Positions 1 to 40,148 of a stretch of DNA of 40,148 bases are shown piece after piece. The DNA lies in the IMG/VR virus record IMGVR_UViG_3300009068_000073, positions 1-40,148 of that record; one strand, 5' to 3'. A program made the position numbers and the translations under genes. Source of the stretch: a virus. The notes under the pieces were generated by a model, which ran no database searches, had not been told where the DNA came from, and was given only the letters and a program-made list of their open reading frames with translations. Positions within the stretch are counted from its first letter, which is position 1. The number at the start of each line of letters is the position of its first letter.

Positions 1-530
1 TCCATCCATTTTAAATGTTTCTTTTTAGGCTCTGGAACTTCGACTCCTAAAGAAATTGCAATTTGACAAAGCTTATACCAATTCTTTTCTTTGTGTGCTG
101 CTTGGGCTTCTATGAACTGTTGAATTCGTTTTTCTTTTAGTTCTTCTTTTTCAGTTTTTGGTATAACATCTGGATGGGTTATTGAAGCTATTTTCTTAAA
201 TAATTTACTTATGTCTTCATCTTTTTCTTCTGCTTCAACAACTTCTTCAACAGGCATTTCTGGTGGAGGAGTTTGATGAGAATAACCTGTTGGTTCTTCA
301 TCGTCTTCTTCTACAAACGTTGATAATGTTGTGTCTGACGATGTTTCTAGTTTTTGTTCTTCTGGTTTAGAATAACCAAGATTATTAGCTTTTGAGTATT
401 CGTAAAAAGCTTCTTTAAACTCATCTTGCGCTTCTTTTAGACCTTCTTCATAATAATCTAATTCAGCATAAAGATAATCAAGTTCTAAAAAAAGTTTCTT
501 ATTTTTTTTAGAAACTAAAGATGGGTTCAT
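1..530 (-). CDS. J-domain (DnaJ-like) protein, 3' end beyond window
   Basis: An open frame of 176 codons begins at ATG 530-528 and runs off the window edge without a stop. The N-terminal third is rich in Lys, Glu and Tyr and probably helical. Residues ~60-105 are a low-complexity acidic linker with a PPP run. From ~105 comes a J-domain-like segment, LFKKIASITHPDVIPK, with the diagnostic HPD tripeptide at residues 119-121, then a helix of the form FIEAQAAHKEKNWYKL. HPD is the motif by which J proteins stimulate the Hsp70 (DnaK) ATPase, so this may recruit host DnaK, perhaps for virion assembly or replication-complex remodelling (inference). The J domain sits after a long N-terminal extension rather than at the start, unlike canonical DnaJ. 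No clear Shine-Dalgarno precedes the ATG, which lies 8 bases after the RuvC-like stop. Confidence 0.72.
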   Translation of the reverse strand, partial: MNPSLVSKKNKKLFLELDYLYAELDYYEEGLKEAQDEFKEAFYEYSKANNLGYSKPEEQKLETSSDTTLSTFVEEDDEEPTGYSHQTPPPEMPVEEVVEAEEKDEDISKLFKKIASITHPDVIPKTEKEELKEKRIQQFIEAQAAHKEKNWYKLCQIAISLGVEVPEPKKKHLKWM

Positions 531-538
531 AAAATTAA

Positions 539-1063
539 TTAGTTTTCAAAAGTAGATAAAGCAATTACTATCGCATCTGCTCTATCGTCTGTTCCTGGTT
601 GTGGATTTCCGTGAACGGTTAAGTTATACTGAAACTCTGGATGGTTTTTGGAGACATACTCAATTATAAATTTTTTAGAATCTTTTTGTGCAGTACCTTT
701 AGGTATTTTAATTCCTAATTTACTTCTTGCACTTCTAACTGAAATCATCTTCGGTTCTTTTTCAAAAACTTTATAAACAGTGTAACAGCACATTCCATTG
801 AATCTTTGTAAAATTGCCATAGTTTGTGCTGTTGTTTTACCGCCACCAAATGCGATGAAAGGTTCTTCAACATTTATTGATTCAATTAAATAATGCTTTT
901 TTAAAGCAATTAGTTTATTTTCTAACATCAATGCTCTTTGTTCTAACGAACTATCAGAACGTAATTTAATAACATCAGAAGTAACTATTTTTTTATCTCT
1001 ATCTATTACAGCTATACCTATTTTAGATGAACTAACATCTAAGCCTAATGTGTGTATTTTCAT
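539..1063 (-). CDS. RuvC-like Holliday junction resolvase
   Basis: This 174-aa protein has the RNase H-fold layout of RuvC endonucleases. The first strand LGLDVSSSKIGIAV carries Asp9, the central strand NVEEP carries Glu66/67, and the C-terminal PGTDDRADAIVIAL carries Asp159/160 and Asp163, giving the expected acidic metal-binding set. RuvC-family enzymes cut four-way DNA junctions with two metal ions. In tailed phages such a resolvase debranches replicated concatemers before or during packaging, the role T4 gives to endonuclease VII (gp49). Length matches the family (about 150-180 aa). The start is supported by AGGG six bases before the ATG. It lies downstream of structural genes, consistent with late expression. 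The fold and active site are clear; the phage role is inferred. Confidence 0.9.
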   Translation of the reverse strand: MKIHTLGLDVSSSKIGIAVIDRDKKIVTSDVIKLRSDSSLEQRALMLENKLIALKKHYLIESINVEEPFIAFGGGKTTAQTMAILQRFNGMCCYTVYKVFEKEPKMISVRSARSKLGIKIPKGTAQKDSKKFIIEYVSKNHPEFQYNLTVHGNPQPGTDDRADAIVIALSTFEN

Positions 1064-1070
1064 TTTATCC

Positions 1071-2243
1071 CTAAAGATCTAATTTGATCTTAAAAGTTAA
1101 ATCTCTTTCTTGAGATTTTCTTATTGGTTTTGCAACTTTAGCAATACCTATAACATTTTTATTTTCATCATACAACTTAATTGATGAAATAAAAGTAATT
1201 TTTTCAAGATAAGGTTCTGTATTAAATGAACTTGAAACAACATTAGTTGGTTGCATTGATGCATTTTCTATAAATGAACTGGATGTTGTAAATGGAGCGA
1301 CATAACTGCTACTATTAATAAAAGTTGGATTTAAAGAATTGTTTAATTCTCCTCTCTTAGCGTGTGCAAAAAGAGTCATAATTGGAGTTTTATTTGTTCC
1401 TTCAAAAGAGATATCAAAGCTAGATGATGGTAAAGCGCCGTTTGTATAATTTTCTGTACCGTACATTCCAGCACCAAAATAAATCCAAGAAGAAGTTACT
1501 TGGTTGCTGATATCATCAAGATAATTTCTTGTTATGCCAGTTTCTAATCCCCAAGAACCAGTAAGTATAACAAACCCTTCTGTATAAAGAGCAACACCAG
1601 CAACAGAACCAGATCCAGTTGAACCAGACGGTCCAGTTTGTATTAACTCTCCATTTTTATTACTATCTTCTAGTGTTCCTATGATAGTTCCAGAAATGTA
1701 GAAATCTAATTTTAAAGTTCCTTTTTTAATTTTAGAACCATAAAAAATAGATGGAATACTTATAAGATTTAATCTTTGTGTTGACTTATCTCCCAGAGAA
1801 GAAGAATAAGAATAATGTTTAGAAATGTATTGATAATAATTTAATGTATTTTTTAATGCATCTAAGTGAGTTCTTATATCGTTTAATTGATAATACTCAC
1901 GAAGTATGCTGGCGCTCATCGGATAAGTGCCAGTTATTTGATCACCATAACTAAAATCAGTATTAAAAGATGTTGTGCTAGTTGTTCTAAAAGAAGTTAA
2001 AGAACCATCTTTTGTAATAAATGGATAAATTAAACCAGTTTGACTTTGATTTCTATCAACATTTAGTTCGTAAAGACTTAAGTGACCTACAGGAACATTT
2101 AATAAATTATTTGTAAACGCTCCAGAAACTTCTGGTTGTTGGTTGTAATAAGTTTTGCCATTATAAACATAAAAATTAACTTTTGGATTAAATTCTACTT
2201 GGTTTACAAAGATTTCAGTTGGTTTAATTTTTTGTAATGACAT
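1071..2243 (-). CDS. virion structural protein, paralogue of the 2251-3279 protein
   Basis: The 390-aa protein is rich in Ser, Thr, Gly and Asn, with no signal peptide, membrane segment or enzyme motif. It is a diverged duplicate of the protein encoded just upstream (2251-3279): both have a GSG.(V)..LYTEGFVILTGS-type segment in the middle, an N..LNPTFINSSS / NYSTNPTYLSGG segment, and similar C-termini, KLYDENKNVIGIAKVAKPI versus GLYSADNELLAVAKLSEPL, each ending in an alternating KLDL/RLDY strand. This copy has an extra Ser-rich insertion of roughly 25 residues before the last block. I recall similar proteins in other large myovirus genomes but know no assigned function. The position at the end of the baseplate/fibre block suggests a peripheral baseplate, fibre or tail-completion component (inference). 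Confidence 0.7.
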   Translation of the reverse strand: MSLQKIKPTEIFVNQVEFNPKVNFYVYNGKTYYNQQPEVSGAFTNNLLNVPVGHLSLYELNVDRNQSQTGLIYPFITKDGSLTSFRTTSTTSFNTDFSYGDQITGTYPMSASILREYYQLNDIRTHLDALKNTLNYYQYISKHYSYSSSLGDKSTQRLNLISIPSIFYGSKIKKGTLKLDFYISGTIIGTLEDSNKNGELIQTGPSGSTGSGSVAGVALYTEGFVILTGSWGLETGITRNYLDDISNQVTSSWIYFGAGMYGTENYTNGALPSSSFDISFEGTNKTPIMTLFAHAKRGELNNSLNPTFINSSSYVAPFTTSSSFIENASMQPTNVVSSSFNTEPYLEKITFISSIKLYDENKNVIGIAKVAKPIRKSQERDLTFKIKLDL

Positions 2244-2250
2244 AACACTT

Positions 2251-3279
2251 TTAGTAGTCCAATCTAACTCTTACAGTCAACTCGTTATCAATACTCTTCT
2301 TTAATGGCTCACTTAGTTTAGCTACAGCAAGAAGTTCATTATCTGCCGAGTAAAGCCCTACTGTTGTTATGTAGGAAACTGGAGCGTCAGAAGCATTATT
2401 CTTAACTACTACTTGTCCACCACTAAGATAGGTTGGATTTGTTGAATAGTTAAATTCGTTATGATTTGCACGACAGAAATATACAGTAGAATTAAGTTCG
2501 GTTGTATTATTAAATTGAACATTATATATTCTATTTCTTAAACCATTGCATGAACCAGTTATAGAACCAGAGGTTATGTATCTACCAACAGAAGATGTAT
2601 AAGTTGATGTATCCGATCTTGGTCCAAAATTACCATTAAATACAGATGCAGTCAAAACAACCAAACCAGCTTGATAATAAATTAATCCAACACCACTACC
2701 TGTATTTGGTGTTGCTGAAGATGTGTACAAAATACCAAATTCTCCTGCTGGTGAATTTGTTCTATAGTCCGTTGCTGCACCATAATCTGAAATAGTAAGT
2801 ATGGAAGATGGTGTAGCATTGGCACTTCCTGTTAGTATTTGCAAATTAAAAGAACCTTTTTTAACTTCATCTTTTGATAACAATCTACTAAATGAGAAAA
2901 AGAAAGCTTCTTTAATCTTTGTTCCACCACCTAAATCACCATCTTGATCAAATTTTTGTATTTGATTTGTGGTATTATAACCAACCATAAGTTGTGCCAT
3001 TTGGTTATAATTGTTAATTTTCTTTGCAATTTGAGTTCCAAGAGAACTTGATAATGCGGAGTCAGAAGAGATACCAACTGTAATATCAAAAATGTGATTT
3101 GCGGAAGAACTCAAATAAGGATAATCATAAACAGATTGGAACATTTGATGTGAGTAATTCTTAATGTTATTATCTGAATAAGTACCAGAGACAATTGTTC
3201 CAGTTAAAGGAATAACTTCATGCAGTAATGTTCTTGTTGCTACTGAATCGTTAGATGAAATTGGTTTGTAAGTTGACAT
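2251..3279 (-). CDS. virion structural protein, paralogue of the 1071-2243 protein
   Basis: The 342-aa, Ser/Thr/Asn-rich protein is probably mostly beta strand. It shares its order of conserved blocks with the downstream neighbour: GSGVGLIYYQAGLVVLTAS in the middle, NEFNYSTNPTYLSGG about 70 residues before the end, and a C-terminal SYITTVGLYSADNELLAVAK block finishing in RVRLDY. The start has a duplicated ribosome-binding sequence (AAGGAATAAGGAATAAAAATG). Seven bases separate it from the next gene, so the pair is co-transcribed. The repeated 'NP-T-Y' and 'LY---NELLA-AKL' blocks suggest one fold used twice, perhaps as partners in a hetero-oligomeric ring or fibre attachment (inference). No named function is recognised. 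Confidence 0.7.
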   Translation of the reverse strand: MSTYKPISSNDSVATRTLLHEVIPLTGTIVSGTYSDNNIKNYSHQMFQSVYDYPYLSSSANHIFDITVGISSDSALSSSLGTQIAKKINNYNQMAQLMVGYNTTNQIQKFDQDGDLGGGTKIKEAFFFSFSRLLSKDEVKKGSFNLQILTGSANATPSSILTISDYGAATDYRTNSPAGEFGILYTSSATPNTGSGVGLIYYQAGLVVLTASVFNGNFGPRSDTSTYTSSVGRYITSGSITGSCNGLRNRIYNVQFNNTTELNSTVYFCRANHNEFNYSTNPTYLSGGQVVVKNNASDAPVSYITTVGLYSADNELLAVAKLSEPLKKSIDNELTVRVRLDY

Positions 3280-3298
3280 TTTTATTCCTTATTCCTTA

Positions 3299-4216
3299 TT
3301 ATACGCTTTGGAGAATTTTGAGTGGTACTGTTGTTGAAACACCAGTTGTAAGACCTCTGACAAAAACATTAGTATCTATGTAATAGTAATTGTCACCATC
3401 TATTGTAGTTTGTCCACCCAGTATTGTAAATAATGATTCATTAATTCTAACTTGATCAGATGCTTGTAATCTGAAGGTTAATCTTGTTCCGCGAGTACCA
3501 GTTAGAATTGTATTCTCTGTATTACTATCTGTACCAACTGGTTGTGCTGCCATTTGTGTTACAAAATTAGAAAGTGAATTATCTACTATGTAAGTAGAAA
3601 ATCCATCGTCATCAGTATAGGTAGGGGAGATTAGTTGACCAGATGAATCAGCAAGTTTTAATAATTTTGAATTTAATTCAATAGAATACTGAGTTTCATT
3701 TAAGGTTGAATCTGAATCTGATAATCTTACAGAAGAATCTGTTAAAGAAGAATCTAAGCCTTGATCTAGATAAAAGAATCTTTGACCATTATTACTAGTT
3801 GCGTTACTAACGTCATAAACGCCACTACCAGTTGGTAATGAGCTAAGTGTTGTAGTGTTGCTAGCTAAAAGATAAGTTCCCAAAGTTGAATAAAGTGGAG
3901 CCATGTTTTGATTTGTATTAACTTTTAATACTGGTAGAAACAATAAATCATTTCTATTGTTTGACATAAGTTGGTATTTTAATACTGATGTGTTGTTTGT
4001 AAAAGCTTCAAGAACTGGTGTTTGAAGTATGTCAAGATCGTAATAAGCAGAACCAGATGGGTGGTTTTTGTTATAAAGACCATAGTTGATTTCATCGTCG
4101 CCAAAAGCAAATTGAGTAATTCTAAAGCTTCCATCGCCTTTTGCTAATCTTAGTCTACCAGTATCTGTCAATACTGCATCAAGTATTATGTCTCCGCTAT
4201 TATCAAGAAATGCCAT
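3299..4216 (-). CDS. putative tail/baseplate structural protein
   Basis: This 305-aa protein begins MAFLDNSGDIILDAVLTDTG followed by a ...LAKGDGSF...FAFGDDEINY block. The same pattern (M-[AS]-F-x-D ... LT-x2-G ... L-[AS]-KG ... [FY]-x-F-x-DD-x-I-x-Y) opens the protein at 8792-9772, so the two share an N-terminal module. The rest is Ser/Thr/Asp-rich, probably beta structured, and ends in a compact Tyr-rich segment (DGDNYYYIDTNVFVRGL). I recall this N-terminal module in structural proteins of other large myophages but cannot name a function. A strong ribosome-binding site (AGAGGAAG) lies in a 32-base gap that also holds a CTATTTATT motif. A baseplate or fibre-connector role is inferred from context. 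Confidence 0.7.
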   Translation of the reverse strand: MAFLDNSGDIILDAVLTDTGRLRLAKGDGSFRITQFAFGDDEINYGLYNKNHPSGSAYYDLDILQTPVLEAFTNNTSVLKYQLMSNNRNDLLFLPVLKVNTNQNMAPLYSTLGTYLLASNTTTLSSLPTGSGVYDVSNATSNNGQRFFYLDQGLDSSLTDSSVRLSDSDSTLNETQYSIELNSKLLKLADSSGQLISPTYTDDDGFSTYIVDNSLSNFVTQMAAQPVGTDSNTENTILTGTRGTRLTFRLQASDQVRINESLFTILGGQTTIDGDNYYYIDTNVFVRGLTTGVSTTVPLKILQSV

Positions 4217-4235
4217 TTGTTATTCTTCCTCTTTC

Positions 4236-4244
4236 AATAAATAG
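4236..4244 (-). promoter_or_regulatory. candidate promoter-like CTATTTATT element
   Basis: In the longest gap of the structural block the sense strand reads CTATTTATT, 19 bases before the ATG at 4216, with AGAGGAAG between them. The same nonamer precedes the genes starting at 21648 and 29807. An AT-only element at this distance could be the -10-like box of a gp55-type late promoter. It is not the T4 consensus TATAAATA, so this is a hypothesis. Confidence 0.3.
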
Positions 4245-4248
4245 TAGA

Positions 4249-6621
4249 TTATGATAAATCTATTTCTTTTTTTACGTACCTTACATTAACATCAAAAGAT
4301 TTTCCACTTTTTTTAGATGTTATTCTAATTTTATATTTTTGATTCCATAATTTATCATCAATTCCAAATTTAACGCTACCATCTTCTAGTTGATTAACGG
4401 TAGAATAATCGTATGATGGTTTAACACTTAAATATTTTCTAAAGCTTTTTTCAAAGTTAAAGTTTTTGTTATTATTTAAATTTATTGTATTTAATACAAA
4501 ATAAATAGCACCACTATCAGAAATTGATTCAAGTTCATAAACTTCTGTTGGATTTGAAATTAAACCATGTACGTCTATTGCTCTAAACATCATGTAATAT
4601 TTAATATTTGGAGTTGTTTGCATTTCATACGAAGTAGAAGAAAGATTTTTAAATGATACTTCTTCTAATAATGAATTAGCAAAATCTTTGTAATTTGTTG
4701 GTTTATTTGTAGTTCTAAAAACTTGTACTCTGTCTATTGGGTCAACGCTTTGAAATGTTATTTTTCCATCTTTTATTTTTTCTTTTTCCAATAGATTTAC
4801 AAACTTAGAATTATCTGTATCTAAAATATTAATTGGTGTTTCTCTAATTTCTGCCATAGTTGAATTAAATAAAATCTTAACATAAGCATCTATGTCTTTA
4901 TAAGGAACATAAAGAACACTTGGTACTACTGGTGCGTAATCTGAAACTGTAACAGTAGAAGAAAAATTTAAAGTTTTATAAAATTTGTATTCAAGTTTTG
5001 TAGCAACATCCAAAGTTAAAGAAACATAAGAATTTTTTATTGTATCGTTCATAAAGTTTACAATAATTTCTGGAAGTGCTTCTACGGAACTTACCGAGTA
5101 TGTTGTTGGCTTTTCATATGTGATTTGCGTATCGTTATAAGTTATTTCATTTACCTTATCACAGGTTAAACCTATTGTTTGTTGTATAGAATTAGATGTT
5201 TGTTTGTCGATAAAGTAGCAAACTGGCTCTGTTTGTAATGGTGTTAAATTATTAACAAGTTGATAGTTATTATTATTTTTAAAGTAATCATCAAAAAAAT
5301 TACTTAATTTAATAAACTTAAATAAATTTTTTACACCGCTAAGATACTCAAGACTATTATCAAAAATAAAAGCACTATTATCTTTTATATTAAAACCAAC
5401 ACTAGATGTTGTATTAAACGAAAATACTGATGTGTAATTCGTAGTAGATATTTGTACTGTACTTAATGTAGAAGTACCAACCTCATCTGTTGCTTGAACG
5501 GTAGTTGTTTGAGTTAAGTTATCATTATAAAATAAAGTAAACAGATTATTTAACGCTAATGTTTCCAATCCATTATCAACTAAATAATTTGAAATTGGAT
5601 TTTCTCTATTTTTAAATTTTATTGAATTAACATATGGAAAATTTTCTGTAGATAATTCAATTCTTTTATTAGTTAAACTGTCTACAAGTACATTTTGCAT
5701 TATAGGAACATAAGAATCTAAAAAAACTTGATCGTTAGCTGATGTTCTAACATATTTTGAAAACGAATTAAAATATTCTTGACTTAATAAGTTTTGTTCA
5801 CTAATTTCAATATTATTACCAAGGTTTAAATGATCAGCACATTTTTTATTGTCATCAGACAGAAAAGAATTAGCTGCATAATAATTTGGTATTAAGTTTG
5901 TATGAACAAAATCTTTGTTAAATGTTAATTCATAATTTTTTAAATAAAAATTATATTGAGGATCTATATCGTAATAATTGTTACTTTCTGGTGTTGTGCT
6001 TTTATTATTTTTATTACTAACTTCAAAATAAGAATAAGTTAGATTTGTTGTTTGAAGAAGCTTTCTATTAATAGCATAAATAAACACAGCTTTGTAGAAT
6101 TGAATAACTAAAGGAAGATTACCTAATACAGATAATAAATTGTATGTTTTTGGTAAATAATTTCTTATAAAAAGAAGAAATTTTCCATCATCAATAGAGA
6201 TTGAAATTAAATTTTTATTAAATTCTGTTAAGTTTGTTTCTTCTTTATTAGAGATTAATACTTTAAAAAAAGAAAAAGCATAATCTGATAAACTATTTTT
6301 TACTATTTTTGAATTTATAGTATCCTTTACAAAATAAGCACCTGTACAAATAGCTACTGGATCTTGTATCTTGGTTAAAGACATTACTTCTAATACTTGG
6401 TCATCTGCACTTTGAATTGAAAATGCAGTAAGTATTGTTTCCAATGTATCTACACTAGGGTTTGAGAAAGAGATTGTTGAAAGTAACTCTCTATCAGAAC
6501 CCGAAGGAAGTTTAATTGAACTTAAAGTTTCATCTAGTTTTGAAAAGTCTTTTGTATTATTTTTAATTGTTACAGGATTGCCTATTAAAGAATTGCTAAA
6601 ATACCTATTTCTTGAATACAT
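4249..6621 (-). CDS. large Asn-rich virion protein with C-terminal FN3-like domain
   Basis: The 790-aa protein has no recognised enzyme motif and is conspicuously rich in Asn, Ser, Thr and Tyr. Residues ~625-700 look like a fibronectin-III-type beta sandwich: a VDPIDRVQVFRTTNKP strand region, then YYMMFRAIDVHGLISNPTEV, where the Y..FRA.D..G..SNP pattern is typical of late FN3 strands. The last 40 residues form another short beta segment (KYKIRITSKKSGKSF). FN3 domains on phage tail proteins often aid adhesion or act as spacers. The ATG overlaps the upstream stop (TAATG). It and its upstream neighbour (723 aa) sit between two proteins with a shared N-terminal module, suggesting one assembly unit. 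A baseplate-wedge or fibre-base role is inferred from context. Confidence 0.65.
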   Translation of the reverse strand: MYSRNRYFSNSLIGNPVTIKNNTKDFSKLDETLSSIKLPSGSDRELLSTISFSNPSVDTLETILTAFSIQSADDQVLEVMSLTKIQDPVAICTGAYFVKDTINSKIVKNSLSDYAFSFFKVLISNKEETNLTEFNKNLISISIDDGKFLLFIRNYLPKTYNLLSVLGNLPLVIQFYKAVFIYAINRKLLQTTNLTYSYFEVSNKNNKSTTPESNNYYDIDPQYNFYLKNYELTFNKDFVHTNLIPNYYAANSFLSDDNKKCADHLNLGNNIEISEQNLLSQEYFNSFSKYVRTSANDQVFLDSYVPIMQNVLVDSLTNKRIELSTENFPYVNSIKFKNRENPISNYLVDNGLETLALNNLFTLFYNDNLTQTTTVQATDEVGTSTLSTVQISTTNYTSVFSFNTTSSVGFNIKDNSAFIFDNSLEYLSGVKNLFKFIKLSNFFDDYFKNNNNYQLVNNLTPLQTEPVCYFIDKQTSNSIQQTIGLTCDKVNEITYNDTQITYEKPTTYSVSSVEALPEIIVNFMNDTIKNSYVSLTLDVATKLEYKFYKTLNFSSTVTVSDYAPVVPSVLYVPYKDIDAYVKILFNSTMAEIRETPINILDTDNSKFVNLLEKEKIKDGKITFQSVDPIDRVQVFRTTNKPTNYKDFANSLLEEVSFKNLSSTSYEMQTTPNIKYYMMFRAIDVHGLISNPTEVYELESISDSGAIYFVLNTINLNNNKNFNFEKSFRKYLSVKPSYDYSTVNQLEDGSVKFGIDDKLWNQKYKIRITSKKSGKSFDVNVRYVKKEIDLS

Positions 6622-8792
6622 TATCTAGTGACTCCAGTAACTATAAAGTAATTATTTACTAAACCTATTTGTTCTATTTTAATTTTGTTGCCTACAAAAA
6701 TGTCTGGTACTTGATCTATCTCAAACTTTACTAAATCATTATTTTGTAATGTATCAACATTTTCTATAATTTGCCAGGAATTATTTAATAAATTAAATCT
6801 GCTGAACACAATAGACGGAAAAACATCAGTATTTACAAGTGTTTCTTTATTTTTTCCTTTTAGAATACTTAAATTTAATTCATTTTTATTTGTAATAATT
6901 TTTTTAAAGTTGTCACTTAGATTATTAAGTTGCTTTCTTTTTAACAAATTGTTTGAAACTACAGGTACTTTATTAGTAATAGTTCCAACACTTTGTTGTA
7001 TTATCTTTGTTGCTTTTTCTTTGGTTATTTCAAGCAAATCAATACTTACACCATATTTTTCTAGATTAGTTGCTCCAAACAAGTTAGATTGAATAAAGTT
7101 ATTATCTCTTATACTTGATAAATTATTTACATATGTATTAACAGAATTATAAATTTCACTATCAAACTTTATTTCATTATTATTGGTTATTAAATAGCTA
7201 TTTTTATTTGCAGTAAAGCAGTTCACAATTCCGTAAGACCCAGATGAAACAAAAAGATTATTTACTTGTTCAACTGCATAATTTGCATAATTTTCAAATG
7301 TTTGATTATTGGTCAAAGAATAATAAGAATCATGTTTAACTATTTTTATGTTTTTGAATTCTCTAACGATTGTAGTACTTGGTGTAGTTATCTTTGAATA
7401 CAAATAAGATTCTAAATTATTAAAGAAAGAATCAAATGTAACAAAAACTCTTTGCCACAAATCGTAAGTTGAATTTCTTAGATCCAACATGCTAGAGACT
7501 AGATCAAGTTGTTCAGATGTTAACTGATTAACATTAAACTTATTATAAACATCATTAAGTAATTTAGATAAAAAGTTTTTTACATTAACATCTATTTTGT
7601 ATTCTGGCTGAGAATTATAGAAAGATTCTTTCTGATTATAAAATCTAACAAAAGAACTTGTAAATCTTTGTGTTTTGGGATTTAAAAAATAAGTAGTTGA
7701 TTTAGAATCAGTTGCTTTGGCAGAAACATAAATTAAATTTTTTATTTGGTTATAAGAATTTCTAAGATCAATAAAAGTACCAGTATTTGTTACTCTATTA
7801 TAAAAGTTAGTAAATGATACATCTTTACTTGTTAACGTTATTTTATAATTGTTAGTAAATCTTGTTGGTTGATCGATAATTGATTCTTTAAAGGAAAAAA
7901 TCATTCTATTATTATCTCTGTTGTGAACAGAAGAAACATTATTCATACTTATAAAAGTAAAAGTATTATCTTGATTTTTTACATTAACTAAATCTATTAA
8001 TTTTTCATTGTTTTCAATTTTGATAATAAGATCAAATTCTTGTATTAGTGAAAATTTAAAAAAATTAGTATTTCTAACAAATTTAGCATAATCAATAACA
8101 ATAAAAGTATTTAAATTTTCATTGTTATGGGATTGGTAAAAGTTATTTAAAAATACATTTAAGTCTGATGATAACTGTGTTGATAAATCATTAAATTCTA
8201 CTGAATCAAAATTCAACCCATCTACAATTCGGTTATCAATTATTTGTGATAGCTCACCAACTAAAGTTACAGAATTATCTTTAGTAACTGAAGACTTAGA
8301 TAGTTTTACAATTTTTTTGTCATTCAATACTGGTAACTGTATGTTTAGTTCTGTACCGTATGTATCTTTTAATAATTGTAATAAATCTCTATTTTTTGCA
8401 AGAACTGGATTATCGTTTACCAACTTATCAAAATCAAATTTTTGACTTATTTTTAAAGAGAAAGAATCAAGTCTTGGTATTGTATTAAACTTTATTTTTT
8501 TATTGATTACATCAACGTTGTCTGAATTATTTAAGTCTATAGAACGTCTTTCAAGCACTGAAATCTCTGGTATCTCAACATTGATCAATAAGTATTTATA
8601 ATACTCCTCATCAGTAATAAATTGATCCAACTCAGTTAATTTTGGAATTATAGATAATTCAACTTCTAAATAAAGATTTGATATATCATTTAGAGATGAT
8701 ACTAAACTTTTTTGTGCTTGTCTGTTTTGCCCTACAATAATACTTTGTAATTCTAAATTTGGTAATAGTTCGTTATTTGATGTTATTAACAT
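6621..8792 (-). CDS. large Asn-rich virion protein of unknown function
   Basis: I do not recognise this 723-aa protein. It is Asn/Leu/Ser-rich, has no membrane segment or catalytic motif, and is likely mixed helix and strand. The first ~90 residues include a probable helical stretch (ISNLYLEVELSIIPKLTELD), and the C-terminus ends in strand-like, charged segments (DLVKFEIDQVPDIFVGNKIK). The stop and the next ATG overlap by one base (TAATG), as does its own start with the upstream stop, so translation is probably coupled and the four genes from 9772 to 3299 may be made in fixed ratio. Its place between baseplate genes suggests a baseplate or tail-fibre-adaptor component; that is context only. 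Confidence 0.62.
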   Translation of the reverse strand: MLITSNNELLPNLELQSIIVGQNRQAQKSLVSSLNDISNLYLEVELSIIPKLTELDQFITDEEYYKYLLINVEIPEISVLERRSIDLNNSDNVDVINKKIKFNTIPRLDSFSLKISQKFDFDKLVNDNPVLAKNRDLLQLLKDTYGTELNIQLPVLNDKKIVKLSKSSVTKDNSVTLVGELSQIIDNRIVDGLNFDSVEFNDLSTQLSSDLNVFLNNFYQSHNNENLNTFIVIDYAKFVRNTNFFKFSLIQEFDLIIKIENNEKLIDLVNVKNQDNTFTFISMNNVSSVHNRDNNRMIFSFKESIIDQPTRFTNNYKITLTSKDVSFTNFYNRVTNTGTFIDLRNSYNQIKNLIYVSAKATDSKSTTYFLNPKTQRFTSSFVRFYNQKESFYNSQPEYKIDVNVKNFLSKLLNDVYNKFNVNQLTSEQLDLVSSMLDLRNSTYDLWQRVFVTFDSFFNNLESYLYSKITTPSTTIVREFKNIKIVKHDSYYSLTNNQTFENYANYAVEQVNNLFVSSGSYGIVNCFTANKNSYLITNNNEIKFDSEIYNSVNTYVNNLSSIRDNNFIQSNLFGATNLEKYGVSIDLLEITKEKATKIIQQSVGTITNKVPVVSNNLLKRKQLNNLSDNFKKIITNKNELNLSILKGKNKETLVNTDVFPSIVFSRFNLLNNSWQIIENVDTLQNNDLVKFEIDQVPDIFVGNKIKIEQIGLVNNYFIVTGVTR

Positions 8793-9772
8793 TAGCAGCT
8801 TCTTCCTGTTGCTCTATCATTAAGTATCTTGTAAAGTTCATTTGTTTTGTATTTAGTTGAAACATTATCACAAATACTTATGTCATTGAATATACTATCT
8901 TGATTGACAGGTGAAGTTAGGATGTGCTTACAGGCAATTTCATCTGGTATTTCTTTGTCCACTAATACTTCTAAAAATCTATTAGCATAACTATCATCAT
9001 AATTTTCTTCTATATTTAAAGATGATAAATTTTGTAGTAATCCATTATCATCAACGTAGTTTAATGGTTTTGGTAATTTCAAAATTTCGTATGAGTCTAC
9101 ACCATCGTTATTTGTTGATACTTTAAAAATCTCTAAGTCGAACTTATCAAAATCAGCGTCGGTATTTAATTCTTCAATTTTTATTACTAATTCTTGTAAA
9201 TCACTAAAGTGAATTGTACCATCGTTTAAATAAAGAGTTTCAAACTTAGTTGATAACAACTCTGCTAATTCATTATCTTCATCAACTTTATCTTGAGTGG
9301 TTTTTATAAAAGAAGCAGTCAACACACATTCAAATTGAGGTATTCTAAGGTTTGTATCTCCAAAGGTTTCTGAAGTGGTCACAAACTCTGATGAGAGATT
9401 AATTATTTGCCAAGATGGAACATTTAGATTATAAATGCTTGATTCGCCTAATGAGTTATCAAAATAATCAACTTTGTATTCATTCTGATTATTAATTGAA
9501 CCCAAGTAGTTTTCTTGGTTTATTGCTTTATCTAAGAAAGGTTTTGGAGACTTGAAACTGTATAGAGTCTTTAAGTACAATGTTTCTTCTTGGATACGAA
9601 CCTCAGAGCTTCCAGCATCCTCTGAAAACCCAGCATAATTTGCATCATAAATAATGTCATCATCGTGAAATGAATAGTAAACTGGCTTTAACAAACCTTT
9701 TGATAATAAAAACTTACCATAACTTGTTAATTCTAAATTTATTACTTCTTCTTTTGAATCAAAAAATGACAT
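8792..9772 (-). CDS. putative baseplate/tail structural protein
   Basis: The 326-aa acidic protein starts MSFFDSKEEVINLELTSYG, continues with LLSKGLLKPVYYSFHDDDII, and so shares its N-terminal module with the 305-aa protein at 3299-4216. The module ends in DD-x-I-x-Y, a plausible acidic turn or metal-binding loop. The remainder is rich in Asp, Glu and Asn with no enzyme signature. I recall this N-terminus in structural proteins of several large myoviruses, without a defined function. It overlaps both neighbours by one base. An interface role is inferred, the shared module perhaps being a docking domain that attaches two different C-terminal parts to equivalent baseplate sites. Confidence 0.68.
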   Translation of the reverse strand: MSFFDSKEEVINLELTSYGKFLLSKGLLKPVYYSFHDDDIIYDANYAGFSEDAGSSEVRIQEETLYLKTLYSFKSPKPFLDKAINQENYLGSINNQNEYKVDYFDNSLGESSIYNLNVPSWQIINLSSEFVTTSETFGDTNLRIPQFECVLTASFIKTTQDKVDEDNELAELLSTKFETLYLNDGTIHFSDLQELVIKIEELNTDADFDKFDLEIFKVSTNNDGVDSYEILKLPKPLNYVDDNGLLQNLSSLNIEENYDDSYANRFLEVLVDKEIPDEIACKHILTSPVNQDSIFNDISICDNVSTKYKTNELYKILNDRATGRSC

Positions 9773-12700
9773 TATCTGTTAATCCTTTTTGTTTTCAAAG
9801 CTTCACTAGACGTTGTAGCTGGCACTATTCTCTTATTGAAAACAAGATCTTGTAATAAGTTGTTTTGTTTTTCATAAGTTACTATTGAACTGCCTAGATT
9901 TCTTTTTGGTTGTTGAACAGCTTGTTGTAAAGTTTCTTGAGTTACATTTGTTATTTGTGGTGTATTATCACCTTCTTTATTAATAAATGTGACTTCTGCT
10001 TCTATCTTAGCTAATTCTACTAGAGAGAAATAGTCATAAGGCCAGTTATATGAGTAAGAAAGATTTATGTCTTTAATGATGCTATCTTCTGCGTTCTTTC
10101 TTCCAAGTTTGAGAAGATTATTGATTCTCTTCTTTTCTTTCTCTTGTATTGAAGTTAAAACTCTTTCATAATAATTGTTTTTGGCTTTTTGTTTAACCTT
10201 GAATACCATCCACTTCAAATTATCTGATAATTTTGTTTTATCTATTAATTCATTAGAATCTAATTCATGTTCAATGGTATAATTTTGTTTGTCAAACTCA
10301 ACTGAAATGTTTGGTTGTACACCTTGCCAAATTTTAATTAAATCATCTTGTGTCAAATTGTAAGTAAACTCAAAGATGTACATAGCAATTGGATTTATGT
10401 TTTCGTTATTAATAAAATCATATTTTGGAGGTATTACATAATTTTTCATTTTATCAATTTGAGATTTTACAGTATCTGGAACACTAGCATTGGCAATTGC
10501 TTGTGCTGTTTGGGTTTGAAGGTTTTTGCCAAAGAATTGATTTCTTACATAATTAACTGCATTTTCATTTAGATCAATGTAATTTATGTTGTTATTTCTA
10601 TCGATTGTATATGGTATAGCAACAACAGCTTCCTTAACTTGTTTGGTATTTGCTACTTGTCCAAGCTTGACAGGAGTTTTATTGAATCCAACTATGTCTG
10701 AAAGTGAAGCAGTTAGTTGAGGAACTGAATTTTCAGAAGGAGGACTGATAGGATTTGTATAAACACCATTTAAACCTTTCAAAATATAAGATTCTGGCAC
10801 ATCCATTACTTGTAAATAAATACCTTTATCGTCATCTGGCAATTGTCCAAATTGATGCCACATACCAACAGTTGGAACTTTGGAACCAGATTGAATAGTT
10901 ACACCAGTTTGTGATGGATCAAAATTAAGAATAGGAGTTTCAAATTTTGTTTGAATTCCCCAAACTTTAGATGCGGCTTCTGTTAGAGATGAATCTGTAT
11001 TTGTTAAAGAAACGTCTTGAGTATTAACAATGTTAAACAAATTTAATGAAGCTGTTACTTGCATTGAGTTTTGATTTATTCTAGAAGCAAAATATGGACC
11101 ATCTGTGTTGGTGCCAAATCTAGAGGGTAATTCAAATCTTACATACGAAGAAGTTATGTTATTTATTATTTCTTGTAATGTAGGTTTATATTTGTTAGAA
11201 CCGCTTGGTTTAAATGTTAATAATGCCCAAGAAGAACCATCATAGTATGGTGGAGTAAAACCAGGATTATAACCAGCATTAGTGTCTGTACTATAAAGAG
11301 TTCCAACACCTTCGAAACTAGAAGTTACAACACCACCAGCAGAACAAGGAGGACCAAATCCTGTAGGTCTGCTGTACATAGTTATGGTTTCTACAGATGA
11401 AGAAGGATACTCTGGTTTTACATAGGATAATCTATCAGCTCTTGATACACCGTAAAAATCTTCATAAAATTCTACGTTATCTGCTGTTTTGTAAATTTTA
11501 ACTACAGCTCTGTATTCAAGATTTGGATCAACTTCTTTAAATTCTGTTTCTGGTTTTGAAAATACAGTTGTTAATTTTCCATCTGGTAAAAAGAAATTAA
11601 TACTTTCTGCTAAGAAGTTATTCATAGCAAATTTATAAAGATTATTTGAGTACTGACCTGTCCAAGAACCTGTAACATTTAATGAAGCAGAAGGATGTGG
11701 TTCCATATCTATAATATCTGTAGTCAAATAATTTTCTGGCTCAATAAGAGTTTCAAATGGTAATCTTTTGTGAAAAAAGTTATTTTTTATTTGATATGAT
11801 AATTCGGTATTAACTGAACGAGTAAGGTAGAAACTTCCAGTAGTGGTTAAACTACTAGTTAAGATTGGATAATCTACAGCTATACCAGATTTTATTGTGT
11901 TAAACAAAATACCTGGAGCAAACATAGGCGTTAACAAAGTCCTAAAGTCTCTTTGATTTGTTGATGCTGTGTTTTGACTATCAACCCAGAACTTAGAATA
12001 ATCTTTAATTGAGTTAGCAAATTTGTCTGCTAGTTTAACAGTTTGGTATTGTGGATAAAGTTCTGGTTTTGGATTTAATTTTATTATTGCATCGCAAGAT
12101 AAAGTTAATTTAATTTTATCTGTAGCAGAATTTAAATCTTGTTTAATTTTAGAAATATTTGTAATAGAATCTGATTTCACAAAAGAATCAAAGAACTGTG
12201 ATCCAGTAGTATCAGTTATCGTAGAACCTGTTAAAGATAATGAATTTAAATAAGCATTATCTAATTCATTTCTTTGTACAGCAAGAATTTTTTGATCATC
12301 AGAAATAATAAACTCTGGAATTATTGAATAGTCTTTTTCAATTGATCTGATTTTTTCAAACCATTTATCATAAGAATCTTCGTATGGTCCATTAGTATTA
12401 TCTGCTGTTTGCCATTTTGTTGTACCATCAAACAAGCCATTAGTTACAATAATTTGTGTATTGGATTGACTAAATGGAAGAATTGCACTTATTGCTTGTT
12501 TGTTCTTGTAACTTTCAATTGAAGTGTTCATGTGTTTGTGTGCGTAAAGAACAGAAGCAGTAATTCTAGTTTGAGTTCCAAAGTGAACAGAAGAGTAAGC
12601 ATTTTGTAGTACACCTTCGCCACCAGTAGAGCTACTAAGTGAAGATGAACTATTTAAAGCGTTGTCCATAGGCCAGATACTTTGTTTTGATATCAAAGTG

Positions 12701-15700
12701 CCTGTAATATTGAAGATAGAAGTTTGATTATTTATATTTCTATCTGTTCTACTGTCTCTCCAAGCAGAAAATATATAATTATTTCTCTTTCTTCCTTCAA
12801 GTAAGCTTTTCAAACTTTTTCTTGGATAAATTGAATTACTGACTTTTAGATTGACTAATTTATATTTTGAATTATTTGAAAGCAATGTTACAACTTTTTC
12901 ATAGAAAGTTTCATTGTAATTTGTAAATTCTAAGTTCTTATCTAAATTATCATTTTCAAATGCTTGTAAAAGATTTTGGTAAGGATAAGTAAATTTTACA
13001 ACTTGTCCATTTGTTTCATTTTTTACATTTGTAGTGAATGGAGCATTAAAGTAAACTACTGGTTCTTTTTCGTAAACTTCTTGATTACCATTTTGAATTA
13101 ATAAATAATTTGTTTTATTTAATTTTCTTACAAGTTTGTGTTGACCAACTCTAGTTTGTTTGATTGTTGAAAACCCTGTTGCTCCATTTCTGTTAGACAT
13201 AAGAGCATTAAAATAGAAAGGATGATCATAAGTGGAAATACTTGTTATTAAAGTACCAGTTACTTGTGATAGTTGTGTAGATCCTAATGTGTTATATGAA
13301 CAAGAATCAAACACAATTGTATTTAATCCAACAAAATCAACAGGAATTGGTTTTGTTGGAGTACCAAGGAAATAGTCTCCCAACAATCTGTATCCAGAAT
13401 CATCATAACTATTCTGTGACGAAGCAGTTATAAATAATGAATTTTCATAATATGATAATGTTGAACCCGTTGGAATTGTATAATTATTGTTTATTGTTCC
13501 AAAAGTTCCAGAACCATTAGCTGCAACAATCCAAGAATAACCAGTTTCTTTTCTTGGAATTGTATGAGATACAAAACCGTTATCATAGCTACTAGTTAAT
13601 GTAGCTTTTAATATTGGATTTCTATTAGTCTTATGTAAAGATGCAACTAAACCATTACTACCAGATACGGTTCCACCAAAATCTGTATAGTATGCTACTA
13701 AACTATTTAAATCTCTTCTAGAACCAGAAACTATTTCTGGAATGTATTTTGAATCACTTATACCACCTCTAACATCTCTATTACCTCTACCTGTTCCTAT
13801 TATTTCTCTATTTTTAAATGGTAAAGCATTATAAGGTGAAATTTCTTCTGCATATTTATTCATATAACCAACAGACATAGTTCTGCGCTCACCAGGGGAA
13901 GAAAAACGTGTAATAACTATAGATTTATTTGCAGTTCTTGGTTGTAATTCAAAATCAACTTTACCAGTAGTTGTATTTGTTCTAACAACACCTTCCAGTT
14001 CGGTTATGTTGTTTGGATTAGTTACTTCAAGAATATTTCTATTATTTGTTGTAGAACCAAAAGAATGTACAATTTCATAAGTATTTGAATAATTACCTAA
14101 AACAGCAGAACCAGTTGTTGTTTGAATATTTCTAATGTTTACAGGTCTTTTTGCTGTTTCTTCTCTGAGATAAGTTGCTCTCAAGTGAGCACGAACAGGA
14201 TAAGAAGGACTATCTGGGTTACCTTCTGGAAATGGATAATCTGCGCCTACCATTCCAAGTACTGTTTGGTAAGAACCAGAAAAGCTTCCAGTTCCTAGAA
14301 GTATTTTCCAAGCTTCTGCTCTATTAAGATAGGTGTCTCCACCAGTATTTAAATTAACGTGTCTTGATTGACGACCACCAACCCAAGCGTTTGTAAATGG
14401 ACCTTGAACTGGTACTTCGTTCATGTAACCATATGTATCATTATGAATGTTGGTTATTATTGCACCATTCATAAACTCACTTGATACTTGAGCTTGATAA
14501 CCACTATTATCTGTGCCGCTAATAACATTTATTGGTAGTGCTATTTTGCTGCTTAAAATTTCTCCGTAACCAAGAGATGAAGATAAATAATCTCTTCCAT
14601 GTACCGTATTAAAATAATATTTAATCTTTTTGTTTGGGTCTGTTACATCATTACAATTTTGAATTAATGAAGAAGTTCTTTCAATTAATGAAACGAGATA
14701 ATTTGCTGGAACATTGATGATATCGTCTGTATCTAAAGGACCGTGGGGAGCAAGAGCGATTGAAGAAAAATCTATGTTTTTATTTGCTTCAAAGTTTACA
14801 CCACCTTTGATTTGTTTTGATTGTTCAACGTCAAATCTATATGTTGTTGTAAATCTTCTATTTAAAGCTTGTACAGAAGTTGATAGTATTGCTTTTCTTG
14901 AATTGTTTGCGGCAGCGTTTGATGAGGAGATTGGTGATACATCACGTTCAGCTCTTTGATTCCAATAAAGACAATTATTATTTTCATTATTTGATAGTGG
15001 TCTATGACCAGTTTTCCAATCGTATAAGTGCTTATTAATTGATTGAGCACCAGCTTCTATTACTGGTAATTTAAATTCAATTGTTGGAAACTTGTATTGT
15101 ACTTTGTTTCTTTCAAATGCATGGCTTTCAATTACGTTCAACAAACCTTCGCTAGAATTTGCAGATGCTGGCACTAATTGAAATAAAAATTTACCTAATG
15201 CACTATCGATCCACTTATAAAAATCTAAGTATTTATCAAGATCTGGTTCGTTCTGAACTTTATCAAAGAATAGTTGTCTCAATTTACTTAAAGATTTATG
15301 TTCTTTTCTGTATTTGTTTACTGGTTCACCAACAAGATTATTGAAGTCAAGAATTGTACTAAACATTTTAAGCATTTCTTCGCTTATTGTTTGATACATA
15401 CTTTTTTCAAAGCTAAAGAAGTAGTTTATTGGTCTTGTTTGTTTTGTTAATACTTCAATTTCTTCAGAATCTAAAATATTGATTAAATCAGAGTTTCTTA
15501 AATCTTCAAATTGTGTTAATCTTGAAGAGAATACGTATTGTGTATCAACAACATCTGTTTTGTTTGGTAAGAAGAAATCACCTCTAGCAGTATATTGATA
15601 GTTGCTTAAGGTGTTAAAAGCTTGATTATAAACTGAAGAACCAACCGATCCAGATGTTAAATCTTGTATATCAAAACCAGCGTCAGATACTGCTGGAATT

Positions 15701-18426
15701 CCAGAACCATTATCTGAACCTGTTATTAGATTAAAATTCCAATCTACTAATAATGTTTTGATTTTTGGTATTGATACATTGTTAAATTTTGTTAATGTAG
15801 AATTTTCCAAAGCATCTGCAATACCATAGCTGTAAGGATCTGATGCGTGGTTCGTTAAGTCATCATAAGATAAGTCACTAGACCATACTTTAAATCCTAA
15901 TGCTTTTATGTCTGATTGTTTGACCAAAGAACCAGTAAAGTTTACACGTTCAGAACCAATATAAAATCTTTTATTTTGTGAAAGAGCGTTTATACCTTGA
16001 GTGTTTGTTAATGAGGAAGTTAAAACAAATTGATTTTTAACAGTATTACCTACAGCATTAACACCATAAAAATGCAATGTATAAAGAGTGTCTAAAGTAC
16101 CAGAAACTAGTGTAGAATCAACATCGTTTGGAGTAATTTTAACAGCAAAATTCCATTTCTCATTGTTGTAAGTGTTGAAGTAAATAGAAGATGTTAATTG
16201 AACACCAAAGTAAGATGATGAAGCTACAAAGTAAACATCATTAGATTCTAATTCTGTTCTTACGGCACTTACTTGAAAGTCAAAATACTGTGGACTTGCC
16301 CAAGTAAAATTACTTGAATTAGATACAGCACCATGAGCACCAAAAATAGATGATGTTAAAAATGGAGTAGGGAAGTAACCTACGTCAGCTTGTGTAAGTT
16401 TTTTAGAAAATACTACTTCTATTTCTGCACTTAAAGGCAAATAAGCGTATGCAGACGATCCAGTAACATAAGAAATAGAATTTGTATTAGATGCAATTGA
16501 ACGTTGGTAGATTGAGGAATTAAATCTATCTGGATCATTAAATGATACTGATTTCTTTTTTGCAGTTATGTTTTTGTAGTTATCTTTGACTGTGTTAAAA
16601 TCATTGTTTGAATAAACATGAAATTTAACAATCTCTTCGTCTATACCAAAACAACGTATTAAGTTTCTAAAAGATTTTTCTGTTCCTTTAGATTTGAAGA
16701 TGTTTGTTATGTTTGAGTAAATGTTTTGATAAATTATGTTTTTTATTTCATTTAATTTATCTTCGTATTCAATTTCATCGTTTCTAGACAGAACTTCTTC
16801 TACAAGTCTTGCATCAACAAATAGGTTTGGAGCAACTAAACCAGTAGATTCCAACAACATTTGAGAAAATGGATATGGTTTTTCATCTATTTGTATGTTG
16901 GTATAGTGATCTTTTAGGGAAGTGAAATACTTTATTTGTAAGTAAAGAGTATCAAGATAAGATGCAGCTATTTGTGTGATGTTTAATAACTCACCATCTT
17001 CATCTTCATCTACTATCCAATTTGGAAAAGAATAGTAGAGAGTGTTTGGATTTTTAACGTCATGGTCTACACCAATTGATTCGTAAGTTGTAGTTACATC
17101 AGTAATACTTGGGTGTTGTGAATAAATAATTGGATCTGGTTCTTCTGATGATAATTGTTTTGTTGTAAATTCATTAATTGCTGATCCTGTATTTCTTGAT
17201 ACGGAAGAATAACCAACCCAAGTACCATTTGATACACGACCAGAATAATCTAATACTATTGAATCAACAGATGATGTAGTTGTTATACCTTCATTAAATT
17301 TGTAATAAACACCTAAATCAGTATTTGCATCATCTGTATTGGTTCCACCACCAACGTAGGTCCACCAATTTCTACCAATCTCTCTATCTGTTTTTTCTGT
17401 TTTCCAGTATCTAAATTCATCAATAGAACCAGAAAGCTTACCCCATCCTAATCCAACGCCAGAAACGCCAGAGGGAGCAGTTCTTAGAGCACCAAGATTT
17501 GCTACCAATCCACCTGTTACATCGCTTATGGCTGTTCCCAATGCGTAAGATGAATTAAGATCACCATTTACATAAAAATTAACATTAATTGAACTTGCAG
17601 AATTTGCTAACGAAACAGCGTAATGGTTCCACAAAGTTGAAGCAACTGAGGAAGTGGTTACTGATGTTCCTATGTTTTGTTGGAAAAAACCAGCAGTACC
17701 AGATTGTGCAGTAAGATAAAATGGAGAAACTGTATTTCCAGAAAGTTCCAATGTCAAACGACCATAACCAGCACTTGAAGAAGCCACACCGTTCCATAAA
17801 TCAAAAATTACTTCTTTTGCTGTACTTGATGTAATGAATGAATTCTTTTTTAACCAAAATTCTAAAGTAACACCACTACCACTTAAATTAAATTTTAAAT
17901 TAGAAGTTCTATTATCAGCAACATTATAAATGTTAGCTTTTTGATTTTGATTGCTTAAATCTGTAAATGCATCTTTTAAAGAAGTCGTAGATGGTTTATT
18001 GTTTGGTCCAGATTTAATTACAATGTATTCTTTAGTTGTTGGATTACCATAACCAGAAATTGATGATAGTTGAGTGGACCAGCCAGAAGGTGAAAAAGTT
18101 CCATAACCAGTAGTTCTTGGATATGCATTTTCATAAAACCAAATGTCCAATAAAGAAGAAGAATTGTACCAATCTATTTTTTCTTTTTTAGAACCATCAT
18201 ATGGGTATTGTTGATAAATTCTTTGTATTGAATCTTGATAGTATTTTTTTGCAGAACCAAAAATTGCAAAATTAGAAGCAGTAGCATAATTAACCGCAAA
18301 TTCTATTCTATTTTGTTGAATAGTTTGAGATTCTAGTAATTGTGGTGATTCTAATTCTTCAGCAATTTGCTCATTAGAAATTGGTGCTAATACTTTTTTT
18401 ACTTGAAATAGGTCTTTAAGGCTCAT
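9772..18426 (-). CDS. giant baseplate/tail protein with two LamG-like domains (2884 aa)
   Basis: At 2884 aa this one gene fills over a fifth of the window. Residues ~180-405 form a concanavalin/LamG-like sandwich: VTLEFWLKKN, LWNHYAVSL, VNFYVNGDL, then the family's typical closing pattern GSIDEFRYWKTEKTDREIG and LGVYYKFNEG. Residues ~545-605 hold a helical KSKGTEKSFRNLIRCFGIDE segment that recalls P2 gpI-type baseplate proteins (a [KR]-x-KGT-x3-S/A-[FI]-R motif). A second LamG-like region spans ~665-870 (KWNFAVKITP, ALGFKVWSSDLSYDDL). The C-terminal ~200 residues are charged and helical, probably coiled coil. LamG folds bind glycans or pack in fibres. The position after gp25- and gp6-like wedges matches wedge proteins of T4 gp7 type or a baseplate-anchored receptor-binding scaffold. 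The start overlaps the upstream gene by 11 bases. Confidence 0.75.
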   Translation of the reverse strand: MSLKDLFQVKKVLAPISNEQIAEELESPQLLESQTIQQNRIEFAVNYATASNFAIFGSAKKYYQDSIQRIYQQYPYDGSKKEKIDWYNSSSLLDIWFYENAYPRTTGYGTFSPSGWSTQLSSISGYGNPTTKEYIVIKSGPNNKPSTTSLKDAFTDLSNQNQKANIYNVADNRTSNLKFNLSGSGVTLEFWLKKNSFITSSTAKEVIFDLWNGVASSSAGYGRLTLELSGNTVSPFYLTAQSGTAGFFQQNIGTSVTTSSVASTLWNHYAVSLANSASSINVNFYVNGDLNSSYALGTAISDVTGGLVANLGALRTAPSGVSGVGLGWGKLSGSIDEFRYWKTEKTDREIGRNWWTYVGGGTNTDDANTDLGVYYKFNEGITTTSSVDSIVLDYSGRVSNGTWVGYSSVSRNTGSAINEFTTKQLSSEEPDPIIYSQHPSITDVTTTYESIGVDHDVKNPNTLYYSFPNWIVDEDEDGELLNITQIAASYLDTLYLQIKYFTSLKDHYTNIQIDEKPYPFSQMLLESTGLVAPNLFVDARLVEEVLSRNDEIEYEDKLNEIKNIIYQNIYSNITNIFKSKGTEKSFRNLIRCFGIDEEIVKFHVYSNNDFNTVKDNYKNITAKKKSVSFNDPDRFNSSIYQRSIASNTNSISYVTGSSAYAYLPLSAEIEVVFSKKLTQADVGYFPTPFLTSSIFGAHGAVSNSSNFTWASPQYFDFQVSAVRTELESNDVYFVASSSYFGVQLTSSIYFNTYNNEKWNFAVKITPNDVDSTLVSGTLDTLYTLHFYGVNAVGNTVKNQFVLTSSLTNTQGINALSQNKRFYIGSERVNFTGSLVKQSDIKALGFKVWSSDLSYDDLTNHASDPYSYGIADALENSTLTKFNNVSIPKIKTLLVDWNFNLITGSDNGSGIPAVSDAGFDIQDLTSGSVGSSVYNQAFNTLSNYQYTARGDFFLPNKTDVVDTQYVFSSRLTQFEDLRNSDLINILDSEEIEVLTKQTRPINYFFSFEKSMYQTISEEMLKMFSTILDFNNLVGEPVNKYRKEHKSLSKLRQLFFDKVQNEPDLDKYLDFYKWIDSALGKFLFQLVPASANSSEGLLNVIESHAFERNKVQYKFPTIEFKLPVIEAGAQSINKHLYDWKTGHRPLSNNENNNCLYWNQRAERDVSPISSSNAAANNSRKAILSTSVQALNRRFTTTYRFDVEQSKQIKGGVNFEANKNIDFSSIALAPHGPLDTDDIINVPANYLVSLIERTSSLIQNCNDVTDPNKKIKYYFNTVHGRDYLSSSLGYGEILSSKIALPINVISGTDNSGYQAQVSSEFMNGAIITNIHNDTYGYMNEVPVQGPFTNAWVGGRQSRHVNLNTGGDTYLNRAEAWKILLGTGSFSGSYQTVLGMVGADYPFPEGNPDSPSYPVRAHLRATYLREETAKRPVNIRNIQTTTGSAVLGNYSNTYEIVHSFGSTTNNRNILEVTNPNNITELEGVVRTNTTTGKVDFELQPRTANKSIVITRFSSPGERRTMSVGYMNKYAEEISPYNALPFKNREIIGTGRGNRDVRGGISDSKYIPEIVSGSRRDLNSLVAYYTDFGGTVSGSNGLVASLHKTNRNPILKATLTSSYDNGFVSHTIPRKETGYSWIVAANGSGTFGTINNNYTIPTGSTLSYYENSLFITASSQNSYDDSGYRLLGDYFLGTPTKPIPVDFVGLNTIVFDSCSYNTLGSTQLSQVTGTLITSISTYDHPFYFNALMSNRNGATGFSTIKQTRVGQHKLVRKLNKTNYLLIQNGNQEVYEKEPVVYFNAPFTTNVKNETNGQVVKFTYPYQNLLQAFENDNLDKNLEFTNYNETFYEKVVTLLSNNSKYKLVNLKVSNSIYPRKSLKSLLEGRKRNNYIFSAWRDSRTDRNINNQTSIFNITGTLISKQSIWPMDNALNSSSSLSSSTGGEGVLQNAYSSVHFGTQTRITASVLYAHKHMNTSIESYKNKQAISAILPFSQSNTQIIVTNGLFDGTTKWQTADNTNGPYEDSYDKWFEKIRSIEKDYSIIPEFIISDDQKILAVQRNELDNAYLNSLSLTGSTITDTTGSQFFDSFVKSDSITNISKIKQDLNSATDKIKLTLSCDAIIKLNPKPELYPQYQTVKLADKFANSIKDYSKFWVDSQNTASTNQRDFRTLLTPMFAPGILFNTIKSGIAVDYPILTSSLTTTGSFYLTRSVNTELSYQIKNNFFHKRLPFETLIEPENYLTTDIIDMEPHPSASLNVTGSWTGQYSNNLYKFAMNNFLAESINFFLPDGKLTTVFSKPETEFKEVDPNLEYRAVVKIYKTADNVEFYEDFYGVSRADRLSYVKPEYPSSSVETITMYSRPTGFGPPCSAGGVVTSSFEGVGTLYSTDTNAGYNPGFTPPYYDGSSWALLTFKPSGSNKYKPTLQEIINNITSSYVRFELPSRFGTNTDGPYFASRINQNSMQVTASLNLFNIVNTQDVSLTNTDSSLTEAASKVWGIQTKFETPILNFDPSQTGVTIQSGSKVPTVGMWHQFGQLPDDDKGIYLQVMDVPESYILKGLNGVYTNPISPPSENSVPQLTASLSDIVGFNKTPVKLGQVANTKQVKEAVVAIPYTIDRNNNINYIDLNENAVNYVRNQFFGKNLQTQTAQAIANASVPDTVKSQIDKMKNYVIPPKYDFINNENINPIAMYIFEFTYNLTQDDLIKIWQGVQPNISVEFDKQNYTIEHELDSNELIDKTKLSDNLKWMVFKVKQKAKNNYYERVLTSIQEKEKKRINNLLKLGRKNAEDSIIKDINLSYSYNWPYDYFSLVELAKIEAEVTFINKEGDNTPQITNVTQETLQQAVQQPKRNLGSSIVTYEKQNNLLQDLVFNKRIVPATTSSEALKTKRINR

Positions 18427-19855
18427 TCTTTTCTACTCTAAATTTAAATGTATCTGGCTGTTCTTTCCAGCTATTGGTTACACCATCGTAAAAGGTTAAT
18501 TTAACTTGATATGAATAATCTGGTTCTAAATAATTCATATCTAAATCAAAGTAACTTCCAGAAACATCATATGAAAGACCTGTATGCATTAGAGAGCCTG
18601 TTCCGTATGGTATAACTTCAAGGTTGTCTGCTACTCTCACTATTTTATATGATGCGCTTTCTATTGTCTCCGATGGAATAAAATTAGTTGCTACAGTATA
18701 AATAGTGGGTTGCCAATCTTTCTTGCGAACAAAGAATCTAAATCTTGATTGTTCTTCAGAGTAGTAAATTGGTTTAAGATTTGTACACGAAACAACATAA
18801 CGATTTGTTGGGTTGTAATCTTGTGAATCTAAATCATAAATGTCTATTGAACCTGTATGGAAACAGGTTGTGAGTGTGCTATTAAACCAACGGTCAAATA
18901 CTTCTGATGATGTTGTGTTTAATGCAAAAGAAGCCGAGTAAATGCCAGTAGAAACCCATCCACCAGTTACAGGATTGTTTGGTGTTGCTGTAATTGTATT
19001 GCTGCCAGATGGATCGTCAAACACCCTTACATAGATGTTACCAGTTCCAATTGCTGGTATGTTAGCCAAACGACCCCTAACAACATTATAAAGATAAATT
19101 GTATTAAGATTGTCTTGGGCTGATGCTAACGAACTACTTGCATAAAAATAACCTCTGTTATCACGACGAACAGAGTTCCATCTTGCTTCTAAAGTTGGTT
19201 TTTTAAAGAAAAACTCTGTTCCTCTTGCAAAAAATCTTTTAGTATAAAATGATTGGGCTGCTTGTTCTTGGCTTGAAGTTAATTTAACACCAAAACCATA
19301 ATTTGTTTTTGATCCAGTAATCCATTGTTCAACTATAGAAGAAACATCAATAATTAAATCTTCAGTACCTTTATTAAAGAATTGAGAGGCTGTTGGGTTT
19401 GTATGATAATCTCCACCAGCAGAAGTCCAATTTGTTATTCCAACGTCCGAAGAAGAAGCAGCAGAATTCCAATTAGAGTAGCCAAAATCACTGTATTCTT
19501 CCATATCAAGCCCATAACCTTCGTTCCAAGAACGAGATACGGCAGAAACTGTTAAAGTAAAATCACTTGGTACTGTATCTGAATGTTTGGCATTATAAAG
19601 TTTCAAAAACCAAGAAACAGAACCAGAAGCAGGTAACAAACCAGATTGTCTATTAGAAATAATGTCATTTACTGAAAATTGTACCAAAACTCTTGATAAC
19701 TCAGAAGAAGATGGATTCGATTGACCATAAATACTGAATACTTCAAGTATGTCTGATTGGCCCATATTTCCGCTAACACCTCTTGTAGTTAAATTAGCTT
19801 TAAAGGCGTTTGTTATTGTTGTATCTGCTGTAGCAAAAAATCTTTTAATAGCCAT
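18416..19855 (-). CDS. DNRLRE-like virion structural protein
   Basis: This 479-aa protein has the pattern of DNRLRE-type beta domains: an N-terminal FFATADTTITNAF, then NMGQSDILEV and SRVLVQFSV, an SRSWNEGYGLDMEEYSDFG loop, GTEDLIIDVSSIVEQWITG and NYGFGVKL. DNRLRE domains are extracellular beta sandwiches used in adhesion. In phages similar modules occur in tail or fibre proteins. The C-terminal ~150 residues contain further strands (SYDVSGSYFDLDMNY, DYSYQVKLTFYDG) that may form an Ig-like domain. It lies between the gp6-like wedge and the giant LamG protein, overlapping both, so it is probably a baseplate-wedge component or an adaptor for peripheral fibres (inference). Confidence 0.68.
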   Translation of the reverse strand: MAIKRFFATADTTITNAFKANLTTRGVSGNMGQSDILEVFSIYGQSNPSSSELSRVLVQFSVNDIISNRQSGLLPASGSVSWFLKLYNAKHSDTVPSDFTLTVSAVSRSWNEGYGLDMEEYSDFGYSNWNSAASSSDVGITNWTSAGGDYHTNPTASQFFNKGTEDLIIDVSSIVEQWITGSKTNYGFGVKLTSSQEQAAQSFYTKRFFARGTEFFFKKPTLEARWNSVRRDNRGYFYASSSLASAQDNLNTIYLYNVVRGRLANIPAIGTGNIYVRVFDDPSGSNTITATPNNPVTGGWVSTGIYSASFALNTTSSEVFDRWFNSTLTTCFHTGSIDIYDLDSQDYNPTNRYVVSCTNLKPIYYSEEQSRFRFFVRKKDWQPTIYTVATNFIPSETIESASYKIVRVADNLEVIPYGTGSLMHTGLSYDVSGSYFDLDMNYLEPDYSYQVKLTFYDGVTNSWKEQPDTFKFRVEKNEP

Positions 19856-21648
19856 TATGAAATTGTTCCTTTTACGTCAACAGATGGAAATTTCAATTCG
19901 TAAACTACATTTTTTGGAGCATTAATATAGTTTCCGTCAAATGTAGTCATAGAATTTAAATCTATAATTGAATTTGAATAAGATGGACCAAATTTTTGTG
20001 TTATTGCTACGCTTCTAACATCAATAACACCATCTAGTTTGTTTAAAGTGTTATAAATTTCTGCTACTGAAATTGATTCTCCAATGTCATAACGTGTTCC
20101 ACCAAATTCTACTTGTACAGCCAATAAAGATTTTGATAAAACTGTTGCTCTATCGTAGAATGGATCAACTACAATACTAAAATCTATTCCAAAATTTATT
20201 ATTGTTGCATCTAAAATGTCTATAGTATCATTAATCATCTTATAAGAAGCAAGCCATGTTTTTAAATTTGATTTAACTATTGAATTTGCAACAGCGAGAA
20301 CACCAGAATTTGTTTGAGAAATAACATAAATGTTTAGATTTCTTTTAAACGAATTAGTATCTTGCATGATAGTGCATCTTTTAATCTTACCAAATTGTGA
20401 TGGCATTGAATAAATAATACTTTGATAATCTATTAAAGATACTGCTCTGTTTTGTGCTGCATAATAATTTAAAGTATTCATTCTAAGTTCTTCTGCTTGA
20501 TCCATACGGACTTCGCCTACTAATGGTTCTTCGTTTATTACTTCTAAGCTATTTTTAACAAAACTTCTCAATTGTGCAGTAGTTCCATTAATGTTTGGAA
20601 ATGTAAAAGTACTGGTTCTTACACCTGTTATTGTACTTGCAGCAACATTACTAAAGTTTACATTTGCTTTTCTATAGACTATTGTTAAACTTGTGTTAGC
20701 TGGTGCGACACCAAATTTATCACTTTTTATTAGATTAGTTGGATCAAAAGATTGTTCAGTAAAATAACTTCTTCCATGTAACTGTAAAACATTTTGAGAA
20801 GGGTCAACAACTGATGAATTTGTTAGCTCATCTTCAGAGCCGTATCCGAATTGTAAAAATGTTGTAGTATTATTTTTATCTACAACAAATCTTCTTGGTA
20901 CAGGAAATGGTTTTAGAATAGATGTAACACCATCTACTTGTGCATTATTGTTGTTAATGTTTCTGTATACCACATCTTGTGATAAATTATCTACTTCATA
21001 GTATTCATTACCGTCTGAATCGGTTACAGAAATAACCTCTAGAACATTTGAGTCTTGTAGATCTAATTTAAGAAATCTTTTATAATCAGAAATTTCTATA
21101 ACTTTTTGATCATAGTAGCCAGATTGAACTATTCCAAAAGCTTTTATTGCATAACTTGTTGGCGTTCCTGTTGTAGAGTCTACGTTTGCTACAACAATTT
21201 CATTTGAATTGTTTGAGAAATCTACATCTTGAAGCAGAGTAAATAATTGACCACCAGTTGAGGTAAAGATTGTGCCTTGTTTTAGGATAGGTAAATAATC
21301 TACGTTTGGACCAAGTGAGTCAGATTCTGCTGGAACAGAAAGGAATAAAGTTACAAAACCAGAAGCAGTACTTCTTGGATTGTATTTATACCCTAATTGT
21401 TTAGAAATTTTGATTATGTTATCAAATTCAACGGCAGTATTTAACATACTTTCATTAAATTGATAATCCAAATAAAATGATAAAACGTCACCAGCGTAGC
21501 TTACTGTATCTAGAATTAGTGAACCAAAAGAAGACTTATTAAAGTCAGAGAATGTATCTGGATAGTATCTTTTAGAGTATTCTACTAATTCTTTCTTGAT
21601 TGTTTCAAAATCTCTTGCTGTGTAACGTATTGGAACTTGTTTCTTCAT
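19855..21648 (-). CDS. gp6: baseplate wedge protein, gp6/baseplate-J-like
   Basis: The 597-aa protein opens with VPIRYTARDFETIKKELVEY and YYPDTFSDFNKSSFGSLILD, the conserved N-terminal helices of gp6/baseplate-J proteins. Its second half holds the signature AAQNRAVSLIDYQSIIYSMP followed by FGKIKRCTIM. Such proteins form the inner ring of the myovirus baseplate, dimerising and locking wedges around the hub. Length fits the family (T4 gp6 is about 660 aa). It follows a gp25-like gene, the partner it binds in the wedge core, which supports the assignment. No Shine-Dalgarno is visible; instead ACCTATTTATTATT leads straight into the ATG, a sequence repeated before the gene at 29517-29807. The N-terminal match fixes the start. 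Confidence 0.88.
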   Translation of the reverse strand: MKKQVPIRYTARDFETIKKELVEYSKRYYPDTFSDFNKSSFGSLILDTVSYAGDVLSFYLDYQFNESMLNTAVEFDNIIKISKQLGYKYNPRSTASGFVTLFLSVPAESDSLGPNVDYLPILKQGTIFTSTGGQLFTLLQDVDFSNNSNEIVVANVDSTTGTPTSYAIKAFGIVQSGYYDQKVIEISDYKRFLKLDLQDSNVLEVISVTDSDGNEYYEVDNLSQDVVYRNINNNNAQVDGVTSILKPFPVPRRFVVDKNNTTTFLQFGYGSEDELTNSSVVDPSQNVLQLHGRSYFTEQSFDPTNLIKSDKFGVAPANTSLTIVYRKANVNFSNVAASTITGVRTSTFTFPNINGTTAQLRSFVKNSLEVINEEPLVGEVRMDQAEELRMNTLNYYAAQNRAVSLIDYQSIIYSMPSQFGKIKRCTIMQDTNSFKRNLNIYVISQTNSGVLAVANSIVKSNLKTWLASYKMINDTIDILDATIINFGIDFSIVVDPFYDRATVLSKSLLAVQVEFGGTRYDIGESISVAEIYNTLNKLDGVIDVRSVAITQKFGPSYSNSIIDLNSMTTFDGNYINAPKNVVYELKFPSVDVKGTIS

Positions 21649-21651
21649 AAT

Positions 21652-21660
21652 AATAAATAG
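21652..21660 (-). promoter_or_regulatory. repeated CTATTTATT element at the gp6-like start
   Basis: The sense strand reads TAGTACCTATTTATTATT and then ATG at 21648. The region before the gene at 29807 reads TAGGACCTATTTATTATT and then ATG, one mismatch over 21 bases. Neither start has a recognisable Shine-Dalgarno. The element could be a late-promoter core giving very short leaders, or a translation signal. The conservation is seen in the sequence; the role is inferred. Confidence 0.35.
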
Positions 21661-21668
21661 GTACTATG

Positions 21669-22025
21669 TCAAATTTCAAGAACATCGGAACCACTAAATC
21701 CTTGGATAATAAAAGCTATTCTTAAATTAGTTAAATTATCATCCTCATCCATAATGAAATCCATTTTTGTTATACTAAGATATGGTAAATAAATTGAAAC
21801 TTGTCTTACTATTTCATTTGTTAGTGTTTGTTCTACTATAACACGCTGCTCAAATAAAAATCTTTTTAGACCAACACCATAATTTCTATCCCAAACTCGC
21901 TCCCCAGGTTCAGTCAGCAAAAGCATTTTAAAATTTTGCTTTGCAACTTCTGGAATAGTTTTCAACATTTGAAACCCATCATTTGGGTCTTTATTTATTG
22001 GTAATCTTGCTGAGTATCCTGCCAT
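21669..22025 (-). CDS. gp25: gp25-like baseplate wedge protein (GPW/gp25 family)
   Basis: The 118-aa protein matches the gp25/GpW family in size and core motif: NFKMLLLTEPGERVWDRNYG followed by VGLKRFLFEQ, where the LLLT-PGER...G-GL...F-E pattern is diagnostic. In T4, gp25 joins the baseplate wedge to the tail tube/sheath and primes sheath assembly; family members are the most conserved component of contractile injection machines. It lies directly upstream of the gp6-like gene, the usual partner. There is no strong ribosome-binding site, but the N-terminus (MAGYSARLPINKDPNDGF) fits the family, where a short extended arm precedes the conserved core. Confidence 0.92.
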   Translation of the reverse strand: MAGYSARLPINKDPNDGFQMLKTIPEVAKQNFKMLLLTEPGERVWDRNYGVGLKRFLFEQRVIVEQTLTNEIVRQVSIYLPYLSITKMDFIMDEDDNLTNLRIAFIIQGFSGSDVLEI

Positions 22026-22038
22026 GTAAATAACTAGT

Positions 22039-23769
22039 CTAACACTTAGAATTAAATGGATTTTTGAATTTAATGTCCATTCCGCTTATGTCAAATTCAA
22101 ATCCAAAACTATTGTTTCCTTTTGCTGTATTAGAAATGGTTTCTGCTGCTGAGATACCCCAATAAATAAATCCAAAAGGAGGAACTACAGGTATAGCTGG
22201 TCCAACTGGTGGTGGTGCCATTAGCCAACTTGAGTAAGGTATTATAGACAAATCTGGAGCGCCTACTGATTCAGCAGCTTTCTTTAAGAGATTTGCAATA
22301 ACAATGTTTGGATCGTAAGTTTCTTCTAGGCTTTTAATGATTTGAATTGGAGTTTGTGCAATTATTTTAGCTATTTCAAGTTCAAATCCAAATGATGAGT
22401 TTGGATTTTCTAATTCATCACAAAGATTTTGATCACCACTATTAGAAATAGATTTGTGTATGTTAAAAATAGTTTTAAAAGAACCTTCAAATGAGTCATT
22501 AGAATTTGGATAATAGTTTGAACACATAAGAATGTTACTTATAGAACAAACATTTAACATTTTTTGTAAAGGGAATACAAAGTCAAACATAGTATCAAAC
22601 TTACTATTACTTTGGATTTGCTGAATAGAATCAAGAATTTGTTCTTGTGAAACATCAGAAATTGTTGCTGTTGTAGAAGGTATAGTGAACTTTCTTGCAC
22701 TTATTAGTTTTACAGCTTGTTGTCCTGTAGATAATGGACTTTTTATAGATAAACTTATAGTACAGTTACTGTTTATTGATGTATTTTCTATTTCAACATA
22801 AAAGAAAAGTTCATAATTCTCTACTAATCTAAGCTGATTAGTTCCAACTGTTTTGCAATTATTTATAAAAAATTGTTTTGTAGTTATCAAATCAGATAAA
22901 GAAATTTTTACTCCATTTTTAGAAATTTTCATTTTTAAAAATGAATTTAAATTATTGCTTATGTTTATGAATTCTTGATCAAATACATACTTTAAATAAA
23001 TTAACAAATTTTGTTCCGAGTTTACAGTATCTAGTGGGTAAATAAACTCTACTTTTTTTGTAGTTACAGGATCTACTAGTTCAGAACCGTTTTCAGATAA
23101 CGATTCAATTTCTTCTCCCATTATCAAGTTCATGCTTTGATAATAAGAAATAGAAGTATTTTTTATTCTTTCAATAAAAAGATCAAATAAATAATTTGAT
23201 AAAGTATTGTCGTTAGCATAAAATTCACTATTATCAAAAACAGTTGATAATGTAATGTTTCTTAATTTAAAATCTAGTATGTGTGTCCTACAGCCTAATC
23301 TTAAGTTTGTTTTTATAAGTTCTTTTTGTAATGGTAAAACGGTAGTTGGTTGTTGTACATTCATTACAAGACAAGGATCATTGTTTAAATCGTTTAATAA
23401 ATTGTCTTTTAATTTTTGAATGTCTAAAATTTGAAAAAAATTCAAATTTTGTAATAAAGTTGGACCATCAAAATCAGCATTTAAATCTTCTTTTGTTTTT
23501 GTAAATACACTTTCTTCTTGAGCTGAGAAAAATAGCTGAAATAATCTTGAATAACAATTTAAATAAATTTGTTTTATTATTTGTTCGTTGTTAACAAATT
23601 CTACATAATCTTGTGGTAAAAGTTTAATAAATGTATCTAATTGATCGGTTGTTGTATTTATTTCATTTAAAGATACATCGTTGTAAGCTTCTTTGTCTAG
23701 ATAAGTAGAATTTGTTGAAACTACAATTGGTTTGTTGTTAATTATTATTTGGTCAGTAGTAGAACTCAT
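22039..23769 (-). CDS. putative baseplate-region structural protein (576 aa)
   Basis: I do not recognise a named family. The 576-aa protein is Asn/Ser/Ile-rich with a probably helical middle and, near the C-terminus, a Pro-rich hydrophobic segment (MAPPPVGPAIPVVPPFGFIY) followed by an amphipathic stretch and a final Phe/Asn-rich tail (GMDIKFKNPFNSKC) with a terminal Cys. The Pro-rich stretch is too broken for an ordinary membrane helix and may be an extended docking arm. The start overlaps the upstream stop by four bases (ATGA), implying coupled translation with the 598-aa protein. It lies between the hub/spike genes and gp25, the place of central baseplate or hub-accessory proteins (inference). 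Confidence 0.6.
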   Translation of the reverse strand: MSSTTDQIIINNKPIVVSTNSTYLDKEAYNDVSLNEINTTTDQLDTFIKLLPQDYVEFVNNEQIIKQIYLNCYSRLFQLFFSAQEESVFTKTKEDLNADFDGPTLLQNLNFFQILDIQKLKDNLLNDLNNDPCLVMNVQQPTTVLPLQKELIKTNLRLGCRTHILDFKLRNITLSTVFDNSEFYANDNTLSNYLFDLFIERIKNTSISYYQSMNLIMGEEIESLSENGSELVDPVTTKKVEFIYPLDTVNSEQNLLIYLKYVFDQEFINISNNLNSFLKMKISKNGVKISLSDLITTKQFFINNCKTVGTNQLRLVENYELFFYVEIENTSINSNCTISLSIKSPLSTGQQAVKLISARKFTIPSTTATISDVSQEQILDSIQQIQSNSKFDTMFDFVFPLQKMLNVCSISNILMCSNYYPNSNDSFEGSFKTIFNIHKSISNSGDQNLCDELENPNSSFGFELEIAKIIAQTPIQIIKSLEETYDPNIVIANLLKKAAESVGAPDLSIIPYSSWLMAPPPVGPAIPVVPPFGFIYWGISAAETISNTAKGNNSFGFEFDISGMDIKFKNPFNSKC

Positions 23770-25562
23770 TGTGATGATCCAGAGATTGTGTAAATTGTTA
23801 ATTTTTGTATGCTAGGGAGTGAAGAAAAATCAGATAGTGCATTTGGATTTCTAATGTCTTTGTATTTGTTAGGGATGTTTATACTAATTGACATTTTTTC
23901 ATAATCTAATTCTACATAATTTGCTATGTTATTGCAGACATTAATAACATCTGGTGTAGTTTTTGCTTCATAAATGTAATTTTTTATGAATACTTTACCA
24001 TCTTCACCACCATCAAATGAGTCGTAGTTTGTTGTACTAGATAATGTTTGAACATCTATAACGTCATTGTTTACTATTTTTCTATCATTTATTTTAATGT
24101 CTTTATAATACTTAAGTAAATTTTCATTATCAGTTCTTCCATTTTGATCACATAACGTAAATTGACCTTGAGATACTTTTTGCATAAATTTAGTATTTAA
24201 TGAATTTTCTAAAATTACAACTTCTCCGTTTGAATCTATAGTACTAGAATCAATAAACTTTTTTATTATAGGGTCTGTTGTGCTTTCTGTCTTTTTAGTA
24301 TCCAAGATGTTATTAACAAACGATGAAGCATTTAGATTAAACACCATAGCAAACGTGTTGAAAGTAGAATCTACAGTATCAGATACGGCATCTTTAAGTG
24401 AAGGCATATCATCAACAGTTACCAAACCAGGCTTACTTCCTTTGCAGAAGATTTCTGGTGTATCTCCTAGTATTTTATTTGGGTCTGTTTTAATAAAATT
24501 TGCTAACTCTGTTAATTTAGCAATTTCTTTTTTTACTTTGTTTCTTTCTTTATCTAAAATATCTTTTATTTGCTGGTCAGTTAAGTTTCTTTCTTTTAAT
24601 AAAGAATTTCTTACTTGATTTACGTCGCTTGTAAAACAAATCTCTGGTGCTGCTATAATTTTTTCAGCATTATCTTCTATTATTTGACAGATAGAAGGAT
24701 CAGTTTTTGTTCCTAAAATTTTAAAAAGACTAGCAATTTTTGTTCTATTATTAAGTCTTTTTCTTATCTCTGGGTATTCAAACTCTAGCAATTCTTCAAC
24801 AATAATAAATACGTTATCTTTTGCTTTGTTGTTTAGCAAACTACACAATTCTACAGGTGTTGCCATAATAGAAAGATCGTCTAGAAAGTCGCTAATTCCT
24901 TTTGCAACTGTAGCAGGAGTAATATCATCACAAGGGACTTCTTCTCCTGTCGTTATTACTACAGTTGAATGACCATTTTCATCTACTCCAAACAACGAAA
25001 AAACATCTGCTAGAAAACTTTGCGATAATTCATCACCTATAGATTGAGCTATAATATTTTTTATGTTTTCACTTCCAAATTTGCTAAAGTCAGAAAACCC
25101 ATTGTTACTACAGAAATCTATTATTAAAGATAATAATTTTTTAATAATCGAAAGTATTATCTTTATTGCTAACCTCAGTAACGCTAACAAAAGTTTTTCT
25201 GTAAAGTTATTACTTAAATCAATTATTGGAAATGGATAAGGAATTGTAAAAGCTGGTGGATTACATACTAAATCAACTGCATTTTGTAATAAATTTCCAA
25301 GTTGTATTTTATTTTCTTCAAGATTATCTGGAGTTTGCTCTACAGAACAAGCTAGAAAATTATCAAGAAGCCTTGAAACTTCATCACCATTTTGTATTTT
25401 TTCAATGTCTAATACAGCATCATTTTCATTTAAAATATTTATTAATGTTTGTTTTAGTTCTTCTTCACCATTACAATTTTTTAACTTATCAAAAATTTGA
25501 TCTTTTATTTTGATTGCTAAGGCGTTTTCTGATTCTTGATTTAGTTCAAAACATACCGACAT
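23766..25562 (-). CDS. putative baseplate/hub-associated protein with long hydrophobic helix
   Basis: The 598-aa protein has no named family that I can see. Residues ~90-155 form a notable hydrophobic block: a Pro-rich entry (PPAFTIPYPFPIIDL), then LLLALLRLAIKIILSIIKKL and a further Leu/Ile stretch. Interspersed Arg/Lys suggest an amphipathic or membrane-active helix more than a classical transmembrane anchor. The rest is acidic and helical, with scattered Cys residues (about ten) and a charged coiled-coil-like region (KDILDKERNKVKKEIAKLTE). Similar hydrophobic segments occur in phage tape-measure and hub proteins that contact the membrane during injection, which is one possible role here. 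Neighbours overlap at both ends. Function unknown. Confidence 0.6.
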   Translation of the reverse strand: MSVCFELNQESENALAIKIKDQIFDKLKNCNGEEELKQTLINILNENDAVLDIEKIQNGDEVSRLLDNFLACSVEQTPDNLEENKIQLGNLLQNAVDLVCNPPAFTIPYPFPIIDLSNNFTEKLLLALLRLAIKIILSIIKKLLSLIIDFCSNNGFSDFSKFGSENIKNIIAQSIGDELSQSFLADVFSLFGVDENGHSTVVITTGEEVPCDDITPATVAKGISDFLDDLSIMATPVELCSLLNNKAKDNVFIIVEELLEFEYPEIRKRLNNRTKIASLFKILGTKTDPSICQIIEDNAEKIIAAPEICFTSDVNQVRNSLLKERNLTDQQIKDILDKERNKVKKEIAKLTELANFIKTDPNKILGDTPEIFCKGSKPGLVTVDDMPSLKDAVSDTVDSTFNTFAMVFNLNASSFVNNILDTKKTESTTDPIIKKFIDSSTIDSNGEVVILENSLNTKFMQKVSQGQFTLCDQNGRTDNENLLKYYKDIKINDRKIVNNDVIDVQTLSSTTNYDSFDGGEDGKVFIKNYIYEAKTTPDVINVCNNIANYVELDYEKMSISINIPNKYKDIRNPNALSDFSSLPSIQKLTIYTISGSSQ

Positions 25563-27487
25563 TATTGTACTCTCGTTGACATTAGTTTGGACAATGCCTC
25601 ATTAATTTTTTCAACCTTTTCATTTAATGGAACTTCAGAAAATTGATCTGTGTCAAATCCATAGCTTTCATAAACTTCAGTTGGAAGTGTTTTTCTTAAA
25701 ATAAATAGTATTGCATTAACATTCAAACAAGATGCTCTTTCTAGTAATTCTTTGTAGACCAATTCTTGCTGATCTTGTGGCAAATAAGGAATCACTTTTG
25801 TTGACATTTCATCAAAACTAAAAGAACTTATTGTTCCTATTGTTATTGATGCTTGTATCTCTCCTATATCAATAAAACTTTTAGCAAACGATAAAGCACA
25901 GCCTAAAGAATAATCTATCATTTTACATAAACCAAATATGTTCAAAACATCATAAACTTTATTAATTTTCTGTCTTATAGTGTCTAATGATTTTGCAGCT
26001 TGTGATGGTATTTCGTATAAGTAGCAATGATGTGTTGCTGGTGGGCTGCCATCAACATCAATAAATAAAGTTTCAAGAATCTGTGGAGATTTAGCTCTAA
26101 CTTGTTCTTTAGTATAGGTTATTGATTTGTCTTTTAAAACATAACCATCACTATTTTTATCTAACTTATAAAAACCTTCTTCAATGTCTGCTGCTGGGTA
26201 CTGTACTTTTCCTATTATAACTTCATCTTCTTTTTGAGGATCTTGTGAGTCAATTGCATTAACTATACTGTCAAATGTTCTATCTAAGTTTTGTCTATCT
26301 ACAAAATTATCACCAACATAAATACTTCTGTTTAACAAAGATACATCAAATAATTTTTCAACTGTAGGTAAACTTGTGTTAAAGTTTTTAAGCTCTTGAT
26401 TCATTGCTTCTTTAAACAATTTATTTTTTTCTTCTTCAGTTTTGACTTTATTAAAATCTTTTGCTGGTTGTAGTCGTGCATCATATTCTAGTGAATTAAA
26501 AATTTGAAGTATGTCTTTTGCATATTGATTTTTATTTTTTTCAAAATTTTGAATTACATCATTTAAACTAACACCAACTACTGTAACTTTTGGATAAAGA
26601 TATGTTTCAACAAATTCAGGCCAAGGTACTTTACACCTCTCAATTTTTGAAATTCTATGTATGTTTTTAATCAAAGCAACAGTTGTTTCGTCATCAATAG
26701 GATTAGATTTTAAAAATTTTTCGATTCCTATTCGTGGTTTTGTACAAGAATTGTTTTTATTTATTGCAATATCGTAAATTTTATTACATTTATCATTAAT
26801 TGCAAATTCTATTTCTATTTTTGAATAAGTTGATTTACTTTCTTCATAATCAATGTTATTTTTATCAAATAATGAAAACAATTTATCTAAAAATTTATCA
26901 ACATTGTCAGCTTTTTCTGCTAAAGATAATTCTTCAATTACTTGCTCTGCTGCATTATATGGTAGAATATCGTTATCTTTAAGAGAAATACCTATTTTTG
27001 AATTTGAAAAATAAACATCTGTATTGTAAATTCTTAATGTATTAGAAAGAGTTTTAAATAATGTTTTTATTTCAAATAGTGGTATTTTTAAAATAAAATT
27101 AGCTTCAGAAATGTCAAGGCCAAGTGGGATTGATGTTGTTGATGCGTTCGATGGTATTGAATCAAAAAATTCTTTTTGTACTGTAACCAATCCCCTAATT
27201 CTTGCCATTCTTCTATAAGGTACATGAGTTTCTTGTACCATAGTAAAGTTTGATGATTTGATTAATTGAATAGTAGCATCATTGTTGGATTTGTTATAAA
27301 AAGAAACTAATTCTCTAACACCAGTATCAAGCAATTCTTCGTTCATGACATTTTGGTTAGAAAAATTTAAATGATTTGTAGTTATTACAACACAATACTT
27401 TAATAATTTTTCATCAAAATAAACTTCTTTGTTAGGTAAGTTGTACCAATCTGGTTGTTCATAATTTGGTACTGGTGTTGGATTCAT
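25562..27487 (-). CDS. putative baseplate-region structural protein (641 aa)
   Basis: I do not recognise a named family. The protein begins with a Pro-rich stretch (MNPTPVPNYEQPDWYNLPNK) and then mixed strand/helix. Near residue ~450 there is an EF-hand-like loop, DKNSDGYVLKDKS (DxNxDGxV), which might bind calcium. The last ~150 residues are helical and hydrophobic in parts (GLCKMIDYSLGCALSFAKSF). The start has an AAGG ribosome-binding sequence two bases after the spike-like gene's stop. Placement right after the hub and spike genes makes a central-baseplate role plausible; nothing in the sequence proves it. Confidence 0.6.
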   Translation of the reverse strand: MNPTPVPNYEQPDWYNLPNKEVYFDEKLLKYCVVITTNHLNFSNQNVMNEELLDTGVRELVSFYNKSNNDATIQLIKSSNFTMVQETHVPYRRMARIRGLVTVQKEFFDSIPSNASTTSIPLGLDISEANFILKIPLFEIKTLFKTLSNTLRIYNTDVYFSNSKIGISLKDNDILPYNAAEQVIEELSLAEKADNVDKFLDKLFSLFDKNNIDYEESKSTYSKIEIEFAINDKCNKIYDIAINKNNSCTKPRIGIEKFLKSNPIDDETTVALIKNIHRISKIERCKVPWPEFVETYLYPKVTVVGVSLNDVIQNFEKNKNQYAKDILQIFNSLEYDARLQPAKDFNKVKTEEEKNKLFKEAMNQELKNFNTSLPTVEKLFDVSLLNRSIYVGDNFVDRQNLDRTFDSIVNAIDSQDPQKEDEVIIGKVQYPAADIEEGFYKLDKNSDGYVLKDKSITYTKEQVRAKSPQILETLFIDVDGSPPATHHCYLYEIPSQAAKSLDTIRQKINKVYDVLNIFGLCKMIDYSLGCALSFAKSFIDIGEIQASITIGTISSFSFDEMSTKVIPYLPQDQQELVYKELLERASCLNVNAILFILRKTLPTEVYESYGFDTDQFSEVPLNEKVEKINEALSKLMSTRVQ

Positions 27488-27488
27488 G

Positions 27489-28337
27489 TTAATTTACCTT
27501 ATTGTGCTTGCTTCTAATAGAAGTATTTGGATTCAACAAAAATTCGTTCTTTATACCAGCAATGTTTGATTTCTGTAAATAAATGCCCATATCTTGATTT
27601 ATTATTTTTTTAAATAATACAGTTAAATTTTGCAACATTACATTAATTGCTGGTAAAGTTGGAGTGCCAGGAAACGTACTAACATGAACATGAGTGGCTA
27701 ATTGATCATTAAGTTTTTGTTGTTCTGTAATAAAGCTATTCAATCTATTTTGTAATGAATCAACTTCTGTTAGACATTTATCAATACAATTTACTAGGTT
27801 ATCGCCTAAAACCATTGGTTGTAATGTACTATCATCATTTAAAGCAATTAAATTAATACCACCATTTTGTAAGACTTCTTTACCCTTACTGTTTGCAAAA
27901 TCTGTTTTTGTTACAAGTTTAATACCATCTCTTGCTATTATTCTTATACCATCTGCTTTCATAGCGATAGCTGATTTATTTTTTGAGTTTCCAAGAGAAC
28001 CATCAACTAATTCAAAGTTGTCATCTACATCCGTCATTTGACTTATGTAGATTCTTGCTGCATCAGATTTAGTATTAGGGTCAATAAAGATAGTTTTATT
28101 ATCAGAATCAGTCTGTCCTAAATAATAAGAAGAAGCACCAGCCACTAAATCGATAGCAGCACAAGCTTTGTCTCCAATACCGCCGTGACCAGACAACTTA
28201 CTTGATGGCCTATCGTTACCTAATACAATAAAACAATTAGAATTGTGACTATTAAAAATAGATTCAGCAACAGCTTGAATTCTATTTGGAATTGATTCTT
28301 TTCTTTTACCGTTTGCTATTCCAGTATTATCCACCAT
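27489..28337 (-). CDS. putative baseplate central spike-like protein
   Basis: The 282-aa protein has the look of a trimeric beta-helical spike. Residues ~120-170 are short alternating strands (SAIAMKADGIRIIARDGIKL, then VLQNGGINLIAL), the kind of repeat seen in gp5/VgrG-type spikes. Residues ~185-215 form a heptad-like helix (CIDKCLTEVDSLQNRLNSFI), followed by an ATHVHVS motif (His216, His218), which resembles the metal-coordinating HxH seen near spike apices. An N-terminal GHGGIGDKACAAIDLVAG block precedes the repeats. A good ribosome-binding site (GGAG, five bases before ATG) lies in the end of the hub-peptidase gene, and the 11-base overlap suggests coupled synthesis of hub and spike. The spike role is inferred. 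Confidence 0.62.
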   Translation of the reverse strand: MVDNTGIANGKRKESIPNRIQAVAESIFNSHNSNCFIVLGNDRPSSKLSGHGGIGDKACAAIDLVAGASSYYLGQTDSDNKTIFIDPNTKSDAARIYISQMTDVDDNFELVDGSLGNSKNKSAIAMKADGIRIIARDGIKLVTKTDFANSKGKEVLQNGGINLIALNDDSTLQPMVLGDNLVNCIDKCLTEVDSLQNRLNSFITEQQKLNDQLATHVHVSTFPGTPTLPAINVMLQNLTVLFKKIINQDMGIYLQKSNIAGIKNEFLLNPNTSIRSKHNKVN

Positions 28338-29514
28338 TATGACTCCAATGCCAAGGTTCCGAGATTAAATTCTTTACGCCATATTTAGATGCATATGAAT
28401 TTAAGTAATTAAACACTTTACTTACGCTCCTACATCTATCGTATAACGCTCTGTTAACGTTTCTTGCAGGACAACCAACATCCATAACAAAATCTACAGC
28501 TAATCCTTTTAAGTGGTTACTAGCCCACGGACCTTCTACTGCACCAGTTGGAGTAGCATCTGAACATGGTCCATTTGCTAAAACATCACTCCAACTTGCA
28601 GTTTTAAGAAATTGTTCGCCTTTTTTCTGCAAAGCAGCAGGGCATCTTCTTTTCCTAGCAGCTAATTGAGATTCTTTAGATCTTATTGTTTCACCAATTT
28701 TTATTGTATAAGATGTTCTAGTTTTAATTTCGTTTAATAAATTATTTATCTTATCCCAATAAACTGGATGCAAAGATGCCATTTGACCATTAGCATCTAA
28801 TTTAGCTTTTTTGCATTCTACATATGGGTATTCTGTAGAACCATCACCACATGTACTTGTAGAATTTAAATTAACAGTTCTATTTTGAACAACATCCCCA
28901 GTTGTATTATTGCTAGTATCAGCTAAAGTACCGCCATTGGAATTGTTAAAAGCGTTAGTTGGACTAGTTTGATTTTCTTGTGGAGATGCTGCATCTTTTC
29001 TATAAATTTCTAAGATTTTAGCCTCAGACTTATCATTACCAATATATTCAATAACAACTTCATCATATAAATCTGGTAATTGTTCAGTTTTTCCTGCTTC
29101 GTATTCTATAAAAGCTGTTGTGTGAAGTTTTATTTTTAATAAATCTAAATCATTTTGTTTAGGAGAAGAAGCATTTATTGGATAAGGAATTAGATCACTA
29201 CCAGCGTTTGGACAAACAACTTTTACTTGATAAATGCTTCTGTTATTAGTCGAAAGACCAGCAATTTCTGTTCTATTCCAAGGGGTGCTTCCAACTTGAG
29301 GGCCAGCGAGTTTATCTTTTGTTATAACATAAACTACTTTACATCTTGGGGTTTTAACACCTACAGTTTTATCGAACGTGTTTAAAGTTTGAGATGTATA
29401 AAAAGAAGCATCTACATTGATACCTTTTGGTTCTGTTACACCATAGGTTTTATCATAATTATCTTGATTCAATGAAGATAGTAAATTAGTATCTACTTTA
29501 TCGTTTTCATTCAT
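28327..29514 (-). CDS. baseplate hub protein with C-terminal M15 peptidoglycan peptidase
   Basis: The 395-aa protein ends in a zinc peptidase domain of the M15 (VanY/L-Ala-D-Glu) type. The SNHLKGLAVD motif places His334 and Asp341 as zinc ligands, and SEPWHWS gives catalytic Glu386 and zinc ligand His389. Residues ~55-170 look like an OB-fold or gp5-N-like beta domain (KVVYVITKDKLAGPQ, AFIEYEAGKTEQLPDLYDEV), joined by a Ser/Thr/Asn/Gly-rich linker (~175-222). The layout (particle-bound domain, linker, murein hydrolase) is that of a tail lysin that cuts peptide stems of peptidoglycan during injection. T4 gp5 does this with a lysozyme domain, so a peptidase here is an alternative solution. A GGTGAG ribosome-binding site precedes the ATG. 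Enzyme class is clear; particle location is inferred from neighbours. Confidence 0.88.
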   Translation of the reverse strand: MNENDKVDTNLLSSLNQDNYDKTYGVTEPKGINVDASFYTSQTLNTFDKTVGVKTPRCKVVYVITKDKLAGPQVGSTPWNRTEIAGLSTNNRSIYQVKVVCPNAGSDLIPYPINASSPKQNDLDLLKIKLHTTAFIEYEAGKTEQLPDLYDEVVIEYIGNDKSEAKILEIYRKDAASPQENQTSPTNAFNNSNGGTLADTSNNTTGDVVQNRTVNLNSTSTCGDGSTEYPYVECKKAKLDANGQMASLHPVYWDKINNLLNEIKTRTSYTIKIGETIRSKESQLAARKRRCPAALQKKGEQFLKTASWSDVLANGPCSDATPTGAVEGPWASNHLKGLAVDFVMDVGCPARNVNRALYDRCRSVSKVFNYLNSYASKYGVKNLISEPWHWSHNGG

Positions 29515-29516
29515 TG

Positions 29517-29807
29517 TTACTCACCGTCATTAGATAGTTTTTCATAAATGCTATGCTTTTCACTATCGTCTAAATCAGCATAAAGATTATCGTGTTTCTT
29601 CGCCATAAGCGTTACAAGCTTTACAAGTTGTTCATTCGACCTTTGTAGTGATTCAACGTACTTGGCTGCTACATGGCCTACTGAGGCGTGATTTGAGGCA
29701 TCTTTTCCAATGTACCCCATAACGTCTTGAAGAAGTTCTTTTGTTACTTCACGATCTTCTTCAATATTTACAATTACTTTGTTTATGTATTTATCTACTT
29801 TATCCAT
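29517..29807 (-). CDS. small conserved helical phage protein
   Basis: The 96-aa protein is predicted to be almost all helix and highly charged: IVNIEEDREVTKELLQDVMG, then AAKYVESLQRSNEQLVKLVT. It has no membrane segment or catalytic motif. I recall small proteins of this type near structural genes of marine T4-like phages, all without known function. The heptad spacing suggests a coiled-coil oligomer, perhaps a chaperone or assembly factor for neighbouring tail proteins (inference). Its start lacks a Shine-Dalgarno and is preceded directly by ACCTATTTATTATT, shared with the gp6-like gene, which suggests that the two are controlled alike. Confidence 0.72.
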   Translation of the reverse strand: MDKVDKYINKVIVNIEEDREVTKELLQDVMGYIGKDASNHASVGHVAAKYVESLQRSNEQLVKLVTLMAKKHDNLYADLDDSEKHSIYEKLSNDGE

Positions 29808-29810
29808 AAT

Positions 29811-29819
29811 AATAAATAG
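29811..29819 (-). promoter_or_regulatory. repeated CTATTTATT element at the 96-aa gene start
   Basis: The sense strand between the upstream stop and this gene reads TAGGACCTATTTATTATT and then ATG at 29807. It matches the 21-base context of the gp6-like start at 21648 in 20 positions. In both cases the nonamer ends three bases before ATG. It may be a late-promoter core or a translation-start element; either reading is inference. Confidence 0.35.
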
Positions 29820-29822
29820 GTC

Positions 29823-31097
29823 CTAAACAATTTCTACAACATAAAAATCACCATCAGAATTTACTCTAAACTCTGTATTGATTTCTAGCTCTATCAGACT
29901 GTTTCCAAAATCTACTGGTATTCCAACATAGTCTTGTTTATCATAAATCAACAATCTATAATTAGATTTTTTATTTTCTAATCTTTGTTGTCTATCTGCA
30001 CTCCATACACCAAGATCCAGCATAGAACCTCCAAGTGAATTATAGAGACTTTCAAAATTGTATGAAAAAGCAGTTCTTTTTATATCGCCAACAGTATAAA
30101 ATTCAATACTACTAATGGCAGATAATTGTCCACTATTAAGATTTTCAAATACAAATACTTTATTATAGTAGTTGGTATAATTATCTTGATCAAGTAGTGT
30201 GTATCCATCGCTGTCTGTTATAGATAAAGTTCTAATTCCATTTACGTCAGAGGTATCAAACAACAAAACATTATCAAATTTTCTTAAGTTATCAAAACTA
30301 TAAGACAATCTTTTGGTGTTTATTATGGATAAACTTCTAAACAAATCAAGATCTTGTTCTTTTAATGGAGCTGCAACTGTTGCTTTTACTGTATCTGATC
30401 TCTTCTTGATATCAAATTCTGTTAAAGTTAATTCGTCTACTTTAAATAACGTCCAATGAGCCAGTAAATAAGTGAAATAATTATAGTAACTTGAACTAAT
30501 TTCTCTAGTTGTGAAAATAGATTTTATTCTCAAAAAGAAATTACTGTTTAAAATTTCTGTAAGACCTTCTTGTGGTGTACATAATTTTAATAAATTTGTT
30601 GTTAACTCTGGTTTTAACTTATAAAAATTTATAATCTTATTTTTATAGTTGTTGTGATTTAATGCAATACTTTCTTTAGTATAAGAGCGATAATTAGAAA
30701 GTGAGTTGTTAATAGTTTCTGGACTGTTGTTAAACCTAGTATTTTCTACTAGTCTTAGAGAATTTAATGACTTCTCTGCAAGTTGTTCGTTTGTTTCATT
30801 AACAAATGCAAAACTATCATCACTCCCACCTATCTTAAACACTCTGTTGATTTTAGATGAAATGGAATTGATGATAGATTCAATTTTTGTTGTTTCTCTT
30901 TCTAATAAATAAAGTTTGTTGTTATTGGACCAAACTTTATAAAGAGATTTGGGTAATGGCTTATTTAATGATTCTTTAGATAAGTAAACACCGTTATTAA
31001 ATGTTACTTGACCTCCAACGCCTTGAAGGTCAACTTTCTCAACTGCTGATGTTGTAGATAGGGATGGTATTTTTACTACTGAATTGTCTATTGCCAT
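29823..31097 (-). CDS. putative virion protein of unknown function (424 aa)
   Basis: I do not recognise this 424-aa protein. The N-terminal ~60 residues are beta-like with GVGGQVTFNNGVYLSKESLN. The middle (~75-220) is probably helical. The C-terminal half is strand-rich (LLFDTSDVNGIRTLSITDSD, VFVFENLNSGQLSAISSIEF) and ends in a compact acidic strand pair. There is no signal peptide, membrane helix or enzyme motif. Ribosome-binding sequence GGAAA precedes the ATG, and one base (31097/31098) separates it from the sigma-factor gene, so the two are co-transcribed. As the first large gene after the sigma factor and before the hub-peptidase block, it is most likely a tail or baseplate component (inference). 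Confidence 0.6.
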   Translation of the reverse strand: MAIDNSVVKIPSLSTTSAVEKVDLQGVGGQVTFNNGVYLSKESLNKPLPKSLYKVWSNNNKLYLLERETTKIESIINSISSKINRVFKIGGSDDSFAFVNETNEQLAEKSLNSLRLVENTRFNNSPETINNSLSNYRSYTKESIALNHNNYKNKIINFYKLKPELTTNLLKLCTPQEGLTEILNSNFFLRIKSIFTTREISSSYYNYFTYLLAHWTLFKVDELTLTEFDIKKRSDTVKATVAAPLKEQDLDLFRSLSIINTKRLSYSFDNLRKFDNVLLFDTSDVNGIRTLSITDSDGYTLLDQDNYTNYYNKVFVFENLNSGQLSAISSIEFYTVGDIKRTAFSYNFESLYNSLGGSMLDLGVWSADRQQRLENKKSNYRLLIYDKQDYVGIPVDFGNSLIELEINTEFRVNSDGDFYVVEIV

Positions 31098-31778
31098 TTA
31101 AATGTTTCCAGAATCCCAATCATTTTTGAATTCTTTGTATCTGTTACGAACTTTAGTTAAATTTGTTACAATTTGTTTAGTATTCAGACCAGTTATTTCT
31201 CTAATGTAAAGATAAATAGCTTTTTTATTAAAAATTTCAATGTTGTCTGGATCTTCCATTAGTATTTTAATTGCCTCTACAATTCTTCTTTCGTTTACTT
31301 TCATCTCAACATGCTCCCAACTTTTTACTTCATACCAAAATTCTCTCCAAAATTCATTATCTTCTCTTGAAGTAAAATAACTATGTTTAACAATAAGAGT
31401 TTCATGACAAGAAGATTTGGTAATGTCTTCTATTCCAACTTCTCTTTTGGTTTGTTCTGCTGTCTTCTTAACTTTATGAATAAACCAATTTTTTGTAATA
31501 ACTGAAAAATATGAAAAAGCTTTAGATCCAGATGAAGGATTAAACTTATCTAAGATAGTAGTAAGCCAAATCTTGCACTCAGATCTAAGGTCATCAATGT
31601 TTGGAAGAGTTGTAAATTTATAAGTGAAGACAATCTTATCAACCATCTCATTAAAGGCTGGCTCTATGTATGTAACATACAACTCAGTCCTAATCTTATT
31701 ATCAGTTGTTAGGGCATAATTTATTATTGCCTGTTCGTGAGCATCTGTAAAATAATTATTCTGCTTTTTCTTCATCAT
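31098..31778 (-). CDS. late-transcription sigma factor, T4 gp55-like
   Basis: With the start at ATG 31778 the product is 226 aa. Residues ~58-105 resemble sigma region 2: LPNIDDLRSECKIWLTTILD, then KFNPSSGSKAFSYFSVITKN and WFIHKVKK, which follow the gp55 pattern of acidic helix, (K)FN, AF-Y and N-F-x3-KK. The C-terminus has a helix-turn-helix-like segment, REITGLNTKQIVTNLTKVRN, that could act like region 4, which T4 gp55 lacks. Such factors direct host RNA polymerase to late promoters. An in-frame ATG at 31826 would add 16 residues, but AGGAG sits seven bases before ATG 31778 and none suits the upstream one. It overlaps the preceding gene by about 23 bases. It is placed directly before the structural operon it would activate. 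Confidence 0.72.
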   Translation of the reverse strand: MMKKKQNNYFTDAHEQAIINYALTTDNKIRTELYVTYIEPAFNEMVDKIVFTYKFTTLPNIDDLRSECKIWLTTILDKFNPSSGSKAFSYFSVITKNWFIHKVKKTAEQTKREVGIEDITKSSCHETLIVKHSYFTSREDNEFWREFWYEVKSWEHVEMKVNERRIVEAIKILMEDPDNIEIFNKKAIYLYIREITGLNTKQIVTNLTKVRNRYKEFKNDWDSGNI

Positions 31779-32073
31779 TAACTGGCTCCTCTTTCTCTTC
31801 ACCTTCGCTAATAATGAAGGAATCACTAAACATTTTGATTTCTGTAACTGTAAGTTTCATGTGTTGAATGAGTCGTTGCAGTACAGGTTCACCATAAAAC
31901 ATTTCTAGTTGATGTACTGATTCTAAGTGTCCTGCTAATTCTTGCAGTTTCATTCTAAATTCAATAACACCTTCGGTAAATACAGATAGCTTTTCTAATA
32001 GCTTTCTTGTATACCAGAATAATAATCCATTTACTATAACCGATAATAACAATAAGATTGATAAAGTAATCAT
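31756..32073 (-). CDS. small membrane-anchored helical protein
   Basis: The 105-aa protein starts with one clear membrane helix (residues ~2-21, ITLSILLLLSVIVNGLLFWY), followed by basic residues (TRKLLEK) consistent with N-out/C-in or a retained signal anchor. The next ~60 residues are amphipathic helix, probably coiled coil. The last ~16 residues are a strongly acidic tail (GEEKEEPVNDEEKAE). There is no lipobox or second membrane segment, so it is not an obvious holin or spanin. Its C-terminus overlaps the sigma-factor start, and its ATG overlaps the zinc-ribbon stop, so all are translated from one message. A host-membrane role is possible; function unknown. Confidence 0.68.
   Translation of the reverse strand: MITLSILLLLSVIVNGLLFWYTRKLLEKLSVFTEGVIEFRMKLQELAGHLESVHQLEMFYGEPVLQRLIQHMKLTVTEIKMFSDSFIISEGEEKEEPVNDEEKAE
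31786..31790 (-). promoter_or_regulatory. Shine-Dalgarno that fixes the sigma-factor start
   Basis: The sense strand reads AAAGAGGAGCCAGTTAATGATG; AGGAG is seven bases before ATG 31778, ideal spacing. This favours a start here over the ATG at 31826 and implies that the sigma gene starts inside the acidic-tail codons of the membrane-protein gene. Confidence 0.7.
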
Positions 32074-32330
32074 AAGTCCCTATTCTTTAATTGTTGTTTT
32101 TGTTCTTTAAGATCTTTTCTAAATTCTTCGATCTTCTCTTTAACTATAGCACCATTTTTATTACTTGTCAAATTATTGATTTCTGGTTGCTTAGTTATTG
32201 TTGGAATTGATAAATTTTTCTTTAGTGTATCTGTTCCGCAAGAGTCACAATAAGAAAGCCTCTCATTGATTGAATGAGAGGCTTCTATAGTGCTCTCACA
32301 GCTTGTACAAGTGTAAGAGTATCTTGGCAT
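32070..32330 (-). CDS. FmdB-family zinc-ribbon protein
   Basis: The 86-aa protein opens MPRYSYTCTSCESTIEASHS and has CxxC pairs at Cys8/Cys11 and Cys28/Cys31, the FmdB-type zinc ribbon ([MP]-x-Y-x-Y-x-C-x2-C ... Y-C-x2-C-G). FmdB ribbons bind zinc and occur in small putative regulators; the function is not settled. The second half is a charged helix (KEKIEEFRKDLKEQKQQLKN), perhaps for dimerisation. It lies within five small genes around the sigma factor, so a role in transcription control is possible (inference). Codons 16-25 coincide with a perfect 12-bp inverted repeat. The ATG overlaps the stop of the 57-aa gene by one base (TGATG). Confidence 0.82.
   Translation of the reverse strand: MPRYSYTCTSCESTIEASHSINERLSYCDSCGTDTLKKNLSIPTITKQPEINNLTSNKNGAIVKEKIEEFRKDLKEQKQQLKNRDL
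32256..32284 (-). repeat. perfect 12-bp hairpin within the zinc-ribbon gene
   Basis: The arms AAGCCTCTCATT and AATGAGAGGCTT pair perfectly across the five-base loop CAATC (sense strand). The stem has five G:C pairs, well above the local base composition. It lies 46-74 bases after the zinc-ribbon ATG, between the codons of the two CxxC knuckles. It is followed by CTTTCTTATT, a moderately T-rich stretch but not a clean terminator tract. It could attenuate transcription from the glycan operon or stabilise a processed 3' end. Confidence 0.6.
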
Positions 32331-32503
32331 CAGTTAGGCTCTATTGTGTCCATAGAGAGAACTGGAGGATTTGTAACAACCAATCCGTCTTCAGTTTCAA
32401 TTAAATTAAATTCTTTAATAACTGGAACAATATCTGATTGTTCCATAAGTGATTTCTGGAGAGCCATCATAACTGCTCCTACTGCTTGATTTGAAAGTGT
32501 CAT
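32330..32503 (-). CDS. 57-aa phage protein of unknown function
   Basis: This short gene encodes 57 residues starting MTLSNQAVGAVMMALQKSLM and ending SMDTIEPN, with TGA at 32332-32330. A ribosome-binding sequence (AAGGAG) lies nine bases before the ATG. The N-terminal half is likely an amphipathic helix and the second half an acidic strand/turn (NLIETEDGLVVTNPPVL). I recall short proteins of this kind in marine T4-like phages, without known function. It starts five bases after the epimerase stop and overlaps the zinc-ribbon gene by one base, so it belongs to the same message. Good initiation signal, defined stop and tight packing support it as real. Confidence 0.78.
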   Translation of the reverse strand: MTLSNQAVGAVMMALQKSLMEQSDIVPVIKEFNLIETEDGLVVTNPPVLSMDTIEPN

Positions 32504-32508
32504 TTTTT

Positions 32509-33330
32509 TTACTCCTTATAAAAACAAATCTTTAACCCATCTTCTATATTAATTAATGGTGACCAACCAAGTTCTAACATTTTGCTTATATCTGCTTTTG
32601 TGTGTTTTACATCACCTATTCTTTCTGGTGAGCTTTTCCATTCTACCTTGTTGTACTTATTAATATAATCTTTAATATAATTCAATGATATAGATTTGCC
32701 ACTACCAATATCATAAAAATTTCCATTAAATTTATCTTTATAATTCATACAAAATATGTTTGCCCTAACAACATCATCAACATGAATAAAATCTCTTGTT
32801 TGTTCTCCATCACCATCAATTCTTAAAGGCTTATTTAACCTAATCATTTCCATCCAAGCAGAAACAGCAGTAGAATATGCTCCACCATATTTTTGATCTT
32901 CTGAATAAAGATTGTAATATCTTAAGCAAACTGTATCTAGTCCGTAAAGTTCTGAATAAAGTTTGCACTCTTGTTCTGATAGTAATTTATGTAATCCATA
33001 AGGAGATTTTGGTCCGTTTCCGTCCCCATAAATTGCAGAGGAAGAAGAAAATATAAATCTTTTAACTTTATTATCTTTTGCCCATTCTAATAATTTTGAA
33101 GTTGCTAATACGTTATGCTTCATCGTATAGCTTGGGTTCAGTACGGAATATTCAACGCTTGGTAACGCTGCTAAATGGAATACATAATCAAAATTTTTAT
33201 TCTTTGGTAGACAATCAGATATATCATGACCGTCCTTTAAATCAATACCAAATACTTCATAACCAGCTTCTTTTAGCTTGTTATATAACTTATTACCAAT
33301 ATATCCTTTATATCCTGTTACTAATATCAT
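32509..33330 (-). CDS. NAD-dependent nucleotide-sugar epimerase (GalE/Gne-like)
   Basis: The 273-aa protein is an extended short-chain dehydrogenase. MILVTGYKGYIG gives the NAD-binding GxxGxxG at residues 6-12, DGHDISD holds the adenine-pocket acidic residues, FSSSSAIYGDG supplies the catalytic Ser, and SPYGLHK the YxxxK pair (Tyr111, Lys115). LRYYNLYS and GDGEQTRDFIHVDDV are substrate-binding motifs typical of UDP-glucose/UDP-GlcNAc 4-epimerases. Length is shorter than GalE (~335 aa), mainly in the C-terminal part. It probably interconverts UDP-hexoses or UDP-HexNAc in the cytoplasm as a glycan precursor. It overlaps the GMD gene by 23 bases, a strong sign of co-expression. Epimerase versus dehydratase/reductase cannot be settled from sequence alone. 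Confidence 0.82.
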   Translation of the reverse strand: MILVTGYKGYIGNKLYNKLKEAGYEVFGIDLKDGHDISDCLPKNKNFDYVFHLAALPSVEYSVLNPSYTMKHNVLATSKLLEWAKDNKVKRFIFSSSSAIYGDGNGPKSPYGLHKLLSEQECKLYSELYGLDTVCLRYYNLYSEDQKYGGAYSTAVSAWMEMIRLNKPLRIDGDGEQTRDFIHVDDVVRANIFCMNYKDKFNGNFYDIGSGKSISLNYIKDYINKYNKVEWKSSPERIGDVKHTKADISKMLELGWSPLINIEDGLKICFYKE

Positions 33331-34288
33331 AATATTTTTTTAAGTCCTCTTCATACATCATAGCAGCTAATGATTTTAGATCTGTTTTAGGTTGCCAATT
33401 TAATATTTTATTTGCTTTTGAGGAATCACCAAGCAAATAAGGTACTTCATGTGGTCTAAACAGTCTTGAATCTATATCTACGTATTTACCAACACTTAAA
33501 CCAGCATGTTCAAACACTAGATTCAAAAAATGTCTTACAGAATATGCTTTGCCAGTAGCAATAACATAATCATCAGCTTTTTCTTGTTGCAACATTAGCC
33601 ACATAGCTTCAACGTAATCGCCAGCAAACCCCCAATCTCTAACTGCATCTAAGTTTCCAAGATAAAGTTTATCTTGTAATCCTAATTTAATTTTAGCTGC
33701 TGCCATAGTTATTTTTCTTGTTACAAATGTTTCCCCTCTTCTTGGAGATTCATGATTGAATAAAATTCCAGAACAAGTAAACATATTATACGATATTCTA
33801 TAGTTTCTCATTAAATTATGAGCAAAAACTTTAGCATTTGCATATGGAGATGCTGGTGTGAGTCTGCTTTCTTCATTGTATGGATAGTTTGGATTATCAC
33901 CAAACATTTCAGAAGAAGAAGCTTGATAAAATTTTGCATTTGGGCATATAGTTCTTACCGCTTCTACTAAATTCATAGTTCCCATTACAATAGTATTGAT
34001 TGTGCTTTGTGGAATATCAAAAGAAACTCTAACATGTGATTGTGCAGCAAGGTTATAAATTTCATCTGGCTTATATTTGTTAAGTATTCTGTACATACAT
34101 GATGGATCATCTAATTCAAAATACTCAAGTGCAAAATTTGCATGATTATAAAAATTATTAATTCTATCTGTACATAGTAAAGATGTTCTTCTTTTAAGAC
34201 CAACAACTTTATATCCTTTAGACAAAAGCAGTTCAGCCAAATAAGAACCATCTTGACCAGTTATACCAGTTATCAATGCAGTTTTCAT
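33308..34288 (-). CDS. gmd: GDP-mannose 4,6-dehydratase
   Basis: The 326-aa enzyme converts GDP-D-mannose to GDP-4-dehydro-6-deoxy-D-mannose with bound NADP, the first committed step of GDP-L-fucose synthesis. Family marks are complete: ALITGITGQDGSYLAELLL at the N-terminus, NLAAQSHVRVSF, QASSSEMFG (catalytic Ser/Glu near 125-127), SPYANAK (Tyr149, Lys153), FNHESPRRGETFVTRKI, DWGFAGDYVEAMWLMLQ and LFRPHEVPYLLGD (the GMD RP-x-EV motif). Length is typical of compact bacterial GMDs (~320-375 aa). The end overlaps the epimerase start by 23 bases, and the start overlaps GDP-fucose synthase by four (ATGA), so substrate and product enzymes are translationally coupled. Confidence 0.95.
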   Translation of the reverse strand: MKTALITGITGQDGSYLAELLLSKGYKVVGLKRRTSLLCTDRINNFYNHANFALEYFELDDPSCMYRILNKYKPDEIYNLAAQSHVRVSFDIPQSTINTIVMGTMNLVEAVRTICPNAKFYQASSSEMFGDNPNYPYNEESRLTPASPYANAKVFAHNLMRNYRISYNMFTCSGILFNHESPRRGETFVTRKITMAAAKIKLGLQDKLYLGNLDAVRDWGFAGDYVEAMWLMLQQEKADDYVIATGKAYSVRHFLNLVFEHAGLSVGKYVDIDSRLFRPHEVPYLLGDSSKANKILNWQPKTDLKSLAAMMYEEDLKKYYDISNRI

Positions 34289-35205
34289 TTAATTCCTCTA
34301 ATATTTGGGTAATTTAATGTAAACCAATTGCAAGTATTTGTCAAGGAAATATCAATATTGGTATAGTTATTTTTATCCCAACCCAAACCAATAAGCTTTG
34401 AATTATCTGATGGTTTTTTAAATTGGCCGCTTGGTTTAGAAACATCCCAAATAATTTTCCCATCGTATTGTAGTTTTGATGCTATTGATTCTGCAATTTG
34501 TTTAATCGTATACTCGTTAGTATTGCCAATATTGATTGGATTTTCATTATTATATTTTTCTAAAATAAACATTAATATTTTTGCCAAATCTTTTGAATAT
34601 GTAAATTCTCGTAACGAAGTTCCATTACCCCATAAAACAACATCTTCTTTATTATGTTTTGCTTCATATATTTTTCTTATAATTGCAGGGATAACATGAG
34701 AATTATTTAAATCAAAATTATCATATTCACCAAATAAGTTATTTGGTACAGCAGTAATGAAATTACAACCATATTGTTTTCTGTATGATCTTGATTGTAT
34801 ATCAATCATTCTTTTTGCATATGCATATGCAAAATTAGATTCATGTGGTGGGCCATTATGTATTTGTTCTTCTGTAAGCGGATAGGACACTATATCTGGG
34901 TAAACGCATGTACTTAGCAATGACAAAACTTTTTCAACTTTGTAAACCATTGAATAATGTAAAACATTTGTATTAATTTTAATATTTTCTGTATAAAACT
35001 GTCCAAGTTGTTCCATATTTGCTTTAACGCCACCAACTTTTGCGGCTAAATGAATTACTTTTGTTGGCTTTAAATGTTTAAACATATATTTAGTATCATT
35101 TTCACTTGTTAAATCGCAATTATCAGAAGAAGCATAAAAAGCATTAGGAGCAATATCTCTTAAAGCATTTCCCACCATACCAGTACCGCCAGTTATTAAT
35201 AACAT
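34285..35205 (-). CDS. fcl: GDP-L-fucose synthase (3,5-epimerase/4-reductase)
   Basis: The 306-aa enzyme turns the GMD product into GDP-L-fucose using NADPH. ITGGTGMVG is the nucleotide-binding loop, AAKVGGVKAN the family-specific substrate loop, LLSTCVYP carries Ser98 and Cys100, FAYAYAKRM carries Tyr127 and Lys131, and NNSHVIPA carries His170. All five correspond to E. coli Ser107, Cys109, Tyr136, Lys140 and His179 with a constant offset of nine, so the active site looks intact. WGNGTSLREFTYSKDLA is the late conserved motif. Ribosome-binding sequence AAGGA precedes the ATG. GMD immediately downstream and a fucosyltransferase-like gene upstream complete a fucosylation set. Confidence 0.94.
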   Translation of the reverse strand: MLLITGGTGMVGNALRDIAPNAFYASSDNCDLTSENDTKYMFKHLKPTKVIHLAAKVGGVKANMEQLGQFYTENIKINTNVLHYSMVYKVEKVLSLLSTCVYPDIVSYPLTEEQIHNGPPHESNFAYAYAKRMIDIQSRSYRKQYGCNFITAVPNNLFGEYDNFDLNNSHVIPAIIRKIYEAKHNKEDVVLWGNGTSLREFTYSKDLAKILMFILEKYNNENPINIGNTNEYTIKQIAESIASKLQYDGKIIWDVSKPSGQFKKPSDNSKLIGLGWDKNNYTNIDISLTNTCNWFTLNYPNIRGIK

Positions 35206-35215
35206 ATAAAATTCC

Positions 35216-35680
35216 TTATTTTTTAAATTTTTCTACACAATCATATACATAATCTGTGCATATTGCAAATGAATTATAGTCTTCGTAATCTCTAACTTGT
35301 TTCAATGATAGCAATGGAATAATACAATTTTCATTCATTCTGTTGTTTAAATCATGACACCATATAAATCCGTTACTTGTGAGAGTAAATCTATCATTTT
35401 CATGACAAAAAAACTTTAGTTCTTCCTTATAGTTCATAATAATTTGTAATGCTTCATATTCTTTTATATGAATCCATAAATTATCTTTTCTTTCTAACAA
35501 CCATTCTATTGATATTTCATATTGAGCAAAATCATGTCCTAAAAATAACTTATTGTTTTTCATTCTTAAATCTATTTCTACATCAAATCCAAGACTTATA
35601 CATTCATCTATATATTTTGGATTATTTTCTCTATTTTCTTCAATACCGTTAAGATTAGCCCTATGAGATATTACAATCAT
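35216..35680 (-). CDS. short GDPD-like phosphodiesterase-fold protein
   Basis: The 154-aa protein matches the N-terminal half of a glycerophosphodiester phosphodiesterase barrel. VISHRAN gives the His-Arg pair, ENNPKYIDECISLGFDVEID follows the E-N-x2-x2-A-x3-G-x-x-x-E-x-D pattern with metal-binding Glu35 and Asp37, and FLGHD gives His49. Whole GDPDs are about 240-300 aa with later catalytic residues, and this one stops well short, with an odd Cys/Trp-containing tail (GFIWCHDLN). It may be a degenerate domain, a genuine small variant or a non-catalytic binding protein. In a glycan operon, a glycerophosphodiester or phosphoglycan substrate is plausible (inference). A good ribosome-binding site (GGAG, six bases before ATG) sits in the end of the HAD gene. 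Confidence 0.68.
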   Translation of the reverse strand: MIVISHRANLNGIEENRENNPKYIDECISLGFDVEIDLRMKNNKLFLGHDFAQYEISIEWLLERKDNLWIHIKEYEALQIIMNYKEELKFFCHENDRFTLTSNGFIWCHDLNNRMNENCIIPLLSLKQVRDYEDYNSFAICTDYVYDCVEKFKK

Positions 35681-35992
35681 TTAAATCTCCTCTATTCTTT
35701 TGCTTCTATCTTCAACAAATAAATCATAATATGGTTTATCACATTTTAATTTATGAAACTTAGCTCCCCAAGCTTCAAGTTGATTTTTTGTAAAATCATA
35801 CCAATCAATACCACTTCTACTACCCCTAGCTGTCCAATATATTATTTTATTACCTTCATCAAATAAATGATTTATTTTTTGTATATTCTCATGATTTGGA
35901 ATAGCTTTTTTGTAATCTTTTTTTCCATCTAATGCTATTTCTTCCTCATAAAAACAAATTGTTTCATCTATATCAACGTATATTGTTTTCAT
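35681..35992 (-). CDS. small HAD-superfamily phosphatase
   Basis: The 103-aa protein has the HAD core without a cap domain. Its start, MKTIYVDIDETIC, holds nucleophile Asp7 and acid/base Asp9 (DxDxT), IIYWTARGSRSG provides the motif-II Thr54, and KPYYDLFVEDRS supplies the Lys and acidic pair that bind magnesium. Such small HAD proteins in capsule loci dephosphorylate sugar or polyol phosphates. Its start overlaps the end of the kinase-aldolase gene by 20 bases, so both enzymes are produced together and may act in sequence: the aldolase makes a phosphorylated product and the phosphatase removes or adjusts the phosphate (inference). Substrate unknown. Confidence 0.85.
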   Translation of the reverse strand: MKTIYVDIDETICFYEEEIALDGKKDYKKAIPNHENIQKINHLFDEGNKIIYWTARGSRSGIDWYDFTKNQLEAWGAKFHKLKCDKPYYDLFVEDRSKRIEEI

Positions 35993-37370
35993 TTAGCACC
36001 ATATTGATTCTATATTTTTCTTGTTCAAGATTTATTAATTTTTCTATCTGTTCAAGTGATAGAAAATTAGGAGTCAATCCACATTCAATAATTTTATTAT
36101 ATATTATATCATTTATTGACTTGTTACTTTTTTTGTTTACTGCTGCATCGGGGAATAGAATTCCATCGGTTTGCATTATATTTTTTATTTGTTTTTTTCT
36201 AGATAAAAGATATTTTTTAGATAAATAATTTATTTTTTTTGTTAAATTAAAGCTTTTTTCAAAACTCAAAGAAGAAGCAAATATGCCATGATTTTGAATA
36301 AAAATTATTTCTTTTTGTGATGAATTAAGATGATTTGATAAAATTGCTCCTGTATCAAAACCAGGTGTAACATAATTAAAATAAGAATAATTAAAATTGA
36401 AATATAATTCATCAATTACAGATTCAGCTTCAGTAGAACATAAAATAGTTAATAACTCTATTGGATGTGTATGTATAGTGGCTTTATTTAGATGTAAATG
36501 TGCATCCATCTCCATTGAAGGACGACCATAATTGAATAAACAAGTTAAAGGATGGTCTATTTTGTATATACAAAAATTTTCAAACATTTGAATATCTGCT
36601 AAATTAATACCAGAAGATGAAATTATCATCTTATCTTCAAATTTTAATGAAGTATTACCTCCAATATTTTGAGTTAATTTACTGTTTGAACCAATTTTTT
36701 TAGAATATTTTATAAAACTTAGAATTTTATTATAATTTTTCTTGATTAATTTAATCAAATTTGAATTTTTATTTGTTTTATCAATAAAAATTAGTTTAAT
36801 TATATCTTCTTGTTTTTTTGATTTTAATTTAACAATTTTAATTATAATGTCTGCGTATTGCTTTTGAGGTAATATGTATTTTTCTTCATCTGGTAATCTT
36901 TTTTTGATGGTTTCAATTACGTGTTCAACTGTATACCCTCTTTTTAGCGTATCTCTTTTTGTTTTCCATTCGGTTTTTAACATTTCATCAGTATCGATAA
37001 AAATTTTTACATCAGCTAAATCTCTTAATTCATTATCATAGAGAGTGTGTAAGCCTTCATATATGATAACATCTTTTGGTTCTAATGTTATTGGATCATC
37101 AAATAAGCCAGTATCATGATTATATAACCTTCTTTCAATTGGCTTCATGTTTTTTAATAGTTTTAATTGAGTCTTTTCTTCTTCAAGATTGTTAGCTGCT
37201 GGGTCTAGGTGTGTGAATCGTTTCCAATTATCGCTATACCTATCCCATCGGTGACAATCATCACCACTTATTATTAAAGAATTATTATAAATACAAGAAA
37301 TTAATTTAGATATAGTTGTCTTTCCTACACCAGAAGGTCCAGTTATTGATATAAGTTTACAACTTTTCAT
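35973..37370 (-). CDS. P-loop (uridine kinase-like) kinase fused to class II aldolase
   Basis: The 465-aa fusion begins with a P-loop kinase (~1-185): ISITGPSGVGKTTISKL is Walker A, LIISGDDCHRWDRY lies at the substrate Asp position, and IIYEGLHTLYD matches the uridine kinase/phosphoribulokinase Walker B area. A Lys/Asn-rich linker (~185-228) leads to a class II aldolase/adducin domain (~229-440): IGGNTSLKF, ISSSGINLADI, PSMEMDAHLHL (Glu287), IHTHPIELLTIL (His300, His302) and IQNHGIFAS (His361), the glutamate and three-histidine zinc set of fuculose-1-phosphate aldolase relatives. The most direct reading is one polypeptide that phosphorylates a small hydroxy-compound and then cleaves, condenses or epimerises it. 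It overlaps the oxygenase gene by 14 bases and the HAD phosphatase by 20. The substrate is not readable from sequence. Confidence 0.85.
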   Translation of the reverse strand: MKSCKLISITGPSGVGKTTISKLISCIYNNSLIISGDDCHRWDRYSDNWKRFTHLDPAANNLEEEKTQLKLLKNMKPIERRLYNHDTGLFDDPITLEPKDVIIYEGLHTLYDNELRDLADVKIFIDTDEMLKTEWKTKRDTLKRGYTVEHVIETIKKRLPDEEKYILPQKQYADIIIKIVKLKSKKQEDIIKLIFIDKTNKNSNLIKLIKKNYNKILSFIKYSKKIGSNSKLTQNIGGNTSLKFEDKMIISSSGINLADIQMFENFCIYKIDHPLTCLFNYGRPSMEMDAHLHLNKATIHTHPIELLTILCSTEAESVIDELYFNFNYSYFNYVTPGFDTGAILSNHLNSSQKEIIFIQNHGIFASSLSFEKSFNLTKKINYLSKKYLLSRKKQIKNIMQTDGILFPDAAVNKKSNKSINDIIYNKIIECGLTPNFLSLEQIEKLINLEQEKYRINMVLNENNIR

Positions 37371-38019
37371 AATATTCGCCTATTTCAAACTTTTTTTTGG
37401 TAGTTAATGAATAATCTTTTTTAGAATTATCAAAATCTTTTTTAGATATTATTCTAAAATCCATACTTATTCTGGTCTTATTTGTTTTGTTTATTAAGTT
37501 TCCATGTTTTAATTGATTGCCATTAAATTGAAATAAATTACCAAATTCTAATCTTGGTATTGGATGATAATCACACAAACCAACATTACTTTCACACCAA
37601 ACAGTATTTGTACCATACATTTTTGTTATTGGAATGATATAATTTATTTCTCCTATAGGATGATTAAACTCCGAGTCTGAATGGAACTTTCCAACAGCAA
37701 CATTGTTTGGTAAGTGTACCCTAAAAGTTGGGGTTTTTTGAAATAAAATTGTTTCAAACTTTAAGTTATTGTCTTTATTTATTAAATCAATAACAAATTG
37801 TTTATATAAATCTATAAACTCATTCCATCCATTATTTAACTTTTTATAAAATTTATTATGAAAAATTGTATTTGAATCTTCTCCAATTTCAAATATTTTG
37901 GAATATTCTATATCTTTTGGTGTTAATAAGTGTAAATCTTCTAATTCATTAAAATTATACAATTCTTGAATATGTTTTTTAAAATTAAAAACATCAGTAT
38001 TATAATCAGTTATTATCAT
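37357..38019 (-). CDS. StrG-like 2-oxoglutarate/Fe(II) oxygenase family protein
   Basis: The 220-aa protein has a double-stranded beta-helix oxygenase layout: VGKFHSDSEFNHP has the HxD pair (His113, Asp115), LKHGNLINKTNKTRISMDFR has the distal His172 and the 2-oxoglutarate-binding Arg183, and EINYIIPITKMYGTNTVWCE and IPRLEFGNLFQFNGNQLKHG are conserved connectors. I know this pattern from proteins annotated as 'streptomycin biosynthesis StrG', which occur in bacterial and viral sugar clusters; their substrates are unclear. Here it could hydroxylate or oxidise a sugar or lipid-linked intermediate (inference). The ATG overlaps the fucosyltransferase-like stop by four bases. The iron and co-substrate ligands appear intact. 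Confidence 0.78.
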   Translation of the reverse strand: MIITDYNTDVFNFKKHIQELYNFNELEDLHLLTPKDIEYSKIFEIGEDSNTIFHNKFYKKLNNGWNEFIDLYKQFVIDLINKDNNLKFETILFQKTPTFRVHLPNNVAVGKFHSDSEFNHPIGEINYIIPITKMYGTNTVWCESNVGLCDYHPIPRLEFGNLFQFNGNQLKHGNLINKTNKTRISMDFRIISKKDFDNSKKDYSLTTKKKFEIGEYYEKL

Positions 38020-38912
38020 TTACCATTATCCTCAAAATAAATATAGTTACCTGTATCAGAATTAGATATTAATTGATTTTCTTTATAAAAATAAATAAGT
38101 AAATTCTTTTTTATGGAAGAAGAAAAATATGAAAAATTACTATGTTTTTGAGACATTATTAATTTTTTACTATTTGATAGATAATACAAATCTAAATAAG
38201 TCTGTTCATAATCAAAATTAATTTCTGGAGTTTGTACTATATTACATACGTTTGATATTGCTTCATTGAAATACTTTTTTGTATCTTCACAGTCTGAGCA
38301 TATGTAAACATTGATCTTTTTATCTTCGTTTTTTTCAACTTCATTCAATATACATTTAATAGTTGTATTATTTAAATCCTGCAATTCGTTACTATGAATT
38401 TCTACAACATTAGGTAAATTATTCACCTTATCCGTTCTTCTAAGGTGAATAGCAAGATCAATGTCATCTTTTGTATTAAGTAAGGATGTTAATTTATCTT
38501 TAGGTGTGAATTGAGAAAGGCATTCATCGTGAAATTTATAAAACTCTAATTTATTTAAGTTATATTTTTCAGAAAATGTTTTTCTATTAAAAATTCCACC
38601 TAAATAATCATTAAAATAAAAAGAATACCCTTCTTTAGTTGCATTTTTGTCATCTAAAAAATATACATTATTAGGTAAATTATAATAGCTACACAAATTA
38701 TTCTTTAAATAATCTGACCATCTTGCTTTGGGCCATGTTCTTAATTGGAAATCATTAAAATGTAAATCTTTTTCACCTTCGGGCCAATACAAGTATAAAT
38801 CACAATTTATCATGTTTGCATATGCTGCTACTAAAAATAAATCTTGTAATCTATCACAAAGACCAGATTTTGTTACATTTGTCCAAATCATTTTTTGTCT
38901 TTTTTCCATCAT
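38016..38912 (-). CDS. putative fucosyltransferase (O-FucT/GT23-like fold)
   Basis: With ATG 38912 the protein is 298 aa. SGLCDRLQDLFLVAAYANMI (~16-35) is the G-x2-[DN]-R-[LI] motif that binds GDP-fucose in NodZ/FUT8-related enzymes, IHLRRTDKV (~155-163) is their H-x-R-x-x-D signature, and a later INVYICSDCEDTKKYF plus LYYLSNSKKLIMSQKHSNFS form the C-terminal nucleotide-binding half of a GT-B fold. A longer TTG start at 38924 is weaker: GGAG lies six bases before ATG 38912, which overlaps the upstream stop as ATGA. GDP-L-fucose from the linked enzymes would be the natural donor. The acceptor glycan is unknown. No membrane helix is seen, so it likely acts at the inner face of the cytoplasmic membrane. 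Confidence 0.76.
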   Translation of the reverse strand: MMEKRQKMIWTNVTKSGLCDRLQDLFLVAAYANMINCDLYLYWPEGEKDLHFNDFQLRTWPKARWSDYLKNNLCSYYNLPNNVYFLDDKNATKEGYSFYFNDYLGGIFNRKTFSEKYNLNKLEFYKFHDECLSQFTPKDKLTSLLNTKDDIDLAIHLRRTDKVNNLPNVVEIHSNELQDLNNTTIKCILNEVEKNEDKKINVYICSDCEDTKKYFNEAISNVCNIVQTPEINFDYEQTYLDLYYLSNSKKLIMSQKHSNFSYFSSSIKKNLLIYFYKENQLISNSDTGNYIYFEDNGK

Positions 38913-39724
38913 ATAATACTCCAATTTTCTGGTGTTGGGTTTGTATATATCTTAGTATCTCTATCATTTCTATTTAACAAATGTAAAAATTTGGGTTTAT
39001 TTTTTATTTTTTCATTAACAAAAGACAAAAAATATACTAAAACTGAGTAGCTTGAATCTATAAAATGAATTTCTTTAGCATTCTCTAATATACTTATTTG
39101 ATTAATCATGTTGTTTGATTTACCATTAATATAATAAGTAGGAAAATTTTTATTTATCATATTAATATTGTATCCACGACTAATATCATCGTGGACAACA
39201 ATGTATTCACTACCAATTGTAGAACAAACATAGTTATAGTTTTCACTTTCAGAAATAATTTCTCTAGAAATATAGAAACTATTTGTTCTAAATAAAAGTG
39301 GTATTTTATGATAATCATAAAATGCATGTGAAAAAGAAGAACCTTTAATTATTTCTTTTGATAAGAATTCTTGCCATCTTACAGTATCGTTGAAACAACC
39401 TATTTTTATATTTTCAAAATTATTATAATTTGTATAATCAACATATAAACATTTTGTATTGTCTCTTGGACAAGAAAATGGATTACCGATAGTCATACAA
39501 TTTAAACATGCACTTTTACCATCATATTTATTTGTTATATCTGGTATCTTGCACGTTATGTTGGGAACATCTTTATACATTTCTTGTATAACTCTTAATC
39601 TAGACTCTGATGATGCAAAAACAGTAAGTGTTTTAAACATTTGTGCATAATACATACAAATTGCGTTATTTGTAAATAAATCTCCAAAACCTTGGTGATG
39701 TATAATGGTTGCGTTACTTAACAT
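38909..39724 (-). CDS. glycosyltransferase-like protein with four-cysteine cluster
   Basis: The 271-aa protein has ATIIHHQGFGDLFTNNAICM near the start, resembling the H-x-G-x-GD nucleotide-sugar loop of GT-B enzymes, a YIVVHDDISRGYNINMI central strand, and HFIDSSYSVLVYFLSFV in the C-terminal half, a pattern seen in glycan-cluster proteins related to heptosyl-type transferases. Unusual are Cys73, Cys76, Cys85 and Cys92 (ACLNCMTIGNPFSCPRDNTK-C), which could bind zinc or an iron-sulphur cluster, although a disulphide or chance cannot be excluded. The start overlaps the nucleotidyltransferase end by 11 bases and the stop overlaps the fucosyltransferase start. Donor and acceptor are unknown. Confidence 0.6.
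   Translation of the reverse strand: MLSNATIIHHQGFGDLFTNNAICMYYAQMFKTLTVFASSESRLRVIQEMYKDVPNITCKIPDITNKYDGKSACLNCMTIGNPFSCPRDNTKCLYVDYTNYNNFENIKIGCFNDTVRWQEFLSKEIIKGSSFSHAFYDYHKIPLLFRTNSFYISREIISESENYNYVCSTIGSEYIVVHDDISRGYNINMINKNFPTYYINGKSNNMINQISILENAKEIHFIDSSYSVLVYFLSFVNEKIKNKPKFLHLLNRNDRDTKIYTNPTPENWSII
38919..38922 (-). promoter_or_regulatory. Shine-Dalgarno that fixes the fucosyltransferase-like start
   Basis: The sense strand reads TTGGAGTATTATATGATGG. GGAG is six bases before ATG 38912, and that ATG overlaps the upstream TGA (ATGA). The alternative TTG codon at 38924-38922 overlaps GGAG itself and would have no ribosome-binding site of its own. Confidence 0.65.
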
Positions 39725-40148
39725 AAGTTATATCATTTGTAATACTATATGGATGATATTCGCATTTATTAAAATAATCTCTCCAATAAATATAAGTTTT
39801 ATAATCATCGGGTGTACCCCAACAAATATAATTTTTAACTTCAAAAGCTCTAACTGTCAAGCCATTTTTTATATTTTGATTTAAAACGTCATCTACATAA
39901 AATTCACCATTAGTTGTTATGTTTTCATTAAGATTTTTATAAAATCCATCTAAAAAGTATTTTGCTTTTCTAAAGAACATTGTTCCAATAATTGCATGAG
40001 TCTTTAAAGGATCTTCATAAATAAACTTTTTGCAGGATACATGACGTATTTTATCATTTTCATCTACATCTAACCATGCATAAGAGTCTGGTTTTACTTT
40101 ACTTGTTTGACTGTTTCTAAATGTCCAAACAATAATATCATTTTCTAA
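39714..40148 (-). CDS. sugar-nucleotide nucleotidyltransferase, 5' end beyond window
   Basis: The frame stays open to the window edge (last complete visible codons read LENDIIVWTF...), and 144 codons remain before the stop. They show the C-terminal half of an NDP-sugar pyrophosphorylase: PDSYAWLDVDENDKI, the THAIIGTMFFRKAKYFL strand-turn (H-x-I-x-G-x-[MY]), TTNGEFYVDDVLNQNI and YICWGTPDDYKTYIYW, with the typical NGE[FY]Y-DD and WGTP-D motifs. These enzymes join a sugar-1-phosphate to a nucleoside triphosphate, releasing pyrophosphate. The specificity (mannose-1-phosphate, N-acetyl-sugar or other) cannot be told without the N-terminal half. An internal ATG at 39980 is not the start because the family match continues upstream. 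It is the first visible gene of the glycan operon. Confidence 0.85.
   Translation of the reverse strand, partial: LENDIIVWTFRNSQTSKVKPDSYAWLDVDENDKIRHVSCKKFIYEDPLKTHAIIGTMFFRKAKYFLDGFYKNLNENITTNGEFYVDDVLNQNIKNGLTVRAFEVKNYICWGTPDDYKTYIYWRDYFNKCEYHPYSITNDITYVK

Follow-up and report, generated by a model that had tools for sequence, protein, structure and literature searches.

Kinase-aldolase modules in aquatic phages: a candidate nucleotide-sugar cassette distinct from the GDP-fucose route

The 40,148-base IMG/VR virus record analysed here (the window) raises the question of what is made by a phage gene cluster in which a kinase is joined to a class II aldolase in one protein and lies near the genes for GDP-fucose. 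The gene order on the minus strand is a nucleotidyltransferase (NT) fragment, two glycosyltransferase-looking proteins, a 2OG-Fe(II) oxygenase-like protein, the fusion, a HAD phosphatase, a GDPD-like protein, fcl, gmd and an epimerase. The initial annotation had proposed that the fusion, HAD and GDPD build or recycle a small sugar or polyol phosphate for activation by the NT, so that a second product besides fucose was to be expected. The features relevant to this proposal were as follows.

39714..40148, minus strand: sugar-phosphate nucleotidyltransferase, C-terminal fragment, open at the contig end (phrog_3980; 58% to L008)
37357..38019, minus strand: 2OG-Fe(II) oxygenase-like protein, 14 bp overlap with the fusion (TIGR04324-like, 4.1e-8, under the cut-off)
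36780..37370, minus strand: kinase domain of the fusion, residues 1-197, phosphoribulokinase (PRK) family, Walker A GPSGVGKT (Pfam PRK 6.6e-44; PRK fold)
35973..36758, minus strand: class II aldolase domain of the fusion, residues 205-465, FucA type (Pfam Aldolase_II; FucA fold; residue map)
35681..35992, minus strand: capless HAD phosphatase, 103 aa (phrog_1238, 5.7e-26; PDB 9iqw profile, E 3.4e-17)
35216..35680, minus strand: predicted miniaturised GDPD-fold phosphodiesterase, 154 aa (phrog_34507; full-length model alignment; conservation)
33308..35205, minus strand: GDP-L-fucose synthase and GDP-mannose 4,6-dehydratase genes (NCBIfam gmd above the cut-off; GDPFucSynFcl below the cut-off)

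The kinase-aldolase fusion protein

The fusion ORF (35973-37370, minus strand) encodes 465 aa with two domains in one frame, which matched Pfam PRK at residues 6-181 (E=6.6e-44) and Aldolase_II at residues 223-386 (E=1.4e-13). The AlphaFold model was confident (pLDDT 92.7, pTM 0.90), with residues 2-265 aligning to the phosphoribulokinase 9qko (Z 24.3, 207 residues, 1.9 A) and residues 210-395 aligning to the fuculose-1-P aldolase 2opi (Z 21.5). The structure prediction called for in the initial annotation therefore matched the PRK and FucA folds, and Pfam, model and residues agree on the Walker A kinase and the aldolase with an intact Glu/His3 zinc set that had been described there. This confirms a genuine fusion of a PRK-family kinase with a FucA-type class II aldolase.

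In the window fusion, both Walker A and the zinc set E287/H300/H302/H361 are intact. A residue map to E. coli FucA placed the latter at FucA E73/H92/H94/H155, identifying H300, H302 and H361 as the zinc ligands and E287 as the catalytic Glu. Across 44 distinct fusions, the kinase residues G11/S13/G16/K17 of Walker A, D37, H40, R44, Y83, H85, K136 and R139 and the aldolase residues G238-N239, S253-G254, S285, E287, H300, H302 and H361 were invariant (44/44). A loss of the zinc or Walker A residues in most homologues, considered at the outset as the finding that would speak against the proposal, was thus not what the alignment contained.

In the phosphoribulokinase of Methanospirillum (MhPRK), residues H55, R59, Y98, H100, K151 and R154 bind Ru5P or ATP (PMC5241800). 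All six are kept in the fusion, corresponding to H40, R44, Y83, H85, K136 and R139 respectively. Three further kinase residues, W42, W49 and H54, were confined to the module among the sequences compared and are missing from the true PRKs in that set, and the kinase scored under the curated PRK07429 cut-off (203.9 bits against 236), so the kinase substrate may not be Ru5P. The residue comparison of kinases left out the L003 kinase row, which was out of frame. Uridine kinase was considered as an identity and rejected: E. coli Udk has Y, Y and R at the positions of fusion H40, H85 and K136, and the TIGR00235 score was 92.3 bits against 220.3.

For the aldolase domain, the DHAP phosphate site of FucA (N29, T43, G44, S71, S72) is incomplete, with S253 at T43 and M286 at S72; the second phosphate-site serine, S72, is replaced by Met or Ile in the module aldolases. 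The fusion fell below the curated FucA family TIGR01086 (20.5 bits against 400.25). An AraD (L-ribulose-5-phosphate 4-epimerase) identity was rejected, AraD having Asp at the position where all 44 fusions have E287.

Recurrence of the gene set in viruses and cells

Used as a single-protein query against viral contigs, the fusion found no relatives. Relatives were gathered with the HAD gene as bait and then with the fusion alignment. This search, suggested in the initial annotation together with a list of neighbouring genes, yielded ~55 IMG/VR viral contigs carrying the fusion, and removal of near-duplicates gave a set of 43 other viral fusion loci. An NT of ~275 aa followed the fusion directly or almost directly in 41/43, mostly with a 4-bp overlap. 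The exact order fusion-NT-HAD-GDPD was found in 23 of the 43, with GDPD close by in nearly all. The five-enzyme gene set occurs in many aquatic phages. The fusion is thus common in viruses and no substrate is known for it; a common fusion of known substrate had been the other finding expected to speak against an unusual route.

A second viral lineage carries the kinase and aldolase as separate genes, together with HAD, GDPD and a double NT, and all five were present in 30/30 loci obtained with an unfused-aldolase query. In the aldolase tree, the fused proteins formed one clade (support 0.896) and the unfused proteins another (0.998).

A standalone NT between the fusion and HAD is missing from the window. 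The NT fragment at the contig end is most similar to the C-terminal half of a double NT (58% to that half of the L008 protein), and a p38909-like gene follows it, as is also the case for the double NT. Read most simply, these sequences point to a double NT in the window phage that runs off the contig, and to a cluster pieced together from both viral lineages. The window NT being a fragment off the contig end, the gene activating the product lies largely outside the window. The sugar regions of phages are mosaic, and the window combines the kinase-aldolase fusion with a double-NT-like gene of the kind typical for the second viral lineage, which would suit a chance assembly of glyco-genes with no joint pathway. 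This explanation is highly improbable and largely refuted by the recurrence of the same five activities in ~90 loci plus bacterial and archaeal operons.

The cellular operons consist of a GT-C-like-kinase (one protein), class II aldolase, double NT, GT2, GDPD and HAD, often with GtrA. They were found on an E. coli IncR plasmid, on Hirschia and Azospirillum plasmids, in several Pseudomonadota genomes and in two archaeal genomes. The cellular GDPD was detected at E<1e-10 in 6 of 398 sampled Pseudomonadota genomes. No match spanning both fusion halves was found in these 398 genomes or in 87 genomes of the archaeal phylum (0/398 and 0/87); its absence from cells holds for this sample rather than for all genomes. 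Taken together, the occurrences in two viral lineages and in operons of bacteria and archaea support a single conserved unit of kinase, aldolase, HAD, GDPD and NT.

A kinase followed by a class II aldolase is a classic catabolic pair, as in FucK/FucA, RhaB/RhaD or the 5-deoxyribose DHAP shunt, and the deoxyribose-phosphate aldolase 6btg was also among the structural matches of the fusion (Z 20.1). The module could on these grounds convert a host ketose to DHAP and an aldehyde for central metabolism, with NT, HAD and GDPD as mere neighbours. However, these three are fixed neighbours in the viral, bacterial and archaeal loci, the gene set sits among glycosyltransferases, and no isomerase or transporter was seen alongside the module. 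A catabolic role is accordingly regarded as quite unlikely.

Several bacterial proteins labelled 'uridine kinase' or 'phosphoribulokinase' (L002 7897-9879, L003 7741-9885, L057 8759-10876) have an N-terminal membrane part of ~365 aa, weakly GT-C-like, that is hidden by the annotated names. The membrane part of the cellular kinase resembles GPI-mannosyltransferase-like GT-C proteins in a weak match (E 0.0097), and in one viral lineage the kinase is fused to a DUF7796 domain. The kinase being joined to GT-like domains elsewhere, it may have a role late in glycan assembly. It could act on a glycan or lipid-linked sugar, with the aldolase, HAD and GDPD supplying or trimming a separate precursor. 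Against this, the window lineage joins the kinase to an aldolase, a small-molecule enzyme, and the residues of the PRK pocket for small sugar phosphates are invariant; we consider such a division of labour unlikely.

The Synechococcus phages S-SM2 and Bellamy carry a double NT, GT61, class II aldolase, 103-aa HAD and GDPD. Their whole records had no PRK-family kinase over the cut-off, whereas control records did match, and 16 S-SM2-type contigs in the scan had no kinase near the module. The 4 records with psbA all lack the kinase; a search of kinase-bearing records, many longer than 80 kb, found no psbA. Among records >= 60 kb the association was 4/4 against 0/~30 (Fisher 2e-5, counts entered by hand); we attach no significance to it, as the kinase-less loci belong to a single clade, their aldolases grouping together with a support of 0.999. 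Cyanobacteria possess phosphoribulokinase. The host having its own PRK, the kinase-less cyanophages fit a kinase that makes ribulose-1,5-bisphosphate or a compound close to it. A supply of ribulose bisphosphate to these phages by host PRK is only suggested, as the single aldolase clade makes the argument rest on one loss.

The HAD and GDPD proteins and the neighbouring genes

The HAD gene (35681-35992) overlaps the fusion by 20 bp, and the 103-aa protein has the DxDxT motif, Thr, Lys and acidic residues of a HAD phosphatase without a cap, so both the gene overlap and the cap-less type held up as first described. D7, D9, T11, T54, K86, D90 and D95 were invariant in 14 sequences. The PDB entry 9iqw matched by the HAD profile (E 3.4e-17) is titled 'Capsule biosynthesis protein'. 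Cellular operons encode a capped HAD of another type instead, so that non-orthologous enzymes would fill the phosphatase role.

The label 'phosphoheptose isomerase' is attached to phrog_1238, to SSM2_207 in L156 and to the window HAD. This PHROG/GenBank name was rejected for the HAD, as the 103-aa protein corresponds to the HAD part only and has no isomerase part. In L004 a longer protein, judged by eye, has an isomerase-like part joined to HAD, and the label probably originates from isomerase-HAD proteins of this longer kind. At L004 8453-10103, an HpcH/HpaI-type aldolase and the isomerase-HAD fusion (by eye) adjoin a GDPD of the module family, possibly as another supply route.

The GDPD matched no Pfam family at E 0.1. 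Its model (154 residues, pLDDT 96.3) aligned over residues 1-154 to full-length GDPDs, including 7e0v (Z 11.6, 148 residues, 3.2 A), and contains the strands of the whole barrel with short loops. The half-barrel first described is thus replaced by what is, in the predicted structure, a complete miniaturised barrel. It has the GDPD family fold with the HR, ExD and HD active-site residues; H6, R7, E35, D37, H49 and D50 were invariant and K73 nearly so.

In a further set of loci, L106, L102, L039, L040, L004 and L159 (S-CAM9), the NT and a capped HAD phosphatase form one protein of 453-461 aa beside GDPD. NT, phosphatase and GDPD together look like a broader core that gained kinase and aldolase in some lineages. 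The bacterial variant L126 lacks kinase, aldolase and HAD; by eye, an aminoglycoside-phosphotransferase-like and inositol-monophosphatase-like protein (9732-11516) lies beside NT-NT, GT2 and GDPD.

Phage GDP-fucose genes are already known, for example in cyanophage S-SCSM1 (PMC9602691). The module is INDEPENDENCE from fucose: within ~9 kb, gmd and fcl were both present in 4/43 viral fusion loci, and neither was present in 32/43. There is thus no obligatory linkage of the module to gmd and fcl, and the GDP-fucose genes at 33308..35205 are a neighbouring, separable pathway. The rarity of gmd and fcl beside the fusion gives good support to the second product besides GDP-fucose that had been anticipated.

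The oxygenase-like protein (37357-38019) is a neighbour outside the conserved module, found near the fusion in 2/43 other fusion loci. It weakly matches the 'sporadic carbohydrate cluster' family TIGR04324. Its gene adjoins the module in L023 and L079, and kinase-less NT-HAD-GDPD sets in L039 and L040. The two glycosyltransferase-looking proteins between the NT fragment and the oxygenase-like gene matched no Pfam family. A 302-aa protein of the window (38016-38924) has an HLRRTDK motif recalling fucosyltransferases, without Pfam family support. By far the largest open frame of the window, of 2884 aa, is located at 9772-18426.

Proposed route and comparison with known systems

We strongly infer that the module genes form one joint pathway, and infer an NDP-sugar as its outcome; a ketopentose as the starting sugar and the order of the steps are guesses. 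There is about an even chance, in our estimate, that the cassette makes a nucleotide-activated small sugar for a phage-directed (in cells, host-directed) surface glycan, apart from GDP-fucose. The PRK-type kinase would phosphorylate a ketose phosphate at O1, most likely a ketopentose 5-phosphate, for instance D-ribulose-5-P, to give the 1,5-bisphosphate. FucA-type aldolases need a ketose-1-phosphate handle, and the fused zinc aldolase would therefore act on the kinase product, taking the ketose-1-phosphate via a DHAP-type enediolate with either a split to DHAP and glycolaldehyde phosphate or re-closure to another pentulose. The capless HAD would remove one phosphate, one or two NT domains would couple the remaining phosphate to an NTP, and neighbouring glycosyltransferases would use the final product. 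The mini-GDPD would hydrolyse a phosphodiester intermediate or by-product, a role with no match to known NDP-sugar chemistry. Of the initial proposal, the part that stands is that kinase, aldolase, HAD, GDPD and NT are one conserved unit, and the small phospho-sugar or polyol route to NT activation keeps its conditional form.

The polyol part of that proposal corresponds to a polyol or glycerol-like phosphate donor made by CDP-glycerol or CDP-choline logic, with GDPD salvaging the headgroup. GDPD, kinase and NT resemble the choline salvage set GlpQ-LicA-LicC, which combines these three activities, and the GDPD fold is supported by the predicted structure. However, the kinase is PRK-like and not choline-kinase-like, the aldolase is left without explanation, and the cellular operons with GT2 and a GT-C-like domain suggest a sugar donor. 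Such a donor is considered rather unlikely.

Within the preferred reading of a small-sugar cassette, a more specific route to a nucleotide-activated pentulose can be outlined, which we regard as improbable. Kinase and aldolase would yield ribulose-1,5-bisphosphate or an epimer, HAD would trim it, and the mini-GDPD, through a cyclic intermediate, would move the phosphate to the anomeric carbon, a move that would explain the two NT domains. Cyanophages would skip the kinase, the host Calvin cycle making the bisphosphate.

The results describe a compact biosynthetic module common to phages, bacteria and archaea, with a definite enzyme set and conserved active sites, so that the product of a recurrent 'hypothetical' phage genome region becomes directly testable. 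If the kinase is truly a phosphoribulokinase, phages would draw a Calvin-cycle metabolite into surface sugars. No published account of the module, the fusion or the 'sporadic carbohydrate cluster' was found in open-licence papers. The module would be a nucleotide-sugar cassette; the enzyme families are each known, and the five-enzyme combination and the kinase-aldolase chain appear undescribed in those papers.

Among known systems, class II PRK shares with the kinase domain its fold, Walker A and the six Ru5P/ATP-binding residues of the Methanospirillum enzyme. The window kinase differs in being fused to an aldolase, in W42, W49 and H54, in falling under the PRK07429 cut-off and in not being RuBisCO-linked. 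FucA, with its partner FucK, shares the class II fold, the zinc His3, the Glu73 equivalent, most DHAP phosphate-site residues and the kinase-then-aldolase logic. In contrast, the fusion has a kinase from another superfamily in the same chain, Met for S72 and an extra C-terminal segment, and the module is set among nucleotidyltransferase and glycosyltransferase genes. The class II aldolase of the 5-deoxyribose pathway (6btd/6btg) acts on C5-modified ribulose-1-phosphate and is a structural match (Z 20), but that pathway is a catabolic salvage without the NT, HAD and GDPD set. The sugar clusters of S-SM2 and Bellamy share the double NT, class II aldolase, 103-aa HAD and GDPD in one gene run; they are without the kinase, and their annotation ('phosphoheptose isomerase', 'hypothetical') gives no pathway. 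Finally, the GDPD/GlpQ family shares the whole-length fold and the His/Glu/Asp/His active-site residues, whereas the window GDPD is 154 aa against about 217-300, is below Pfam detection and lies in a biosynthetic neighbourhood.
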